64,000 nt of DNA from Roseobacter sp. HKCCD6576-2. GTDB lineage: Bacteria > Pseudomonadota > Alphaproteobacteria > Rhodobacterales > Rhodobacteraceae. Position numbers and translations under genes: made by a program. Each line of letters starts with the position of its first letter. Positions within the stretch are counted from its first letter, which is position 1. Positions 1 to 64,000 of the stretch are shown here, one piece after another. A model generated the notes under the pieces. That model saw only the letters and a program-made list of their open reading frames with translations, was not told the DNA's origin and searched no databases. Where the stretch lies: NCBI RefSeq assembly GCF_013179285.1, contig NZ_WVNW01000002.1:310001-374000 (forward strand), read 5' to 3'.

Positions 1-352
1 CCAGTTCGTCGGGATGCTGGCGGGCACGATGCCCCATCTCGGAAACCATCGGCTTGAAGATGCCTAAACGGTCGTCGGAGAAGTCATCGCGGCCAATAGC
101 AACCGTGCTTTCGAACTTGCGGTTTTCAATGGTGAAGCCATGCGCGGTCAGGCTCTTGACTTCGCGTTCGCCGTCCAGCCATTCGCGCAGTTGCGGAAAC
201 TGCCCCAGCCAGCCATATGCCTCGTTCCTCGCAGAACTGGGAACGGTCATCGCAATCTTGTCATAGTAGACGGGCGCGGCGGCGTAGGCGGTCGAGTACA
301 GCGTCTTGAAGCCGCGAAAGGCGAGATCAACGTTTTCAGGATTAACGATCAT
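1..352 (-). CDS. Mu-like prophage major head subunit gpT (5' part only)
   Basis: The minus strand from the ATG at 352 is open to the window edge and encodes the first 117 residues, starting MIVNPENVDLAFRGF. The pattern, with a TVPSSARNEAYGWLG stretch near residues 37-51 and LREWLDGER near 57-65, matches the Mu gpT family (Mu-like major head subunit). gpT forms the capsid shell. A Shine-Dalgarno-like AAGGA lies about 11 bases upstream of the start. The gene begins only 20 bases after the mor stop codon, which is not the standard Mu arrangement. Whether the rest of the structural module is intact cannot be seen here. Confidence 0.8.
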   Translation of the reverse strand, partial: MIVNPENVDLAFRGFKTLYSTAYAAAPVYYDKIAMTVPSSARNEAYGWLGQFPQLREWLDGEREVKSLTAHGFTIENRKFESTVAIGRDDFSDDRLGIFKPMVSEMGHRARQHPDEL

Positions 353-372
353 GGCGGAGGTTCCTTGAGGGG

Positions 373-792
373 TTAGAGAAAGCCAGCGTCACGCAACCGC
401 GCTGCCACGCGCTCGACAGTACGGGCGTGGCAATTCAGCTCGCGAGCGATTTGAGGGTGTGACTTGTTTTTGAGGAAAGCCGCGCGGAATGCGGCCATGT
501 TTCGAGCCGAGCGCGAATGCGGTCCCATCGGGATTTGGGTCGTCCCGTGTCCCAAACGATTATGGAGCCAAGTGAAGATAGTTTCGCCGAGCCGTTCGAA
601 AACTACCGAACGCTGCATTGCGTTACGCTTGGGCAAGTGCAAAACGCATCCGCCATATGTGCCTGTCAGCTTCCAGACGGCTTCCGGCCCCAGATCGTCC
701 TCAAGGGCTTCAAGCAACTCACTGACGCGCATATCCAGCGTCAGCATTTCGTCGCAACTTAACAGATGATTATGAACGGGTGTTTTCGACAT
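373..792 (-). CDS. Mor-family middle-gene transcription activator
   Basis: 139 residues. The C-terminal third (about 108-139) has a helix-turn-helix with HPQIARELNCHARTVERV, and the central part (LFERLGETIFTWLHNRLGH-like segment) fits the Mor/C activator family of Mu phages, which dimerise and turn on middle or late promoters. It lies downstream of GemA, as in other Mu-like phages, but is separated from it by a terminator and a 400-base regulatory gap, so it should have its own promoter. No clear Shine-Dalgarno is visible before the ATG at 792. In Mu the activators work upstream of late genes; here gpT follows directly and would be its immediate target or co-transcribed gene. Confidence 0.75.
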   Translation of the reverse strand: MSKTPVHNHLLSCDEMLTLDMRVSELLEALEDDLGPEAVWKLTGTYGGCVLHLPKRNAMQRSVVFERLGETIFTWLHNRLGHGTTQIPMGPHSRSARNMAAFRAAFLKNKSHPQIARELNCHARTVERVAARLRDAGFL

Positions 793-1144
793 ACCCGGAA
801 AATACCGACAGGCGTCGGGGATTAACGGCCCGACAGTTGTCGGGATCAGACATGTAGTGTGAAAGCGTCTGGAAGGACGGTGTCTCCTTCGCGGCTCATG
901 ACCGGCTGCCCGCTTGGCTCAGACGCTTGCGTCTGGAAGGTCGTCAACCCTTCACGGCCATTTGGCCGACTTCGACGAATTGGCTCAGGCGCACGATTTG
1001 GATAGCAAACAGGACGCATTCTGGCAACGATACAGTGTTGTTACCTCGGAATTCGCCGTTAAACACCATTTAAACGGGGCAGGGGCGCTGTTCCGGTGTT
1101 TTCGGCTGGTAGGGTTGCTAAATTCATGAACCCCGCTTCAGAAA
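793..1144 (-). promoter_or_regulatory. Non-coding control region upstream of mor with palindromes and a direct repeat
   Basis: No credible gene is seen. Two palindromes sharing a CGAC/GTCG core lie just upstream of mor: CCGAC-AGGC-GTCGG at 805-818 and CCCGACA-GT-TGTCGGG at 829-844. Further up, the 12-mer GCGTCTGGAAGG occurs twice in direct orientation (865-876 and 929-940), and AGACGC-TT-GCGTCT forms a perfect inverted repeat at 921-934. These are plausible binding sites for a phage regulator at the mor promoter. The short plus-strand open frame at 914-1129 has no Shine-Dalgarno or recognisable product and is discounted. Confidence 0.5.
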
Positions 1145-1170
1145 CGAAAAGAGCGGCGCTCAAGCGCCGC
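1145..1170 (-). terminator. Rho-independent terminator after the phage early operon
   Basis: On the minus strand a 7-bp perfect stem GCGGCGC/GCGCCGC with a TTGA loop (1153-1170) is followed by TCTTTTCG. It lies about 22 bases after the GemA stop codon and would separate early from middle transcription. Confidence 0.75.
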
Positions 1171-1192
1171 CCCTCAATTCATAGCATATTAA

Positions 1193-1606
1193 TCAAGCCG
1201 CACGGGACTTCATCGCCTTGAGAGCAGTAATTGCCCGCTGGGCTTGCGATTTGGTCATGAAGCGCAAACTGGATATCTTGAATGTGCGAAAGAGCCATTT
1301 GTTCAACTCACTCTCGCCTTCATAGGCGGCCCGGGTGTATTCGCGCCAGATCGTGCGGATCAGTTCAAGCTGGGCGAAACTCGCCATGCCGGGGCGATTG
1401 CCGTAATTCTCACCTTTCGCCAAGAGCGGTGCAAAGCCCAGATATTCGAAAAGCCCCATCATTGCGTTAAACCCGGCTTGATCCAACTCGGTTGAACTGG
1501 TTACACCCGCAACCTCAGTCAAAGCGCAGCGGTATTCCGCATCATTCAGCCCGAGTTTGTTCTTTGCCACATGCAGAACGGTAATGTGTTTTCGACTAAG
1601 CGGCAT
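1193..1606 (-). CDS. GemA-like Mu early protein
   Basis: 137 residues from the ATG at 1606. The sequence opens MPLSRKHITVLHVAKNKLG and carries FAQLELIRTIWREYTRAA in the middle, both typical of the Mu GemA (DUF1018) family, an early protein linked in Mu to altered host gene expression and DNA supercoiling. The start at 1606 is chosen over an in-frame ATG at 1672 because AGAGG sits 8 bases upstream of it and family members begin at this point. It overlaps the end of the preceding gene by 11 bases. A rho-independent terminator follows. Confidence 0.8.
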   Translation of the reverse strand: MPLSRKHITVLHVAKNKLGLNDAEYRCALTEVAGVTSSTELDQAGFNAMMGLFEYLGFAPLLAKGENYGNRPGMASFAQLELIRTIWREYTRAAYEGESELNKWLFRTFKISSLRFMTKSQAQRAITALKAMKSRAA

Positions 1607-1877
1607 TGCGAACCTCTGTTTTGAGATTGAGGCCAAACTTGGCAAGGCACTCGCCTTCCTTCTCAGCTGCATGCTTCATCGCACGTCCAAGTAAGGAAAA
1701 CAGGGCGATCAGGTTGCCCGTGTTTTCGGGATTGTCGAGAGAGCCAGTGGACATTCCGTTTTCCACCATGCCGAGCACATTGCCCATGAAATGAAAGACG
1801 TACTGCACCTCTTGCGCGGCGATTTTGAGTTCCGCCGCCTCAGCTTGTGTCAGTTCGATTTGGATTGTTTTGCTCAT
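1596..1877 (-). CDS. Small Mu-like early protein, unknown function
   Basis: 93 residues, opening MSKTIQIELTQAEAAELKI. The predicted fold is mostly helical. I do not recognise a named family. The ATG overlaps the MuB stop codon as ATGA, and the 3' end overlaps gemA, so it is translationally embedded in the early operon between the B and gemA genes, a position where Mu-like phages carry small variable genes. No catalytic motif is visible. Confidence 0.7.
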   Translation of the reverse strand: MSKTIQIELTQAEAAELKIAAQEVQYVFHFMGNVLGMVENGMSTGSLDNPENTGNLIALFSLLGRAMKHAAEKEGECLAKFGLNLKTEVRNAA

Positions 1878-2653
1878 GATGCCCTCTTTCCGTCCAGCTT
1901 CATATCAATGATAGCGGCCTTGAGATGCTCATGGCCGGGCATCTTGTCGCCCGCAAAGAGCGTGGCAATCCGAATGACGTTCTCGACATTGCGCAAGCCG
2001 CCCTGCATCCGGGCGATTGCATGCAGCGCATCAATGGATCGCACATCCGCTAAGGCGGTGCTGTCCACCACGGCGGCAACATCGGCGCGGCTCACTTGCC
2101 GGATCACAACCGGGCGCATGAGGCGGCTTTGCAATTGTGGCATGGCCTCAATCGCGCGAGGCAAGTCCAAATCACCACAGAAAACCAGATCGAAGCCGCC
2201 TGTTTCCGCTGTGGCGCGAAGCCATTCAAACGCCTCGCCGGTCTGCCCGCTCTTGCGGTTCCGCTGGTGCAGATATTGCGCTTCATCCACAACCAGAACA
2301 CTTCCCGTCCCGATGTAACTTGCAATCTTTTCTCGCGCCTCAAAGTGACAGTTGAATGTCGGTCGCGCATGGCCCCAAAGGTTTGCTAGGGCATGAGCAA
2401 AATTCCATGCGGTGCCTTCGCCACGGGCGGCTTGAATGAACAACGCATTCTCGCCGTGCGCCTCGCAAAAGCGACGAACAGCGCTTGTCTTGCCCGTTCC
2501 GGGTGCTCCGGCAATCATGGTGATGCTGGGGCGGTCCGTCGCTTTGACAAGGTCAAGTGAACGGCGAATGTCTTGTGCCGTTTCGGTATCCGCCCAGTCG
2601 CCGATTTGCCGGGCTTCAACTCCGGCATTGGCAATTCGTAAGTGGTGTGCCAT
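1874..2653 (-). CDS. MuB-like AAA+ ATPase, transposition target selector
   Basis: 259 residues from the ATG at 2653, chosen because GGAG lies 8 bases upstream; an in-frame ATG at 2725 that overlaps the transposase stop (ATGA) would add 24 residues of low-complexity sequence. Walker A is GAPGTGKT (about residues 49-56) and Walker B is VLVVDEAQYL (Asp about 123). In Mu, MuB binds target DNA as an ATP-dependent filament and stimulates MuA strand transfer. The gene directly follows the transposase, as in Mu. Family members also have a C-terminal domain; the last 80 residues here fit in length. Confidence 0.88.
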   Translation of the reverse strand: MAHHLRIANAGVEARQIGDWADTETAQDIRRSLDLVKATDRPSITMIAGAPGTGKTSAVRRFCEAHGENALFIQAARGEGTAWNFAHALANLWGHARPTFNCHFEAREKIASYIGTGSVLVVDEAQYLHQRNRKSGQTGEAFEWLRATAETGGFDLVFCGDLDLPRAIEAMPQLQSRLMRPVVIRQVSRADVAAVVDSTALADVRSIDALHAIARMQGGLRNVENVIRIATLFAGDKMPGHEHLKAAIIDMKLDGKRAS

Positions 2654-2721
2654 GTTTGTCTCCGTTGATACAGAGGGGCTTGCGCCCCGGTTCAATGGCG
2701 TGGGGGATGGTGCTACATCCC

Positions 2722-4668
2722 TCATGCCAACTTACCCGCCCGAGCCTTCTTGGCCTCAAGCGCGGTATCCATATTCCGATAAAAATCAGGATTGATCGTC
2801 TGCCCGGTTTCACCTTCGGGTTTCGGTTTCGCCTTCAAAGGCGAACCAAACCGCCCTGCGACAACCTGCTCCGGTTGCGAAGGCATTGGCGCAGGCGTGG
2901 GTGCATCGAGCGCAGCCAACGCGGCGACAAACTCTTGATCCGTCATGTAATCATGGGCTTTTTCCGCCGCCGTTGCAGCGGCCCGCGCGGCCTTCTTGTT
3001 CCGTTTAGCCGAACGGATACCGTCAACGCTGTCATACTTGCCCGCTTGCACTGGAGCGATGCCTTCACAGATCAGGTTGCCGTCTTCGTCAAAGGCGATT
3101 GCCGGGGCGCTAAAATCGTCGGGATCGCGGCCTAGCAGGATCTTCCGTCCTGACTTATGGAAGGGCAAGAGCGCTTCTTGCGACAAGGGATCGCCGTAGG
3201 TCCAGCCATACTTGCGAACCTGTCCGAAACGATCCACCGAAACCGGGCTGTAGATCAGCCCAGCAAGGTAAATCTGCTTGGCGGTCGGTTTGCGTTTGAT
3301 ACGGGCGTCCAGACCGTCTTGAAACACCTGTTCATAAGAGCGCCCATTCGCACCTTGGCCGCGCCGCCCCGGTTCACGATTGAACCGGGCAATCTCGCGC
3401 TCGATCACCTTCCGCGCATCCTCAACTGGGATCGGCACAACGTCAGCAGACGGGCTTGCTCCGGGCGCGTGGCCCGCATGGCAACCTCGAAACTCTGGTC
3501 TATCGTCCACAACACGCGACAGGCTGGCAAAGACGCGTTCCATAATCTTAGCTTGGGCGTTCTTAGGTAGGGCAAAAGTCAGATTGATACCCATAATCTT
3601 GCAGATACCGGGCGGCTGGACGCCTTCGGGCTTCTTACCGCCGTTGCGGAACCGATGGACATTGCCGCCCGCCACCAGATGCCCTGCAAAGGCCGAACCG
3701 TTGTCAGGGTAAAGACGGTCAAAGATGCCAAAGGTTTCGCATATGCGCTTGATAACACGCACTGTTGCCGGCGCATTTTCGGTCTCGACCAATTCCCAGC
3801 CAAGAACCATATTTGAGGCCACGTCGGCTACGGCAATCATAACCGGGCGAACCGCGCGGCCGTCGCCAAAATCAACCCAGAAATCTTGTGTTCGCCCATC
3901 AAGCGACACCCATTCCAAAGGGGCAATCGAAGTTTTGTCGCGCACAGTCGGGATCGTGAGCCGCTTTACGGTCGCTTCGCGGCCATGCCGTGCTGTATGT
4001 CGCTCCGCCACGCTTAAGGCGTTCCAGCGGCGGTAGAATGTCGGATAAGATGGAACCGCCCAGCCCATTTTCTTGCCGACGTCGCGCGTGTCACGCCATG
4101 CAGCCGACAACGGGAACTCTGGGGCGGCATTGCGGATCACAGTCATGAAAAACCGCCATGCATCCGTTGACATATCCGCGCGGCCTTTGGCTCCGCATGT
4201 ATAGTTGTCCAATAGCGCAGGGGCAAAGTTGATCGGATCAACCCCTTGAACACGCTTCACAATGGCCTTGAGGCGCTGCGCTGAATTGCCCTTTGCACCG
4301 AACCGCTTATGCACCAGTTTTTCGCGCTCACGCCAGACGATTGCATCGCCCAGCGACACCAGAAATCGGGCAATCTCTGCTTTGCGCTCCGCCCGTTCAC
4401 GCCGCGACGGCGGCGCTTGCATGAATGCTTCATGGGCCACGTCGTCAAACACGCCGGGATCAAGATGCAGGTTCTCGCTTTCCCGCTGCAGATATGCCAG
4501 ACGCTCCGCCTCGGGCAGTTGTGCAATATCGACAGCGAAACCGGAACCAGTGTCCAGCAACGGAACCATTTCACGCCTCAACCACTGGATAGCACCCTTG
4601 CGAGTGCTCGGTATGCGGCCAGCCTTCAATAGCTGTCTGATCGACACGTAATGTTGCAAAGTCCGCAA
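2722..4668 (-). CDS. MuA-like DDE transposase
   Basis: 648 residues, close to Mu A (663). The order is an N-terminal winged-helix end-binding region (about 1-70), further DNA-binding helices, then an RNase H-like integrase core and a C-terminal beta-barrel region. The catalytic triad is visible as Asp257 (SLDGR), Asp322 (YPDNGSAF) and Glu377 (KIMERVF). The spacing of 65 and 55 residues closely matches Mu (D269, D336, E392). All three acidic residues and the full length are kept, so the enzyme could be active even if the rest of the phage is deleted. It is transcribed divergently from the repressor gene and overlaps the following B gene. Confidence 0.93.
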   Translation of the reverse strand: MRTLQHYVSIRQLLKAGRIPSTRKGAIQWLRREMVPLLDTGSGFAVDIAQLPEAERLAYLQRESENLHLDPGVFDDVAHEAFMQAPPSRRERAERKAEIARFLVSLGDAIVWREREKLVHKRFGAKGNSAQRLKAIVKRVQGVDPINFAPALLDNYTCGAKGRADMSTDAWRFFMTVIRNAAPEFPLSAAWRDTRDVGKKMGWAVPSYPTFYRRWNALSVAERHTARHGREATVKRLTIPTVRDKTSIAPLEWVSLDGRTQDFWVDFGDGRAVRPVMIAVADVASNMVLGWELVETENAPATVRVIKRICETFGIFDRLYPDNGSAFAGHLVAGGNVHRFRNGGKKPEGVQPPGICKIMGINLTFALPKNAQAKIMERVFASLSRVVDDRPEFRGCHAGHAPGASPSADVVPIPVEDARKVIEREIARFNREPGRRGQGANGRSYEQVFQDGLDARIKRKPTAKQIYLAGLIYSPVSVDRFGQVRKYGWTYGDPLSQEALLPFHKSGRKILLGRDPDDFSAPAIAFDEDGNLICEGIAPVQAGKYDSVDGIRSAKRNKKAARAAATAAEKAHDYMTDQEFVAALAALDAPTPAPMPSQPEQVVAGRFGSPLKAKPKPEGETGQTINPDFYRNMDTALEAKKARAGKLA

Positions 4669-4744
4669 GCCTCTTGTATCATTCGGTTACAGAATACCGT
4701 AAAAAAATACGGTAATCAATACATAGATACAGAAAGACAGAAAA
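4669..4744. promoter_or_regulatory. Divergent early promoter/operator between transposase and repressor
   Basis: The 76-base gap is AT-rich and holds a perfect inverted repeat TACCGTA (4695-4701) and TACGGTA (4708-4714) separated by six A residues, with a nearby GGTTAC half-site-like sequence at 4685-4690. It sits where the repressor of a Mu-like phage would bind to shut off the early promoter and control its own gene. Binding is inferred from position and symmetry. Confidence 0.6.
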
Positions 4745-5230
4745 ATGGACGCCGCGCAACTGTCACAACTTGATCTCTCGAAGCGTCTTCGAGAATTGAT
4801 GCTGAACCATGACCTAACCGTTGCCCAGCTTGCTGAGATTGGCGGTATCTCCAAGAGCGCTATGGAAAAGTATCTTGCGGGGCCGAGTTCTCCCCGCGCG
4901 GTTACGCTTGCCAACATTTGCACGGCTCTATCGCTAAGCCCGTCTTGGTTGATGTTTGGCGTATCCGAAAACGACGAAGTTGCCGAAATGTCAGCCTTCA
5001 CTACAAGCGTTCTGACAGCGTCAGCCGAACTGCTCTTGACCATTAAGTCAGATCAGGAATTGCTTGGCGCTTTCGCTAACGAGGAACCCACAAGCGATGC
5101 TTGGAGGGTCTTCCGGGCTGACCTTCCATACGTTGCTGGAAAGAAGGCTTATGCGGAATATGTCAGGTTGAAAGGCAGCGTTGCCATCTCTCAGCCACTT
5201 GAGATCAAGGCTTCCAAGTCCAAGCCGTAA
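4745..5230 (+). CDS. XRE/CI-type phage repressor
   Basis: 161 residues with an N-terminal helix-turn-helix of the XRE (lambda Cro/CI) type at about 22-60 (LTVAQLAEIGGISKSAMEKY), followed by a roughly 100-residue region for oligomerisation. It lacks the obvious Ser-Lys peptidase motif of LexA-type repressors, so inactivation by self-cleavage is not evident. It is the only plus-strand gene of the prophage and diverges from the transposase gene. A GTTACC-ATATCA-GGTAAC inverted repeat (5234-5251) follows its stop codon. The start codon has only a weak upstream purine stretch. Confidence 0.8.
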   Translation: MDAAQLSQLDLSKRLRELMLNHDLTVAQLAEIGGISKSAMEKYLAGPSSPRAVTLANICTALSLSPSWLMFGVSENDEVAEMSAFTTSVLTASAELLLTIKSDQELLGAFANEEPTSDAWRVFRADLPYVAGKKAYAEYVRLKGSVAISQPLEIKASKSKP

Positions 5231-5407
5231 CCTGTTACCATATCAGGTAACACGATTTTCTGACGCCCATTGAAAACATTGAATTTTCTTACTGCAAAAA
5301 ACCCTGTCAAATACCCCAATACCCCCGGAAAACCTACAAAGTGTTCAAACCTTGTGAAAAACAAAATTTGCAAGGCATTGTTTTGTAACGAAAAAAATTT
5401 TGCGCCA
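5231..5407 (-). repeat. Putative Mu-like left-end sequence (transposase binding region)
   Basis: This AT-rich, gene-free stretch lies between the repressor stop and the PAS gene. It contains an inverted repeat GTTACC/GGTAAC (5234-5251) and, read on the phage strand from 5407, starts TGGCGCAAAATTTTTTTCG, then TTACAAAACAATGCC and CACAAGGTTTGAACAC. Mu-family ends begin with TG and carry several transposase sites in this sort of sequence. Individual sites could not be matched to a consensus by eye. Confidence 0.45.
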
Positions 5408-5409
5408 GT

Positions 5410-5850
5410 TCAAACCATCTGAAAGCCGTCACCTTCGGTGACGAGCACCCCAAGCGCGCGGCTGATTTCCCCATCGATATTGCGCAGGGGAAGAAGCGCC
5501 ATCCACCCATCCAGCGGCGCGCGCCCTTCAGCATCGGATATCAGTCCCAAATCCAAACGACACGGTCCGGTGAAGACGGTTTCCACATGCTCCATCAAAG
5601 ACTTACGCTCACTCAGCTCAAAAATTGCATGGAACGGCATGCCGCGGACGTCCAGACCCATCAACTCGTTGACATGGGTTCCCGAAAGACGGAACCGCAC
5701 CGCGTCTGGGCGGGCACGATCAAGGATGAATGTATAGCTTAAGACCTCCGAAATCTCGCGCGTATCGATATCGGACCGGTTGGGCACATCCCGAGAGGCC
5801 CGGAGACGATCCCAGTACTCAATCACGTCACGTATCGTCGGATGCGCCAT
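5410..5850 (-). CDS. PAS-domain protein (PAS_5/DUF1457 type), probably 3'-truncated
   Basis: 146 residues from the ATG at 5850 (MAHPTIRDVIEYWDRLR). The segments FRLSGTHVNELMG and LPLRNIDGEISRALGVLV fit the single-domain PAS_5 family common in Rhodobacterales, of unknown signalling role. Family proteins usually extend some 10-25 residues past this last strand. Here the frame ends GDGFQMV right where the AT-rich phage end begins, suggesting that prophage insertion cut off the C-terminus. A longer in-frame start at 5937 is less likely, since family members begin near the chosen Met. Confidence 0.7.
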   Translation of the reverse strand: MAHPTIRDVIEYWDRLRASRDVPNRSDIDTREISEVLSYTFILDRARPDAVRFRLSGTHVNELMGLDVRGMPFHAIFELSERKSLMEHVETVFTGPCRLDLGLISDAEGRAPLDGWMALLPLRNIDGEISRALGVLVTEGDGFQMV

Positions 5851-6051
5851 CGTATGCTTTCGCTGCCAGCAGGCAACGACATTCTCGCTCGCCGTCTGTA
5901 TACCACACCGCGCGCGCCTCACCTCACGCCCTCCCAATGGGATCGTCGCGTTGTGAAGCGATCACAGAATATGTTAACGCTAGCCACGAAATCCTTACCC
6001 AAATCTTAACAACTGAATAAAATTTTACGGGCATGGGGGGCAAAATCCTAA

Positions 6052-6939
6052 ATGGTTAACTCAATGACTGGCTATGCGGCACGCGAAGGAAGCGCGCCTG
6101 GGCAGGTGTGGTCCTGGGAAATGCGTAGTGTGAATGCTAAAGGTTTGGACCTGCGGTTGCGCTTGCCGGAGCGTATGGGCGCGCTTGAAGCCGCCCTGCG
6201 GAAACGGCTTGGCGCGGCGCTTGGGCGCGGCAGTGTTAGCCTCTCGTTGAAATTGGCGCGCGCGCCTGGCGCCGGGACGCAGGCCGTCGATCAAGCCGCA
6301 CTGACCTCAGCGCTCGCCGCGATGGCGGAGGCGACCCGGGCGGCAGAGGCGGTTGGCTTGGTGATTGCCGAGGCGACGCCGACGGATATTCTGTCGATGC
6401 CAGGCGTTTATGATGCCCGCGGCGCGGACCCGGAACCACCGGCTCTTGAGGTGTTGCTGGAGGATTTCGATGCGCTTTTGGCGGCGTTTCAGACCATGCG
6501 GGCCAATGAAGGTCTCGCGTTGGATGCGGTGCTGACCCGGCAATTGGGTGAGATGGATGGGTTGGTCGAGGAGGCCGCAACACGTGCCGTGGCTCGGCAG
6601 GAGAAGGCGGCTCAGGCTTTTCGGGACAATGTGGCCAAGCTGATCGAGGCGGCCGAGGGCCTGGACGAACCGCGACTGGCGCAAGAATTGGCGCTGTTGG
6701 CCGTAAAGGCTGACGTGACCGAAGAGATTGATCGCCTACACGCGCATGTGGTGGCGGCGCGCGAATTGCTGACAACCGAGGGGCCGGTTGGCCGGAAGCT
6801 CGACTTTCTGATGCAGGAGTTCAACCGGGAGGCCAACACGCTGTGCTCCAAATCTTCGGATACCGAACTGACGCGCATCGGGCTTGACCTGAAAGTGCTG
6901 ATCGATCAGATGCGCGAACAAGTTCAAAACGTGGAATAA
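6052..6939 (+). CDS. yicC: YicC/YloC-family endoribonuclease
   Basis: 295 residues, the usual family length. It opens MVNSMTGYA, matching the conserved SMTGYA start of YicC proteins, and ends with the conserved DUF1732 block ([14 protein letters not shown], then [14 protein letters not shown]). YicC proteins are conserved bacterial RNases implicated in stress-related RNA decay. The stop is two bases from the gmk start, and yicC-gmk is a widely conserved pair, so the two are very likely co-transcribed. An AT-rich promoter region with several TTAA sequences precedes it. Confidence 0.92.
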
Positions 6940-6941
6940 AG

Positions 6942-7592
6942 ATGCCGCTACAGACCCGCCGTGGATTGCTGATCATCTTGTCCTCGCCCTCGGGCGCCGG
7001 GAAAACGACTCTGGCGCGCCGGTTGATGGCCTGGGACCCGAGCCTGAGTTTTTCGATCTCCGCGACGACGCGGCCCGCGCGCCCTGGTGAGGTCGATGGG
7101 CAGCATTATCATTTTCTGAGCGAAACGGCGTTCAAGAAATTGGTGGCCGACAACGCCATGCTGGAACACGCGTTTGTCTTCGGCAATTTCTATGGCAGCC
7201 CCTTGGCGCCGGTGGCCGAGGCCATCGATGAGGGGCGTGACGTGCTGTTCGATATCGACTGGCAAGGGGCGCAGCAGATCAAAACTTCGGCGCTCCGCGA
7301 TCATGTCCTATCGATCTTCATTTTGCCGCCCTCAATTGCCGAGTTGAAACGGCGGTTGGAGGCTCGCGGCCAGGACGATGCCGAGACTATCGCGAAACGG
7401 ATGCAGAAAAGCTGGGATGAGATCAGCCATTGGGATGGTTATGACTACGTGCTGATCAACGAGGACTTGGACGCAACTGAAGCGAAACTGAAACAGATTG
7501 TCGAGGCGGAGCGGTTGAAGCAGGCGCAGCAACCGGGTCTGCAAGGGCATGTGCGGATGTTGCATGACCAGTTCGAGGAGGGCCGGGGATGA
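6942..7592 (+). CDS. gmk: Guanylate kinase
   Basis: 216 residues. It converts GMP plus ATP to GDP plus ADP, a required step in purine nucleotide synthesis. The P-loop is [10 protein letters not shown] (about 14-23), followed by the GMP-binding [20 protein letters not shown]-type region (about 39-60). It lies in the yicC-gmk-gamma carbonic anhydrase operon; its stop overlaps the start of the next gene as ATGA, indicating translational coupling. Confidence 0.97.
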
Positions 7593-8110
7593 TTTATGCG
7601 CTTGACGGGATTGCCCCGGAGATTGCCGAGGATACATGGGTCGCGCCCGATGCGAATGTGATTGGCAGGGTCGTGCTGGAAGCCGGCGCAAGCGTCTGGT
7701 TCGGCTGCACGATCCGTGGGGACAACGAGGAAATCCGGATCGGCGCTGGCTCGAACGTGCAGGAGAACTGCGTTTTTCATACCGATCCGGGTTGTCCTCT
7801 AACCGTCGGGGCGGATTGCACGATTGGTCATAAGGCGATGCTACATGGCTGCACAATTGGCGACGGGTCTCTGATTGGGATGGGAGCCACGGTTTTGAAT
7901 GGCGCCAAGATCGGGCGCGGCTGTTTGATCGGTGCCGGAGCCTTGGTGACCGAGGGCAAAGAGATCCCTGATGGCAGCTTGGTGATGGGCGCACCGGGCA
8001 AGGTGGTACGGGCGCTTGACGAGGCGGCGACGGCAGGGCTTTTGGCCTCAGCCGAGCATTACCGACAGAATATGCGGCGGTTCCGGGCCGGGTTGGTGCT
8101 GCTGTCTTAG
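7589..8110 (+). CDS. Gamma-type carbonic anhydrase family protein
   Basis: 173 residues made of left-handed beta-helix hexapeptide repeats across most of the length. Zinc-ligand histidines are visible in VFHTDPG and [10 protein letters not shown], as in the Cam/YrdA/CaiE group. Members hydrate CO2 or act as related metalloproteins; the real substrate here is not shown. It is the third gene of the yicC-gmk operon, and its stop overlaps that of the convergent chpT gene by four bases. Confidence 0.9.
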
Positions 8111-8718
8111 ACCCGGATGTCGAGGCCGGTCTCACCCACGCTCACCCACGGGCCGCGACCGATGGCAAAGGCCGTATCCCTCAGGAGAAGAAATTGCACC
8201 TCCGCAGGGCGGACATCCGCTGTCTCCGATGGATGCTCCAAGAGTTGCCAAAGCGCGCGGTCTGCGGTGAGCCTTGGCCCTTCGGCGGTGACATGCAGCC
8301 CGGTCTCATCTTGTGTAACGGTGATGTCGCCCCCCATCGGCAAGGCGGTCTCGGCGCAGTTCAGCATCAAAAACGCGAGTTTGACGTCCAGCCGTGGCAT
8401 TGCCTCAGTCGGCGTCCAAGTGACACGCAGCCGCCCGGTGGCGTGCAGGCCAGACAGGATGTCATCGATTTCCCGGCGGCTGATCGTTTGGTCGGCGCAG
8501 GCCGCCCCAAACGCGATCCGAAAAAATCGAATGCGGGCCAGGGCATCCTTGACCGCATCCGTGATCAGCGCCATCTCTGGGCCATCGGTGCTGCCGGTCA
8601 TACCTAGGAGCTCGACGCCGTTGCCAATGGCGCCAAGTGGGTTCACGAGATCATGGCAAAGTCGCGAGCCAACCAGCGCGGCCACATCTTCGGGCGGAAA
8701 AATCGGTCTGTCCTCCAT
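8107..8718 (-). CDS. chpT: ChpT-like histidine phosphotransferase
   Basis: 203 residues. The first helix carries the likely phospho-acceptor His22 in [14 protein letters not shown], followed by a degenerate histidine-kinase ATPase-like domain (about 90-200), the layout of ChpT. In alphaproteobacteria ChpT relays phosphate from CckA to CtrA and CpdR; in Rhodobacterales this pathway governs motility and gene-transfer-agent expression. The gene is convergent with the carbonic anhydrase gene and divergent from the small DUF3553 gene 15 bases away. Confidence 0.88.
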
Positions 8719-8733
8719 TTGCGGAGCCTCTAC

Positions 8734-8919
8734 ATGTCGGATGATCTAAATGCGATTTTGGAGCCGGGTATGATTGTCCGCCACCCGGAGCGGTCCGATT
8801 GGGGGCGCGGGCAGGTGCAGTCAAATATCGGGGGCAAAATCACTGTGAATTTCGAGCATGCCGGAAAGGTTGTCATTGACGGCACGCGCGTTGGGCTGAT
8901 CATGGACGTCCTCTCGTAA
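8734..8919 (+). CDS. DUF3553 small protein
   Basis: 61 residues from the ATG at 8734, which has GGAG about 10 bases upstream. It reads MSDDLNAILEPGMIVRHPER and continues through GRGQVQSNIGGKITVNFEHAGK, a small beta-barrel-like fold that matches the DUF3553 family, found as a stand-alone protein in Rhodobacterales and attached to UvrD-like helicases elsewhere. Its function is unknown. It diverges from chpT with only 15 bases between the start codons, so the promoters must overlap the neighbouring coding sequence. Confidence 0.8.
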   Translation: MSDDLNAILEPGMIVRHPERSDWGRGQVQSNIGGKITVNFEHAGKVVIDGTRVGLIMDVLS

Positions 8920-8954
8920 AGCTCGAGCGATAATCGTTACAGTAAAAACCGGAT

Positions 8955-8972
8955 GGTTAACCAAACCCTAAC
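8955..8972 (+). promoter_or_regulatory. CtrA-box-like sequence
   Basis: TTAA-CCAAACC-CTAA at 8957-8971 differs by one base from the alphaproteobacterial CtrA consensus TTAA-N7-TTAA. It lies in the gap between the DUF3553 gene and olsB, about 100 bases ahead of olsB and a few hundred bases from chpT, a member of the CtrA pathway. Short motifs occur by chance, so this is a suggestion only. Confidence 0.35.
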
Positions 8973-9067
8973 ATGTCAGGGGTCGGCGGCAAAGTGCCGA
9001 CTGGGCGCATGCTTGCGTTCGCAGGCGGCTTTGGTAAACCCGCGCGAGACGAGGGCTGAGGACGCAT

Positions 9068-9841
9068 ATGCAAATCGATGACGGTCATTTCGAGGTGCGT
9101 TTGGCGACCGATGCGGAGGATCTTCGGGCCGCGCAACGCTTGCGATACGAGGTGTTTGTGGGCGAATTGGGCGGCGATGGCCCGCTCGTCGATCATCAGG
9201 CGCGGTTGGAGCAGGACCGTTTCGATCCGTATTTCGATCATCTGATGTTGCTGGATCATCGCCGTGCGGCGGGTGATCAGGTTGTCGGTGTGTATCGGTT
9301 GATGGGCGATGCGCAGGCCCGGGCCGCCGGGCAATTCTATTCCGAAGATGAATATGATTTGCAGGTGTTGAAGAGATCGGGTCGTCGGTTGTTGGAGTTG
9401 GGCCGATCTTGTTTGCATGCCGAATATCGTGGCGGCAGCGCGATGATGCATCTTTGGAACGGGCTGGCGGCTTATGTGTCGGCGCGCGAGATCGAGGTGA
9501 TGTTTGGTGTCGCGTCATTCCACGGCACCGATATCGGACCTTTGGCGCAACCGCTTTCGTTTTTGCATCATCGCCACCTTGCCCCGGTCGATATCCGTGT
9601 TCGAGCCCGGGCCGAGGCGTTTCAGCGCATGGATTTGGTGCCAGAGGAGCAATTGGATCGACCGGCGGCGACGCGCGCGATCCCCTCCTTGATCAAAGCT
9701 TATCTACGGCTTGGCGGGTTTGTGGGCGAGGGGGCGTTTATTGATCGGCCCTTCAACTGTGTCGATGTCTGTTTGATCATGGACACAGCGCGGATGTCGG
9801 ACCGGCATCGGGCGATTTATCAAAAAGGCGCGTCGGCGTGA
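9068..9841 (+). CDS. olsB: Ornithine-ACP N-acyltransferase (GNAT family)
   Basis: 257 residues. OlsB transfers a 3-hydroxyacyl group from ACP to the alpha-amino group of ornithine, giving lyso-ornithine lipid, a phosphorus-free membrane lipid common in marine alphaproteobacteria. The GNAT-like core is seen in RLRYEVFVGELGG (about 25-37), LELGRSCLHAEYRGG and FGVASFHGTDI. The stop codon overlaps the GTG start of olsA, so the pair is coupled, as is standard for ols operons. Confidence 0.93.
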   Translation: MQIDDGHFEVRLATDAEDLRAAQRLRYEVFVGELGGDGPLVDHQARLEQDRFDPYFDHLMLLDHRRAAGDQVVGVYRLMGDAQARAAGQFYSEDEYDLQVLKRSGRRLLELGRSCLHAEYRGGSAMMHLWNGLAAYVSAREIEVMFGVASFHGTDIGPLAQPLSFLHHRHLAPVDIRVRARAEAFQRMDLVPEEQLDRPAATRAIPSLIKAYLRLGGFVGEGAFIDRPFNCVDVCLIMDTARMSDRHRAIYQKGASA

Positions 9842-10674
9842 GCACCTGGTATGGCGAGGCCCCGCCGCCACCGCCGCGCGCATTGGGCGCGCGTGATTGG
9901 TTGCGCGTGGCGCGCCGGGGCGCGCCGCTTCTGCTGCTCTTGGCGATCTGTTTTTCGTTGCTCCTCTTGTTGCGGGTGCCTGAGCGCTGGCTCTTCGGAC
10001 TGACCCGACCGGTCACGCCGTATATCACGCAGTTTGTCTGTATCTCCGCTTGCTGGCTGATTGGCCTGCCACGGCGCGTCAGCGGTCAGCCGATGGCCGG
10101 GCCGGGGGCTTATGTGTCGAACCATGTCAGCTGGCTCGACATCTTTGTGCTGAATGCCTGCAAACGATTGTATTTCGTTGCGAAAGCCGAAGTGCGGGGC
10201 TGGGGCGGGATCGGTTGGCTGGCGCGCGGCACCGGAACGGTGTTCATCAATCGGCGGCGCGGTGATGCCCGGGCGCAGCAGGCCGTGTTTGAGGATCGCT
10301 TGATCACAGGTCACAAGCTGCTGTTCTTTCCAGAGGGAACATCGAGCGACGGGCAGCGGGTTTTGGATTTTAAATCAACGCTTTTCTCGGCGTTCTTCAC
10401 AGATCGATTGCAGAACGTCCTGCAGGTGCAGCCGGTATCTCTGCGTTATGCTGCGCCGACTGGCGCGGAGGCGCGGTATTACGGTTGGTGGGGCGATATG
10501 GAGTTTGGGGACAACCTGCTGCAGATCCTCGCCACGCCACGCCATGGGGCGGTATATGTGACCTATCATCCGCCGCTGCGTGTGGCCGATTTTGTTGATC
10601 GCAAAGCTTTGGCACGGGCCTGCGAGATGGCCGTGCGGTCGGGGGTCAGCGAAGCGGCGCTGTCAGACGGGTAA
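9838..10674 (+). CDS. olsA: Lyso-ornithine lipid O-acyltransferase (PlsC family)
   Basis: 278 residues with a GTG start that overlaps the olsB stop. A membrane segment lies at about 29-46. The acyltransferase HX4D motif is His96-Asp101 in NHVSWLDIF, and the second motif is FPEGTSSDG (about 164-172). OlsA adds the second fatty acid to lyso-ornithine lipid and may also act on lysophosphatidic acid. The 3' end overlaps the end of the convergent thiamine-phosphate synthase-like gene by 29 bases. Confidence 0.92.
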   Translation: MSTWYGEAPPPPPRALGARDWLRVARRGAPLLLLLAICFSLLLLLRVPERWLFGLTRPVTPYITQFVCISACWLIGLPRRVSGQPMAGPGAYVSNHVSWLDIFVLNACKRLYFVAKAEVRGWGGIGWLARGTGTVFINRRRGDARAQQAVFEDRLITGHKLLFFPEGTSSDGQRVLDFKSTLFSAFFTDRLQNVLQVQPVSLRYAAPTGAEARYYGWWGDMEFGDNLLQILATPRHGAVYVTYHPPLRVADFVDRKALARACEMAVRSGVSEAALSDG

Positions 10675-11260
10675 GCGCGGCACTGGCATCCTCTTCGCGC
10701 CAGATTTCCTCGCCGATGGCGAAGAAATCGGTGACCGGCGCGAGAGTTTCGATCAAATCCGTGTCGAGCGCACCTTCGGCGACCACGGGCAATTCGATCA
10801 TTTCCGACCACCAGGCGAACAGGTCCCGCTCAGCTTTGCTGCCATCGCCCAGGGCGCTGTTGCCAACCGGCCCAAAGGCGATGTAGTCCGCGCCAGCTTC
10901 GCCCGCCGACATGCCGTCATGGGAGGAGGTGCCGCAAAACGCGCCGACAATCGAGTCGTCGCCCAGCTCTTTCCGGGTCTTACGCACCGACCGTGCGGCA
11001 TCGGTCAGATGCACGCCATCGAGGCCCAAAGTTTGGACCAGTTGCAGATGGGCGGTGATTACAATCGGTACATCGCGCGCATGAGCCACCTCGCGGAGCG
11101 CGTCAGCGGCGCGGGCGACATGGGTTTCGTCATGGCTTGCCAGGGTCAGGCGGAGGCAGGCGATCTCGAACCGGTCGAGGACCGAGGCCAAGCGCGGGGC
11201 GAAGACCTCCGGCTCGAAGGATGGAGGCGTGATCAGATAGAGTTGCGGGGTCTCGGTCAT
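10646..11260 (-). CDS. Thiamine phosphate synthase family protein
   Basis: 204 residues from the ATG at 11260, preceded by GAGGA; a longer frame from 11332 has no family support. A TIM-barrel of the ThiE/TenI superfamily is indicated by LDGVHLTDAARSVRKTRK, GAFCGTSSHDGMSAGEAGAD and YIAFGPVGNS. ThiE joins hydroxymethylpyrimidine diphosphate to the thiazole phosphate. No other thi gene and no TPP riboswitch is visible here, so this stand-alone copy may be a ThiE paralogue of different function. Confidence 0.8.
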   Translation of the reverse strand: MTETPQLYLITPPSFEPEVFAPRLASVLDRFEIACLRLTLASHDETHVARAADALREVAHARDVPIVITAHLQLVQTLGLDGVHLTDAARSVRKTRKELGDDSIVGAFCGTSSHDGMSAGEAGADYIAFGPVGNSALGDGSKAERDLFAWWSEMIELPVVAEGALDTDLIETLAPVTDFFAIGEEIWREEDASAALTRLTAPLR

Positions 11261-11361
11261 GGAGGCGTCCTCGGGCGTCGCGTTGCGGGGTGATAGCGCG
11301 CGGGGGCGATGCGAACAATGGGGGGATTGCATGGGCGGTGGGGCCGCACTAGACGAGCGCC

Positions 11362-12099
11362 ATGACCCAGCCTGTTTTCATTTTGGTCCGCCCGCAGATG
11401 GGCGAGAATATCGGTGCTGCCGCGCGCGCGATGTGGAATTTCGGCCTCGATCAAATGCGGGTGGTGGGCCCGCGCGATGGCTGGCCGAATGAACGCGCCG
11501 TCGCACTGGCCAGCGGGGCCGGGCGGCTTTTGGATCAGGCGGGGCTTTGCCAGAGCGTGCCGGAGGCGATCCGCGACTGCACGTATGTTTTCGCCACCAC
11601 GGCGCGGGCGCGAGGCTTGACCAAGCCGATTGTGACGCCGGAGCGCGCCATGGAGCAGGCCAGGGCGATCCAGGCCGAGGGTGGCAAGGTCGGCGTGCTC
11701 TTCGGGCCGGAACGTGCGGGGTTGGAGAATGAAGATATCGTTCTGGCCAATGCCACGATTTCGGTGCCGGTGAACCCAGAGTTCCCGTCGCTCAACCTGG
11801 CGCAATGTGTGTTGCTGACCGCCTATGAATGGCGGCGGCAGGGTGTGGATGTGGCGCCTGAGGTGATGGAGATGGCGGGGACCGAGTTTGCCAGCGGGTT
11901 GGAGCTTGAGAAGCTGGGCGATCATTTCGAGGAGCGGCTGGGGGAGGCGGGGTTTTTCTTTCCCGAGACCAAGGCCGAGGGGATGAAGGTCAATCTGCGC
12001 AATCTCTGGGGGCGGCTCCCCCTGACCCGGGCGGATGTGCAGATTTTCCACGGTGTGATGCGGCAAATGGTGCGGTGGGCCGAGAAGCGGCGGGATTAG
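11362..12099 (+). CDS. SpoU-family tRNA/rRNA 2'-O-methyltransferase, TrmJ-like
   Basis: 245 residues. The SPOUT-fold signatures are VRPQMGENIGAAARAMWNFG (about 8-27), VGVLFGPERAGLENEDI and SVPVNPEFPSLNLAQCVLL. TrmJ methylates the ribose of nucleotide 32 in several tRNAs using SAM; the C-terminal tail of about 80 residues fits TrmJ rather than the shorter TrmL. It is a single gene, divergent from the thiE-like gene. Confidence 0.88.
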   Translation: MTQPVFILVRPQMGENIGAAARAMWNFGLDQMRVVGPRDGWPNERAVALASGAGRLLDQAGLCQSVPEAIRDCTYVFATTARARGLTKPIVTPERAMEQARAIQAEGGKVGVLFGPERAGLENEDIVLANATISVPVNPEFPSLNLAQCVLLTAYEWRRQGVDVAPEVMEMAGTEFASGLELEKLGDHFEERLGEAGFFFPETKAEGMKVNLRNLWGRLPLTRADVQIFHGVMRQMVRWAEKRRD

Positions 12100-12346
12100 C
12101 CGTGATGCGCGCCCTACGGACTCCGGCCCGGCGGCGATGGCAGGCTGCGCCTGCTTATGGGCTTTGAGGGGCGCGGAGAGAGAGGCCGCCGGGCTTTGCG
12201 CGGTTTGGCCGAGTTTGGGAGCCTCCGGCGGGGATGTTTGGGAAGCAGAGAAGCCCGGGGACGTGACAGGGCGACGCGCTTGCTTGAAGGCGGTTGGGGC
12301 TTGGGATAGCTCTGTCGGCAAGATGTGAGAGGGTGAGGCGCAGGGC
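12100..12346. other. Gene-free gap with a recurrent-looking GC-rich element
   Basis: No gene is supported. Around 12218-12256 the sequence GAGCCTCCGGCGGGGATGTT followed by TGGGAAGCAGAGAAGC resembles an intergenic sequence I recall seeing often in Rhodobacteraceae genomes. This is from memory and could not be tested; only one copy is present in the window. Confidence 0.3.
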
Positions 12347-13483
12347 ATGAGCCGCAGTATTTTCGAAGAGGTGAGCGAGACGCAGAAACCGGCGGCGACA
12401 CCGGGCGGCGTGAGCGGCGGGCGTGGGCGCGGACGGGCGTTGGTCCGGGCCTGGCTGATGGCGCTTTTTGCGCTGGTGGTGGTGATGATCGCGGTGGGCG
12501 GGCTGACCCGGCTGACCGATAGTGGGCTTTCGATCACCGAATGGGCGCCGCTGTCGGGCGCGATCCCGCCATTGAGTGCAGAGGCCTGGGACGCGGAGTT
12601 CGAGGCCTATCGGGCGATCCCGGAGTATAAGTTGCAGAACCAGGGGATGAGCCTGGCTGAGTTCAAGGTGATCTATTGGTGGGAATGGGGTCATCGGCAG
12701 TTGGGCCGGGTGATTGGCCTGGTTTGGTCGCTTGGATTTGTTGGGCTTTTGGCGACGCGCAATGTGCCGACGGGGTGGACCGGGCGGCTGTTGCTCTTGG
12801 GAGGGCTTGGCGGGCTGCAAGGCGCGATTGGCTGGTGGATGGTGTCGTCAGGCTTGGAAGCCGGGATGCTGGACGTGGCGTCTTATCGGTTGGCGATCCA
12901 TCTGGGTTTGGCCTTCCTGATCCTGGCGCTGATCGCGTGGTATGTGATGGCGCTTGGTCGGGACGAAGCGGCGCTGATGCAGGCGCGGCGTTCGGGCGAT
13001 AAGCAGTTGAAGGGGATGGCGACGGGGGTTTTGCATTTGACCTTTCTGCAAATCCTCATCGGGGCCTTGGTCGCGGGGATCGATGCGGGGCGGAATTTCA
13101 TTGACTGGCCACTGATGGCCGGCGGCTTCACGCCGCCGGATATGTGGGTGTTGGAGCCGGTCTGGCGGAACCTGTTTGAGAATGACGGGACGGTGCAGTT
13201 TTTCCACCGGATCGTCGGCTATCTGCTGTTCATCTTTGGTGTCGTGGTTTGGTGGATGGCGCGTCGTTCGGCTCTGGTCGCGACCAAGCGGGCGTTTGAT
13301 TGGATGGCGGTGATGCTGTTGGGGCAGATGGTGTTGGGCATCATTACGGTCATGCATTCGTCACCTTGGTATTTGGCGATTTTGCATCAATTCGGCGCGG
13401 TCGTGTTGGTGGTTCTGGTGCTGCGCGCCCGGTTCCTCAGCTTGTACCCATTGCCACAATCGGTTCGAGGAGCAGGCGCATGA
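12347..13483 (+). CDS. ctaA: Heme A synthase (COX15/CtaA)
   Basis: 378 residues with about eight membrane helices. Conserved features include GGLTRLTDSGLSITEWAPLSG (about 51-71), EFKVIYWWEWGHRQLGR (heme-ligand His) and VQFFHRIVGYLLF. The enzyme oxidises the C8 methyl of heme O to give heme A for aa3-type cytochrome oxidase. The N-terminal 35 residues are polar, as in the alphaproteobacterial COX15 form. The stop overlaps the next gene's ATG (ATGA). Confidence 0.95.
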   Translation: MSRSIFEEVSETQKPAATPGGVSGGRGRGRALVRAWLMALFALVVVMIAVGGLTRLTDSGLSITEWAPLSGAIPPLSAEAWDAEFEAYRAIPEYKLQNQGMSLAEFKVIYWWEWGHRQLGRVIGLVWSLGFVGLLATRNVPTGWTGRLLLLGGLGGLQGAIGWWMVSSGLEAGMLDVASYRLAIHLGLAFLILALIAWYVMALGRDEAALMQARRSGDKQLKGMATGVLHLTFLQILIGALVAGIDAGRNFIDWPLMAGGFTPPDMWVLEPVWRNLFENDGTVQFFHRIVGYLLFIFGVVVWWMARRSALVATKRAFDWMAVMLLGQMVLGIITVMHSSPWYLAILHQFGAVVLVVLVLRARFLSLYPLPQSVRGAGA

Positions 13484-14952
13484 GCGCGATGGACGATCTC
13501 ACGGCGTTTCAACGTCAGACGGAAGCTTTGGCGCAAGTCATGGGGCGGCTGAGTTGGGACCAGGAAACCATGATGCCCGAGGGCGCAGTTGCGCAGCGCG
13601 GCGAGGAACTGGCCGCGTTGGAGGGGGTGCTGCACAGCCGTCGGGTCGATGCGCGGGTGGCCGATTGGCTCGCGGCGGCCAAACCAGAGACAGAGGCGGA
13701 TGCGGCGCAGATCCGGTTGATCCGCCGCGCGTATGACCGGGCGGCGAAAGTGCCGGCGGAATTGTCTGCTGCCATCGTTCGGGCCACGGCGCTGGCCCAT
13801 CGCGTGTGGGCCGAGGCTCGGGCCAATGAAGACGTGGCGTCTTTTTTGCCTGTGTTGCGTGAGATCTTGACGCTTCGTCAGGAAGAGGCGGCGGCGCTTT
13901 CGGGTGATGGCGATGCGTATGACGCGCTGCTCCAGGATTATGAGCCGGGGATGAGCGGCGCGGCGTTGGAGGAGATGTTCGGCGCGCTTCGGCCGCGCTT
14001 GGTGGTGCTGAGAGCCGCGGTGGCCGAGAGCGGCTATGATCCGGCGCCGCTTGACGGGGTGTTCTCGAAAGAGCAGCAGCTGGCCCTGACCCATGAATTG
14101 GCTGCGGCCTTTGGCTATGATTTCAACCATGGCCGGATCGACGAGGCGGTGCATCCGTTCAGCTCCGGCAGTGGTGCCGATGTGCGGATCACCACGCGGG
14201 TGGATGAGCGTGAGCCCTTTGGCTGCCTCTATTCGACAATCCATGAGGTCGGCCACGCCACTTATGAACAAAACATCGCGCCGGAGTTTCGCCTGACCAG
14301 TCTGGGGCAGGGCGTGTCGATGGGCGTGCATGAGAGCCAGAGCCGGATCTACGAAAACCAACTGGCGCGGAGCCGGGCCTTCACCGGCTGGCTTTATGGC
14401 CGAATGGTCGATCGGTTCGGGGCGCTGAATGTCGACGGCGAAGAGGCATTTCATGCCGCTGTGAACCGGGTGCAGCCGGGATATATCCGCACCGAGGCGG
14501 ACGAAGTGCATTACAATCTGCATATTCTGATGCGCTTTGATCTGGAACGCGCGCTTTTGGCGGGTGACCTGGCGGTCAGTGATCTGGAGGCGGCCTGGAA
14601 TGACCGGTTTGAGGCCGATTTCGGCGTCGCGGTGGACAAGCCGTCAAACGGGATGTTGCAGGATGTGCATTGGTCCGCCGGGCTGATCGGCTATTTCCCG
14701 ACCTATTCTTTGGGCAATGTCTATGCAGGGTGCCTGCACGCGGCGCTTCGGCGTGATCTGCCGGAACTGGACACGGATTTGGCGCGTGGGGATCTGCGCG
14801 CGGTGACGGGGTGGTTGAAAGAGCGTTTGCAGCAATATGGCGGACTTCGATCGCCACGCGAGACGATCCAGCACGCCATTGGTGGAGAGATCAGCGAAGC
14901 GCCACTTCTTGATTATCTGGAAGACAAGTTCACGGCCATCTACAGGGCCTGA
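13480..14952 (+). CDS. Carboxypeptidase M32 (Taq type)
   Basis: 490 residues from the ATG at 13480, which overlaps the ctaA stop and has GAGGAG upstream. The zinc site HEVGH is at residues 255-259, within the M32 block, with the later Glu ligand region in VHESQSRIYENQ. These enzymes remove C-terminal residues from peptides in the cytoplasm. A longer open frame starting inside ctaA is discounted. Coupling to ctaA is probably transcriptional rather than functional. Confidence 0.93.
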   Translation: MSAMDDLTAFQRQTEALAQVMGRLSWDQETMMPEGAVAQRGEELAALEGVLHSRRVDARVADWLAAAKPETEADAAQIRLIRRAYDRAAKVPAELSAAIVRATALAHRVWAEARANEDVASFLPVLREILTLRQEEAAALSGDGDAYDALLQDYEPGMSGAALEEMFGALRPRLVVLRAAVAESGYDPAPLDGVFSKEQQLALTHELAAAFGYDFNHGRIDEAVHPFSSGSGADVRITTRVDEREPFGCLYSTIHEVGHATYEQNIAPEFRLTSLGQGVSMGVHESQSRIYENQLARSRAFTGWLYGRMVDRFGALNVDGEEAFHAAVNRVQPGYIRTEADEVHYNLHILMRFDLERALLAGDLAVSDLEAAWNDRFEADFGVAVDKPSNGMLQDVHWSAGLIGYFPTYSLGNVYAGCLHAALRRDLPELDTDLARGDLRAVTGWLKERLQQYGGLRSPRETIQHAIGGEISEAPLLDYLEDKFTAIYRA

Positions 14953-15172
14953 AGACGGGGGATGAAGGGTCGGGGGAAACACGCCGACCCAAACTAACCG
15001 TCGACGCCGATAAAGGAACAGGTTGCGAAGACCAAAGCCGCCTAGGTCTTCGTCCTTCAGATCGGCAAAGGATAACTCGAAGCGGGCTCGATCGCTATTT
15101 GGTCCGCCCCGCCAGATAACCGCGCCCGGTAGGCCAAGCCACCATCCACAATATCCCTGTTCCTAGAATAGG

Positions 15173-15970
15173 TTAGGGGGTGTCTTTCCAGTCCGGTTCG
15201 CGTTTCTCTAGAAACGCGGCAATGCCTTCGGCGGTGTCGTCTTCCAGCATGTTTTCGACCATCACCGCGCCTGTTTGGTCATAGGCCGAGGCGATGGGTT
15301 GTTCGAGTTGCTCGTAAAACGCGCGTTTGCCGATCCGGACAGCGCTGCCCAGCTTGCTGGCGATCGTTTCGGCCAACTCCATCGTTTCTTGTTCCAGCGC
15401 TTCGGAATGCACGGATTTGTTGATTAGCCCGAGTTCCGCCGCGCGATTGGCATAGATGAAGCGCCCGGTTGTGAGCATCTCAAACACGTGTTTGCGCGAC
15501 ACATTGCGGGAAAGCGCCACCATCGGCGTGGAACAGAAGAGGCCGATATTGACGCCGTTCACGCCGAAACGTGTGTCGTCCGCCGCTATGGCCAGATCGC
15601 AAGAGGCCACCAGTTGACAGCCCGCAGCGGTGGCGATGCCGTGCACTTGCGCGATGACCGGTTGCGGCAGGCGCGGGATCATCAGCATCACCTCCGTACA
15701 GCGATCGAAGAGATCGCGGATGGCGCGGGCGCCCTTGTCGGGCGCTTGCCGTTTGGTGCGCAGCTCTTTCAAGTCATGCCCGGCGCAAAAGGCTTTACCC
15801 GTCCCGCGTAGGATCACCACGCGCTGGCCGGCGTCATGCATCAGCGCCGAAAACTCCTCGTTCAATCGGGCCAACATCGCGTCACTCAGCGCATTCAAAC
15901 TGTCCGGGCTGTTCAATGTCAGCCGTGTAATCGCCCCGATATCTTCTCGGATTAAAATCTGCTCGGTCAC
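15173..15970 (-). CDS. Enoyl-CoA hydratase/isomerase family protein
   Basis: 265 residues from a GTG at 15970 with GGGAG seven bases upstream; the open frame extends far upstream without support. The crotonase fold is seen in GTGKAFCAGHDLKEL (oxyanion hole), QVHGIATAAGCQLVASCDLA and the C-terminal FLEKREPDWK. Substrate specificity cannot be read from sequence; it resembles the ECHDC3-like subgroup of short enoyl-CoA hydratases. It diverges from the thioesterase gene, leaving a shared promoter of 66 bases. Confidence 0.85.
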   Translation of the reverse strand: MTEQILIREDIGAITRLTLNSPDSLNALSDAMLARLNEEFSALMHDAGQRVVILRGTGKAFCAGHDLKELRTKRQAPDKGARAIRDLFDRCTEVMLMIPRLPQPVIAQVHGIATAAGCQLVASCDLAIAADDTRFGVNGVNIGLFCSTPMVALSRNVSRKHVFEMLTTGRFIYANRAAELGLINKSVHSEALEQETMELAETIASKLGSAVRIGKRAFYEQLEQPIASAYDQTGAVMVENMLEDDTAEGIAAFLEKREPDWKDTP

Positions 15971-16036
15971 CTGCACGCTCCCTTGCCAAGCCCCTGAAAA
16001 CACGCGAACCCTAGGGCGAAACGAGGGGAGAGGGCA

Positions 16037-16459
16037 ATGGCATTGGCGATGGACCGGGCGGCGCTGCAGGCGTTTTTGACGGCGGAATTCCCGCAAGTGG
16101 CCGACATGTTCCGTGTCGAAGAGGTCGGTGACAGCCTGTTGCGGGTCCGGTTGATCGTGGGCGAGGAGCATCTGCGACCCGGTGGCACGGTCTCGGGGCC
16201 AACGATGTTTTCGCTCGCTGATGTGGGCGTCTATCTGGCGATCCTGACGCGGATCGGGCCGAAGGCGCTTGCCGTCACCACGAATTGCTCGATCGATTTC
16301 ATGCGGAAGCCCGCCGCAGGTGTCGATCTGCTGTGCGATACGGTTTTGTTGAAGCTGGGCAGGGTGTTGGCCGTTGGGGACTGTCGGATTTACTCCGAAG
16401 GGGATGACCGGCCCGTCGCGCGCGCCTCGCTGACCTATTCGATCCCGCCGGAGTGCTAG
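16037..16459 (+). CDS. PaaI-family hotdog thioesterase
   Basis: 140 residues with a single hotdog fold: HLRPGGTVSGPTMFSLADVG (about 56-75) followed by the central helix, and NCSIDFMRKPAAG. Such enzymes hydrolyse acyl-CoA thioesters. Divergence from an enoyl-CoA hydratase gene suggests a joint role in acyl-CoA metabolism, but the substrate is unknown. Confidence 0.85.
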   Translation: MALAMDRAALQAFLTAEFPQVADMFRVEEVGDSLLRVRLIVGEEHLRPGGTVSGPTMFSLADVGVYLAILTRIGPKALAVTTNCSIDFMRKPAAGVDLLCDTVLLKLGRVLAVGDCRIYSEGDDRPVARASLTYSIPPEC

Positions 16460-16612
16460 CGGCATCTCTCTCCGCCCGGTCGGTGTCAGGTCTTGCCCGA
16501 ACAGACGCATGTGGCGCGCTTTCTAGGGTTGATCTATATCAATGCCAATGGTTGGCGTTGCGTATTACCCCCAAGCTGAAGGGAATTCTTGCAGTTTTGG
16601 GGGAGAGGGCGG

Positions 16613-17938
16613 ATGACGGACCAACCTGATTTTGAAACGCGCCGAAAGCTTCTGGGCTTGATGGCCGCTGGCGGGGCTGTCGCGGCGCTGCCGAAAGGCG
16701 AGGGGGCGCAGGCCCAGACGGTGCAGAGCAGCGCCCGGATTGTGATCTTGGGGGCCGGGGCTGCCGGGACGGCGCTGGCCAATCGGCTGCACAATCGGGT
16801 TGATGGGGCGCAGATCACCATCATCGATCCGCGCGTGCGGCACCTCTATCAGCCAGGCTTCACGCTCATCGCCGCCGGTTTGCGCCCGTCATCCTATTCG
16901 GTTTCGGCAACCGCTGACTGGTTGCCGCGCGGCATCACCTGGATCGAAGGTTCGGCTACCAACATCGATGCGGAGACGCAGCAGGTAAGCACCTCAACCG
17001 GCGAGACGGTTGGCTATGACTATCTAATCGTCGCGACAGGTTTGGAGTTGCATTACGAGGGCATCGAGGGGATGTCCCGAGATCTCATTGGCCAAAACGG
17101 GATTGGGTCGGTCTATGCCGGGCCAGAAGAGGCCGCGACCACCTGGAGCCTGATGGATCAGTTCACCGATGAGGGTGGCGTTGGTCTGTTCACGCGGCCT
17201 AATACGGGTATGAAATGCGCTGGTGCGCCGCTGAAATACACGTTCCTCACGGATGATCATGCGCGGCGCAAAGGGACGCGCGGGCAGACCGAGATCATCT
17301 ATTGCGCCCATTCTTCGACCTTGTTCGGTGTGCCGATCGTCAATGAGAAGGTTCGGATGCTCTATGAGCGCCAGGGGTTTGAGACGCGGTATAACCGGGT
17401 GATGACGGCGATTGATCCGGGCCGGAAGGTTGCGACTTTCAGCACGGAAGATGGCGGCAGCGAAGAGATTGGGTTCGATTTCACCAATGTGATCCCGCCG
17501 ATGCGCGCGCACCAGGTGATCCGCGACAGCGGCCTGTCTTGGCAAACCGGGGCGAGTGGTGAACAGGGCTGGGTCGAGGTCGATCAGTATACGCTCCGCC
17601 ACATCCGCTATGACAATGTCTTTGCCGCGGGTGATGTGGCGGGCGTGCCGAAAGGCAAGACGGCGGCCAGCGCCAAATGGCAGGTCGCAGTGCTCGAAGA
17701 CCAATTGGTGGCACAGATCGAAGGCCAAGAGAGTGACCATCTCTACAACGGTTATACATCCTGCCCACTGATCACGCGGGTCGGGCGCGCGATGTTGGTC
17801 GAATTCGACTATAACAACAATCTGGTTCCGAGCTTCCCCGGCCTGATCGCGCCGCTGGAAGAGCTTTGGGTCAGTTGGCTGATCAAAGAGATCGGGTTGA
17901 AAGCCACCTATAACGCGATGCTGCGCGGCCGGGCTTAA
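16613..17938 (+). CDS. Sulfide:quinone oxidoreductase-like flavoprotein with Tat-type leader
   Basis: 441 residues from the ATG at 16613 (GGGAG upstream). The N-terminus has RRKLLGLMAAGG, a twin-arginine-like leader, and then an FAD-binding VILGAGAAGTALANRL. Two cysteines lie where SQR and FCSD enzymes keep their redox pair: Cys202 (MKCAGAPLKY) and Cys384 (YTSCPLITRVGR). A C-terminal amphipathic stretch could attach to the membrane. It probably oxidises sulfide or another sulfur compound with quinone as acceptor, outside the cytoplasm. It is followed by a small membrane protein gene, likely in one operon. Confidence 0.85.
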   Translation: MTDQPDFETRRKLLGLMAAGGAVAALPKGEGAQAQTVQSSARIVILGAGAAGTALANRLHNRVDGAQITIIDPRVRHLYQPGFTLIAAGLRPSSYSVSATADWLPRGITWIEGSATNIDAETQQVSTSTGETVGYDYLIVATGLELHYEGIEGMSRDLIGQNGIGSVYAGPEEAATTWSLMDQFTDEGGVGLFTRPNTGMKCAGAPLKYTFLTDDHARRKGTRGQTEIIYCAHSSTLFGVPIVNEKVRMLYERQGFETRYNRVMTAIDPGRKVATFSTEDGGSEEIGFDFTNVIPPMRAHQVIRDSGLSWQTGASGEQGWVEVDQYTLRHIRYDNVFAAGDVAGVPKGKTAASAKWQVAVLEDQLVAQIEGQESDHLYNGYTSCPLITRVGRAMLVEFDYNNNLVPSFPGLIAPLEELWVSWLIKEIGLKATYNAMLRGRA

Positions 17939-17955
17939 GAGGGGAAGGAAGCGAT

Positions 17956-18312
17956 ATGGAAAACCCGACAATTGGAAACTTCATCGCCGTCTTCGAAGAG
18001 ATGTTTGGCCGTGGCCTCTTTTGGGCGCTTGTGGCACTGGCCGTGGTCATCACGCTGGCGTATCTTTATGTGCTGATCCGCGATCGGGCTGTGAGTTGGC
18101 GCAAATTCCTTCTGGCGCAGTTGGCGATGCCCGTGGGGGCGGTTGCGGCGGTTTGGTTCGTATTGGTCATCACCAAGTCGCGGCTGGCCGATATCGGCGG
18201 GCCGATCGATGTCATCATCGTACTGGGAATCGGTGCATTGGGCGCGGTTGGGGCCGCGATTCTGGTCTATACCGCCCAATCGCTGATCAAGGGTCCGGAG
18301 CGCGTGCAATAG
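17956..18312 (+). CDS. Small three-helix membrane protein (DUF5368-like)
   Basis: 118 residues with membrane segments at about 19-41, 53-71 and 81-105. It lies 17 bases after the SQR-like gene and would be co-transcribed, suggesting a membrane partner for that enzyme. The family name DUF5368 is given from memory and is tentative; no enzymatic residues are visible. Confidence 0.7.
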   Translation: MENPTIGNFIAVFEEMFGRGLFWALVALAVVITLAYLYVLIRDRAVSWRKFLLAQLAMPVGAVAAVWFVLVITKSRLADIGGPIDVIIVLGIGALGAVGAAILVYTAQSLIKGPERVQ

Positions 18313-18437
18313 ACGCTCCGGCAAGAGGTTCCGGACAGAATCTTTTGGGGTAAAATAGTACCCTAGTAACAAGTATCTGTTTTGTAATGATTTTGTCCGG
18401 AACACCGCTCTTGACGTGAATTGTCACTTCGGTAAAA

Positions 18438-18460
18438 GGGCGCCATCCCGATGGGCGCCG
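18438..18460 (+). promoter_or_regulatory. Hairpin in the rplM leader
   Basis: GGCGCCATC (18439-18447) pairs with GATGGGCGCC (18450-18459), with one bulged G, in the leader about 45 bases before the rplM start. It could be a ribosomal-protein autoregulatory leader or attenuator; there is no U tract to make it a simple terminator. Confidence 0.4.
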
Positions 18461-18502
18461 GATTTCGCGCCCGCGATCTCGTCTTCCGAAGGACAAAGAC
18501 AC

Positions 18503-18964
18503 ATGAAAACCTTTTCTGCCACCCCGGCGGATATCGACAAGCAGTGGATCTTGATCGACGCCGAAGGCGTTGTTCTGGGCCGTCTCGCCTCGATCATCGC
18601 CATGCGGTTGCGCGGCAAACACAAGCCGTCATTCACCCCCTCGATGGATATGGGCGACAATGTCATCGTCATCAACGCCGATAAGGTGCAGTTGACCGGC
18701 AAGAAACGCGACAAGCCCAACTACTGGCACACCGGTTATCCGGGTGGGATCAAGTCCCGCACCACCGGCCAAATCCTTGATGGTGACTATCCCGAGCGTG
18801 TTGTGACCCAAGCGGTCAAGCGCATGCTGCCGGGCGGCAAACTGAGCCGTCAGCAAATGACTCATCTGCGCGTCTATGCCGGCACCGAGCATCCGCATGA
18901 GGCGCAAGCGCCGACCGTGCTGGATGTGAAATCCATAAACCCTAAAAACACGCGGAGCGCATGA
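18503..18964 (+). CDS. rplM: 50S ribosomal protein L13
   Basis: 153 residues from the ATG at 18503 ([15 protein letters not shown]), the start typical of alphaproteobacterial L13. Conserved [18 protein letters not shown] and [19 protein letters not shown] are present. It is cotranscribed with rpsI, whose ATG overlaps its stop codon. An upstream in-frame ATG at 18416 has no family support. A leader of about 190 bases with a hairpin precedes it. Confidence 0.97.
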
Positions 18965-19476
18965 GCATGGCCGAGACACTGACATCGCTCGACGAGCTGA
19001 AAGGCGCCGTGGAAGAGGGCGCTGTGCCCGCTCCCGAAGCCACCCTGATCACCGAAACCGAAGTCACCCGCGAACCTGTGCGTGATGCGCTTGGCCGCTC
19101 CTATGCCACCGGCAAACGGAAAGATGCGGTTGCCCGCGTCTGGATCCGCCCCGGCTCCGGCAAGGTTGTCGTCAATGGCAAGGACCAGAGCGAGTATTTT
19201 GCCCGTCCGGTGCTGCAGATGATCCTGCGCCAGCCCTTCACCGTTGCCGGTCGCGAAGACCAGTTCGACGTGATGGCCACGGTCAAAGGCGGCGGCCTCT
19301 CGGGCCAGGCCGGTGCTGTGAAACACGGCATCTCGAAAGCGCTACAGCTTTACGAACCGGGCCTGCGCGGCGCGCTGAAAGCCGCTGGCTTCCTGACCCG
19401 CGACAGCCGGGTTGTGGAACGGAAGAAATTCGGTAAGCGGAAAGCGCGCCGGAGCTTCCAGTTCTCCAAGCGTTAA
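18961..19476 (+). CDS. rpsI: 30S ribosomal protein S9
   Basis: 171 residues. The conserved S9 core runs from [18 protein letters not shown] (about 49) to the invariant C-terminal [15 protein letters not shown], whose last Arg contacts P-site tRNA. The N-terminus carries a roughly 45-residue extension seen in alphaproteobacterial S9. Its start overlaps the rplM stop (ATGA), and a rho-independent terminator follows. Confidence 0.97.
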
Positions 19477-19497
19477 GCAAACCAGCAGAGTTTCAAA

Positions 19498-19525
19498 GGG
19501 GCCGTCCAACTGGGCGGCCCTTTTC
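19498..19525 (+). terminator. Rho-independent terminator after rpsI
   Basis: A 9-bp stem GGGCCGTCC/GGGCGGCCC (one G-U pair) with an AACT loop at 19499-19520 is followed by TTTTC. Confidence 0.85.
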
Positions 19526-19639
19526 TATGATGCCACGATTCTGATCTCGAGAGGGTGGAGCGGGTCAAATCTCTTGCACCTGGAGGGCATTGCCGTAAAT
19601 CTTCGAGCTTGACCGAAGAGCGTGGTCGGGGAGAGGTGG

Positions 19640-20524
19640 ATGAGCCAGGGCGCGAGGCTGCGCAAGGCCTTACGAACGGATGCGGCACGGGGCTTGGGCT
19701 TGGTCAGCCCGCCCCTGACCTATGCGCTCTTGCTGCTGGCGGCGCCGCTTGGCACGATCTTTCTCTTTAGCTTCTGGACCCAGGATTTCCTGACCATCGA
19801 CCGGAGCTTCACCCTCGACAATTACCGCGAGGCGCTGACCGATCCGCTTTATTCCGAGCTGTTGTTCCGCTCGCTTCGCATCGCGGGCGCCGTGACGATT
19901 GTGACGGTGCTTTTGGCCTTCCCAATTGCCTATTTTGTCAGCTTTTACGTCCGGCCCGACCGCAAGTCGCTCTGGCTCTTTCTGATCACCATCCCGTTTT
20001 GGACCAGCTATCTGATCCGTGTGTTCCTGTGGCGCGTGATTCTGGCTTTTGACGGGCCGGTGAATGGCAGTTTGGTTGGCTTGGGGCTCATCGATGAGCC
20101 ATTGAGCTGGATTCTCTACAATGCCAATGCGGTGGTGATCACGCTCGCCCACGCCTTCGCGCCCTTCGCCATCCTGCCGATTTTTGTGAGCCTGGAGAAG
20201 ATCGACCGCAGCCTGTTGGAGGCCGCGCGGGATTTAGGCGAAAGCCGGGTGATGACCTTTCTGCGCGTGACCTTGCCGCTGGCGATGCCGGGCGTTCTGG
20301 CGGCGATCCTGATCGTGTTCATTCCGACAATTGGGGATTATGTCACGCCGCGCCTGGTCGGCGGATCGGATGGCACGATGATCGCCAACATGATCCAGGT
20401 GCAGTTCATGCGGCTGAACAACGCGCCGCTTGGCGCGACTTTGGCAGTTATCGCCATGGTCAGTGTGACCTTCATTGCGCTCGCGCTGATCTTCGTCACT
20501 CGCCGCTGGACCCGAAGCAGATGA
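19640..20524 (+). CDS. ABC transporter permease, PotB type
   Basis: 294 residues from the ATG at 19640, which has GGAGAGG just upstream. Six membrane helices are visible. The EAA loop that docks on the ATPase is seen as EAARDLGE in the C-terminal half. It belongs to the polyamine/spermidine-type (PotB) family of inner-membrane subunits. The stop overlaps the next permease start (ATGA). No substrate-binding protein gene lies in this operon. Confidence 0.9.
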   Translation: MSQGARLRKALRTDAARGLGLVSPPLTYALLLLAAPLGTIFLFSFWTQDFLTIDRSFTLDNYREALTDPLYSELLFRSLRIAGAVTIVTVLLAFPIAYFVSFYVRPDRKSLWLFLITIPFWTSYLIRVFLWRVILAFDGPVNGSLVGLGLIDEPLSWILYNANAVVITLAHAFAPFAILPIFVSLEKIDRSLLEAARDLGESRVMTFLRVTLPLAMPGVLAAILIVFIPTIGDYVTPRLVGGSDGTMIANMIQVQFMRLNNAPLGATLAVIAMVSVTFIALALIFVTRRWTRSR

Positions 20525-21321
20525 AGGGCCTGCGGATATATGCGGTGGCCTATTTGGTCTTCCTCTACGCGCCGATTGTGCTCCTGCCGCTCTTCGCCTT
20601 CAACGATGGCACGATCATCGCCTTTCCGCTGCAAGGGTTTACCTTCGATTGGTTTATCGAGCTGACGCGGACCGAAGCGCTGCATGATGCGACGGTCAAC
20701 TCGATCTTCATCGCGGTCACAACGGCGATCTTGGCCACCTGCTTCGGTCTGTTCGCCGCGCGGGCGGGCAACCGTCATGTGTTTCCGGCTAAGGGCGGCA
20801 TATTGGGCTTCATCATGCTGCCCTTGGTTCTGCCCGAGATCATTGTCGCGGTGTCCCTTCTGGTCGCGATGTTGCAAATCGGCCTGACCCCCTCGATCTG
20901 GACGGTGATTGCGGGCCATGTGTTGATCTGCACGCCTTTCGCCATCGCGATCCTGAACGGCAGCTTTGCCAATATGAATCAAAGCCTTGAAGAGGCCGCG
21001 GTGGATTTGGGCGAGACGCCGCTCTCGACCTTCCGCTTGGTCACGCTGCCGCTGGTGATGCCGGGGATCATCGCCTCGCTTCTGATCTGTTTCACGATCT
21101 CGCTCGACGAATTCATCATAGCGTTTTTCCTCTCGGGCAATGAGCCGACCTTGCCGGTCTATCTCTGGGGGCAAATGCGCTTCCCGGGCCGGTTGCCGGT
21201 GATCATGGCGCTTGGGACAATCCTTGTTGTGCTGTCGATCATGCTTCTGATCACCGCTGAGTATTTCCGCCGCCGGGGCCTACACCGGGCCGGCCTTAGA
21301 GACACCGGAGGGTTCTTGTGA
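20521..21321 (+). CDS. ABC transporter permease, PotC type
   Basis: 266 residues with six membrane helices and an EAA loop EEAAVDLGETPLSTF. It pairs with the preceding PotB-like subunit to form the channel. ATGA and GTGA overlaps on both sides show tight translational coupling in a three-gene operon. Confidence 0.9.
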   Translation: MKGLRIYAVAYLVFLYAPIVLLPLFAFNDGTIIAFPLQGFTFDWFIELTRTEALHDATVNSIFIAVTTAILATCFGLFAARAGNRHVFPAKGGILGFIMLPLVLPEIIVAVSLLVAMLQIGLTPSIWTVIAGHVLICTPFAIAILNGSFANMNQSLEEAAVDLGETPLSTFRLVTLPLVMPGIIASLLICFTISLDEFIIAFFLSGNEPTLPVYLWGQMRFPGRLPVIMALGTILVVLSIMLLITAEYFRRRGLHRAGLRDTGGFL

Positions 21322-22412
21322 AAGACACCAACCAAGAGCCGATCATCGCGCTTCAGGGCGTGCATAAATTCTATGGCGAGTATCATGCGCTTCGCGGCAT
21401 CGACGCGGAGATCGGGCAGGGCGAGTTCTTCTCGCTGCTTGGGCCGTCGGGCTGTGGCAAGACCACGTTGCTGCGCGCAATTGCCGGGTTCGAGGATATC
21501 TCGAGCGGACGGATTTTGTTGGATGGCCGTGATGTGGAAGGCGTGCCGCCGAACAAGCGTCCGACGAATATGGTGTTTCAGAGCTACGCAATCTTCCCAC
21601 ATTTGAGCGTGGCGGAGAATGTCGGCTTCGGCCTGCGGAAATCAGGCATGAGTGGTTCTGAAAAACAAACCGCCGTGGGGGAGGCATTGGAGATGGTCGG
21701 GCTCGGCGGGTTTGGCAGCCGTGCGGCTCATGCGCTCTCAGGTGGGCAACGGCAACGGGTGGCGCTGGCCCGCGCCCTGATCCTGAAGCCCAAGGTGCTA
21801 CTGCTGGATGAGCCGCTTTCGGCCTTGGACAAAAAGATGCGCGAGCAGATGCAGACCGAGCTTCGTCGGCTGCAGCGGCAGGTTGGGATCACCTTCATTT
21901 TGGTGACCCATGATCAGGAAGAGGCGCTGATCATGTCCGACCGGATTGCGGTGATGTTCGAAGGTGAGATCGCGCAATTGGCGCCGCCGCAGGCGCTTTA
22001 CCGCCGTCCGGCCAATCGGCGTGTGGGAGAGTTCATCGGTATGATGAATTTCTTGCCCGCCCGCGTGATCGACTCGGGCGGTACGATGGTTGAGGTCGAG
22101 GTTCCCGGTTTGGGGCGCGCGGCCTTGGCGCCCGACCAATGCCCGGCAGGGATTGGTGGCGAGGCCAGCATCGGCTTGCGCCCCGAGAGTCTGACACTGC
22201 TTTTTGAGGGGCAAAGCGCGGATCGCGTGGCGCAGGGCGTGGTCGAAGAACACACCTATTACGGCGATATGACCTATTACGATGTGCGATTGGATGGGGC
22301 GCCGAACACGGTATCGGTGTCGATGCGGAACATGCCCGGACGCCGCGTGTTGGAGCGCGGAGATCGGGCCGATTTGGCCTGGGATGCGCGAGCGATGGTG
22401 CTGTTCGGCTGA
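21318..22412 (+). CDS. ABC transporter ATP-binding protein, PotA type
   Basis: 364 residues with a GTG start overlapping the previous stop. Walker A is GPSGCGKTT (about 45-53), the signature is LSGGQRQR and Walker B is VLLLDEPLSAL; a C-terminal TOBE domain follows (about 280-364). It energises uptake by the two permeases. Substrate is probably a polyamine or similar cation, inferred only from family. The orphan PotD-type binding protein at 31796-32839 is a candidate partner. Confidence 0.92.
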   Translation: MKDTNQEPIIALQGVHKFYGEYHALRGIDAEIGQGEFFSLLGPSGCGKTTLLRAIAGFEDISSGRILLDGRDVEGVPPNKRPTNMVFQSYAIFPHLSVAENVGFGLRKSGMSGSEKQTAVGEALEMVGLGGFGSRAAHALSGGQRQRVALARALILKPKVLLLDEPLSALDKKMREQMQTELRRLQRQVGITFILVTHDQEEALIMSDRIAVMFEGEIAQLAPPQALYRRPANRRVGEFIGMMNFLPARVIDSGGTMVEVEVPGLGRAALAPDQCPAGIGGEASIGLRPESLTLLFEGQSADRVAQGVVEEHTYYGDMTYYDVRLDGAPNTVSVSMRNMPGRRVLERGDRADLAWDARAMVLFG

Positions 22413-22420
22413 GTGCGGCC

Positions 22421-22463
22421 CGGAATTTTCGAAAATTCCGCCCGGAAAACGCGCGTTTTCCGG
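22421..22463. repeat. Tandem palindromic repeat, copy 1 (bidirectional terminator position)
   Basis: Two perfect palindromes lie side by side: a 20-mer at 22421-22440 with CGGAATTTTC as its left arm, and a 22-mer at 22442-22463 with CCGGAAAACGC as its left arm. They fill the gap between two convergent genes, where a bidirectional terminator would be expected. Related pairs occur at 26164-26208 and 30458-30523, so this is a repeated unit. Confidence 0.75.
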
Positions 22464-22473
22464 TCCCCCGGTC

Positions 22474-22713
22474 TCAGCCCTTGCGGACCAAATAGGCGGT
22501 GCCGTCCTCTATCTCTTCACTCCCCAGAAACCCATGCCCTTGTTCGGCACAGAAATGCGGCACATCGACATGCGCTGCCGGGTCATCGGCCAAGAGCCGC
22601 GCGACCTGACCGCTTTCAAGGCCGCCCATACGTTTGCGGAGCCGCAGAACCGGCAAGGGGCAGAGCAAGCCGCGCGCATCGATATCCAGATCAAAGTCCA
22701 TCCCCGGCGACAT
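22474..22713 (-). CDS. TusA-like sulfurtransferase
   Basis: 79 residues from an ATG at 22713; a second ATG at 22701 is possible, and neither has a strong Shine-Dalgarno. The TusA signature is ARGLLCPLPVLRLRKRM, with the active Cys followed by PxP, and the C-terminus ends with an EQGHGFLG and AYLVRKG pattern. TusA proteins pass sulfur as a persulfide for tRNA thiolation or other sulfur routes. It is divergent from ccdA, a thiol-redox gene, a recurring pairing. Confidence 0.85.
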   Translation of the reverse strand: MSPGMDFDLDIDARGLLCPLPVLRLRKRMGGLESGQVARLLADDPAAHVDVPHFCAEQGHGFLGSEEIEDGTAYLVRKG

Positions 22714-22794
22714 AAGCCGGGCGCGCGGTCCTGTCCACGGATATGTGACCGTTGGCCTCGTGACCTTTCCGATTTGCCGGGGTAGGGAAGAGAC

Positions 22795-23547
22795 ATGTTT
22801 GGGATTGACCTGTTTGACGCGTCGCTTTTGCCGGCGATGCTTGTCGCGCTGACCGCCGGTGTGCTGAGCTTTCTCAGCCCTTGCGTCTTGCCGATTGTGC
22901 CACCTTATCTCGCCTATATGGGCGGCATTTCGATGAACGATATGGCGGTCGCGGGTGCGGCACGGCGCAAGGCCGTTCTGGCCGCGCTGTTCTTTGTCTT
23001 GGGCCTCTCGACGGTGTTCCTGTTCCTTGGCTTCACTGCCTCTGTCTTTGGGCAATTCTTTCTTCAGAATCAGGTTCTTCTGGCGCAAATCTCAGGTGCC
23101 GTGATTATCGTTTTCGGCCTGCATTTCCTTGGCCTCTTCCGCATCCCAATCCTCGACCGCGAGGCCCGAATGGATGCAGGCGACCGGGGTGGATCGAGCT
23201 TTGGCGCTTATATTCTAGGGCTCGCCTTTGCCTTTGGCTGGACCCCGTGCATTGGGCCGCAACTGGGCGCGATCCTGTCCATTGCGGCAACGGAATCGAG
23301 CGTCCAGCGCGGGACAGCGCTGCTTGGGGTCTATGCGATCGGTCTGGGGCTGCCATTCCTGTTGGCCGCCGCGTTCATAGAACGCGCCATGGGGCTGATG
23401 ACGCGACTGAAACGGCATATGAAAACCATTGAGCGCGTGATGGGCCTGTTGCTGGTTGGGGTCGGTGTCGCGCTGATGACCGGGGCGTTTTCTGCCTTTG
23501 CGTTTTGGTTGCTTGAAACATTCCCGGCCCTTGGCCTTCTGGGCTGA
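22795..23547 (+). CDS. ccdA: Cytochrome c biogenesis protein CcdA
   Basis: 250 residues with six membrane helices. The paired redox cysteines are in FLSPCVLPIVPPYLAYM (about 24-40) and FGWTPCIGPQLGA. CcdA moves reducing equivalents from cytoplasmic thioredoxin across the membrane to periplasmic thiol proteins for cytochrome c assembly. It diverges from the TusA-like gene. Confidence 0.93.
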   Translation: MFGIDLFDASLLPAMLVALTAGVLSFLSPCVLPIVPPYLAYMGGISMNDMAVAGAARRKAVLAALFFVLGLSTVFLFLGFTASVFGQFFLQNQVLLAQISGAVIIVFGLHFLGLFRIPILDREARMDAGDRGGSSFGAYILGLAFAFGWTPCIGPQLGAILSIAATESSVQRGTALLGVYAIGLGLPFLLAAAFIERAMGLMTRLKRHMKTIERVMGLLLVGVGVALMTGAFSAFAFWLLETFPALGLLG

Positions 23548-23588
23548 ATTGCCATAGGCTTGCCCAAATCGATCGTGTGATTGGGCAG

Positions 23589-24824
23589 ATGACGGATACC
23601 CCAGGTCAAGAGGTTCACCGCCGCCGGGTGATGTATATCCCCGGCTACGACCCGGTGCCGCCGCGCAAATATCGCGAGCGCTACCGGCGCGAAGCGGCGG
23701 CGCAGGCTGCGATTTCTGGCTATGACATCGCCCTTGGCCCAAAACAGACCAGCGGCAAATTCGGCTGGCATGTCAGCGCCGAGATGGAGGGGGCGGCGGT
23801 CGAGACCGATATCGAGGTGATGTACTGGTCCGACATCGTGCGGGACTCGATGAGCCACGGTATTCTCGCGACTTATGGCCAGCTTTTTCGCACGGCTTGG
23901 ATCTACATATGGTCGGGGGCGCTGTTTCGCCTAATGACGCTCCGGAAGGGACCGGTGATTGCGGCGCTTTACCCGGTGGTTTTCCTGTTGGGTCAGTTGC
24001 TTGCGGCGCTTGCTGTCGGAGTCGCGGTCGCCTTCGTGGTCGAATGGATGGGGCACCGGCTCCTTGGCATTCCCTTGTCCTTCTTCGGCTTGGCTCTGGG
24101 GCTGGTCATGGTCTGGGCCGTCTTGGATCTGTTCCGACGACAAGATGGACGGTTTCTCGCCTATTACCTGATGCATGATTACGCGTTTTCGGCGCGCTAT
24201 GGTGGGGCGTATCCGCCAGAGCAGGAGGACCGGATGCGTGAGGCTGCTGATCAAATTGCGGCGGCCTTGCAGGCGGATGTGGACGAGGTGCTGATCGTTG
24301 GACATTCTTCCGGTGCGTATATCGCGGTCTCGATCCTGTCAGATTTGATCCGCGCAGGCCGGGTTCCGGCGGATGGGCCGCGTCTGGCGCTTCTGACCTT
24401 GGGGCAGGTGGTGCCGATGGTGTCTTTCCTGCCGAAAGCGGGTCGGCTGCGCGCGGATCTGGCGTTTCTGAGTAGCCGGGACGAGATCACTTGGGTCGAT
24501 GTGACGGCCCCCGGCGATGGCTGCGCCTTCGCGCTTTGCGACCCGGTTTCGGTGACCGGGGTCGCGCCAGAGGGGAAGCGCTGGCCGCTTGTCATTTCGG
24601 CGGCCTTCACCCAAACGCTGAGTCCTGAGAGGTGGAAGGCGCTGCGCTGGCGGCTTTTTGAGCTGCATTTCCAGTATCTCAACGCCTTCGATCAGCCGGG
24701 CGATTACGACTATTTTCGCATCACGGCGGGCCCGCTGAGCCTGCAAAGCCGCTTCGCCGACCGGGCGCCTTCGAAAAGCCGGATCGAACGCCCGGTGAAC
24801 CGTTATACGAGTATGGCCGCATGA
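23589..24824 (+). CDS. Membrane-anchored alpha/beta-hydrolase-like protein, unknown function
   Basis: 411 residues from the ATG at 23589. Two hydrophobic helices (about 115-140 and 150-172) split the chain. The second half carries VLIVGHSSGAYIA, a nucleophile elbow GxSxG with Ser240 as the likely nucleophile. The N-terminus has MYIPGYDPVPPRKYRERYRR, where a hydrolase would place its oxyanion strand. I do not recognise a named family. The stop overlaps the start of a cytochrome P450 gene (ATGA), so the two proteins are made together and may act on one lipophilic substrate. Confidence 0.7.
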   Translation: MTDTPGQEVHRRRVMYIPGYDPVPPRKYRERYRREAAAQAAISGYDIALGPKQTSGKFGWHVSAEMEGAAVETDIEVMYWSDIVRDSMSHGILATYGQLFRTAWIYIWSGALFRLMTLRKGPVIAALYPVVFLLGQLLAALAVGVAVAFVVEWMGHRLLGIPLSFFGLALGLVMVWAVLDLFRRQDGRFLAYYLMHDYAFSARYGGAYPPEQEDRMREAADQIAAALQADVDEVLIVGHSSGAYIAVSILSDLIRAGRVPADGPRLALLTLGQVVPMVSFLPKAGRLRADLAFLSSRDEITWVDVTAPGDGCAFALCDPVSVTGVAPEGKRWPLVISAAFTQTLSPERWKALRWRLFELHFQYLNAFDQPGDYDYFRITAGPLSLQSRFADRAPSKSRIERPVNRYTSMAA

Positions 24825-26164
24825 TCCCGCCCAAACCGGCCGCGCGCCCGGATCGGGTGTCTCTTCTGCGGTACCTCAAGTTGTTCCGGCGCGACATTCT
24901 CTCGGCGCAGCCTCAGCGCCTCTATCGGGCCTGGATGGCCGAGTTCCGGACGCCGTTTTTCCGGTCTTACCTGCTGAACCAGCCCTCTTTGGTGCAAACG
25001 GTTCTGAAGGAACGCCCCGATGATTTTCCGAAATCGGATCGGATTGGCGAAGGGCTGCGCCCGCTTCTCGGAAACTCGGTCTTTCTGACCAATGGCGAGA
25101 CCTGGAAGCGGCAGCGCCGGATCATCGACCCGGCTTTCGAAGGCGGACGGTTGCGCGACACGTTCCCGGCCATGTGGGCGGCAGGCGAGGCCGCCGTGGC
25201 GCGGATGGGAGACGGCGTCGTGGATGTCGAGCCTGAGATGAGCCACGCGGCGGCAGATGTGATTTTCCGTACGCTCTTCTCGATCCCGATTGAGAACGAG
25301 ATTGCCGCTCAGGTGTTTGACGAGTTTCGCACCTATCAGAGGACGCAACCGATCTTAAACGCCGCCGCGTTTCTGCCCCTGCCGCGCTGGATGCCGCGTG
25401 GGCATCGGGCGCAGACGAAAGCATCGGCACGCGTGATCCGCGGGCTGATCACCCGGCTCACAGCAGATCGGATGGAGGAGATCAAAGCGGGCAGGGCGCC
25501 GGACGATCTTGCGACCAAAATCATGACCACGGCGGACCCACAGACCGGCGAGACCTTCTCGACCGAGGAGATGGTGGATCAGGTGGCGATTTTCTTCCTG
25601 GCCGGGCATGAGACGAGCGCAAGTGCTCTTGGGTGGACCTTGTTTCTCTTGGCGATGTTCCCGAATTGGCAGGAGCGCATTGCCGAGGAAGCCGCGATTT
25701 TGGACGGCCCCGAGTTCTCGGTTATGTCGAAATTGAAGTTCAGCCGGGATGTGTTTCGGGAGGCGTTGCGGCTCTATCCACCGGTGCCGATGATGGTCCG
25801 CGAAAACGCCTGCCCTGAGACGTTTCGGGATCGGTCGATCCGTAAAGGGAGCCAGATGGTCATCTCGCCCTGGCATCTGCAGCGTCATGAGCGTCTTTGG
25901 GACAATCCCGACGGGTTCGATCCGGGCCGTTGGCAGACTGAGAATGGCAAAACATGTATGCGCGAGGCCTATATTCCCTTCTCTGCCGGCAGCCGGGTGT
26001 GCACGGGCGCAGGTTTTGCGATGGTTGAGGGGCCGCTTTTGCTGTCGATGTTGGTCAAGGCGTTTCGGTTTGAACGGCTGGAGGGGCGCGATCCTGTGCC
26101 GGTAGCCTATCTCACTGTCCGAGCGAAAGATGGGATTTGGCTGCGCGCCCGTCCGCGAGGGTAA
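24821..26164 (+). CDS. Cytochrome P450
   Basis: 447 residues. The oxygen-binding helix is FLAGHETSASALGW, the ExxR motif is EALRLYPP, and the heme-ligand loop is FSAGSRVCTG with Cys394. No membrane anchor is evident, so the protein is soluble or peripheral. The redox partner is not encoded nearby. ATGA coupling to the membrane hydrolase gene suggests a shared pathway. The substrate is unknown. Confidence 0.93.
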   Translation: MIPPKPAARPDRVSLLRYLKLFRRDILSAQPQRLYRAWMAEFRTPFFRSYLLNQPSLVQTVLKERPDDFPKSDRIGEGLRPLLGNSVFLTNGETWKRQRRIIDPAFEGGRLRDTFPAMWAAGEAAVARMGDGVVDVEPEMSHAAADVIFRTLFSIPIENEIAAQVFDEFRTYQRTQPILNAAAFLPLPRWMPRGHRAQTKASARVIRGLITRLTADRMEEIKAGRAPDDLATKIMTTADPQTGETFSTEEMVDQVAIFFLAGHETSASALGWTLFLLAMFPNWQERIAEEAAILDGPEFSVMSKLKFSRDVFREALRLYPPVPMMVRENACPETFRDRSIRKGSQMVISPWHLQRHERLWDNPDGFDPGRWQTENGKTCMREAYIPFSAGSRVCTGAGFAMVEGPLLLSMLVKAFRFERLEGRDPVPVAYLTVRAKDGIWLRARPRG

Positions 26165-26208
26165 CCGGAGTTTTGCAAAATTCCGGTTCGTTTTCTTGCA
26201 AGAAAACG
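26164..26208. repeat. Tandem palindromic repeat, copy 2
   Basis: ACCGGA-G-TTTTG pairs with CAAAA-T-TCCGGT (26164-26187, one G-U pair), and a perfect 20-bp palindrome with left arm CGTTTTCTTG follows at 26189-26208. It begins on the P450 stop codon and ends two bases before the stop of the convergent small gene, again a terminator position. Confidence 0.75.
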
Positions 26209-26210
26209 GA

Positions 26211-26441
26211 TCACCGCACGATGCGGACAGGCGCTTGGTTGCAGAAGATCACCATTTGGCCAGCGTTTTCGACCGCCCGATATCCGCGCCGTTTCAACTC
26301 TCGAATGAAGGCCTCCCGACCCACATAGCGGTCGATATCTCGCACGCTGCGCCGGATCACCAAACCATCACGGGCGGCTTTGGAACCAAAAAGATGCGAC
26401 ATACAGTGATCGGCGGAAAGAAGGGCGGGGTCCTGTCTCAT
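26211..26441 (-). CDS. Small conserved protein, unknown function
   Basis: 76 residues, opening MRQDPALLSADHCMSHLFGS and ending GQMVIFCNQAPVRIVR. I recall similar short proteins beside fumC in Rhodobacterales but cannot give a function. It is the last gene of a minus-strand set with fumC, a DUF4169-type gene and a ribbon-helix-helix gene, 25 bases after the latter. Confidence 0.7.
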   Translation of the reverse strand: MRQDPALLSADHCMSHLFGSKAARDGLVIRRSVRDIDRYVGREAFIRELKRRGYRAVENAGQMVIFCNQAPVRIVR

Positions 26442-26466
26442 ATCGCGCAGGCTAGGCTGATCGTGG

Positions 26467-26685
26467 TTAACGTCCGGTTAGGTGATGCAGCACATAGACA
26501 CGGATCGCCGAGGCCAACCCGCTCTCCAGTCCCCGCGCTTCATCAACCTCTGCGGCCAGTTCATTCACCGACATGTCGCGCTCCGTCGCGATGCGTTGGA
26601 ATTCCTGCCAAAAGGCGTCTTCAAGCGAGACGGAGGTGCGGTGGCCCCGCAAAGTCAAAGACCGTTTCCGGGGCCGGGCGTTCAT
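26467..26685 (-). CDS. Ribbon-helix-helix domain protein
   Basis: 72 residues. The segment KRSLTLRGHRTSVSLEDAFW, followed by a helix pair (EFQRIATERDMSVNELAAEV), fits a ribbon-helix-helix DNA-binding fold of the RHH_4 type. It probably binds DNA as a dimer, or acts as an antitoxin-like regulator, though no toxin is seen next to it. Its ATG overlaps the preceding stop (ATGA). Confidence 0.78.
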   Translation of the reverse strand: MNARPRKRSLTLRGHRTSVSLEDAFWQEFQRIATERDMSVNELAAEVDEARGLESGLASAIRVYVLHHLTGR

Positions 26686-26861
26686 TCGCTTTCCCGCTCA
26701 TGCCCGTCGAGCAATTTGCGGGCTTGTTCATCCCGCGTGGCCTGCAACAGCCGCGCGGCTTTGCTTTGCCCGTGTTTGATGGCATTCGCATCCGCATTGG
26801 CTTTTTTTTCCACCATATCGCGGGCTTTGCGGGCTTTGTTCAAGTTGATCGGGGTGCTCAC
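26682..26861 (-). CDS. DUF4169-like small charged protein
   Basis: 59 residues from a GTG at 26861 that overlaps the fumC stop (GTGA); its own stop overlaps the next ATG. It reads [20 protein letters not shown] and continues as a highly charged, helical protein rich in Lys, Arg and Ala ([19 protein letters not shown]). This fits DUF4169, found after fumC in Rhodobacterales. Function unknown. The strict stop/start overlaps on both sides support it being a real gene. Confidence 0.78.
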
Positions 26862-28249
26862 TTCGGACCGACCATGTTTTCCGGGCGGACCACAGCCTCG
26901 AAGGTGTCTTCATCGACAAAGCCGAGCTTGATTGCCTCTTCCTTGAGGGTGGTGCCGTTCTTATGCGCCGTCTTGGCAACTTTGGTCGCGTTGTCATAGC
27001 CAATCGTCGGGGCCAGCGCTGTGACCAGCATCAGGCTTTCGCGCATTAGCTTGTCGATCCGGGTCCGGTCCGCATCCAGCCCGTCGACCAGATTGTCCGT
27101 AAAGGCGGCCGAAGCATCACCCAAAAGCTGCATACTTTGCAGGACGTTATAGGACATCATTGGCTTATAGACGTTCAGTTCGAAATGCCCCTGGCTGCCC
27201 GCAAACCCAACGGCCGCATCATTGCCCATCACATGGGCGCAAACCTGGGTCAGCGCCTCGCATTGCGTGGGGTTCACCTTGCCCGGCATGATCGAGCTGC
27301 CCGGTTCGTTCTCGGGCAAGATCAACTCGCCCAGACCGCAGCGCGGGCCTGAGCCGAGCAGACGGATATCGTTGGCGATTTTGAACAGCGAGGCGGCGAC
27401 GGTCTTTAGTGCGCCAGACATCTCGACCATCGCATCATGCGCCGCGAGCGCTTCGAATTTGTTGGGCGCGGTGACGAAGGGGAGGCCGGTGATCCGCGCC
27501 ATATTGCCTGCCACCTCTTCGGCCCAACCGGGCGAGGTATTGAGGCCGGTGCCAACCGCCGTGCCGCCTTGGGCCAGTTCGTAAATCCGGCCAAGCGCTG
27601 CTTTCACGCGGGCGATGCCCATGGCGACCTGATGCGCATAACCGGAAAACTCCTGGCTCAGCGTCAGCGGTGTGGCGTCCTGCGTGTGCGTCCGACCGAT
27701 CTTGATGATCCCGTCAAAGGCCGCAACTTTCGCCTCAAGCGCGGCATGCAGTTTTTCCAAGCCAGGGATCAGGACCTCATGGGCCGTAACCGCCGCCGAA
27801 ATGTGCATCGCAGTCGGAAAGGTGTCATTCGACGACTGCCCCATATTGCAATGATCATTCGGATGAACCGGGGTTTTCGAGCCGATCTCGCCGCCCAGGA
27901 TTTCGATCGCCCGGTTCGCGATCACCTCATTGGCATTCATATTCGACTGCGTGCCGGATCCGGTCTGCCAAACCACCAAGGGAAAGTTATCGTCGAGCTT
28001 GCCGTCGATCACCTCTTGAGCCGCTTCGATCATCGCGTCGGCCAAATCTCCGGGCAGCTTGCCGGAGGCCTTATTGGCCTCCGCGCAAGCGCGTTTGATC
28101 ACGCCCAAGGCGCGGACGATGGCCACCGGCTGTTTCTCCCACCCGATCGGGAAGTTCAGGATCGAGCGCTGCGTCTGCGCGCCCCAATATTTGTCGGCGG
28201 GAACCTCAAGGGGGCCGAAGCTGTCGGTCTCGGTGCGGGTTGCGGTCAT
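26858..28249 (-). CDS. fumC: Fumarate hydratase class II
   Basis: 463 residues from the ATG at 28249, chosen over 28261 because GGAGG lies eight bases before it. The superfamily signature [11 protein letters not shown] is at residues 317-327, with upstream [14 protein letters not shown] and the active-site region NDTFPTAMH. It interconverts fumarate and malate in the TCA cycle and needs no iron-sulfur cluster. It leads a compact operon with three tiny genes. Confidence 0.97.
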
Positions 28250-28331
28250 CTTGGCCTCCATAAGGTCTTGGTTGAGCGAGGGAATAGCGCGGCGGACGGG
28301 CCGGGTGCAACGGCCAGAATGGCGCAGCCGG

Positions 28332-28910
28332 TCACTCCGCCGCGCGGGTGGCGGCCTCAGCTTGGCGAAAGCGGTAAACTCGCGCGGGCGGCATATTCCA
28401 CCAGATTTTGCGGCTGACCTCCCAACTCAATCCCAACTCTTCCCGTACCACCGGGGTGACGGGCGGTTTCGGGCCATAGGTGAATTGCACATAGTCTTGG
28501 CCCGGCCGGAGTTTTGCGACGGTGCCGGTCAGGATCGATCGCTGCAAGGCGACGGGCATCGACAACAGCGGCAGGCCAGAGATCACAGCTTGCGCGTTTT
28601 CGAGAGGCAGATCGCCAATATCACCCGCCGACATTTGATGGACATTCAGCCCCGGAAACGCCGCCTGAAGCCGATCACAAAACACCGGGTTCATTTCGAT
28701 TGAATGCAGGTGCTCAGGCGGCAAGCCCCGATCCAAAATCGCTTGTGTGATTTTGCCGGTCCCGGCCCCTAGTTCGATCACCGGCCCGGCGGCTGGATCG
28801 ACCCGCGCGGCCATCTCTCGGGCCAGACCTTCGGAAGAGGGGGCCAGCGCCACAACCTGATGCGGGCGTTTCAGAAGCTGGGTCATGAACAGTCGGAAAT
28901 CGCTTGCCAT
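28332..28910 (-). CDS. Class I SAM methyltransferase, PmtA-like
   Basis: 192 residues. The SAM-binding motif is [16 protein letters not shown] (about 44-59) and an acidic second motif follows ([13 protein letters not shown]). The length, the start [19 protein letters not shown] and a motif [19 protein letters not shown] resemble the Rhodobacter-type phosphatidylethanolamine N-methyltransferase (PmtA), with KsgA-like rRNA methylases as the alternative. Its substrate is therefore probably a phospholipid, but this is inference. Confidence 0.75.
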
Positions 28911-29004
28911 GGTATGCTGGTCCTTGGTGCTAAAGCCCTTGGATATCGGGGGCTATGACGCCCTGTCCTGGTCAATTCAAAGTCATGCTGCGTCCTGCGA
29001 CGCG

Positions 29005-29499
29005 TCAATGGGTTTTCCGGAACCGATCCAAGCTCACAACTTCTGCGTCTTGCGCCGCGCCGGAGTCCTCGCCGTCGTCGCTCTCTTCGGACCCGTCCGG
29101 CGGGGTTGGATCATCTTCCGGCCCGTCATTTTTCGCATTGGTTTCAAAACGTAACCCGAACTCGACCGAGGGATCGACAAAGGTGAGGATCGCATCGAAG
29201 GGCACGCGCATGGATTCGGGATTGTCACCGAAATTGAGCGTGATCGAGAACCCGTCATCATCCACCTGGAGGCCGTCATACCAATGTTGGATGACGATGG
29301 TCATTTCCTCGGGATAGCGCTCCATCAACCAGGCGGCCAAATCGGCATCTGGATGTTGTGTGTCGAAGGTGATGAAAAAATGGTGCTCACCCGGCAAACC
29401 GTGATCGGCCACATCCTGCAATACCGTTTGGATCAGCCCGCGCATCGCGCGATGCATCAGGCGGCCATAGGCAATCGACTCCGGCGGTGTGTCTGACAT
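29005..29499 (-). CDS. sspB: SspB-type ClpXP adaptor (alpha form)
   Basis: 164 residues from the ATG at 29499. The SspB core is recognisable (HHFFITFDTQHPDADL, and EEMTIVIQHWYDGLQVDDD), followed by an acidic flexible linker and a C-terminal tail AEVVSLDRFRKTH that corresponds to the ClpX-docking XB segment. SspB tethers ssrA-tagged proteins to ClpXP. The tmRNA gene that makes such tags starts about 0.6 kb away, with one small membrane-protein gene between. Confidence 0.92.
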   Translation of the reverse strand: MSDTPPESIAYGRLMHRAMRGLIQTVLQDVADHGLPGEHHFFITFDTQHPDADLAAWLMERYPEEMTIVIQHWYDGLQVDDDGFSITLNFGDNPESMRVPFDAILTFVDPSVEFGLRFETNAKNDGPEDDPTPPDGSEESDDGEDSGAAQDAEVVSLDRFRKTH

Positions 29500-29575
29500 G
29501 TCTTCCCCGGTGGACGGCAGTGCCCACACCATAGAAGATTCGTTTGGGAATGAAAGCGGGTGAGGCGGGGCCGCG

Positions 29576-29944
29576 TCAGATGTTGGCCAGGACTAGCCAG
29601 GAGGCCAAAGCGGCCTCGCAACCAAAGAAGGTCCAGCTTTGCCGAGAGGCGGCATCGTCGCGGAAAATCGAGGTGATCCGACCAATCGCGGCGCCGGCAT
29701 AGGCAAATCCCATCACCAGCCAGCCGAGCGGTTCATTGAGCAAAAGCGCGCCGCCAGCGAGGCCGACGAAAAGGCATCCCGAGGCCGCCGAAACCTCTGT
29801 ATAAGCCATGTTGGTGGGCCCCGAGCGCATGTCGAGCTGATCCATCGTCCAGCGCGGCGCGAGCCAGCCCATCAGGCCCAGACCAATGGTCAGGATGGCC
29901 ACGGCCATGTTCACAAAATCTACTGCGGTTGCGGCGCCCAGCAT
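29576..29944 (-). CDS. Small four-helix membrane protein (DUF4345-like)
   Basis: 122 residues with about four membrane segments (roughly 7-27, 51-70, 72-90 and 103-121). The layout resembles DUF4345 proteins, but the match is from memory. It lies between ssrA and sspB on the same strand. There is no sign of catalytic residues. Confidence 0.6.
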   Translation of the reverse strand: MLGAATAVDFVNMAVAILTIGLGLMGWLAPRWTMDQLDMRSGPTNMAYTEVSAASGCLFVGLAGGALLLNEPLGWLVMGFAYAGAAIGRITSIFRDDAASRQSWTFFGCEAALASWLVLANI

Positions 29945-30026
29945 GAAGCCCTCCAGCGGCGTGAAGTTTCCCCTTAAACGTGTGGTGCGGAGGCTTGGAT
30001 CACTTGCCGATGAATTATTTTCAGGC

Positions 30027-30060
30027 GCTTTGGCGGTGTGACATACCGGTCACTGAAAAT
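30027..30060 (-). terminator. Possible structured terminator after ssrA
   Basis: On the minus strand ATTTTCAG (at 30060 downward) can pair with CTGAAAAT some 30 bases on, enclosing an inner GTGAC/GTCAC stem. It follows the 3' end of the tmRNA coding piece. The outer stem is AT-rich, so strength is uncertain. Confidence 0.4.
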
Positions 30061-30061
30061 G

Positions 30062-30400
30062 TGAAGGGGTGAAGTGCAGGCTTCTGTTGCCAGGTGCCTG
30101 CGAACCCCGCCTTACGCGGCTAGGCGTAAGGGCTTAAAGTCGGCGACTTAAGCAGCTTACGCTGCCAGAGCCATTGCCGGAGCACGGTTGTCATTTGCAA
30201 CTGTACGATTCGGACCGATAACGGTGGTACCTCACCGGGACAAAGCTAACCCCTTTAGACGTTCGTCGATCCTATTTCGGCCCCATGATCCGCAAATGAC
30301 GGAGTTTTGGTGGAGCCGCCGGGTACCGCCCCCGGGTCCGATCCGCTTATGACGAGCGCGTTTATGTCCATAGTCCCGTTGCCGGAACACTGAGAACATA
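30062..30400 (-). ncRNA. ssrA: tmRNA (ssrA), circularly permuted two-piece alphaproteobacterial form
   Basis: The tag reading frame on the minus strand (30198 down to 30157) encodes ANDNRAPAMALAA followed by TAA, the alphaproteobacterial ssrA degradation tag. The coding piece begins at about 30284 with GGGGCCGAAATAGGATCGAC, the tmRNA 5' acceptor and D-loop sequence. The acceptor piece lies upstream in the gene and ends GGCGGCTCCACCA at 30308; its GGCTCC pairs with GGGGCC of the coding piece. A 23-base intervening segment (30285-30307) is removed in maturation. The T-stem is CCGGG/CCCGG. Downstream, CTTACGC/GCGTAAG and GCAGGC/GCCTGC stems form pseudoknot-type structures. The outer ends are approximate. 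tmRNA rescues stalled ribosomes and tags products for ClpXP. Confidence 0.93.
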
Positions 30401-30457
30401 TGCGGCAATGGTGCGGTTTTCAAGCCGATGCCCCACCGCAGCCGTCCCACCGGGAGT

Positions 30458-30523
30458 GGATTTTTGCGAAAAATCCGGCTTGGAAAACGGGGTTTTCCGG
30501 TCCGTTTTCTTTCAAGAAAACGG
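30458..30523. repeat. Tandem palindromic repeat, copy 3 (three hairpins)
   Basis: Three hairpins in a row: GGATTTTT-GCG-AAAAATCC (30458-30476), GGAAAAC-GGG-GTTTTCC (30482-30498) and CCGTTTTCTT-TC-AAGAAAACGG (30502-30523). The first two correspond to the pair at 22421-22463 and the last to the second hairpin at 26189-26208. It follows the small DUF1127-like gene by only four bases on the minus strand, so it may serve as its terminator. Confidence 0.75.
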
Positions 30524-30526
30524 TGC

Positions 30527-30688
30527 CTAACGTCGACAATACGATCCGTCATAACCAATGTCGCGGCGGATGTGGTCGGACAGGTTCGACATCTCGGGCC
30601 CCCGGCCTTGGGCGAGTAAACTATTCACCGATCCACGGACACGGCGCGCCAGGCGGGTCAGCGTCTTTGTGACATCTTGGCGAGACAT
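30527..30688 (-). CDS. DUF1127-like small protein
   Basis: 53 residues, too short for the usual length cut-off. It opens MSRQDVTKTLTRLARRVRGS and carries MSNLSDHIRRDIGYDGS, which matches the C-terminal signature of DUF1127 (YjiS-like) proteins. AAGGAG lies nine bases before the ATG, a very good ribosome site. DUF1127 proteins in alphaproteobacteria are linked to phosphate/carbon stress and small-RNA binding. It is divergent from the LysR regulator, which may control it. Confidence 0.8.
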   Translation of the reverse strand: MSRQDVTKTLTRLARRVRGSVNSLLAQGRGPEMSNLSDHIRRDIGYDGSYCRR

Positions 30689-30788
30689 ATTAAATCTCCT
30701 TTTATATAAAGAAGGCTGATGTTCCTGAGCAGAGATGCGCTTCTTGGGCCTTTATTACAAACAAAGAGACAAAGGGTATACATAAGTT

Positions 30789-31739
30789 GTGTCTATAGCT
30801 AAGCCTCATCAAATCCCCCCTTTGGCGGCGATCCGTGTGTTCGAAGCCTGTGCCCGGCACGAGAACTTCACCCGGGCTGCGGCAGAGCTTGGCATGACGC
30901 AGGCGTCGGTCAGCTATCAGATCAAGGTGCTCGAAGAGCGCATGGGCGCGCCGTTGTTTTTGCGGCAACCACGCAAGGTGGCGTTGACCGAGATTGGTCG
31001 CCAATTGGCCGCGCCGACAATCGAGGCCTTCGACAAGCTGCGCGCGGCCTATGGGGCGGGGCAAGATACGCTTGGCCGGACCCTCTCGATCAGCACGCTG
31101 CCGTCTTTTGCCAGCAACTGGTTGGCACCGCGCATTGGTCAGTTTCAGATGGCGCATCCCGATCTTGCCGTCCGGGTGGAGTCCGACCCGTCGAATATCG
31201 ATTTTGCGCAGTCTGAGATCGATCTAGCGATCCGCTATGGTGATGGTGCTTGGCCAGGCCTCTCCGCGGATCTTCTGATGCCGTCGGAATTTACCCCGAT
31301 GTTGAGCCCGGAATTGTTGGAGCGGGTTGGGCCAGAGCTGTCGCCTGCGGATTTGCCGAATTGGCCGCTCATCGATCCGACGGATCCGTTTTTGGCCGAA
31401 TGGCTGCGGCAGGCCGGCGTATCAGCACCAGATTTGTCGTGTCGTGTGGGCAGCCAGCTTGGGTCGCAAGTCACAGAGGCGCGGGCGGCGATGGCCGGGC
31501 AGGGCGTAACGATGTTGACGCCGCGATTCTTCCGCTATGAGTTTGAGACGGGTCGGTTGGTGCAGCCCTTCGACTTGGTCGCCAGCGACGGCAAAGGCTA
31601 TTGGCTGATCTACCCACGGGCCCGGCGCAACGTGCCAAAGATAAGAGCGTTTCGGCGATGGATTTTGGCCGAAGCCGCCGCCGATAATGAGAGAACTGCG
31701 GCTGGTCTTTCTGAGTCATCTCACCGCGAAGCGACGTGA
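30789..31739 (+). CDS. LysR-family transcriptional regulator (GcvA-like)
   Basis: 316 residues with a GTG start. The N-terminal winged helix (about 11-70) shows FTRAAAELGMTQASVSYQIK and the C-terminal substrate-binding domain covers about 95-295. The sequence is GcvA-like in type. It is divergent from the DUF1127-like gene, with 100 bases of shared promoter that probably hold its binding site. A strong bidirectional terminator separates it from the binding-protein gene. The inducer is unknown. Confidence 0.9.
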   Translation: MSIAKPHQIPPLAAIRVFEACARHENFTRAAAELGMTQASVSYQIKVLEERMGAPLFLRQPRKVALTEIGRQLAAPTIEAFDKLRAAYGAGQDTLGRTLSISTLPSFASNWLAPRIGQFQMAHPDLAVRVESDPSNIDFAQSEIDLAIRYGDGAWPGLSADLLMPSEFTPMLSPELLERVGPELSPADLPNWPLIDPTDPFLAEWLRQAGVSAPDLSCRVGSQLGSQVTEARAAMAGQGVTMLTPRFFRYEFETGRLVQPFDLVASDGKGYWLIYPRARRNVPKIRAFRRWILAEAAADNERTAAGLSESSHREAT

Positions 31740-31747
31740 AGCGCAGA

Positions 31748-31779
31748 AAAAGAGCGCTCCAAGAGGAGCGCTCTTTTGT
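31748..31779. terminator. Bidirectional rho-independent terminator
   Basis: A perfect 13-bp stem, left arm AAAAGAGCGCTCC and right arm GGAGCGCTCTTTT, with an AAGA loop (31748-31777). It terminates the LysR gene and the convergent binding-protein gene; U or A runs are part of both arms. Confidence 0.92.
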
Positions 31780-31795
31780 CAATTTTATTAGCTTC

Positions 31796-32839
31796 TTAGA
31801 AGCCTGCTTTAATGCGCTCAAAGGCCTCGGCTTGACGCTGGCGTTGCTCGTTCGAGATCGGCAATTGCGCCAGGACTGGAACGGTGACCGCGCCAAGCCC
31901 GTTCGCTTCGAGGGTCTCGGCACCGAGGGAGGCGAGCGCCACCGTGTTGGCCGAGCCGAACCCGCCTTCGATGAGCGGCTGCGCGGAGTCCACGGCGAGA
32001 AGCGCGTTGACATAGTCGTAGGCTTTCGCTTCGACGCCCGGTGCGTCGGTCATGTTGACATAGCCGCAGAGCCAGACGCTCGTACCCTCGGCGGTGTTGC
32101 GCTCAAACCCGACAGGGAAGCCCTCATCGGCCAAGGCCACCGGGACCTCATTCCAGGCCCAGGCCACGAGCACTTCGCCCGAGCCCATCAACTGCCCCAA
32201 CTCGCCGGGGTCGACCCAATAGGTCCGCAGGTTCTCATGGATCGACCGGAGCCAATCTGTGGCGGCTTCAAACTCGGCGTCGCTGACGTCGGACCAATCG
32301 GTCACACCGGTGGCCAGATAGGCAAGGGCATAGGCATCATCGACATTGTCCGGGATCGACAGGCGCCCGGCAAAGGCCGGATCGGTGAAGACCTGAAGCG
32401 AGGCGACCTGCTCGGCGGTCACTTGCTCGGTGTTGTAGGTGACGGCGGTGGAGCCATAGTCGGTCGGCAAGAAGTAGAGATCAGCCGATCCCGCCATGAT
32501 GTCTTCGCCCACGAGGCTACCATCGAGATCACCAAATGCCGTGATCTGATCGGTGTTCCAAGGCTCGATAATGCCCGACGCCTGCCAGCGCGGCGCGGAC
32601 CCGGCGCAGATATGGGTCACATCGGTTTGGAACCCCGAAACCAGACGCTGAAACGCTTCGTCCTCATCGCCGAAAAACACGAAAGACGGGCTTTCGCCAT
32701 GGGTGTCGACATAAGGTTGGTGGAAGGCGGGGTCTTCAAAGCCGGAATAGTCGAAGACGAGCAGGTCGTCGTCTTGGGCAAAGGCGGGCAGGGCAATGGT
32801 CAGCGCGATTGCGGTGCCAAGCAGAAAGCGTTGGGTCAT
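31796..32839 (-). CDS. Periplasmic substrate-binding protein, PotD/PotF type
   Basis: 347 residues with a signal peptide (cleavage after AFA near residue 21). The mature protein opens DDDLLVFDYSGFEDPAF and carries the type II binding-protein fold of polyamine/iron-type receptors (LPTDYGSTAVTYNTEQV, and VWLCGYVNMTDAPG). No permease or ATPase lies next to it. The three transporter genes at 19640-22412 lack a binding protein and are the best partners in the window. It follows a GntR-type regulator gene on the same strand, 81 bases away. Confidence 0.88.
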   Translation of the reverse strand: MTQRFLLGTAIALTIALPAFAQDDDLLVFDYSGFEDPAFHQPYVDTHGESPSFVFFGDEDEAFQRLVSGFQTDVTHICAGSAPRWQASGIIEPWNTDQITAFGDLDGSLVGEDIMAGSADLYFLPTDYGSTAVTYNTEQVTAEQVASLQVFTDPAFAGRLSIPDNVDDAYALAYLATGVTDWSDVSDAEFEAATDWLRSIHENLRTYWVDPGELGQLMGSGEVLVAWAWNEVPVALADEGFPVGFERNTAEGTSVWLCGYVNMTDAPGVEAKAYDYVNALLAVDSAQPLIEGGFGSANTVALASLGAETLEANGLGAVTVPVLAQLPISNEQRQRQAEAFERIKAGF

Positions 32840-32920
32840 GATGTCGGGTCCTCATCAGATGTAAGAGGGTGGAAAAGCAGATGCGACGTTAAGAAAGCGA
32901 TCCGGTCGCGGCAAGACAAA

Positions 32921-33676
32921 TTATTGCGGCGCTTGGGGCGCTGCATTTGCATGGCGCGCGCGCGCCGCAAGGACCGATTGCGCGAGGTCCTTGGTATAGG
33001 CTTCCAGTTCGGTCAGGCCCTCCGCCGCCATTGCGCCCTTCTGGTTTTCGATCGCATCGGTGATCTGCGTGTGCAGCGCCACGATCGCCTCGCGGGAGCG
33101 GGCGGTGAAGGTGATCATGTTCATCAATGGCTGCATTGCCTCAACCGCACCGGCCAGTTGATAGCTCAGCACCGGGTTACCCGCGCCGTCGACAAGCGCC
33201 CGGTGAAACGCCACATCGGAGGCGCAGAACGCCTCATCCGTCAGGCCGGGCTGCGATTGACGGTGAATCTCTGCCCGCATGGTCGCCAAATGGTCGGCAC
33301 TGCGGCGCTCAGCTGACAGGGGCGCGCAGGCGCGTTCCAAAGCAAACCGCGCCTCGCACGCCGTGTCAAAGCTCACGGAATTCATGCTGAGCAGCAGGGT
33401 CGAGGTGGTGATCTGCTGGCTATAGGCATCCTCAAAGGAGAGCCTGTTGACAAAGGCGCCGCCAAACGCGCCGCGTTGGGTTCGGATCAGCGACTGCGCC
33501 GCCAGCCGCTTGAGGGCCTCGCGCACGGTGGGTCGCGAGACATCGAACTGCTCGGCCAATTCGGCCTCGGACGGTAGGCGTGCATCGACGATCAGATCGC
33601 CAGCGATAATTGCGTCGCGGATCGCTTTGGCGATCTGGGCCGAAAGATCGGCGGAGCTGCTTGGATCAATTTTCAT
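32921..33676 (-). CDS. GntR/FadR-family regulator next to the DMSP operon
   Basis: 251 residues. An N-terminal GntR winged helix (about 10-75; LPSEAELAEQFDVSRPTVREAL is the recognition part, cited as its ends LPSEAEL and PTVREAL) is followed by an FCD ligand-binding domain. It diverges from the DUF2182-DUF1326-DinB-dmdA-acuI operon, and a strong inverted repeat lies just upstream of its start. Regulators of this class near dmdA-acuI in roseobacters respond to DMSP breakdown products; here a ligand such as acrylyl-CoA is plausible but unproven. Confidence 0.85.
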   Translation of the reverse strand: MKIDPSSSADLSAQIAKAIRDAIIAGDLIVDARLPSEAELAEQFDVSRPTVREALKRLAAQSLIRTQRGAFGGAFVNRLSFEDAYSQQITTSTLLLSMNSVSFDTACEARFALERACAPLSAERRSADHLATMRAEIHRQSQPGLTDEAFCASDVAFHRALVDGAGNPVLSYQLAGAVEAMQPLMNMITFTARSREAIVALHTQITDAIENQKGAMAAEGLTELEAYTKDLAQSVLAARARHANAAPQAPQ

Positions 33677-33735
33677 TTGTCAGACATTTAAAAGTCTGAC
33701 ATTTAAAACGCAATCCCTGAGTCGAGGAGGGCACA
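33677..33735. promoter_or_regulatory. Divergent promoter with near-perfect operator palindrome
   Basis: TGTCAGAC (33678-33685) and GTCTGACA (33694-33701) form a perfect 8-bp inverted repeat around ATTTAAAA; the same unit also reads as a direct repeat of TCTGACATTTAAAA type. It lies directly upstream of the GntR start and about 35 bases before the DUF2182 start, so the regulator probably represses both directions. Confidence 0.7.
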
Positions 33736-34494
33736 GTGATTTCATCCCGGATCAGAGCCATTGGGGCGGCGCATTGGTTGGCGCTGTTTGCGGTGATCCT
33801 GTTGGCTTGGGGCGCGCTTTACGCGATGGCATTGCCGGAGGAACTGCGCGCGACGAGCCGGATTTATGGCGCGGAGTTTTGGGCGGCGCTTTGCACGCTG
33901 ACGCCGGATGCAGCCGGGTTTCTGCGGATCACCGCAATGTGGATGTTGATGTCGGCGGCGATGATGGCGCCGACCGCTCTGCCAGCCTTCGCGACCTATG
34001 ACGATCTGAGCCACAGTGCCGAGACCGATTTTGCCGCTTTGGTTGGCGGCTATCTGACGATTTGGCTGGGCTTCTCGCTTGGCGCGGCGGGGCTGCAATT
34101 CGCGCTGTATCAGAGCGATTTGGTGAGCGCTTTCGGCGACAGCCGCTCGACGGCACTTTCGGCGGTGCTTCTCGCGATGGCGGGGGCGTATCAGTTTACA
34201 CCCCTCAAAGAGGCCTGCCTGTCGAAATGCCGCCAACCGCTCAGCTTCTTCATGGCGCATTGGGAGGAGGGCGCGTTCCGCAACGGTCTGCGCCTCGGCG
34301 CGGTTTGCCTTGGCTGTTGTTGGGCGCTGATGCTGCTTGGGTTTGTCGGTGGCGTGATGAACCTCGCGTTCATGGGGCTCGCCACGATCATCATGGTTGT
34401 CGAAAAGCTGCCCGATCTGGGCCGCTGGATCACCAAGCCGCTTGGCTTGGCATTGCTTGCGGCGTCGGCCTGGCTGGCGCTTGGTTTGGGTTGA
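33736..34494 (+). CDS. DUF2182 integral membrane protein
   Basis: 252 residues from a GTG with GAGGAGGG upstream. About six membrane helices are visible. The motif WMLMSAAMMAPTALP and a cytoplasmic or periplasmic KEACLSKCRQP with two cysteines match DUF2182, a putative metal-binding membrane family. It often neighbours DUF1326, as here. The His/Cys-bearing loop suggests metal binding. Function is unknown. Confidence 0.85.
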   Translation: MISSRIRAIGAAHWLALFAVILLAWGALYAMALPEELRATSRIYGAEFWAALCTLTPDAAGFLRITAMWMLMSAAMMAPTALPAFATYDDLSHSAETDFAALVGGYLTIWLGFSLGAAGLQFALYQSDLVSAFGDSRSTALSAVLLAMAGAYQFTPLKEACLSKCRQPLSFFMAHWEEGAFRNGLRLGAVCLGCCWALMLLGFVGGVMNLAFMGLATIIMVVEKLPDLGRWITKPLGLALLAASAWLALGLG

Positions 34495-34506
34495 GAAAAG
34501 GGAGAG

Positions 34507-35160
34507 ATGGAAATGGCATTGGATGGCGGAGCGATCGGAACGGTTCCTTGGGCGATCAAGGGCGAGTTGATCCTGAACTGCAATTGCACGGTGTTTTGCC
34601 CCTGCGTGGTGTCGCTTGGCAAACACGCGCCGACGGAAGGCTATTGCCAAGCCTGGTCCGGCATCCGGATCGATGAAGGCTTCTATGGTGATGAAGATAT
34701 TGGTGGGCTGAATGTCGGCCTGCTGCTGGAGATTCCCGGTCTGATGGCGCGCGGTGGCTGGAAAGCGGCGGCCTATATCGACGAGCGCGCCAATGAGGCG
34801 GCCTATGACGGGTTGGTCAATATTTTCTCGGGCGCGGCGCGGGGCACAACCGGACTCTTCAAGGTCCTGGTGTCCGAGTTTCTCGGGGCCGAGCGCGCCC
34901 CGGTGATCTTTGAGACCGAAGGCAAAGCGCGGCGTCTGATGGTCGGTAAGAAGATCCAAGGCGAAGTGGTGCCGGTTGGCGGCAAGGAGCCGGGTGAGGA
35001 TATCGTGGTGACCAATACCGAATATTGGATGGGCCCCGATATTACCGTGGCCACCGCCACCAAAGGCCGGGTTCGCGCCTTTGGCCGGGTTTGGGATTTC
35101 GACGGTCGCTCTGCCGAGATTTGCCAGATCGATTGGGTCGGGCCGCAGGGCAAGGCATGA
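34507..35160 (+). CDS. DUF1326 protein
   Basis: 217 residues. A Cys-rich N-terminal segment LNCNCTVFCPCVVSLG (about 22-37) could bind metal, and the rest is predicted beta-rich. DUF1326 proteins usually lie next to DUF2182 proteins; they are thought to form a unit, but no activity is established to my knowledge. The stop overlaps the next ATG (ATGA). Presence in the dmdA operon suggests a link to DMSP use or to the sulfur product. Confidence 0.85.
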   Translation: MEMALDGGAIGTVPWAIKGELILNCNCTVFCPCVVSLGKHAPTEGYCQAWSGIRIDEGFYGDEDIGGLNVGLLLEIPGLMARGGWKAAAYIDERANEAAYDGLVNIFSGAARGTTGLFKVLVSEFLGAERAPVIFETEGKARRLMVGKKIQGEVVPVGGKEPGEDIVVTNTEYWMGPDITVATATKGRVRAFGRVWDFDGRSAEICQIDWVGPQGKA

Positions 35161-35690
35161 TCACGCCGGGCTGGTGTCAGACCATGGCGCGTTACAACGC
35201 CTGGCAGAACCAGTGGATGTTCCAGGCCGCCGACGCGTTATCTGAAGAGGAGCGGCGGCGCGACCGGGGTGCGTTCTTCGGCAGCATCCATGGCACACTC
35301 GCCCATCTCATGTGGGGGGACCATCTATGGATCGCCCGGTTTGACGGCGGCCCAGGCCCGAACCCGCCGAAGGCGGACAGCAGCGGGGCCATTGATTGGT
35401 CGGCGCTCTTTGACTGGCCCGAAATGATGGCCGAGCGGCCGCAATTGGATGCGCGGATCGCGGCTTGGACATGGTCCATCGACCAGAGTGATCTCGAGGG
35501 TGCATTTACCTGGGCCTCCAGCGCCAGCCCGGAGCCCCTCACGCGGCCCCGGGCGCTCTGCGTGATGCAGATGTTCAACCATCAGACCCACCACCGGGGC
35601 CAAGTCCATGCGATGCTGACCGCCGCAGGCGCCAAAACCAGCGTTACCGACTTGCCCTTCATGCCGGAGGACATACCGGAATGGCACTGA
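35157..35690 (+). CDS. DinB-family putative metalloenzyme
   Basis: 177 residues from the ATG at 35157, which overlaps the DUF1326 stop. The four-helix-bundle DinB/YfiT fold is indicated by HGTLAHLMWGDHLWIARF (His ligand near residue 47) and FNHQTHHRGQVHAML (His pair near 140). DinB proteins bind divalent metals and include thiol-dependent transferases. Its stop codon overlaps the start of dmdA by ten bases, so it is tightly coupled with DMSP demethylation; a role in handling the thiol product is a reasonable guess. Confidence 0.8.
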   Translation: MITPGWCQTMARYNAWQNQWMFQAADALSEEERRRDRGAFFGSIHGTLAHLMWGDHLWIARFDGGPGPNPPKADSSGAIDWSALFDWPEMMAERPQLDARIAAWTWSIDQSDLEGAFTWASSASPEPLTRPRALCVMQMFNHQTHHRGQVHAMLTAAGAKTSVTDLPFMPEDIPEWH

Positions 35691-36784
35691 TCTCCCCCTC
35701 CCGCCGCATCCGCCGGACGCCGTTTTCCGATGGGGTCGAAGCAGCCGGCGTGAAAGCCTATTCGGTCTATAACCGGATGCTTCTGCCCTCGGTTTTTGAA
35801 AGCCCCGAGGAAGATTATCGCCATTTGAAACAGGCGGTACAGGTCTGGGATGTGGCCTGCGAGCGGCAGGTGGAACTCCGCGGCCCGGATGCGGCCCGGC
35901 TGATGCAGATGCTGACCCCGCGCGATCTGCGGGGGATGTTGCCCGGGCAGTGCTATTACGTGCCGATTGTCGACGAAACAGGCGGGATGCTGAACGACCC
36001 CGTGGCGGTGAAGCTGGCCGAGGATCGCTGGTGGATTTCCATCGCTGATAGCGACCTCTTGCTTTGGGTCAAAGGCGTGGCGCAAGGGTTCCGGCTGGAT
36101 GTGCTGGTTGATGAGCCGGACGTCTCGCCGCTGGCCATTCAAGGGCCGCTGGCGGACGATCTGGCGGCGCGGGTCTTTGGCGATGGCGTCCGGGATATCC
36201 GGTTCTTCCGCTTCGGCTATTTTGCGTTTCAGGGGCGGGACTTGGTTGTCGCGCGCTCCGGCTACTCGAAACAGGGCGGGTTCGAGATCTATGTCGAGGG
36301 CGACGATATCGGCATGCCGCTTTGGAATGCGCTGATGGAGGCCGGGCGCGATTTGGATGTGCGCGCAGGCTGCCCCAACACGATCGAGCGGATCGAGGGC
36401 GGTCTCTTCAGCTATGGCAACGACATGACAGCGGCCAACACCCCCCATGAATGCGGGCTTGGCCGGTTCTGCGATACACTGACGGCGGTCGGATGCATTG
36501 GCCGGGATGCGTTGCTGCGGGTGGCGCGCGAAGGCCCGGTGCAGCAGATCCGCCCGATTGCAATCGCGGGTGACGCCTTGCCGGCCTGCGACCGGCCTTG
36601 GCCGCTGATGGCTGGCGACAAGCGCGTGGGGCAGGTGACCTCCGCCGCGCAATCGCCCGATTTCGGCGAAGGCGTGGCTATCGGGATGGTTCGGATGACC
36701 CATTGGGATCCGGGCACCGAATTGAGCGTTGTGACCCAAGACGGACCCCGCGCGGCGGTGGTGCGCGAGAATTTCTGGATTTGA
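35681..36784 (+). CDS. dmdA: Dimethylsulfoniopropionate demethylase
   Basis: 367 residues, GCV-T/aminomethyltransferase fold. Typical DmdA segments are AGVKAYSVYNRMLLPSVF (about 22-39), LTPRDLRGMLPGQCYYVP, GYSKQGGFEIYVEGDDIGMP and VRENFWI at the end, close to the roseobacter enzymes as I recall them. DmdA moves a methyl from DMSP to tetrahydrofolate, giving methylmercaptopropionate. acuI follows 15 bases later, the known dmdA-acuI pair, which supports DmdA over ordinary GcvT. GGAGG lies 14 bases before the start. Confidence 0.93.
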   Translation: MALISPSRRIRRTPFSDGVEAAGVKAYSVYNRMLLPSVFESPEEDYRHLKQAVQVWDVACERQVELRGPDAARLMQMLTPRDLRGMLPGQCYYVPIVDETGGMLNDPVAVKLAEDRWWISIADSDLLLWVKGVAQGFRLDVLVDEPDVSPLAIQGPLADDLAARVFGDGVRDIRFFRFGYFAFQGRDLVVARSGYSKQGGFEIYVEGDDIGMPLWNALMEAGRDLDVRAGCPNTIERIEGGLFSYGNDMTAANTPHECGLGRFCDTLTAVGCIGRDALLRVAREGPVQQIRPIAIAGDALPACDRPWPLMAGDKRVGQVTSAAQSPDFGEGVAIGMVRMTHWDPGTELSVVTQDGPRAAVVRENFWI

Positions 36785-36799
36785 ACAAGGAGAGACCCG

Positions 36800-37789
36800 A
36801 TGCGGGCATTGATCGTGGAGAAGGACGAAGAGAGCGGTAAGACCAGTGCTGCGGTGCAGGAGGTCGACGAGAGCCGCTTGCCTGAGGGCGATGTGACCGT
36901 CGCGGTGGAGTTCTCGACCCTGAACTACAAAGACGGGCTGTGCATTGGGCCGGGGGGCGGCTTGGTCCGCACCTATCCGCATGTGCCGGGGATCGATTTC
37001 GCGGGCACTGTCGAGGCCTCCGATGACCCGCGCTACAAGCCCGGCGACAAGGTTGTGCTCACCGGCTGGCGTGTGGGCGAGGTGCATTGGGGCGGCTATG
37101 CCGAAAAGGCCCGGGTGAAGGCCGATTGGCTGGTGCCCCTGCCGGACGGTTTGACGACGCGCCAAGCGATGGCTGTCGGGACCGCCGGGTTTACCGCGAT
37201 GTTGGCGGTGATGGCGCTTGAAGATCACGGGTTAACACCCGAGAAAGGCGAAGTTTTGGTCACGGGGGCGGCTGGCGGTGTTGGCTCGGTGGCCACCGCG
37301 ATCCTGGCCAATCTGGGGTATCAAGTGGCCGGGGTGACCGGACGGCCGGAGCAGGAAGATTACCTCAAATCGCTCGGCGCGGCGCGGATTGTGGCGCGCG
37401 ATGAGATCAATGAGACGGTGAAACGCCCGCTTGAGGCCGAGACCTGGGCGGGCTGCGTCGATGCGGTTGGCGGCGCGATGTTGGCGCGGGTCTTGGGACA
37501 GGTGAAATATGGCGGGTCTGTTGCCGCCGTTGGTCTGGCGGGCGGGGCCGGATTGCCCGCGACCGTGATCCCATTCTTGCTGCGCGGCGTGAACCTCTTG
37601 GGGATCGATTCCGTCATGCAGCCCTATGATAATCGGCTCCGCGCCTGGGAGCGGATCGCCCGCGATCTGCCGATGGAGAAGCTTGAGGCGATGATCCATC
37701 CGGCCGGTCTGGCTGATTTGCCCGAACTTGGTGCGGCGATCTTGAAGGGCGGTGTGCGGGGCCGCGTTGTGGTGGATGTGACGGCCTGA
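36800..37789 (+). CDS. acuI: NADPH-dependent acrylyl-CoA reductase
   Basis: 329 residues of the quinone oxidoreductase/zinc-free MDR superfamily, YhdH/AcuI type. The NADPH-binding GAAGGVGSVATAILANLGY is at about 154-172 and the FSTLNYKDGL and VPGIDFAGTV motifs are at the N-terminal end. AcuI reduces the toxic acrylyl-CoA from DMSP cleavage or demethylation to propionyl-CoA. It is co-transcribed with dmdA (AAGGAG ahead of the ATG). A GC-rich hairpin follows. Confidence 0.95.
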   Translation: MRALIVEKDEESGKTSAAVQEVDESRLPEGDVTVAVEFSTLNYKDGLCIGPGGGLVRTYPHVPGIDFAGTVEASDDPRYKPGDKVVLTGWRVGEVHWGGYAEKARVKADWLVPLPDGLTTRQAMAVGTAGFTAMLAVMALEDHGLTPEKGEVLVTGAAGGVGSVATAILANLGYQVAGVTGRPEQEDYLKSLGAARIVARDEINETVKRPLEAETWAGCVDAVGGAMLARVLGQVKYGGSVAAVGLAGGAGLPATVIPFLLRGVNLLGIDSVMQPYDNRLRAWERIARDLPMEKLEAMIHPAGLADLPELGAAILKGGVRGRVVVDVTA

Positions 37790-37807
37790 CCCGTTTGGAA
37801 GATGAAG

Positions 37808-37835
37808 ACGGGGCAGGGTGGTTGACCCGCCCCGT
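37808..37835 (+). terminator. Possible terminator hairpin after acuI
   Basis: ACGGGGC (37808-37814) pairs with GCCCCGT (37829-37835), enclosing GGGT/ACCC. There is no U tract, so termination may be rho-assisted. Confidence 0.5.
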
Positions 37836-37882
37836 TGCGAGCTAGTTTGGGGCAGACAGACCCTCACGCGGCAAAGGCACAG

Positions 37883-39289
37883 ATGTCACCCATCATTTAC
37901 TGGATGCGCCGGGATTTCCGGCTGGCCGACAATCCGGCGCTCGTGGCCGCCTGCGCGTCGGGCCGCCCGGTCATTCCGGTTTTCATTCTCGACGAGGTTG
38001 TTGAAACCCATGGCACCGCGCCGAAATGGCGCTTGGGCTTGGCCGTCGAAACCTTTGCGGAGTCTTTGGCCGCGCAGGGCAGCCGTCTGATCCTGCGGCG
38101 CGGGCGGGCGCTCGATGTTTTGCGGGCATTGATCGCGGAAACCGGCGCCGATGAGGTGCATTGGACCCGGCTCTATGATCCGGACAGCTGGGCGCGCGAC
38201 GAAGGCGTGAAAGCCGCGCTGAAATCCGACGGTATCCGAGCGGTCAGTCACGCGGGCCATGTGCTGCACGAGCCCTGGACCGTCGAAACGGGCGGCGGCG
38301 GGTTCTACCGAGTCTATTCGCCCTTCTGGCGTGCTGTACGCGAAAAAGATGTCGGCGCAGCCCTCGCCTCGCCGCGCTTGACTGCGCCGGAGAGCTGGCC
38401 CGAAAGCGATGCACTGTCGGGATGGCAGATGGGCGCGGCGATGCAACGTGGGGCGCAAATTGTCCGGCCCTATCTGACGCTTGGCGAGACGGCGGCGCGG
38501 GCCCGGTTGGATCACTTCGTGACGAAGAAAATCGGCGCTTATAAGTCAAAACGGGACTTTCTCGACCAAGACGCAACCTCGGGATTGAGCGAGCCGCTGG
38601 CCTATGGCGAGATCAGCGCGCGCGCCTGTTGGCGGGCCGGTTGGGCTGCGATGGAGGCCGGGGCCGCGGGTGCGGAGCACTTCCTGAAAGAGCTGATCTG
38701 GCGCGATTTTGCGACGCATTTGGTGTTTCATACCCCGCATATCACCCGCGCGAACTGGCGTGAGGGGTGGGACAGTTTTCCTTGGCGCGAGGACAATGCC
38801 GACGCGGAAGCCTGGCGGCGCGGGCGCACCGGCCTGCCAGTGATCGATGCCGCGATGCGGGAGCTTTACGTCACCGGGCGGATGCACAATCGCGCGCGGA
38901 TGTTGGTGGCCTCATATCTGACCAAACACCTGATGACCCATTGGAAGGTCGGGCTGGACTGGTTCGCAGAGTGCCTCGTCGATTGGGACCCGGCCTCAAA
39001 CGCGATGGGCTGGCAATGGACGGCCGGTTCCGGCCCCGATGCCGCGCCATATTTTCGGATTTTCAACCCGTCGACGCAGGCGGAGAAATTCGATCCCGAT
39101 GGGCGGTATCGCCGAAAATGGCTGGCCGAGATCAGTGACAATCCCGGAGCCGAGGCACGCGCCTATTTCAATGCGATCCCGCGAAACTGGTCCATGTCGC
39201 CATCGGACCCGTATCCGTCTGAGCCGATTGTCGGACTGGCCGATGGACGCGCGCGGGCCCTAGCGGCCTATCAGGCGCGCGACTTTTGA
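37883..39289 (+). CDS. phrB: Deoxyribodipyrimidine photolyase (class I)
   Basis: 468 residues from the ATG at 37883. The N-terminal domain opens IIYWMRRDFRLADNPAL, and the FAD-binding half contains WRDFATHLVFHTPH, GLPVIDAAMRELYVTGRMHN and NAMGWQWTAGSGPDAAPYF. It repairs UV dimers with blue-light energy. CPD versus cryptochrome type cannot be told here. It precedes the cfa gene. Confidence 0.93.
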   Translation: MSPIIYWMRRDFRLADNPALVAACASGRPVIPVFILDEVVETHGTAPKWRLGLAVETFAESLAAQGSRLILRRGRALDVLRALIAETGADEVHWTRLYDPDSWARDEGVKAALKSDGIRAVSHAGHVLHEPWTVETGGGGFYRVYSPFWRAVREKDVGAALASPRLTAPESWPESDALSGWQMGAAMQRGAQIVRPYLTLGETAARARLDHFVTKKIGAYKSKRDFLDQDATSGLSEPLAYGEISARACWRAGWAAMEAGAAGAEHFLKELIWRDFATHLVFHTPHITRANWREGWDSFPWREDNADAEAWRRGRTGLPVIDAAMRELYVTGRMHNRARMLVASYLTKHLMTHWKVGLDWFAECLVDWDPASNAMGWQWTAGSGPDAAPYFRIFNPSTQAEKFDPDGRYRRKWLAEISDNPGAEARAYFNAIPRNWSMSPSDPYPSEPIVGLADGRARALAAYQARDF

Positions 39290-39374
39290 GCCCGGTTTTC
39301 GCGGCAAGACGGTGGAATTTCGCTTGAGACAGAGCGCCGGATCGGATCAAACTGGCCGGACGTGAGGGAATGAA

Positions 39375-40586
39375 ATGACAATAAAAACAAGCATCAAAGG
39401 CGAGACGGACCTGCCACGCTATTTCGGCGCTGTCTTTGAACAGGCCCAAGGCATGGCCAATGGTCGGCTCGACATGCACCTACCGGATGGGCGGGTGTTT
39501 CGGGCTGATGGCGCGAAGCCTGGCCCGGTGGCGGAACTGCATATCGACAACCCCGATGTCTTTGCCCGGTTGATCCGCGAAGGCGATCTGGGTTTTTGCG
39601 AAGCCTATCTGGATGGCTGGTGGTCGACGCCGGACCTACAGGGGTTCATGGATTTGATCCACGCGGACAATGATGAGATTTATGACGGGTTTCTGGGCCT
39701 GAAACTCGTCCGTGCCTATGAGCGGCTCCGGTTCTGGATGCAGTCGAATTCCAAACGCCAGGCGAAGAAGAACATCTCGCATCATTATGATTTGGGGAAT
39801 GATTTTTACGGACTCTGGCTCGACGACACGATGACCTATTCCTCGGCGCTGTTCCGGACGGGGCAAGAGCCACTGGAGACCGCTCAGATTCAGAAATACG
39901 CGTCGATGGTCGATGAAATGGGGGCCAAGCCCGGCGATCATGTGCTTGAGATCGGCTGTGGCTGGGGCGGGTTTGCGGAATATGCCGCCAAGGAGCGAGG
40001 CCTGAAGGTCACAGGTTTGACGATCTCACAAGAACAGCATGATTTCGCCGTCGCGCGGATGGAGCGGCTTGGCCTGTCAGACCGGGTTGAGATCAAGATG
40101 CAGGACTATCGCGATGAACGCGGCAGTTATGATGGCATCGCCTCGATTGAGATGTTCGAGGCCGTTGGTGAGAAGTATTGGCCAACTTATTTCAAGGCGT
40201 TAAGGGACAATCTTAAACCCGGAAAACACGCGACTTTGCAAATCATCACCGTGCAAGACCGACGGTGGGAGATCTACCGCAGAGGCGTTGATTTCATCCA
40301 GAAATACATCTTCCCGGGCGGCATGCTGCCCTCGCCAACCGTGCTTCGCGAAGAGGTGGTCAAAGCGGGCTTGGAGGTCACAGGCTCAATCGAATTTGGC
40401 GAAAGCTATTCCCAGACGCTGCGCAGATGGTATGACGTGTTCAATGATCGTTGGGAGGAGGTCCAAGCCTTGGGCTTTGATGACAGGTTTCGCCGGATGT
40501 GGAATTTCTACCTCACCTCTTGTGCGGCGACCTTCCATTTTGGCAATTGCGACGTCACGCAGATCACCGTGACACGGCCGCGGTAA
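39375..40586 (+). CDS. cfa: Cyclopropane-fatty-acyl-phospholipid synthase family methyltransferase
   Basis: 403 residues. The SAM motif is VLEIGCGWGGFAEYAAK (about 191), with preceding NISHHYDLGNDFYGLWLDDTM-like block (cited as ISHHYDLGNDFYGLW) and YIFPGGMLPSP. It adds a methylene bridge to unsaturated membrane lipids using SAM. It has GAGGG upstream. The trgA stop-adjacent arrangement (trgA begins two bases after the cfa stop) suggests read-through transcription. Confidence 0.92.
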   Translation: MTIKTSIKGETDLPRYFGAVFEQAQGMANGRLDMHLPDGRVFRADGAKPGPVAELHIDNPDVFARLIREGDLGFCEAYLDGWWSTPDLQGFMDLIHADNDEIYDGFLGLKLVRAYERLRFWMQSNSKRQAKKNISHHYDLGNDFYGLWLDDTMTYSSALFRTGQEPLETAQIQKYASMVDEMGAKPGDHVLEIGCGWGGFAEYAAKERGLKVTGLTISQEQHDFAVARMERLGLSDRVEIKMQDYRDERGSYDGIASIEMFEAVGEKYWPTYFKALRDNLKPGKHATLQIITVQDRRWEIYRRGVDFIQKYIFPGGMLPSPTVLREEVVKAGLEVTGSIEFGESYSQTLRRWYDVFNDRWEEVQALGFDDRFRRMWNFYLTSCAATFHFGNCDVTQITVTRPR

Positions 40587-40587
40587 G

Positions 40588-41028
40588 ATGTTTACGGCGG
40601 CCAAACTCGTCGGCGCGTTGCTCTTTGCGGGGGTTGGATATCTGGCGGCCTTTCTTGTGATGGACACGTTTCCGGAGGGGCAGATCGCCACCTATTTCCC
40701 GGCCTCCATCGCCGCCATCGGCCTCTGGCAGGGCTGGTATGTGATGGGCGCACGGGCTGGCAACGGGCATTACGCTGCGTTCGGCAATGGGTTTCGGACC
40801 TCAATCCAAATCGCCTTCTTCGGGCTGGTGCTCTATGCGCTGCGCGAGATGTTCCTGCGTTCCGCCAATCTGCGCTATGACGGGCCGGGCGAGGCTGTGA
40901 TCGCGGCGTTGGAACTCTTTCTGGAGTATTTCTGGCAGATGCAGACCGTGCCCGTGCTGACCGCGTTGGCCGTCGGCGGCATCGTTGCCGGGTGGTTGAC
41001 GGAATCCGCCGCGCGCGCCTGGAGGTAA
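40588..41028 (+). CDS. trgA: TrgA-family membrane protein (tellurite resistance type)
   Basis: 146 residues with about four membrane helices (roughly 5-24, 37-52, 69-87 and 114-138). It matches TrgA, described in Rhodobacter sphaeroides together with trgB and cysK at a high-level tellurite-resistance locus. The same gene order occurs here. The mechanism is unknown. It follows cfa by one base. Confidence 0.85.
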   Translation: MFTAAKLVGALLFAGVGYLAAFLVMDTFPEGQIATYFPASIAAIGLWQGWYVMGARAGNGHYAAFGNGFRTSIQIAFFGLVLYALREMFLRSANLRYDGPGEAVIAALELFLEYFWQMQTVPVLTALAVGGIVAGWLTESAARAWR

Positions 41029-41038
41029 AGCCGCTCCG

Positions 41039-42169
41039 ATGTCTGCTCTGTTCTTCTATGGCACGCTGCGGCACGCGCCGCTGCTTCAATTGGTGCTGGG
41101 CCGCGATGTGGTCAGCGTCGACGGTGTTTTGCGGGACCATCAAGTCAGATGGGTCGCCGATGAACCCTTCCCGATGATCCAAGAGGAGGTCGGTGGGATT
41201 GCAACCGGCCTAGTAGCGCGGGACATCACCGCCGAAGATCGCGCGAGGCTGGATTTTTATGAGGGCGCTTTCGGCTATCAGCTGGTTCATCGTGAGGTCG
41301 AGACTGCTGACGGGTCGACACTTGCCGAGGTTTATCTGCCGGATCCCGGCCTGTGGACCCCGGGGTCCGTTTGGTCGCTCGACGACTGGGTTCGGGATTG
41401 GGGCGCTTTGACCTTGGAAGCCGCCGCTGAAGTCATGGCGCTTTATGAGCGGGAACCGGCAGACAGCATTGCAAAGCGGTTCGATATGATCCGCTCCCGC
41501 GCGCAATCCCGTGTGCAGACGGCGTCCTGGCAGCGTCCGCGCAGTATTGGAGCGGATTTCTCCCGAGCAGATGTCACAATAGATCGGCTTGAGACGCCGT
41601 ATCGGGCGTTCTTCACGCTCGAAGAATATCGCGCGCGCCATCGGCTGTTTGACGGCGCGCTCTCTGCGCCGGTCAATCGGGCGGTGTTTCGTGCCGCCGA
41701 TGCGGTCACGGTGTTGCCTTATGATCCGGTTGCGGATCGGGTTTTAATGATCGAGCAGCTTCGCCTCGGGGCCTATGCCCATGGCGACACGGCCCCTTGG
41801 TTGCTGGAACCCATCGCGGGGATCATTGATGCCGGAGAGACGCCGGAAGCAACCGCGCGGCGCGAGACGGCGGAAGAGGCTGGGCTCACCCTGGGTGCAT
41901 TGCACCATGCCGGACGATATTATCCATCACCTGGCGGTGTGGCGCAGGTCCTGATCTCTTATCTTGGGATCGCCGATTTGGATCACGGCGCGTCCGGCTT
42001 GGGTGGTTTGGCTACTGAAGGCGAAGACATCCGTTCTCATGTGGTCAGCTTTGGCGAAGCGATGCAGATGTTGGACAGCGGCGAGCTGGCCGTGGCCCCG
42101 CTGATCATCACGCTGCAATGGCTGGCGGCGCATCGCGAGCGGCTGCGCGCCGAGAGTTTGACCGCTTGA
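41039..42169 (+). CDS. trgB: TrgB-like fusion: gamma-glutamylcyclotransferase-type domain plus NUDIX hydrolase
   Basis: 376 residues. The N-terminal half (FFYGTLRHAPLLQ at 5-17) is an AIG2/GGCT-like fold. The C-terminal half is NUDIX, with the box GETPEATARRETAEEAG (about 262-278), as in ADP-ribose pyrophosphatases. Fusions of this kind are typical of TrgB. It likely removes oxidised or toxic nucleotide derivatives; the reason for the cyclotransferase-like domain is not known. It lies between trgA and cysK. Confidence 0.88.
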   Translation: MSALFFYGTLRHAPLLQLVLGRDVVSVDGVLRDHQVRWVADEPFPMIQEEVGGIATGLVARDITAEDRARLDFYEGAFGYQLVHREVETADGSTLAEVYLPDPGLWTPGSVWSLDDWVRDWGALTLEAAAEVMALYEREPADSIAKRFDMIRSRAQSRVQTASWQRPRSIGADFSRADVTIDRLETPYRAFFTLEEYRARHRLFDGALSAPVNRAVFRAADAVTVLPYDPVADRVLMIEQLRLGAYAHGDTAPWLLEPIAGIIDAGETPEATARRETAEEAGLTLGALHHAGRYYPSPGGVAQVLISYLGIADLDHGASGLGGLATEGEDIRSHVVSFGEAMQMLDSGELAVAPLIITLQWLAAHRERLRAESLTA

Positions 42170-42231
42170 GTTTGCCGCCCCGCGCGCCTATCCCTTTGAC
42201 ATCATTCCACGAGGCGGGGAGCGCGCATCAG

Positions 42232-43260
42232 ATGACCATCCATAAGGATCTGGCCGAGACAATCGGCAACACGCCGTTGATCCGTCTCAACAAGCTCAGC
42301 GATGAGACAGGTTGCGAGATTCTGGGTAAGGCCGAGTTCATGAACCCGGGTCAGTCGGTGAAAGACCGCGCGGCGCTCTATATCATTCGCGATGCGATCG
42401 CGCGCGGCGACCTGAAACCGGGTGGCACGATTGTGGAAGGCACGGCGGGTAATACTGGGATCGGGTTGGCCTTGGTCGGCGCGTCGATGGGGTTCAAAAC
42501 CGTCATCGTGATCCCCGAGACGCAAAGCCAGGAAAAGAAGGACATGTTGCGGCTCGCCGGCGCTGACTTGGTCCAAGTACCTGCGGCACCGTACAAAAAC
42601 CCCAACAACTATGTGCACTATTCCGAACGTCTGGCGGCTGAGCTGGCGAAATCCGCGCCGAACGGTGCGATCTGGGCCAATCAGTTTGATAATGTCGCCA
42701 ACCGGCAAGCGCATATTGAGATGACGGGGCCAGAGATTTGGGCGCAGACCGATGGCAAGGTGGATGGGTTCATCTGCGCCGTGGGCACCGGCGGCACGCT
42801 GGCAGGCGTCGGCATGGCTTTGCAACCGAAAGGCGTGAAGATCGGGCTGGCCGACCCAGAAGGCTCTGCGATCCACAGCTTCTATACGACGGGTGAATTC
42901 AAGGCCGAGGGTGGCTCAATCACCGAAGGCATCGGGCAGGGGCGGGAAACTGCCAACCTCAAGGGCTTCAAACCGGATCACAGTTTCAAAATTCCTGATA
43001 CCGAAGCACTGCCGGTCGTTTTTGATTTGCTGGCCGAAGAGGGGCTTTGCCTCGGCGGGTCGTCGGGCATCAATGCGGCCGGGGCCGCGCGGATGGCCCG
43101 GGCGATGGGCCCCGGCCATACGATTGTGACGATCCTCTGCGATTATGGCACGCGCTATCAGTCGAAACTCTTCAACCCGGCTTTCTTGCGCGAGAAGGGC
43201 TTGCCGATCCCGCCCTGGCTCGACGCGGAAAACCAGGATTTACCGAGCGTTTTTGAATGA
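42232..43260 (+). CDS. cysK: Cysteine synthase A
   Basis: 342 residues from the ATG at 42232 with a purine-rich GGGGAG upstream; a longer frame starts inside trgB and is discounted. The PLP lysine is Lys44 in NPGQSVKDRAALY, and the phosphate-binding loop is VEGTAGNTGIGLALVG. It makes cysteine from O-acetylserine and sulfide. Its neighbourhood with trgAB is conserved in Rhodobacterales. The stop overlaps the next gene's start. Confidence 0.96.
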   Translation: MTIHKDLAETIGNTPLIRLNKLSDETGCEILGKAEFMNPGQSVKDRAALYIIRDAIARGDLKPGGTIVEGTAGNTGIGLALVGASMGFKTVIVIPETQSQEKKDMLRLAGADLVQVPAAPYKNPNNYVHYSERLAAELAKSAPNGAIWANQFDNVANRQAHIEMTGPEIWAQTDGKVDGFICAVGTGGTLAGVGMALQPKGVKIGLADPEGSAIHSFYTTGEFKAEGGSITEGIGQGRETANLKGFKPDHSFKIPDTEALPVVFDLLAEEGLCLGGSSGINAAGAARMARAMGPGHTIVTILCDYGTRYQSKLFNPAFLREKGLPIPPWLDAENQDLPSVFE

Positions 43261-45659
43261 TCGCATTGCTGCGGCATCTCTTGGCCTTATGGCTGTTGAT
43301 CCTGGCCATGGCGTTGCCTGGCTGGGCGCAGGAGACGCCTGATTATGAGATCTGGATCGGCGTCGCCGACCGGGCGGAGCAGGTGATCGACGGGCAACGG
43401 GCCTCGGACGCGGCATTGGAGGTTTTGCGCGCCCGGCTTGTCACCTGGCGCAGCGAGTTTCAGCAAGCGCAACAGATCAACAGCGCCCGGATCGATACCA
43501 CCCGTGCCCAGATCGACGCGCTTGGGCCGCCGCCGGAAGAGGGCGCGACAGAACCCGCCGATATCGCCGCACAGCGGGCGGAGCTGAACGCCCGGTTGGC
43601 TGAGGAGGAGGCGCCCGCACGCCGCGCTGTGGCCGAGTTTCAGCGGGCACAGGGGTTGATCGGCGAGATCGATGCGTTGATCGCCCAACGCTTGACCGGA
43701 GAGTTGCTCTCACTTGGTCCCTCGCCGCTAAACCCGGCGAATTGGCCCGAAGCGGTGGAAGCTTTGACGGGGTGGATCGGCGCGATGGTGTCGGAGACCG
43801 AACGGCTGGTCGCGTCAGACTTGCGCCGGGCGGAACTGCATCAAAACGCGCCGCTGATCGTGGTCTATCTTTTGATTGCGTTGGTGCTTCTGGCGCGCGG
43901 CTGGCGCTGGACCGGCCATCTGATGGCCCGTGCTATTGCCCGGGAGGAGACGTCGCCCGGCGCGCGGCTGAGCCTGTTCTTCTTGTCTCTGTTGCAGGTC
44001 TTGGGCCCCGTTGTCGGTGTGGCGGCCATTGTCGCCGCGATGGAGGCCACGGGCTTCGTGGGGCTGCGCGCTAGCGCGCTGACGGATCAGATCGCCGCGA
44101 TCACCATTTTCCTGATGGTCTCCGTCTGGCTGGGCCGGCAGGTCTTTCCGGTGCGGGAGACCGCCGTCCGCCCCTTGAACCTGACCGTCGGCGAGCGTCG
44201 CCAAGGCCGTTGGATCGCGATCACATTCGGCATCGCGCTCGGCATCGGCACCCTGATTGGTGAGATCGCCGATAGTGGCGCCTTCACCGATGCGGCGCGA
44301 TTGACGCTGTTCTTCCCGATCGTGATCACCTTGGGCCTGCTGTTGTTCCGACTTGGGCAGCTTTTGATCAACCATGTCCGCCATGAGACAACAGAAGACG
44401 CTGATCTAAGCGTTCCAAACCAGATCATCCGTGTGGTGGGGTGGAGCGCGATGATCCTTGGCGTGAGCGGCCCGACCTTGGCGGCGATTGGCTATTACAC
44501 CGCCGGGATCAGCTTTTTGTTGCCGACGACGATGAGCCTCGCGCTTCTTGCGTTGGTGCGGATTTTGCAGCGACTTGTGACGAACCTCTACGGCACGCTC
44601 ACCGGGCGGCGAGAAGGGTTGGATGAGGCGCTGACGCCAACCCTGATCGGCTTCGTTCTGGCAATTCTCTCGCTCCCGCTCTTTGCGATGATATGGGGCG
44701 TGCGCGCGGCGCAGCTTGTTGATCTGTGGCAACAGGTGATCCAAGGATTTTCTCTTGGCGGCGTCACGATCAGCCCGCGCAACTTCCTGGTCTTCGCGCT
44801 GGTCTTTGCCGCCGGTTACACAGCGACGCGGCTGGTGCAGGCCACATTGCGCAGCTCGGTCTTGCCCAAAACGCGGCTGGATGCAGGCGGCAGCAATGCG
44901 GTCCTGTCTGGTACCGGATATATCGGCATCTTCCTGGCGGCCGTCATTGCCATCACCGCCGCCGGGATCGACCTCAGCTCCTTGGCGATTGTCGCCGGCG
45001 CGCTTTCCGTTGGGATCGGCTTTGGCCTGCAAACCATCGTCTCGAATTTCGTCTCCGGCATCATCTTGCTGATCGAACGCCCGATCAAACAGGGCGATTG
45101 GATCGAGGTGAACGGGGTGATGGGTTATGTCCGCGATATCTCGGTCCGCTCAACCCGGATCGAGACCTTCGACCGCTCCGATGTGATTGTGCCCAATGCC
45201 GATCTGATCTCGGGTGTGGTCACCAATATGACCCATCACAACAACACCGGGCGGGCGATTGTGCCGGTTGGCGTGGCCTATGGGACGGATACCAAACGCG
45301 TAGAAGGCATCCTGCGTGAGGTGGCCGAAGCCCATCCGATGGTGTTGTTGAACCCGCCGCCTTCGATCTTCTTCCGGGGGTTTGGGGCGGACAGCCTGGA
45401 TTTCGAGATCCGCGCAATCCTGCGGGATGTGAATTGGGTCCTAAGCGTGAAAAGCGACTTGAATCACGCGATTGCCGCACGCTTTGTCGAGGAAGGGATC
45501 GAAATTCCCTTCGCACAACGCGATATCTGGCTCAGAAATCCCGAAACCCTGCGTGGAGACGTCGCGACCACCGCGTCAGGCCCGCCCAAAACACCCTTAC
45601 CCAATCACGACCCGTCCGATTTTGACACAGACGGCGCAGACGGAGAGCCCGAGACATGA
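43257..45659 (+). CDS. DUF3772-type mechanosensitive ion channel protein (MscS superfamily)
   Basis: 800 residues. A signal peptide (to about 23, LPGWAQ) leads into an alpha-helical periplasmic region (DUF3772, about 30-195), then about eleven membrane helices and a C-terminal MscS domain whose pore-lining helix is LSVGIGFGLQTIVSNFVSG followed by FDRSDVIVPNADLISG. These channels release solutes on hypo-osmotic shock. Start overlaps the cysK stop. Confidence 0.92.
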   Translation: MIALLRHLLALWLLILAMALPGWAQETPDYEIWIGVADRAEQVIDGQRASDAALEVLRARLVTWRSEFQQAQQINSARIDTTRAQIDALGPPPEEGATEPADIAAQRAELNARLAEEEAPARRAVAEFQRAQGLIGEIDALIAQRLTGELLSLGPSPLNPANWPEAVEALTGWIGAMVSETERLVASDLRRAELHQNAPLIVVYLLIALVLLARGWRWTGHLMARAIAREETSPGARLSLFFLSLLQVLGPVVGVAAIVAAMEATGFVGLRASALTDQIAAITIFLMVSVWLGRQVFPVRETAVRPLNLTVGERRQGRWIAITFGIALGIGTLIGEIADSGAFTDAARLTLFFPIVITLGLLLFRLGQLLINHVRHETTEDADLSVPNQIIRVVGWSAMILGVSGPTLAAIGYYTAGISFLLPTTMSLALLALVRILQRLVTNLYGTLTGRREGLDEALTPTLIGFVLAILSLPLFAMIWGVRAAQLVDLWQQVIQGFSLGGVTISPRNFLVFALVFAAGYTATRLVQATLRSSVLPKTRLDAGGSNAVLSGTGYIGIFLAAVIAITAAGIDLSSLAIVAGALSVGIGFGLQTIVSNFVSGIILLIERPIKQGDWIEVNGVMGYVRDISVRSTRIETFDRSDVIVPNADLISGVVTNMTHHNNTGRAIVPVGVAYGTDTKRVEGILREVAEAHPMVLLNPPPSIFFRGFGADSLDFEIRAILRDVNWVLSVKSDLNHAIAARFVEEGIEIPFAQRDIWLRNPETLRGDVATTASGPPKTPLPNHDPSDFDTDGADGEPET

Positions 45660-46375
45660 CCGAGCCGCTGTTTCTGACAGACCCCTATCGCAAAACCGCG
45701 CCAGGGGTGGTCACCGGTGTGACAGGCGAAGGCGGCATCATCCTGGACGCTTCGCTGTTCTACGCCCGCGGCGGCGGGCAGCCCGGCGACAGCGGTATGC
45801 TGCATTGGGAGGGCGGACGCATTCCCATCGCAACGGCTGTGAAAGGCGAGGGGGCGAAGATCGTGCTGGTCCCGGCGGAACCCACTGCGATGCCGCCTGT
45901 CGGGGCAGAGGTTGAACAACAGCTCGATTGGGACCGGCGCTATGGGCATATGCGGGTGCACACCGCGCTGCATCTGTTGTCGGTGGTGATCCCGTTGCCG
46001 GTGACCGGCGGCGCAATCGGGGCCGAGAAAGGCCGATTGGATTTCGACATGCCGGAGGCGCCCGAGGACAAGATGGTGCTGCAAGGCAAACTCAACAGTC
46101 TCATCGATCGCGATTTGTCGGTGGGCGAGACCTGGATCACCGATGGGGAGCTGGCGGCCAATCCGAGCCTGGTGAAAACCATGTCGGTTCAACCACCGAA
46201 GGGGGCAGGGCGCGTCCGCTTGGTCCGGATCGGCGAAGGGGAGAGCCAGGTCGATCTGCAACCCTGCGGCGGCACCCATGTGGTGCGTACGGGCGAGATC
46301 GGGACAGTGACCATCGGCAAGATCGAAAACAAAGGCCGTCAGAACCGGCGGGTGACCGTCGTTCTCGCCGATTAA
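45656..46375 (+). CDS. alaX: Alanyl-tRNA editing protein AlaX
   Basis: 239 residues, similar to the editing half of AlaRS. Metal ligands appear in RVHTALHLLSVV and CGGTHVVRTGEI. It removes Ser or Gly wrongly attached to tRNA-Ala. Its ATG overlaps the MscS stop (ATGA), and its stop overlaps that of the convergent regulator by four bases. Confidence 0.92.
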   Translation: MTEPLFLTDPYRKTAPGVVTGVTGEGGIILDASLFYARGGGQPGDSGMLHWEGGRIPIATAVKGEGAKIVLVPAEPTAMPPVGAEVEQQLDWDRRYGHMRVHTALHLLSVVIPLPVTGGAIGAEKGRLDFDMPEAPEDKMVLQGKLNSLIDRDLSVGETWITDGELAANPSLVKTMSVQPPKGAGRVRLVRIGEGESQVDLQPCGGTHVVRTGEIGTVTIGKIENKGRQNRRVTVVLAD

Positions 46376-47613
46376 GCGGCGGTTGAGGTCAGCCGTTGAA
46401 AGCGGCGCTCTCTTCTCAGCATGGCCAGCGCCGGGTCGTTCCGGGCCCACCGAAAATCCCGATACCCGGCCTCTACCGTCTCTTCAAGCCGATCAAGCGC
46501 CATGTCGACCGCCCCACACCAGCCAAGCGTGGCCGCGGTATAGTAGGTCAGAAGCCCATCTTCGGCCTCGTATCGCTCAAGCTCGGCCATCGCGTCATCG
46601 GTCCGGCCAGCACGGGCCAGAAGTGACGCGAGGATGTTCTGGGCCCGTTGATCTCGCGGATCTCGTGGCCCCAAGGCACACAGTCGAAAAAGCCCCTGTT
46701 CGGCGGCCATCCGGCTCCCCGCCTGATCGCCCAGCCCGGCGAGAGCGCCGGACGCAAGATAGAGCGGGCGAAAATCATCCCGCCGCAGATCCGCCGCCAC
46801 CAAGGCCATCCGCGCGGCGCGGGCCATATCGCCAGAGGTGTAGAACGTGCGTGCCAAGCTGTAATGGCATTCCGCATCCTGCCCATCGTGATGCAGCGCC
46901 GTGGCAAAGCTTGCCAATGCATGCGCCGTGGCTCCCATTGCATCCAAGACCATGCCAAGCGCCATATGCCCTGCGGCCAGGTCAGGCCGAAGTTCCGTTG
47001 CTCGCGTCGCCATCTCGATCGCGTGTGGCATCTGATCGTGTCCCTCGGGCGAGAACAGATAGCAATCGGCGGCGGCCATGGCGTATTCGGCAAGCACTGG
47101 CGCGTAATCGGGCGCCATCTCTGTGGCGTTGCGGCACAGCTCAAGCGCTTGCGCGGGAGCGCCCTTTCCGTTGCGTTCTCGAATTTGCCGTGCTTCGGCG
47201 GTTGCCAAATGGGCATCAATCGATCCCAATGCCGCATTTGGGTGGTTGGAACGGCGCTGCGCCATCGGTCTTTCAGCAACCCGCGAGACGGGCCAAGCGA
47301 GCCGGTATCCCGATTTTGCGATTGTCTCGATCGGGCCCTCATTCCGACCCGTCTGCCCAAACGCCCGGCGGAGCTGCGAAATGCCTTGAGTTAACGACTC
47401 GTCACTGACTGTGACATCGCGCCAAACCTTGGCAAACAAAACATCGCGAGTGAGCGGCTCGGGCGCGGCCTCCGCCAATGTGATTAACAACGTTGCTGCT
47501 TTCGGCGTCATTGCAACAGCGCGATCTCCACAACTCAACAGACGGCGTCGCGGGTCGAAGCGCCACGCACCGATAAGCAAGGTGCCAGGTAGGATTTTGA
47601 GCGGGTCAGACAT
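46372..47613 (-). CDS. Winged-helix (OmpR/CadC-type) regulator with TPR repeats
   Basis: 413 residues. The N-terminal winged helix of the OmpR/PhoB type (about 15-107) ends in GPIETIAKSGYRLAWPV, as CadC-like regulators do. The rest consists of TPR-like helix pairs (AEYAMAAADCYLF, AAGHMALGMVLDAMG, ALASFATALHHDGQDAE). No membrane helix is present, so it is a soluble one-component sensor, ligand unknown. Confidence 0.85.
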   Translation of the reverse strand: MSDPLKILPGTLLIGAWRFDPRRRLLSCGDRAVAMTPKAATLLITLAEAAPEPLTRDVLFAKVWRDVTVSDESLTQGISQLRRAFGQTGRNEGPIETIAKSGYRLAWPVSRVAERPMAQRRSNHPNAALGSIDAHLATAEARQIRERNGKGAPAQALELCRNATEMAPDYAPVLAEYAMAAADCYLFSPEGHDQMPHAIEMATRATELRPDLAAGHMALGMVLDAMGATAHALASFATALHHDGQDAECHYSLARTFYTSGDMARAARMALVAADLRRDDFRPLYLASGALAGLGDQAGSRMAAEQGLFRLCALGPRDPRDQRAQNILASLLARAGRTDDAMAELERYEAEDGLLTYYTAATLGWCGAVDMALDRLEETVEAGYRDFRWARNDPALAMLRRERRFQRLTSTAA

Positions 47614-47864
47614 GTAAGATTAGAAATGGCTTTAGATGAAAAGATGTTGCAAAGGATCAAACGCGCCCGAGGGCGAAGAAACCGACCTGAAGCATCATCG
47701 CGGAGCTTAGACGAGCTTTGCCCCGCTGCCGATGCAGGAAAACCGTAGGTTCACGCGATTGTGTGCTGATGCGCGGCCGCTTCACTGTGCCGAGGCAACG
47801 CCGCCGTTAATCTCGTCGCACCCTCTTGCCAGCGCTCCCAATTCTCGTCTAAGTGCGCCCTGTC

Positions 47865-47954
47865 GGAGCGGTGGCCGAGTGGTCGAAGGCGCACGCCTGG
47901 AAAGTGTGTAGGCGGGAGACCGTCTCCAGGGTTCGAATCCCTGTCGCTCCGCCA
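47865..47954 (+). tRNA. tRNA-Ser (anticodon GGA)
   Basis: Ninety bases including an encoded CCA. The acceptor GGAGCGG pairs with the 3' end before CCA, the anticodon loop holds CTGGAAA with anticodon GGA, an extended variable arm is present, and the T-loop reads GGTTCGAATCC. Class II tRNA-Ser genes are common integration sites for islands. Confidence 0.95.
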
Positions 47955-48189
47955 CTTACCCTCGAGATGGCGTTCTCCCTATCCGACTGCGGCGGGATTT
48001 TTCGTTGTTTGCGAGGATTATGTGGGAAGGGTTGAGTACCGACCTATGTCCCAGGAGGACTGGAAGCATTCCATCGGGGCCGGTTGTTTCCTGACACGAT
48101 GACAGTGAGGGTTTCGGTGAATGGCTATAAGTATATGAAATTCAAAGGGCGCTTCTCATTGCGGCTTTGGTCGGTATGGGGCGGCCACA

Positions 48190-48756
48190 TGAATGCCAAA
48201 CGGAACTGTTGTCGAAACATCTATTTCCTACAGCACAGACGCGAGGCTCTCTTATCTCTTCCGTATTGCAGCCTCGGCCAGTCGCAGCACTTATTTGGTT
48301 GGGCTCACCATCGACAACGCCACCGGGGTCGTCGACCAGCTTCAGTTGCCGCGTTTCAAAACCTATATGAACTATGGCAACTACATCGGCATCTGGACTA
48401 GGAAAGGATCGGTATTATCAACGCCGACTACAACGATCAGGGCATCCTTCGCTGTCGCGAACAACAGGTTCGTTGTGCCGGTTGACGGGTGTACTTGTTG
48501 GGCGCGACGCTGTTCGACAAGGTTAACGCCGCGACGTGGATGGGTCGATGTTTCGTGGTGAGCCGCATGACCAAGACGTGCGGATCGCGCGGTAAGATCC
48601 GCAGCGCAAATATCTTATAGGCGATTGCACTCTTGCTACAGGGCCTTGGTGTCGCTGACATGGGACAATACTGTCGAGAATAGAGGTATTTCAGGGTCGC
48701 GGATGGCTACTTCGCCGTTGACTATAGCTCCGTCTGCGGCGTGAAGATCAGCTAAC
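48190..48756 (+). pseudogene. Decayed phage-tail-like (DUF2793-type C-terminal domain) gene
   Basis: A damaged coding stretch is recognisable across frames. One frame gives TTTIRASFAVANNRFVVPVDG; after a frameshift near 48490 it goes on as YLLGATLFDKVNAATWMGR, then CGSRGKIRSA; later segments after stop codons read AIALLLQGLGV and YFRVADGYFAVDYSSVCGVKIS at the stop (about 48755). This order, ending in an aromatic GVKI, matches the C-terminal domain of DUF2793/phage-tail proteins as I remember them. At least two frameshift or stop events are present, so it is non-functional. No gene is visible in 47955-48189. Confidence 0.5.
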
Positions 48757-50200
48757 CTTTTGCCCCCTGTCTTCTAGCATAAACATCTTCATAGCGGATG
48801 ATGTCATCTTCACCGAGATAGCTGCCGGTTTGCACCTCAATGAGGGTGAGGGGCACTTTGCCAGGATTCTCCATGCGGTGGAGCGCGCCGAGGGGAATGT
48901 AGACGCTTTGGTTTTCGGTCACGAGCTTCACCTCATCATCAACTGTTACCTTGGCCGTACCCTCCACCACAATCCAGTGCTCGGCGCGGTGGTGGTGGCT
49001 TTGGAGGCTGAGGCTGGCGCCCGGATGGACCACGATGCGTTTAACTTGGAACCGGGAGCCCGTGACGATGCTCTCGTACCAACCCCAAGGGCGATAGTCG
49101 CGCGGTAGCGTCGTGGCCTGAGAAACGCCTTTCGCCTTAAGCGCAGCAACCGTCTTTTTCACGTCCTGTGCACGGTCTTTGTGTGCGACCAGTACCGCAT
49201 CGGGCATGGCCACCGCTACGATGTTGGTCAAACCGATCCCGACTAGCTGTTGTGCTTCGCTGGTGGCATGGAGGAGCGTGGCATCGCAATCAAGCGCCGT
49301 CGCTGGGCCGGTCGTGACAACGGTCTTGTCGTCCGCATCTCCTTCGCGCCAGACCGCATCCCAATCTCCCAAGTCCGACCAGGCACCGCCATAGGGGACA
49401 ACTGTGAGATTTTCGGCGCGTTCCATCACGGCGTAGTCGATGGAGATATCGGGCAACGCATCCCAAGGCTCGACCTTCAAACGAGTGAAGGACAAGTCCT
49501 TTTCGGCGCCTTCTTGAGCGGCGCGACAGGCGGATAGGACCTCTGGCGCATTTTCAGCAAAGGCCTTTAGGATTGCCGTGTTGGTGAAGAGAAAGATGCC
49601 TGCGTTCCAAAGGTGCATCCCGCCAGCCAACAATGTGTCGGCTTTGGCTTGATCGGGTTTTTCGACAAAGCTTTTGAGTGGCTGAGGAATCGGCGAGAAG
49701 TCGGCTAGGGGCCGCTCTGTGAGTTCAAGCCAGCCATATCCTGTTTCCGCCCTGTCTGGGCGGATGCCGAACGTGACAAGCCGACCATCCAAAGCTGCGG
49801 TCGTTGCGGTCTGGACGGTGTCGTGGAACGCTTTGCCGTCGGGGATTACGTGATCAGACGGGGCGACGAGCATCAATGCGCCCGAATCCTTGGCCTCAAG
49901 CGCAAGGGCTGCAGCGCAGATCGCGGGCGCCGTGTTTTTGGCCGCTGGCTCGATTAAGATATCTGACGCCACCATTTCCAACGCAGCCAGTTGCTCAATT
50001 ACAATGAAGCGAAAGTCACCACCGGTTACGATCATTGGCGGCGCGAATTCGGGACCAGTTAGCCGTTTCGCCGACGCCTGAAAAAGGCTCTCATCGCTGG
50101 TCAGTTTTACGAATTGTTTCGGGTAGGATTTTCGCGAGAGAGGCCAAAGGCGCGTGCCCGAGCCGCCGCAAAGGAGTACCGGGTGGATCTGCTGGGTCAT
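48752..50200 (-). CDS. manC: Mannose-1-phosphate guanylyltransferase/mannose-6-phosphate isomerase
   Basis: 482 residues, bifunctional type. The nucleotidyltransferase domain opens CGGSGTRLWPLSRKSYPKQF (about 12-31); the C-terminal cupin isomerase domain (about 360-478) has VKRIVVHPGASLSLQSHHHR and GTAKVTVDDE. It makes GDP-mannose for the surface polysaccharide. It is the last gene of the cluster, after a 350-base gap. Confidence 0.95.
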   Translation of the reverse strand: MTQQIHPVLLCGGSGTRLWPLSRKSYPKQFVKLTSDESLFQASAKRLTGPEFAPPMIVTGGDFRFIVIEQLAALEMVASDILIEPAAKNTAPAICAAALALEAKDSGALMLVAPSDHVIPDGKAFHDTVQTATTAALDGRLVTFGIRPDRAETGYGWLELTERPLADFSPIPQPLKSFVEKPDQAKADTLLAGGMHLWNAGIFLFTNTAILKAFAENAPEVLSACRAAQEGAEKDLSFTRLKVEPWDALPDISIDYAVMERAENLTVVPYGGAWSDLGDWDAVWREGDADDKTVVTTGPATALDCDATLLHATSEAQQLVGIGLTNIVAVAMPDAVLVAHKDRAQDVKKTVAALKAKGVSQATTLPRDYRPWGWYESIVTGSRFQVKRIVVHPGASLSLQSHHHRAEHWIVVEGTAKVTVDDEVKLVTENQSVYIPLGALHRMENPGKVPLTLIEVQTGSYLGEDDIIRYEDVYARRQGAKG

Positions 50201-50553
50201 CTAGGTCATTTTGCTCCAAAACTGTGGGCATTCTCCAAAAACCAGGGGTAGTTATCAGAGTAGTTATCTTCTGGGGTACTGCCTGCCGACCAAGGGGGGG
50301 TGAGCCGACTTACATTCATCTGTTTGCGTTGCGTGTCACCGGGCTTGCTGAGGTTGGTTATGATCTGGTCCGCGCAATCCGAGGGGCTGGCGACTACTAG
50401 GGCGAGTTCTAGGTGTTTGCGCAACTGGCTTCCGAGGGAAGAGGTTTGCTTGACGCTGAGTTCAGTTCCAACCGGCGCTTGACTACGCATGGAAACCCAA
50501 TGACTATTCCAAAGATAGCTGATGGCAAACTCCGTTCTACAGGACCAGCGAGC
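50201..50553. other. Gap in the polysaccharide cluster, no clear gene
   Basis: A minus-strand open frame of 94 codons (50206-50490) is present but has no recognisable product or good ribosome site. Plus-strand frames are also short. It may be a decayed gene; nothing else is seen. Confidence 0.4.
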
Positions 50554-51819
50554 TTATTGCGTTACAAGCCTTGAAAGCTCGTCATGCCACTGATCCGTCA
50601 CCGACTCTCGAGAGAAATTTTTCTGATAAACAGCATGAGAATGCTCTTGAAGTTTGATGAGTGCAGACGGTTCTTTCGACAACCGGCGCAACTCAAGGGC
50701 AATACTTTCCGAACTACCAGAGTTCAAAACCCAGCCGATGTTAAATCTCTCTATCCAATAGCCAATCGCACTATTCTTTGGGCCCGAATAAAGAACTGGC
50801 CGTCCAATCGCCAAACTTCCAAAGAATTTTGACGGAACAGCAATTCCAGCCCATTCATCACGCAGCGAGGCCAAATGGATATCTGCTGCGCCCAGACGCT
50901 TTTCTAGCTCTTCTATCGACGCAAAGCTAGCAAAGCTAATATTTGTATCTTCTTCAAGCACTGCAGCCTTCAGTTCATCGACCCTATTACCCCGTACGGC
51001 AAAACAAAAATGGATTTCGGGCACGTCCCGTAGTGATCTGGCAAGTGTCAAAAACTCGCTGTAGCTGTGAGCTTCGCCAAAATTTCCAGAGTACAGCACA
51101 GAAAGGGCCGCATTTCCAAACAGTTCCTGCCTAGTTCGTAGATCAGGCTCGACCCTCTTCTGAGGTTCAACCAAGGCCCACGGGATGAGCTCAGTTTCAG
51201 CAGCACCGTGGTCGTAGCGGCGTAAGAGAAAACGCATACAAGGCCCAAGATCTGCAATCATGCTACAACGCTTATAGCCTGCAAGCATTATCTTCTTCAC
51301 AATCCGAGTTGCGACGCTTGTCTCCAACACCATGCCGCTTACGACTGCGGCCTCAGGATGTAGGTCAAAACACCAGTGAACGATAGGCGTTCTTGGCGAG
51401 AAGAACTTGAGCGGCACTGCTGCTGCAACAGCAAACATTGGATCCGTGCCGATAACAATAACATCTGGTCGTCTCGATTTCCTGCGAAGCCCTAGCTTTG
51501 ACCAGGCGACGATCATCCAAGCCGAGTTCAGCAACCGCCCGGAGAATGACCTTTGTTGAAACCGAGGCCGCCAGATACGGTTATATTGAACCCCGTTGTG
51601 AACATCCGAAGGCCCGTAGGTATGCCGCTCATCACGGCAGCCACGGTTGCATGGTAGAGCTTCGACATCCCACCCCCTAGCCGCCAGGTCTTCTGCGAAG
51701 CCATCTAGATGACGCGCGCTAACCACATCATCTGGATACATGTAATGATATAGTATCGTTATTCGGGGCTTCCGCTCTCCAAGTCGTGTCGTAAAGGGGT
51801 TCGCCTTATCATTTCGCAT
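50554..51819 (-). CDS. Glycosyltransferase, GT4/WbuB-like
   Basis: 421 residues with a GT-B fold. The N-terminal half has ITILYHYMYPDDVVSARHLDG; the C-terminal half has LYSGNFGEAHSYSEFLTLA and the region ASLRDEWAGIAVPSKFFG that contacts the nucleotide sugar. It adds a sugar to a lipid-linked glycan in the cytoplasm. It lies 20 bases after the epimerase gene on the same strand. Confidence 0.88.
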   Translation of the reverse strand: MRNDKANPFTTRLGERKPRITILYHYMYPDDVVSARHLDGFAEDLAARGWDVEALPCNRGCRDERHTYGPSDVHNGVQYNRIWRPRFQQRSFSGRLLNSAWMIVAWSKLGLRRKSRRPDVIVIGTDPMFAVAAAVPLKFFSPRTPIVHWCFDLHPEAAVVSGMVLETSVATRIVKKIMLAGYKRCSMIADLGPCMRFLLRRYDHGAAETELIPWALVEPQKRVEPDLRTRQELFGNAALSVLYSGNFGEAHSYSEFLTLARSLRDVPEIHFCFAVRGNRVDELKAAVLEEDTNISFASFASIEELEKRLGAADIHLASLRDEWAGIAVPSKFFGSLAIGRPVLYSGPKNSAIGYWIERFNIGWVLNSGSSESIALELRRLSKEPSALIKLQEHSHAVYQKNFSRESVTDQWHDELSRLVTQ

Positions 51820-51838
51820 CTGGCTATATCCACCCAGT

Positions 51839-52816
51839 TTAAACTCGGTTGTGGCGCCGACTTACTTGGGCGCTAATCCAATCGTAGGTCTCATTGATTC
51901 CGGCGCGCAGCGTCTGAGTTGGCCGCCAGTTGAGCCTTTCCAAAATCAACCGATTGTCGGAGTTCCGACCCCGTACGCCCTCTGGCCCGGAGATGTTCCG
52001 GATGCTTAGATCCTTCCCAGAGATATCGATGACCATTTGCGCAAGCGCGTTAATCGAAATCATCTCATCAGACCCGATATTAACTGGGCCTTCAAATTTC
52101 GAGCGGAGCAAACGAATCGATCCTTCAATGCACTCGTCAATGAAAAGGAAGGACCGCGTCTGCAGGCCATCCCCCCAAATCTCTATTGCGCCCCCATCTC
52201 GGGCCGAAGCAACCTTTCGACAGATTGCTGCAGGCGCTTTTTCCTTGCCGCCTTCCCACGTCCCCTTTGGGCCAAAGATGTTATGATACCTAGCGACTCG
52301 GCATTCCATCCCGAAGTTTCGATTGTAGGCTAGGTACAGTCTTTCGGAAAACAGTTTCTCCCAACCATATTCGCTATCTGGATTCGCAGGGTAGGCTGAG
52401 TCCTCCGCACAGTTTGGATTGTCTGGGTCTTCCTGGTTGTAGGCAGGATACATGCAGGCAGACGACGAATAGAACACGCGTTTGATGCTGCGCTTATGAC
52501 AAGCATTGAGCACATTCAAATTGATTGTTGCCGAGTTGTGCATGATGTCGGCGTCGTTCTCGCCAGTAAAAATGTACCCAGCGCCACCCATATCGGCCGC
52601 AAGCTGATAAACTTCATCGAATTTTCTGTCCACCACGTGCGCGACTAAGCTTTGATCTCGCAAATCGCCTATGACGAAATCGTCAGCGTCGCTTTCGTGA
52701 AATTTGTTGAACTCTAGATCAACGCCCCGGACCCAAAACCCCTCTTTCTTAAGGCGGGTGACAAGATGGCCTCCGATAAAGCCACCCGCGCCCAAGATAA
52801 GTGCCATCTTTGCCAT
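51839..52816 (-). CDS. NAD-dependent epimerase, GDP-mannose 3,5-epimerase-like
   Basis: 325 residues from the ATG at 52816 (AAAGGAG upstream); an upstream in-frame start at 52948 lacks support. Extended SDR: GAGGFIGG (9-16) and YGWEK in the active site. The stretch QLAADMGGAGYIFTGENDADI is characteristic of GDP-mannose 3,5-epimerases. It would turn GDP-mannose from ManC into GDP-L-galactose. The two genes lie in one cluster. Confidence 0.8.
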   Translation of the reverse strand: MAKMALILGAGGFIGGHLVTRLKKEGFWVRGVDLEFNKFHESDADDFVIGDLRDQSLVAHVVDRKFDEVYQLAADMGGAGYIFTGENDADIMHNSATINLNVLNACHKRSIKRVFYSSSACMYPAYNQEDPDNPNCAEDSAYPANPDSEYGWEKLFSERLYLAYNRNFGMECRVARYHNIFGPKGTWEGGKEKAPAAICRKVASARDGGAIEIWGDGLQTRSFLFIDECIEGSIRLLRSKFEGPVNIGSDEMISINALAQMVIDISGKDLSIRNISGPEGVRGRNSDNRLILERLNWRPTQTLRAGINETYDWISAQVSRRHNRV

Positions 52817-53245
52817 GTGTTTTCTCCTTTGAGGGCGGGCAAGTTTAGTTTTCATAGCGTACCGTATGGCACGCTGCGACTTCGTTTGTCGTGATGTATC
52901 CCGCTTCTGCTTGCTTAGAAAGCCCATGGTTTGGGCTTGCTTCAGCACCTAACAAAAGCGCGGTTTCTTGGATCAGAACTCGTAGCCAGAACAGGTCGGC
53001 TGTTGCGATGCAGCCAGCGGAGATGAGCAACTCGCCGCATCTACCTGATCCAATCGCAGCTCGATCCTGGACTTGGAAAGAACGGCTCTAGCTCCTGCAT
53101 CTGCCGTCCGTCAGCCAGGCCAGAAATGCTCGCTCATCATACTCCCTCTGTTCAGGATCTCGAATCATGTGGTTGGGCGAGCCTCAAGCAGAAGAGTTAT
53201 GGGGTATGATTCTCAGCAGACGTTGCATTCAATAAGCTGAATAAC
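52817..53245. other. Gap in the polysaccharide cluster, nothing recognised
   Basis: About 430 bases between the epimerase and the next glycosyltransferase. Only short overlapping frames without ribosome sites are present. It may hold a promoter for the epimerase-GT-manC part. Confidence 0.4.
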
Positions 53246-54391
53246 TCACGTTTCGCTTGATCTATCTAACTTTCCACGCAAAAGAATATCCTTCATTTTC
53301 AGGTCAAAAACCTCGGCTGAGAAACGCTTATTGGAAGCGATTGCAGCATCGATGTTCTTGTTTTTGAATTTTGAAGGATCGGACCTTTTTTCATGGTATA
53401 GTCTCTCGATATCCTTAGCAATTTCCGGTACGTTATTGATCGGTACGATATCGGCGGGGTAATCGCCTACGGTTTCGCGTAAGCTGGCTCGGTCGGAGAC
53501 GATGACCCGCTTTCCAGAACACATCGCTTCAATAACCGCGAGCGGCTGCATTTCAGAGGTGTAGCGCGAGGGCAGCGCAACGACGTCACCGTCTCGTATT
53601 GCGCCCACGGCGCAAGCATGCGGCACCATTCCGAGATAAGAGAACCAGTCACACCCTTCGTATTGTCGCATCTTGCTGCGAACATCGACTTCAAGCATTT
53701 CGTGATCGCTTTGCACTTTGCCGAAGCACAATAAGTCGATCTGGTGGCCCTGGCGGACAAGCACTTCGACCGCAGACACGACGTCGAAGAAGCCTTTACT
53801 TGCCATCACATTTGAATTCCAAACAACCTGAAGGCTGGACGGGTCTTGGTTTGCGGCTGATTGAGCGGCTTCTGCAGCGACAAAGAAATTCTCACACAGA
53901 TGCGCGATCTTCACTCGGTCCTTCATCCGCTCACTAAGGTGATGGCTTGGGAAGATGACCTCGCAGTTACGATAAATTCGCCGCGCTAGGCCTGATAGCG
54001 GTCCGCTGGATAACAAGGACTCAAAATCAGACCCGTGGCAATGAACAATGACCCGCTTGCCGAGATAAACTGTCAACAAACCAGGCAGGTCGCGGAAAAA
54101 ACCCGGGGTGGTGCGGGAGCAAACCACATAGACCGCTCCAACACGCGACGTGCACAATGCCCAAAACAGTCGAAAACAAGCCAGCAACCAAGCCAAAATG
54201 CTTTTCGCAGCGCCTCCACTGGGAAAGACGCATGGCACGCTTTCACCGACATCCGGCAGCACGTGGTTAACGACCCTTCGCGTAACGACTGCCTGTCCAT
54301 TCTCTGTTGTAAACTCGCACGAAAAAACAGCAAAGTTTATTGTCTCAAGCTGTCGCGCGACCCGATCCTTCTTTACATGTTTCGACGTCAA
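53246..54391 (-). CDS. Glycosyltransferase family 4
   Basis: 381 residues, GT-B fold. Motifs seen: VIVHCHGSDFESLLSSGPLS in the first domain and RYTSEMQPLAVIEAMCSGKR in the second, where the acidic/EX7E-like donor site lies. It acts on an undecaprenyl-linked oligosaccharide. Its start overlaps the polymerase stop by four bases. Confidence 0.88.
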   Translation of the reverse strand: MTSKHVKKDRVARQLETINFAVFSCEFTTENGQAVVTRRVVNHVLPDVGESVPCVFPSGGAAKSILAWLLACFRLFWALCTSRVGAVYVVCSRTTPGFFRDLPGLLTVYLGKRVIVHCHGSDFESLLSSGPLSGLARRIYRNCEVIFPSHHLSERMKDRVKIAHLCENFFVAAEAAQSAANQDPSSLQVVWNSNVMASKGFFDVVSAVEVLVRQGHQIDLLCFGKVQSDHEMLEVDVRSKMRQYEGCDWFSYLGMVPHACAVGAIRDGDVVALPSRYTSEMQPLAVIEAMCSGKRVIVSDRASLRETVGDYPADIVPINNVPEIAKDIERLYHEKRSDPSKFKNKNIDAAIASNKRFSAEVFDLKMKDILLRGKLDRSSET

Positions 54392-55656
54392 GTTTTGGTC
54401 TGATCCCGAGGTAAAAGTGACCTGAATGAATTCACTGCCAACCCAATGAAAATCGCATAATACAGTGGTCTTACCGCATGTCTTAATCCGTACTGAACAA
54501 AAAAGATTGATGCTAACAAACTTAGCCCCAGAATCGCGATCATAACCACGCGCTGTTGCCGAGCTACTGCCTGCAGGTACTGTAGATTCACTATGGAAAG
54601 AAGAAATCCAAAAAAAGTCGCCGCAAATGCACCAGCCATATGTTCTGCACCATTAAGTGTTCCAATAGCGTTTACCGGAAAAAAAGTTCCCACTCTCAAT
54701 AAGTCTGTATATTCATGCCTCCAGACAAGTGCACCCGGGAGCGGGTTGAGCGAGGCGAATATTATATGGGAATCTATGGCGATATTGCTCTTCGCATAGT
54801 GAGCCATGGGAAATCCCATAAACAAGTTGTTGAGGACATATTGAAAAAGATTGGAGATTGGAAGAGCGTCAAGGTTATCAAAATTGAAAACATTAAAAAA
54901 ATGCGCTAAGCCCTGTTGATCCATGTTCCTCATGAGCAACGAGAAAGCCAACAAACAGCCGGAGGTGACGGTCAAGCTAACATAGTTTTTGACACTTGGT
55001 GTATCCGATAGGTACTTTCCCAAGAAGAATAGGGCGGGTGCTACTGCTGCTCGCCTAGAACCGTGAGCGAGCAAGAGGACAATGATGATTATTAAGAGGA
55101 CTAAACCTAATGTCGGCCTGTCTCTTGCGACAACACCTGTCAGAAAGGCGGATATTACAACCAATAGCATTAGAAGGGTTCTGATTTGTGTGTTTTCTCC
55201 TTCTATAATGTATGATTGACGGGAGATTAGCGCATCTTGATAGTAGAGTGCAAAGAGTAACGCAATCAAAACAACAATGACCGAAATTAGGTCGGTGTTA
55301 ATCCTTCTGGTGCGTTGGCTGTAGCCACCTCTAGTAAATTTGATTTTTGGGGCGGCATTGTATGATGCAGAAAATATAATATGGCCTAGAGCGATGTAGC
55401 ATAACCAAACCAAGTTCGAGTTGAAGGTCCCTAGAATTTCGTCGGAAAACCTATTATCGATATATGGATATCTGTGAAAATCGCCAATGTCGGACCAGTA
55501 ATAAAACTGTGAAGCGGCAAGGTTAAAGAGAATAAAGATGACCACAAAATTAGACATCGGCGTGAACTTTGCATTGCGGGATAGAGAAGTCTTATTTGCA
55601 ATGGAAATCAATACCCATAACAAGGTGGTTAGGATAAGGAGTTGTATTACGCTCAT
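54388..55656 (-). CDS. O-antigen/oligosaccharide repeat-unit polymerase (Wzy-like)
   Basis: 422 residues from the ATG at 55656, with about eleven to twelve membrane helices and a large periplasmic loop near 330-360. Sequence motifs are weak, as usual for Wzy. Together with the Wzx-like gene it defines a Wzx/Wzy-dependent polysaccharide. The coding sequence is strikingly AT-rich compared with the housekeeping genes, suggesting acquisition from elsewhere. Confidence 0.8.
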   Translation of the reverse strand: MSVIQLLILTTLLWVLISIANKTSLSRNAKFTPMSNFVVIFILFNLAASQFYYWSDIGDFHRYPYIDNRFSDEILGTFNSNLVWLCYIALGHIIFSASYNAAPKIKFTRGGYSQRTRRINTDLISVIVVLIALLFALYYQDALISRQSYIIEGENTQIRTLLMLLVVISAFLTGVVARDRPTLGLVLLIIIIVLLLAHGSRRAAVAPALFFLGKYLSDTPSVKNYVSLTVTSGCLLAFSLLMRNMDQQGLAHFFNVFNFDNLDALPISNLFQYVLNNLFMGFPMAHYAKSNIAIDSHIIFASLNPLPGALVWRHEYTDLLRVGTFFPVNAIGTLNGAEHMAGAFAATFFGFLLSIVNLQYLQAVARQQRVVMIAILGLSLLASIFFVQYGLRHAVRPLYYAIFIGLAVNSFRSLLPRDQTKT

Positions 55657-55756
55657 TGAATTAGTCTTCCATAGCGTCAATGACGATCAGCGGAAACGAG
55701 AGATACTCTATTGAAAGGTCCGGTTGAAGGCTATATCGCAATTCGAGGTGCATTGC

Positions 55757-56992
55757 CTAAGCCCGTCGTTTCGCAGTTTTAAGCAAGCCAACTGCCAGCA
55801 CCATAACCATGACGCTCATGCTTGCCAGATACATGATTGTGGCATTCATTAAATCCAGCGCATGGGCGTTCATCAGCTCGACGCTAACAACGGTGATCAC
55901 CATGCCTATGTAGCCAAACATGGCAAATTGCAAATCACCCATCAACCGCAAGTAAACCCGCATGATAATTGAGGCAAAAACCAGAAACTGATATACTGAG
56001 TAGATTATTGCAGCCGTCCACAACGGCGTCGTGCCGACCATGTGGCAGTACACAAGATAAATCGGCAAGCATAGCAAGATCAACATGCTTGGCAGGACGT
56101 ATGACTCCAAGTCTAGTGCAGATGACAGAGTGAAGCGGGGATTTGTTTCGCCGCGATGAGCGCGGGCCAGAACGATCTCCTGATATTGGAAGTAGATGCT
56201 GAGAAACCCGAACGACGACAGCAAAACTCGCAGGGTGCCCAGCGCCTCGGCACCGGAATGATGCTGGACCAAGAGTTGAACCAAATTGCCGGAAAGCCAC
56301 TGGAACCATATCCCGAACGTCATCCATCGGGAAAATCGCAAGAAGTCGACAGCAAGAGCTATATCCGGAAGAAGCGTGCGCTCAGGACGGCGAAAGACGG
56401 TGTGCGCAATGGCTACAAAAAAGGAAAGTGAATAGGTAAGCAAGAAAGCGGTGTAAGAAACGACACCGATGGCGGCTGGTATCGATACTGCTACCAATAC
56501 CACTAGGGGGATTAACGTTGGGTACTTCGCGAGCCCTAGATGCAAGACAACCCGTCGTAACGTTAAAAAGGCATTGTGGGAGACAATGTAGACAAAACTC
56601 AGAAACATAGATTGGTTCGAAAAGTTCAAAACGATATGATCAAACGCTAGAATAGAACAAGCCAGCGGAACGAAGGAGAAGAGCGATATGACCATCACCT
56701 TCTGAGCAAAGCGATAATCTGAGATAGACCAAGGCTTGCTGGTCGCTGGCACGATTATGAAATTGTACGCGAAGAGATACACAAAAGACGAGTAAATCAA
56801 AATCAGGGAGAACTCGCCTAAAGTCGAGACGCCATAGAGAACACCGATCACAAAGGCTGACAAGAAGTTCAGCGCGCTAGCAAAAGCGGTGTCAACGATC
56901 GCGCCATCGGCGCGCATCAACCGGTCTATCTGCAAGGTCTTCCGGAGGGCGCCCAACTTAGTTGTGAGAGCTTGCTTATTGGCTGAGTTCAT
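55757..56992 (-). CDS. Wzx-like polysaccharide flippase (MATE-type membrane protein)
   Basis: 411 residues with twelve predicted membrane helices. It opens with a loop DRLMRADGAIVDTAFASALN and then a helix-rich protein like O-antigen translocases. It would flip lipid-linked repeat units across the inner membrane before Wzy. It is AT-rich like its neighbours. Confidence 0.75.
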   Translation of the reverse strand: MNSANKQALTTKLGALRKTLQIDRLMRADGAIVDTAFASALNFLSAFVIGVLYGVSTLGEFSLILIYSSFVYLFAYNFIIVPATSKPWSISDYRFAQKVMVISLFSFVPLACSILAFDHIVLNFSNQSMFLSFVYIVSHNAFLTLRRVVLHLGLAKYPTLIPLVVLVAVSIPAAIGVVSYTAFLLTYSLSFFVAIAHTVFRRPERTLLPDIALAVDFLRFSRWMTFGIWFQWLSGNLVQLLVQHHSGAEALGTLRVLLSSFGFLSIYFQYQEIVLARAHRGETNPRFTLSSALDLESYVLPSMLILLCLPIYLVYCHMVGTTPLWTAAIIYSVYQFLVFASIIMRVYLRLMGDLQFAMFGYIGMVITVVSVELMNAHALDLMNATIMYLASMSVMVMVLAVGLLKTAKRRA

Positions 56993-57010
56993 AAGAGCTA
57001 AACCAATCGC

Positions 57011-57895
57011 TCAACGCCCTTTTTCAATCTTCTCGACAAAATAGTCACTGACTGAGCCAGGACTCGCAACACCAGTTTTGGGAACAACTGCGAGACCGCC
57101 CAGGGCAACGATCAGCAGTTTTTTCAGTGCAGCCCATGTGAAGCTTCCATGGACGACGTAGCGATGCGTCGGTCGATAGAGGTGGTACTTGTTGGCAAAA
57201 TCAATGACCGCCTGAGTGTCTGATGGGTGTACGTTCAGCGTGCATCCAACGCTCTCTGGGCGCATTCGTATCAACTGGCTTGCGTAGTTCCACATCGTCT
57301 TTCGTCGCGAAATGCGTTGTGTTATCTTGCTGCGCAGCTCTTCGGTATCCGTCCAAAACGGTACGGTTTGCGCCTGAGGCAAGGTTACTCCGAGGAAGTC
57401 CAAGACATCGGCCACGACGGAAGGGTCCAGCCCGTGCCGATCTAAATCTGGTTGATATCTGACTGGAAGATGCCCCTTGTAAGCTGCGTAGTGAAAAAAC
57501 GTGTATGAGATTGACACGCGATCCGGCAGGCGTCGCCAAATGCCGTCGACTTCGCAGGTATCGAGTAGTCGCTCGCCTTCGACAATGACCTGCCCACGAA
57601 AGATGATGCCCGTGAAATACTCAAGAACCAGGAACTTTCGGTCGCCCCCCCCCGGAAAATATAGCATTACATAGAGATCCCGCCGCTTAGGAATAATCTG
57701 TATCACCCAGACATCGTCGCGGCGGATGGCCCTATAGTAGTGATAGATCGTGTGCAGGTCGGATTGCTTAATCAAAAGATCAATGTCGCCTGTCAGTGTC
57801 TCGGGATAGCCCTCAGAGTTTCTTAAGAAGGCGTAGTTCACTTGCAAATCCGAAAGGTGGGTCACGTGAGACTCAAGAAATGTACTCGGTGTCAT
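57011..57895 (-). CDS. Nucleotidyltransferase-like protein of a capsule locus, unknown substrate
   Basis: 294 residues. The motif TGDIDLLI (about 36-43) suggests a Pol-beta-like nucleotidyltransferase site (G-D-x-D). The C-terminal half is basic and helical. It is next to a P-loop kinase gene of the thymidylate-kinase type. Such kinase/NTase pairs and fusions occur in some polysaccharide loci, but I know of no defined substrate. It could prime or modify a sugar or lipid carrier. Confidence 0.6.
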   Translation of the reverse strand: MTPSTFLESHVTHLSDLQVNYAFLRNSEGYPETLTGDIDLLIKQSDLHTIYHYYRAIRRDDVWVIQIIPKRRDLYVMLYFPGGGDRKFLVLEYFTGIIFRGQVIVEGERLLDTCEVDGIWRRLPDRVSISYTFFHYAAYKGHLPVRYQPDLDRHGLDPSVVADVLDFLGVTLPQAQTVPFWTDTEELRSKITQRISRRKTMWNYASQLIRMRPESVGCTLNVHPSDTQAVIDFANKYHLYRPTHRYVVHGSFTWAALKKLLIVALGGLAVVPKTGVASPGSVSDYFVEKIEKGR

Positions 57896-57905
57896 CTGAG
57901 GGCGC

Positions 57906-58511
57906 TCACAGCCCGGTATGGCAGCTGGTGATTTGGCCGATCCGGCTTGCTATGCGAGCTTGGCTTTGGTTGACGGAGTCGCGAGTTGTGTCGATGGTCA
58001 AAACCTTTTCCTTGGCCCGAGCAAGCGCAGCCGCATACCGACGGTTCAGTGCATCGATTTCGGACGCCGGGAGTTCTTGCTTGCGGTTTGCCATCGTCTC
58101 AGCGTCCCCGGTCAGAACGATGTTTAGGTCGGCGTACCAATCCCTCAGAAGGCCCCGAAGCCGTTCAACAAGCCAATGGTCCAATCCATAGCGATCTGGG
58201 TGAACATACACATCCGCAAGGCTTCGTTCCAAGATTACCACTGTCGGTCCTGCCATCAGCTTGTGCCAGATGGCAAAGGAGTAGAACTCTGCCAGAAACA
58301 ACCCTATTTTTGCAACCTGCAAATATACTTTCCGTTTAGGTACTTCGCCGGGCCGATCGACGTAACGACGCTGCTTCTCGGTGTTGCTCTTGGGTGCAAG
58401 ATTACCTGGCCGCGAATGAAAATGCACAAACCTATTGTCGGTGACTTCTGCGACCGCGTTGATGATCGTACTTTTTCCGCTTCCGTCCGCGCCGTTAAGT
58501 GTGATGATCAT
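57906..58511 (-). CDS. Thymidylate-kinase-like P-loop kinase of a capsule locus
   Basis: 201 residues. Walker A is NGADGSGKSTII (about 6-17), and the region VILERSLADVYVHPDRYGLD resembles the DR(Y/H) substrate motif of dNMP kinases. It is not expected to be the housekeeping Tmk because of its place inside a polysaccharide cluster and its divergent sequence. It sits ten bases before the NTase-like gene and is coupled to the glycosyltransferase at its upstream side by an overlap of four bases. Confidence 0.65.
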   Translation of the reverse strand: MIITLNGADGSGKSTIINAVAEVTDNRFVHFHSRPGNLAPKSNTEKQRRYVDRPGEVPKRKVYLQVAKIGLFLAEFYSFAIWHKLMAGPTVVILERSLADVYVHPDRYGLDHWLVERLRGLLRDWYADLNIVLTGDAETMANRKQELPASEIDALNRRYAAALARAKEKVLTIDTTRDSVNQSQARIASRIGQITSCHTGL

Positions 58512-59449
58512 GTTGTCCCAGCAATGGCCTTGGCGAATTGCAGCGTATCGAACTTCTCCAATTCTACGATTTCCATCATGGGACGGTTTGCCAACACCTC
58601 AAGCTGCTCAGCAGTAAGACCCAGCAACTCGTTGGTAATCATAACGTTGTCTACTTCGCCGAAGTATGCGGACACCTCACCAAAATCGGTCGAAAGCACG
58701 TTCAGGCCGGAAAGCAGCGCCTCAATGACGCTGAGCGGCATAGCGATTGCTGCATCGGGCCGTTTCACTGGGAACGCATAGAGGTCAAACTGGCGGTAGA
58801 AGGCAAAGAGGTCGTTTTGATATTCCGAAATAATTGTGGCGCCGAGGTGTTCGAGCCGCGCACGCTCGTTTTGATCTTCTTTCTCCGTGCTGCTCACCAA
58901 AAAGGTGAGCGGGAAGCCCAGATCTTTACATAGGCATGCCAATTCGAAAACGTTTCGCCGTTCGTTCAAGTGTCCAACATGTAGAACACGAAGCGGGCCT
59001 GCCGAGCGTTCTGGCTTACTCCGATCTCTGCCCCGCAAAAACGCTTGGTATGAAAACGTCGCCGCTGGCTGACTTATATGCCGAAGGCCATTGAGTTCTG
59101 CCAGTTGACCCATCACCGGATTCTCAGAGATGACTTTGTTCACACACCATCTCAAGATTCTGCGTTTCTCCGCAGATATGCTTGGCATAAGACCACATAA
59201 GATGAATTCCGCCCTCCAGTGAAATAGGCGCATCGCGGCGATTTTTTGCAGAGTACTATTCGCCGGTCCACCAGTGAACACAATTTTGTTCCAAGAGCAC
59301 AAATTGGATTTTTTGTTCAGGCCGGTGTCGATTATGCAATCGTGGCCCATACTGACTAAGGCTTGTTTCAGGTGGTTATTTACCCGCTTCATACCCTCAT
59401 CATCTCGCCCACATGGGTCGCCGACCAACAAGATACGGAGTTTACCCAT
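58508..59449 (-). CDS. Glycosyltransferase (GT4-like)
   Basis: 313 residues from the ATG at 59449. The first half opens MGKLRILLVGDPCGRDDEG; the second has LRVLHVGHLNERRNVFELAC and an acidic donor-binding DAAIAMPLSVIEALLSG. It adds a sugar to the glycan. The start overlaps nothing, but the preceding methyltransferase stop is at 59451. Confidence 0.82.
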   Translation of the reverse strand: MGKLRILLVGDPCGRDDEGMKRVNNHLKQALVSMGHDCIIDTGLNKKSNLCSWNKIVFTGGPANSTLQKIAAMRLFHWRAEFILCGLMPSISAEKRRILRWCVNKVISENPVMGQLAELNGLRHISQPAATFSYQAFLRGRDRSKPERSAGPLRVLHVGHLNERRNVFELACLCKDLGFPLTFLVSSTEKEDQNERARLEHLGATIISEYQNDLFAFYRQFDLYAFPVKRPDAAIAMPLSVIEALLSGLNVLSTDFGEVSAYFGEVDNVMITNELLGLTAEQLEVLANRPMMEIVELEKFDTLQFAKAIAGTT

Positions 59450-59450
59450 A

Positions 59451-60203
59451 CTAGTGAGACTTCCTGCCCTCAAAGTACAACGAACTCTGTTTGTAGGGTG
59501 AACCATCAGCCTTAGCATCAAGCCCTATTCTGTCGTTCCAGTTGGGTATCCAACTCTGGTCATATGACCAAACAGTTGTTTCATGAAAGCCCGCCGCGTT
59601 CATTGAGGCTTGAAGGCTGAACCGATCATACATCCATTGGTGGGTTTCACCCCGCTTCCGAGCGTCACCCAAAACGAGGTTCTCGACAATGCGCCTTATG
59701 CCCTTCTGGCGGGCGGTTCCGTCGGCTTCACGCCGAACGGATTGCTCAATCAGCGGCGCGATATAGTCCGAGTGGTTTGTGATCAGCTTCGGATCTGCCT
59801 CGCACAGCTCAATATGTTCGAGATAAGCACGAGCCAACAGCTCAAAATCGGGCACAACTATTCTTAGAATGCCCCCAGGCTTCAGCACTCTGTGAGTCTC
59901 AGCCAGAAACTGCTGTGCAATTGGTCGGTCGAGATGTTCCAGAACATGGGAGTGATAGACCACATCTACAGATTGATCTGCGTAGGGAATGCCCTTTGCA
60001 AGATTATATACCAGAATGTTTTTGGGAACTGCCCGCAGGCGTTGAAGGCGGGCTTCATCGAGAAAAATAGGTGCAAGTGCTCGAACAAGCCTACTGCGAG
60101 AGAGCCACAAATAAGGTGACCAATCAATGTTTTGAACTTCTGGTCGATCACTCGTCTTAAGCCCGCAGCCTAAGTTCAAGATAATGCATTGTCGCGCGTC
60201 CAT
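59451..60203 (-). CDS. SAM-dependent methyltransferase (Methyltransf_11 type)
   Basis: 250 residues from the ATG at 60203. Motif I is ILNLGCGLKTSDRPEVQNID (about 8-27) and the Rossmann-type core goes on with VDVVYHSHVLEHLDRP and VLKPGGILRIVVPDFE. It may methylate a sugar or cap the polysaccharide chain. It follows another methyltransferase gene with a two-base gap. Confidence 0.82.
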   Translation of the reverse strand: MDARQCIILNLGCGLKTSDRPEVQNIDWSPYLWLSRSRLVRALAPIFLDEARLQRLRAVPKNILVYNLAKGIPYADQSVDVVYHSHVLEHLDRPIAQQFLAETHRVLKPGGILRIVVPDFELLARAYLEHIELCEADPKLITNHSDYIAPLIEQSVRREADGTARQKGIRRIVENLVLGDARKRGETHQWMYDRFSLQASMNAAGFHETTVWSYDQSWIPNWNDRIGLDAKADGSPYKQSSLYFEGRKSH

Positions 60204-60205
60204 GC

Positions 60206-61060
60206 TCAAGTCCAATCAATCTGCCGGATATCCAAGAACTTGCTAAAGTACTGTCTACCGAACGAGCTGGAAAACTCTTCATCTGTCGGCTTAAGGCGTG
60301 GCTCCCAACCTTTGGGTTTTTCTGCGATTAAATAGAAGCTGTCGCGGGTATTGGGCATGAAAGTCGACACAAAACGCCAGAGCGAGCGGACGGAGGGCGG
60401 CAGGATATCGAGGTGGATGTGGAAGGTGCGTAAATCCTTCTTGTACAACCCCAGATAACTCACCAAGGCGTCCAGGTCGCCGCGCACATATTCGCGAACA
60501 TGTCCGTCCCACTTTCCGGGATACCAATAAAAGTACCCATATCTTGGGTAGTTTGTCTTGCCCAAAAGAAGATGGATACGCTTTCTGATGTTTCCAGCGT
60601 TTGGAACCGTCAGAACCAATAGTCCGCCAGGCTTAAGATAGCTAGTCAAAGTGTTGAGCAGGGTGCGTGGAGAATCGTGGAAGTGTTCAATCACATCATG
60701 CAGCATGATCACGTCGTATTCATGCGCTCCGATTTCTTCAAATGTATCGATAAAGTGGATTCCAGATTGGCGGCCATAGCTCTTAATTTTTTCATCGTTG
60801 TTATCTACGGTGTGCCATGTATCTTTCAAGGTATCGAAGGCGTATAGATTCTTAGTCAGGCTTTTGAACATAAAAGTTTTGTCCAAAGGCCCACAGCCAA
60901 AATCCAATATCTTGGCGTCTTTGGTCACGTGCGAATACAACATCGCTGGCATTGCGCAATAGGCGGATTTGCGTGCCGGATTTATATAGCCTTTGAAAGG
61001 AAAATTCTGGAGGTTCTCGCGCCAAAGATCTTCCAGGGTTTTCTCAATGTTGTCGCTCAC
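60206..61060 (-). CDS. SAM-dependent methyltransferase (Methyltransf_23 type)
   Basis: 284 residues with a GTG start. Motif I is AKILDFGCGPLDKTFMF (about 49-65), followed by DVIMLHDVIEHFHDSP and LKPGGLLVLTVPNAG. Role as for its neighbour: chain modification or termination is plausible. AAGGAG lies about 12 bases ahead of the GTG. Confidence 0.82.
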   Translation of the reverse strand: MSDNIEKTLEDLWRENLQNFPFKGYINPARKSAYCAMPAMLYSHVTKDAKILDFGCGPLDKTFMFKSLTKNLYAFDTLKDTWHTVDNNDEKIKSYGRQSGIHFIDTFEEIGAHEYDVIMLHDVIEHFHDSPRTLLNTLTSYLKPGGLLVLTVPNAGNIRKRIHLLLGKTNYPRYGYFYWYPGKWDGHVREYVRGDLDALVSYLGLYKKDLRTFHIHLDILPPSVRSLWRFVSTFMPNTRDSFYLIAEKPKGWEPRLKPTDEEFSSSFGRQYFSKFLDIRQIDWT

Positions 61061-61140
61061 AGTGTTCGTTCTCCTTAGGCGGCGTCACCTTGGCAGAGTC
61101 AAAGGGTTGGCTGTCTGCCTTTGGCAAATGAGGCTTCTGC

Positions 61141-61509
61141 TCACATGGATCTTTTTAGTTGCGCCAGTTCAGCCTCGGCAAGATCACCTTGAACCTCTTC
61201 GATTTCGGTCTTCAGCATCTCATACTCGGCCATCTTGCGGATTAGAAAGCGTTTGGTCAGCGCGGCCTTTTCCGAAACCCCCTTGGGCGTCAGCAAGTAG
61301 GCATAGCGCCGCTTGTCTTCACTGGCGGTGAAATTGCCCAGCTTGATCAGACCTTTCTCGACGAGTGCTTTGAGCAGGTAGTGGGCACTGCCCGTGCTGA
61401 TGCCGACTGCTTGCGCTAAGTCGCGCTGAGACATTTCCGGGTTCTGTTCAAGCAACCGGAGAATGCGAAATCGCACATCGTCCTGGAGTTTGCTTTGCTG
61501 GCCAGCCAT
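61141..61509 (-). CDS. MarR-family EPS-associated transcriptional regulator
   Basis: 122 residues. A winged helix (about 8-75) with EMSQRDLAQAVGISTGSAHY matches the EPS-associated MarR-type family that stands at the head of polysaccharide clusters. A C-terminal coiled coil (about 85-118) would support dimerisation. It is the first gene of the minus-strand cluster and probably controls it. Confidence 0.85.
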   Translation of the reverse strand: MAGQQSKLQDDVRFRILRLLEQNPEMSQRDLAQAVGISTGSAHYLLKALVEKGLIKLGNFTASEDKRRYAYLLTPKGVSEKAALTKRFLIRKMAEYEMLKTEIEEVQGDLAEAELAQLKRSM

Positions 61510-61526
61510 GTTCAGGTTGGTTTATG

Positions 61527-61537
61527 GCTACCGCACA
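61527..61537 (-). promoter_or_regulatory. ops-like element (GCGGTAGC) in the cluster leader
   Basis: On the minus strand the leader reads TGTGCGGTAGCCATAAACC about 20 bases before the marR start. GCGGTAGC is identical to the core of the E. coli ops element that recruits RfaH to paused polymerase. An RfaH/NusG-type gene lies nearby, which makes the site plausible. Confidence 0.4.
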
Positions 61538-61799
61538 AGGACTGCCCAGGGCACCTTGGTGAGAAAGTTCGGTTGGAATCAAGTATTCCGCTCATACTTG
61601 AGCGATTAGCAGTTTTCTGTGCTTGCGAAAAGACCATATAGAGAAAGAGCGTCAAACTCGCGCGTGCTTGACTCGTGCATGTCGTGTCGATGGAAGCTGG
61701 CACCGCCGGGTATAGGAGCCCACGACGAGGGCCGCCGCTCTATTCCTATGGAAGGCGCGGTGCAGCAGCGTCGTCGCTGTCGGCACGTTCTATTGCCTC

Positions 61800-61984
61800 C
61801 TCAATGCTGACCGTGTCGAGCAACAAGTCGAACTGTTCCTTGATTTCGATGGTACGTTCGCGATGTAGTCGCGGAAGGCGAGTGAGCGAGTCGTGTCGGA
61901 CCGATTGAGCATGGAACACCGCTGATGCTCCGTCGACATACGCACATATCGTGCCTTCTTAAGTTCCACGCTAATGCTGTCCAA
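61800..61984 (-). pseudogene. Broken serine-recombinase N-terminal fragment
   Basis: In one frame the minus strand gives KKARYVRMSTEHQRCSMLNR, where YVRMSTEHQ is the catalytic-serine signature of resolvase/invertase-type serine recombinases. The similarity fades after about 40 codons, and the frame ends at 61790 without the rest of the enzyme. No start codon precedes it. It marks past mobile-element activity at the edge of the island. Confidence 0.5.
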
Positions 61985-62184
61985 CTCATCCGTTCAAAGT
62001 TTCTAATTCGAGTTGGACGTTTGTGAGGGTGCGCGTGGTGACCACGGTCGAAGTCTGTGGTTGTTCGGAAGACTCAGTGCCTTGCCGAGGCAGCCGACCG
62101 CCTACCGTTACCTTTGGTGTGCCCGTCCCTTGCCTTTGCTCATAGTTGAGCGATAGGTGTTGGCAAACGATGGGGATGTAGGTG
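61985..62184. other. Gap upstream of the antiterminator gene, nothing recognised
   Basis: No supported gene. It should hold the promoter of the NusG/RfaH-type gene. The rest of the 61510-62184 gap contains the recombinase fragment and the leader of the polysaccharide cluster. Confidence 0.4.
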
Positions 62185-62697
62185 ATGAGTTTCCACGACC
62201 GCGGCGCAACTTGGTTTCTGGCCCAGTTGAAGCCCAACAGCGTCAAGATCGCCGAGCGCAATCTAGAGCGGCAAGGTTTCCGGACCTTCCTACCGGTGGA
62301 AGAGGTGACCAAACGCGCGAAGTCGAGATTCTTGACCACCAAACGCCCAGTGTTTCCCGGTTATATCTTTGTGTCGTTTGATATCTCCGTAGGCGGTTGG
62401 CGCGCGATTAACTCGACGAACGGTATCACCCGGTTAGTCAGTTTCGGCAGAGATCCAGCGCCGGTGCCGCCCGACATTGTCTCCGGTCTGATACTTCGCT
62501 GTGACGCTTTAGGCGAACTAATGCCCTCGAAGCTGCTTTCGTCGGGTGATCGAGTTGTTATGACCCACGGCCCCTTTGCGAACTTCGTGGCCGAAGTCGA
62601 ACAGATCGAACCCGACCACCGTATCTGGATTCTGCTCAACATCATGGGCGGAAAAACCCGCGCTACCATCGATGCCGGGCAGGTCCGCTCAATTTGA
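62185..62697 (+). CDS. NusG/RfaH-type transcription antiterminator
   Basis: 170 residues from the ATG at 62185 (an overlapping GTG at 62182 is possible). The NGN domain opens ATWFLAQLKPNSVKIAERNL, with FPGYIFVSFDI and the later KOW-like SGDRVVMTHGPFANFVAEVE. This is a specialised NusG paralogue that, like RfaH, would keep polymerase moving through a long polysaccharide operon. It is divergent from that operon and next to its regulator. Confidence 0.88.
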   Translation: MSFHDRGATWFLAQLKPNSVKIAERNLERQGFRTFLPVEEVTKRAKSRFLTTKRPVFPGYIFVSFDISVGGWRAINSTNGITRLVSFGRDPAPVPPDIVSGLILRCDALGELMPSKLLSSGDRVVMTHGPFANFVAEVEQIEPDHRIWILLNIMGGKTRATIDAGQVRSI

Positions 62698-63099
62698 TCC
62701 AAGCAGGCTCCTTTTCAAGATAAACTGGTCTATTCTCGGGCTTGAGCTCTTCTCTGCGCTCTAAGAGGTCTAGCTGCAGCGACTGCCGAAACTTCCAATT
62801 GCGTAAAGAATAGGTGGTTTTCGCGAGCTTCACGCAAGAGCCTACACTTGCACGAGAGACAGTTTGTTGTCGATCGCAGCCCCTCTCGCAGCGCATGATC
62901 CGCAACGCTTCTAGAGGGCCATGCGCTCGTGGTGCCATCGGTGCGATGATCAATCATCTCATTTTGTTTTGAACGCTCAACATCGCCTGCTCAGTAGCCC
63001 ATAGTTTGAAGGATGCTCAGGAATGTTAGACATCGTTCGTTCTTTACACGTCACGCCGCCCATGATCCCGTTCGGTGGAGCTGAAGAAGGACGATCGGA
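62698..63099. other. Gap between the island and the BKACE gene
   Basis: About 400 bases with no supported gene. The only frames are short and lack ribosome sites. The tail is likely the promoter of the following gene. Confidence 0.45.
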
Positions 63100-64000
63100 A
63101 TGCCGTTGACCATGAACCGCGAGGTTTTCATTACCTGTGCTGTGACAGGATCGGGTGGAACGCAGGAGAAATCGCCCCATGTGCCGCGGTCGCCGGCGGA
63201 GATTGCCGACAGCGCGATCGCGGCCGCGAAGGCGGGGGCGGCGATTGTACATTGCCATGTGCGCGACCCGCGGATCGGCGCCCCGTCGCGCGATCTCGGC
63301 CTCTATCGCGAGGTGACGGACCGGATTCGCGCCTCTGACACGGATGTGGTCTTGAATCTGACCGCCGGGATGGGGGGCGATATGGTGTTTGGCTCGACCG
63401 AGGCACCTTTGCCGCTCAAAGCGGCCGGGACCGACATGGCGGGCGCGACCGAGCGGATGGCGCATATTGCGGAATGTCAGCCGGAGATTTGTACGCTCGA
63501 TTGCGGCACGATGAATTTCGCGGAGGCGGATTATGTGATGACCAACACGCCCGGCATGTTGCGGGCGATGGGGCAGATGATGACCGATCTGGGTGTGAAG
63601 CCGGAGATCGAGGCGTTTGACACTGGTCATCTCTGGTTTGCCAAGCAGTTGGTGGCCGAGGGCATTCTGACCGCGCCAGCGCTTGTGCAGCTTTGTATGG
63701 GGGTGCCTTGGGGTGCGCCGAATGACCTCAATACCTATCTCGCGATGGTCAATAACGTGCCCGCCGATTGGCATTGGTCGGCCTTCAGTTTGGGCCGGGA
63801 TCAGATGCCCTTTGTCGCTGCTGCGGTTCTGGCAGGTGGCAATGTCCGGGTCGGGTTGGAGGATAATCTGTTCTTGGAGAAGGGCGTGCTGGCTACCAAT
63901 GCGCAACTGGTCGCGCGGGCCGTAACGCTGATCGAGACGATGGGCGCCCGCGTGATCGGGCCGGAGGCGGTCCGCGCCAAACTGGGCCTGACCAAGCGAG
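63100..64000 (+). CDS. BKACE-family beta-keto acid cleavage enzyme (3' end off window)
   Basis: At least 300 residues from the ATG at 63100 (AAGGA upstream), open to the window edge. The chain reads FITCAVTGSGGTQ, HCHVRDPRIGAPSRDLGLYR (zinc-binding HxH) and CTLDCGTMNF, typical of the 3-keto-5-aminohexanoate cleavage (Kce/BKACE) family, TIM-barrel zinc enzymes that split beta-keto acids with acetyl-CoA. The sequence resembles the dehydrocarnitine-cleaving subgroup, which would fit carnitine use, but the neighbours that would confirm this lie outside the window. Confidence 0.88.
   Translation, partial: MPLTMNREVFITCAVTGSGGTQEKSPHVPRSPAEIADSAIAAAKAGAAIVHCHVRDPRIGAPSRDLGLYREVTDRIRASDTDVVLNLTAGMGGDMVFGSTEAPLPLKAAGTDMAGATERMAHIAECQPEICTLDCGTMNFAEADYVMTNTPGMLRAMGQMMTDLGVKPEIEAFDTGHLWFAKQLVAEGILTAPALVQLCMGVPWGAPNDLNTYLAMVNNVPADWHWSAFSLGRDQMPFVAAAVLAGGNVRVGLEDNLFLEKGVLATNAQLVARAVTLIETMGARVIGPEAVRAKLGLTKR

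Follow-up and report, generated by a model that had tools for sequence, protein, structure and literature searches.

A dmdA-acuI operon variant with a putative copper-handling PpoB2-DUF1326 pair and a GntR/FadR-type operator-like site in Roseobacter sp. HKCCD6576-2

A DMSP demethylation/acrylate operon, faced by a divergent GntR/FadR-type regulator gene, was found to contain genes for PpoB2 and a Cys-rich DUF1326 protein in the 64,000-nucleotide stretch of Roseobacter sp. HKCCD6576-2 DNA that was analysed (the window; contig NZ_WVNW01000002.1, positions 310,001 to 374,000). We tentatively propose, at somewhat less than an even chance, that these two proteins are a copper-handling pair serving methanethiol handling; they may supply or buffer copper for it. 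DMSP is an algal sulfur compound, and its demethylation sets the shares of methanethiol and DMS in marine sulfur. The dmdA-acuI operon itself is already known, and the form bearing PpoB2 and DUF1326 is a new variant of it. Many marine bacteria keep the two genes in this operon under one switch, and copper would therefore seem to play a role in their handling of the methanethiol they release.

The initial annotation had described five genes that overlap or nearly touch, and this was borne out: PpoB2 through acuI make up a co-directional unit on the forward strand (33736-37789), in which adjacent genes overlap or are separated by 15 nt at most. The unit begins with a PpoB2/DUF2182 gene of the copper-chaperone family (33736..34494; PF09948, 7.4e-62, 209.1 bits against a gathering score of 28.7), which has a GTG start with GAGGAGGG upstream; PF09948 now carries the name PpoB2, "Copper chaperone". 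After a gap of 12 nt comes the DUF1326 gene (34507..35160; PF07040, 2.3e-48, 165.1 bits against 25), which overlaps by 4 nt the gene of a DinB-family protein (35157..35690; PF05163, 8.7e-24, 84.8 bits against 23). The DinB start is an ATG picked by eye, and the listed open reading frame begins further upstream. DinB overlaps by 10 nt dmdA, encoding DMSP demethylase (35681..36784; NF009133, 672 bits against a cut-off of 410, spanning residues 1-367), which is followed after 15 nt by acuI, encoding acryloyl-CoA reductase (36800..37789; NF051456, 447.8 bits against a cut-off of 440). The motifs KEACLSKC, NCNCTVFCPC and HHRGQVH, which had drawn attention to the first three genes, are all present. 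The regulator, which has both GntR and FCD (FadR-type) domains (PF00392, 1.9e-18; PF07729, 1.8e-18), is encoded at 32921..33676 on the reverse strand; its gene is divergent, and it therefore faces the operon and is not a member. A G+C-rich hairpin lacking a T run was predicted by RNA folding 3' of acuI on the forward strand (37807..37836; −28.9 kcal/mol and z −2.8 for 37790-37860), and it is possibly the unit's end. Position 37835 is the earliest possible start of the next open reading frame (photolyase), and nothing more.

A synteny survey was performed with 149 genomes, one per genus. PpoB2 lay upstream in 72 of the 94 DUF1326 copies, and dmdA and/or acuI adjoined 64 of these 72 pairs; none of the 19 reverse-order pairs stood beside DmdA and/or AcuI. 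A same-strand DUF1326 gene was located no more than 4 kb away for 48 of the 70 over-cut-off DmdA copies (drawn from 117 rows), whereas only about 0.2 of the 94 DUF1326 copies would be expected that close by chance according to our estimate (8 kb in 4 Mb). A chance neighbourhood is therefore excluded. It had been allowed that the DUF genes might adjoin dmdA in this strain only; instead, they recur with dmdA-acuI family-wide. Among the 61 complete loci (19 of the 80 related loci had no flanking DNA and were left out), AcuI was found in 60, a GntR gene beside the module in 54, DmdA in 41, with none found in the other 20, and DinB in 27. These results indicate that AcuI is the tightest and most constant partner and that DmdA and DinB are optional members. 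Accordingly, the earlier view of the first three genes as one module holds for the recurrent PpoB2-DUF1326 pair but not for DinB. No over-cut-off DmdA was present in 18 of the 71 module-bearing genomes, and 11 of the 64 dmdA-positive genomes had no PpoB2-DUF1326 pair. Three alphaproteobacterial families besides this one also pair the module with DmdA or a ligase, in the orders PpoB2-DUF1326-DmdA-ligase (L237), PpoB2-DUF1326-ligase (L240, L247 and L249) and, after a partial PpoB2 match, DUF1326-ligase-SBP56 (L238). AcuI was not seen in these five loci, of which L237 stops at a contig edge.

Two FadR-type operator-like copies are located between the GntR and PpoB2 starts (33676..33703), namely TTTGTCAGACATT at 33676-33688 and the looser AAAGTCTGACATT at 33691-33703. 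A conserved palindrome of this gap was derived from the related loci except for 13 of the 80, in which there was no GntR or PpoB2 match. In the 80 related loci, WTGTCWGACAW occurred at 83 sites in 8,583 bp of GntR/PpoB2 gaps versus 1 site in the 1,147,412 bp outside them. We regard this palindrome as the putative operator of the GntR/FadR-type regulator. The first copy is the sole WWTGTCWGACAWW site in the whole genome of HKCCD6576-2, and a search for the double site matched here and at one other, G+C-rich place. None of the five further WTGTCWGACAW sites in this genome was beside a recognised pathway gene as judged by eye, and no sigma-70 consensus promoter was found at 33600-33800. Thirty-two unlinked strict operator sites were detected in 33 genomes; the count for a control pattern was 10. 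Seven of the 32 precede six acyl-CoA ligase genes (three of them DmdB-type) and one SBP56 gene; the remaining 25 are not before recognised pathway genes. The ligases of L380, L381 and L399 scored 816.5, 815.7 and 800.2 bits with NF005426 (DmdB), the cut-off of which is 822, and that of L412 scored 706.9 bits with the same model and passed PRK06018 (778.8 bits against a cut-off of 766). Among the unlinked sites, that of G807 is followed by a ligase gene. In relatives, then, genes for acyl-CoA ligases, DmdB-type ones included, and a single SBP56 gene have this operator in front of them. This directs attention to the methylmercaptopropionate/methanethiol branch and supports the suggested link of the module to the methanethiol side of demethylation. 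The copper pair and the shared operator would together tie this branch to copper supply and yield a testable regulon, and the operator offers a simple handle for locating more pathway genes.

The PpoB2 residues M68, M72, M76, M77, C161, C165, C191, C194, C195, M199, M208 and E223 are conserved in relatives, each in at least 145 of the 155 sequences from pairs in the order PpoB2-DUF1326 and in at least 43 of the 46 from reverse-order pairs. Since the Cys/Met set is nearly identical in both gene orders, it marks the family and not a DMSP role. A DMSP-specific PpoB2 motif was therefore rejected, and the use of this motif as a pointer to such a role failed. What stands of the proposed "metal side" function is that the PpoB2 family includes a copper-transfer member, as described in passages of PMC2855505 that also name COG5486. 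In DUF1326, C25, C27, C31, C33 and C47 show no variation among 49 sequences that have 80-91% identity to the window protein, and the latter shares 82-91% identity with those of the 80 related loci, which is above the values for PpoB2 of the same loci. All 44 DMSP-context DUF1326 rows fell within one 60-row part of the tree, the support of which (83/90) is not firm. The one structure model obtained for DUF1326 was poor (pLDDT 65) and gave no confident match to a solved fold; its likeness to acetoacetate decarboxylase-like barrels was weak at this quality (TM about 0.3). Sequence searches for solved relatives of DUF1326 and DinB found none. The neighbours of low-identity DUF1326 copies were dropped as a guide to a client because no copper family was among the 25 commonest (120 neighbours scanned). 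A CusF gene adjoins one reverse-order pair.

The passages of PMC3338564 (Todd et al. 2012) on the Roseobacter dmdA-acuI operon likewise place acuI directly after dmdA, and they name no PpoB2, DUF1326, DinB, dmdA operator or regulator. The same passages report a cloned R. pomeroyi fragment of 2.4 kb that contained the promoter along with dmdA and acuI, which by our arithmetic leaves no room for extra genes between promoter and dmdA. In the Marinomonas mediterranea PpoB1-PpoB2 tyrosinase operon, as presented in passages of PMC2855505, a PpoB2-family gene similarly lies beside the gene served; however, the client there is tyrosinase, whereas the partners in the window are DUF1326 and the DMSP genes. 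Passages of PMC5739008 describe an mtoX-SCO1-mauG operon, in which a copper-accessory gene adjoins that of a copper-dependent SBP56-family methanethiol oxidase. Its accessory protein is SCO1/SenC, unlike PpoB2-DUF1326; in addition, the module-linked SBP56 proteins fall below the MtoX cut-off and the present genome has no SBP56. Neither a published account of a PpoB2(DUF2182)-DUF1326 module nor literature on a GntR repressor or DmdR controlling dmdA or DMSP demethylation was found in a search that most subscription journals lay outside.

We infer that the GntR/FadR-type regulator would act as a repressor that releases DNA once DMSP products build up, with acrylate or acryloyl-CoA as the likeliest effector because dmdA-acuI of R. 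pomeroyi was inducible by acrylate but not by MMPA (passages of PMC3338564). PpoB2 and DUF1326 would then pass Cu(I) to a methanethiol-consuming copper enzyme, and DinB would be an accessory. Where an SBP56 gene (SELENBP1/MtoX superfamily) lies linked to the module or behind the same operator, its product would be the likely client; in the present genome, where SBP56 is absent, the pair might serve another client or just keep copper accessible in the presence of a strongly binding thiol. It is also conceivable, although rather unlikely, that the pair has no dedicated client, and that copper tied up or reduced by methanethiol is sequestered and returned by PpoB2-DUF1326, which would allow cytochrome oxidase and the cell's other copper enzymes to stay active. 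Such protection accounts for the module-bearing genomes without SBP56, this one included, and for the co-regulation with ligases of the methanethiol-releasing branch, but it leaves the module-linked or operator-sharing SBP56 genes unexplained and does not sit well with the 18 of 71 module genomes that have no over-cut-off DmdA.

The same R. pomeroyi response, the presence of AcuI in 60 versus DmdA in 41 of the 61 complete loci, and the prediction from sequence that six of the seven pathway genes behind unlinked operators encode acyl-CoA ligases would agree with a module that is kept because of acuI and whose proteins act in the chemistry of acryloyl-CoA or of acyl-CoA ligases, not in that of methanethiol. 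We consider this clearly unlikely, given the five module loci outside the family in which no AcuI was seen (L237 stopping at a contig edge) and the operator that precedes SBP56. Neutral inheritance of an old gene order within one family, with no shared function, is improbable: the DMSP-context DUF1326 copies do come from one tree part, and the pair is missing from 11 of the 64 dmdA-positive genomes, but the order is kept in 64 of 72 copies among 149 genera while DinB, DmdA and the ligase vary, the module is present in three other families, and the operator is conserved in the GntR/PpoB2 gap. That DUF1326 is a pathway enzyme and PpoB2 merely its metal supplier seems very improbable; the 82-91% identity in the 80 loci, exceeding that of PpoB2, and the decarboxylase-like fold hints would fit, whereas those hints have a TM of about 0.3 from a model of pLDDT 65 and the five invariant Cys residues resemble a metal site.

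Within the copper-handling proposal, a more specific version is possible but doubtful: PpoB2-DUF1326, with DinB in some strains, would be a dedicated copper-delivery module that forms, together with a linked SELENBP1-like SBP56 protein, a second, MtoX-independent methanethiol oxidation route in one GntR regulon, and strains without SBP56 would use another copper enzyme. For the copper-handling proposal as a whole, the SBP56 results cut both ways: the linked genes and their conserved copper-site residues favour it, and the genomes without SBP56 and the low MtoX scores count against it. Human SELENBP1 requires copper for methanethiol oxidation (PMC10362175). SBP56 and the module co-occurred overall (38/71 versus 10/78, p 9e-8), whereas the association was not clear within dmdA-positive genomes (34/53 versus 5/11, p 0.31); three weak matches (G023, G031 and G075), later placed in the true MtoX clade, were dropped from this co-occurrence count. 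No SBP56 (PF05694) of any clade was matched in the HKCCD6576-2 genome at E 1e-3, and MtoX or another SBP56 was therefore rejected as the client here. SBP56 was also missing from 20 of 36 other module-bearing genomes (named records). Linked or operator-sharing SBP56 genes were found in three Ruegeria species, Roseovarius gahaiensis and a few other genomes. In L042, L058, L060 and L324 the SBP56 gene comes directly after GntR, whereas in L026 its place is farther down the same row of genes; in the three Ruegeria species, the SBP56 after GntR has MtoX-like copper ligands. The copper/TTQ-site residues of MtoX named in passages of PMC10936201 and PMC5739008 (HH, H, W, W and H) were kept in all eight SBP56 proteins beside the module, dmdA or PpoB2. 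Six linked SBP56 proteins scored 103.7-156.1 bits with the MtoX equivalog NF052453, below its cut-off of 650, and true MtoX proteins in three other genomes scored 698.6-754.7 bits. R. lacuscaerulensis has been reported to be without mtoX, and its methanethiol-to-sulfide step was left open by PMC7157515. The module and SBP56 are candidates for this step, and an MtoX-independent route, if true, would explain how this organism converts methanethiol to sulfide without mtoX. Its dmdA operon (L060) carries the module, and the SBP56 gene is located behind the regulator.

The names of the operon genes in Roseobacter sp. HKCCD6576-2 were confirmed with Pfam and NCBIfam: PpoB2/DUF2182, DUF1326, DinB, dmdA, and acuI lie in that order on the + strand (33736-37789), next to a GntR/FCD regulator gene on the − strand (32921-33676). 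DUF2182 is listed as 'PpoB2, Copper chaperone' in current Pfam. The distances between the five genes (12, −4, −10, and 15 nt, gap or overlap) agree with their earlier description as overlapping or nearly touching, and a G+C-rich hairpin is located 3' of acuI. The GntR-type switch of the initial annotation stands in that the regulator gene adjoins the operon divergently; since it faces the operon, however, it lies outside the five genes. The dmdA-acuI arrangement is already known (PMC3338564), and the putative copper pair (PpoB2 and DUF1326; hereafter the module) together with the candidate regulon is the added part. No earlier paper on either was found in a search that missed most subscription journals.

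A bait scan of named genome contigs was performed with DUF1326, and the best 80 of 494 relatives (82-91% identical) were kept. In 61 of these 80 loci, which had enough flanking DNA, partners were counted by tblastn using the window's proteins, so that divergent copies were possibly missed: PpoB2 was found in 61, AcuI in 60, GntR in 54, DmdA in 41, and DinB in 27. The most constant neighbor is AcuI rather than DmdA. Because these loci had been picked by similarity, a second sample of 149 Rhodobacteraceae genomes, one per genus, was added. DUF1326 was present in 79 and PpoB2 in 82 of them; DmdA exceeded its cut-off in 64 (78 at E 1e-60), and AcuI was detected in 133 at E 1e-70, with 15 above its cut-off. 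Of 94 DUF1326 copies in this sample, 72 had PpoB2 upstream, accompanied by DmdA and AcuI (42), DmdA (6), AcuI (16), or neither (8, including two at a contig edge and one with AcuI across GntR); PpoB2 was absent for three. The notion that the DUF genes might adjoin dmdA in this strain only is dispelled by the 64 of 72 PpoB2-DUF1326 pairs beside DmdA and/or AcuI across 149 genera. The synteny was also seen from the side of DmdA: DUF1326 stands no more than 4 kb from 48 of 70 over-cut-off copies, and among the remaining 22 some adjoin AcuI without the pair. Eleven of the 80 loci share a cysteine desulfurase-like gene, which usually stands several genes past acuI or DUF1326 (the copy at L169:7009-8391 scores 271 bits on TIGR01976 vs a cut-off of 352); none lies behind acuI in the window. 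The gene after acuI at locus L170 (8353-9993) is presumably a BCCT-like transporter gene, a layout shared by some loci. Such a placement is noted for one Phaeobacter strain in PMC3338564.

PpoB2 has a conserved set of residues (M68, M72, M76, M77, C161xxxC165, C191, C194, C195, M199, M208, and E223). Each is retained in 145 or more of the 155 sequences in which PpoB2 lies upstream and in 43 or more of the 46 in which it lies downstream, some genomes being counted twice. A PpoB2 motif specific to DMSP breakdown is not supported, since the Cys/Met set is kept in both gene orders. None of the 19 PpoB2-downstream copies in the 149 genomes is near DmdA or AcuI. Five Cys of DUF1326 are kept in 49 close sequences. 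Judged by their residues, both sets would suit Cu(I). No solved relative of DUF1326 or DinB was found, and the predicted DUF1326 model was too weak for naming a fold.

DUF1326 was matched in 37 of 289 genomes in a scan of the Alphaproteobacteria, after which 38 stretches from outside the family were fetched, and in 41 of 398 in a scan of the Pseudomonadota. At five loci of three families, DUF1326 is 67-74% identical to that of the window: L237 carries PpoB2-DUF1326-DmdA-ligase, L240, L247, and L249 carry PpoB2-DUF1326-ligase, and L238 carries a partial PpoB2 followed by DUF1326-ligase-SBP56, SBP56 being the second gene past DUF1326. No DMSP gene was seen at L225 and L245 (56-57% identity). In eight genomes of one other family (L292-L299, 53-56% identity), PpoB2-DUF1326 occupies a second, non-DMSP setting, at L293 with CDP-alcohol phosphatidyltransferase, MDR dehydrogenase, and ABC transporter genes. 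Other out-of-family copies from the alphaproteobacterial scan are at most 35% identical or closer to the reverse-order type. No copper family was present among the 25 commonest of 120 neighbors of low-identity copies, and a CusF gene lies beside one low-identity, reverse-order copy. A tree was built from 122 DUF1326 rows; one 60-row part of it holds all 44 rows from a DMSP context (support 83/90, which is not firm), and labels change 7 times vs 36 in shuffles.

The region between the GntR and PpoB2 genes was compared in 67 loci with both matches, the 13 of 80 without one match being left out. NNNGTCNGACNNN was found in 66 of the 67, and the strict form [AT]TGTC[AT]GACA[AT] occurred 83 times in 8,583 bp of gaps vs once in 1,147,412 bp outside. 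The window contains a first copy at 33676-33688 and a looser one at 33691-33703. Among three genomes with GntR beside dmdA or DinB-dmdA without the pair, the site is in the gap of L172 and L173 and absent from L175; the five out-of-family loci lack the site and gave no match to GntR. The site may mediate repression that would be lifted by an acrylate-type product.

A search for WWTGTCWGACAWW through 33 module-bearing genomes gave 68 sites, compared with 10 for a control pattern; by coordinates, 36 of them belong to operon gaps (32 genomes), and the other 32, whose surroundings were all fetched, lie outside. Seven of these 32 directly precede genes of acyl-CoA or methanethiol chemistry, namely six ligase genes and, at L379 (Roseovarius gahaiensis), an SBP56 gene. 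The seven are spread over six genomes, with two pairs of one genus, and therefore represent about five independent cases. The ligases of L380, L381, and L399 are DmdB-type (816.5, 815.7, and 800.2 bits vs an equivalog cut-off of 822). That of L412 (Pontivivens insulae) belongs to the PRK06018 subfamily, a neighbor of DmdB (778.8 vs 766; 706.9 on DmdB), and those of L391 and L392 to PRK08162 (790.7 and 806.5 vs 677), which is also an operon member in other families. Of the other 25 sites, 11 lie within called genes, three have no called gene nearby, and 11 precede genes not recognized as pathway genes, two of which gave no match at E 1e-100 in a family search. Four of these 11 sites are formed by start codons such as ATG-TCT-GAC, as at L400, where we take the gene to be acyl-CoA dehydrogenase-like. 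In the window's own genome, WWTGTCWGACAWW occurs at the operon only. A perfect TTGTCAGACAA site of this genome outside the window (C12:410757-410767, L186) lies 36 bp before a presumed RraA-like gene, followed by what appears to be a TRAP-type binding protein gene; it may belong to another FadR-type regulator.

We tentatively favor the reading that the copper pair serves methanethiol handling, in which copper would be transferred by the pair and methanethiol oxidation would be the end use. Two SBP56 members, MtoX and human SELENBP1, are described as copper-dependent methanethiol oxidases in PMC5739008 and PMC10362175, respectively. An SBP56 gene lies behind GntR on the same strand in Ruegeria intermedia, R. 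marisrubri, R. lacuscaerulensis, and L324, behind dmdA-acuI-ligase in L026, and behind dmdA in L325; at L190:267-2865, a PpoB2 divergent in sequence (PF09948, 1.6e-25), one further gene, and SBP56 stand in a row. The middle gene is presumably ferredoxin-like and the opposite gene formaldehyde-dehydrogenase-like. HH, H, W, W, and H, given as copper ligands and TTQ residues in the MtoX work (PMC5739008 and PMC10936201), are retained in all eight linked SBP56 proteins, and the six scored were all far below the MtoX equivalog. For R. lacuscaerulensis, PMC7157515 reports no mtoX, labelling results that point to some other mechanism turning methanethiol into sulfide, and two SBP56-family genes as possible agents; our search of this genome gave one SBP56 match vs those two.

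With three true-MtoX genomes dropped, SBP56 went with the module over the family (38/71 vs 10/78, p 9e-8), and among dmdA-positive genomes the association was not clear (34/53 vs 5/11, p 0.31). SBP56 is absent from the window's own genome and, among 36 module-bearing genomes taken from named records, from 20, and therefore cannot be the sole client. These figures count against the favored reading, as do the greater constancy of AcuI than of DmdA beside the pair and the lack of a copper family among the commonest neighbors of low-identity DUF1326 copies. Second to methanethiol handling we rank copper-thiol protection, in which the pair would keep copper available in the presence of the thiol.

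Elsewhere in the window, two − strand genes at 1874-4668 resemble those for a Mu-type transposase and the ATPase that partners it, and the − strand run at 48752-61060, with apparent glycosyltransferases, an apparent epimerase, and a flippase-like protein, is presumably devoted to polysaccharide synthesis.
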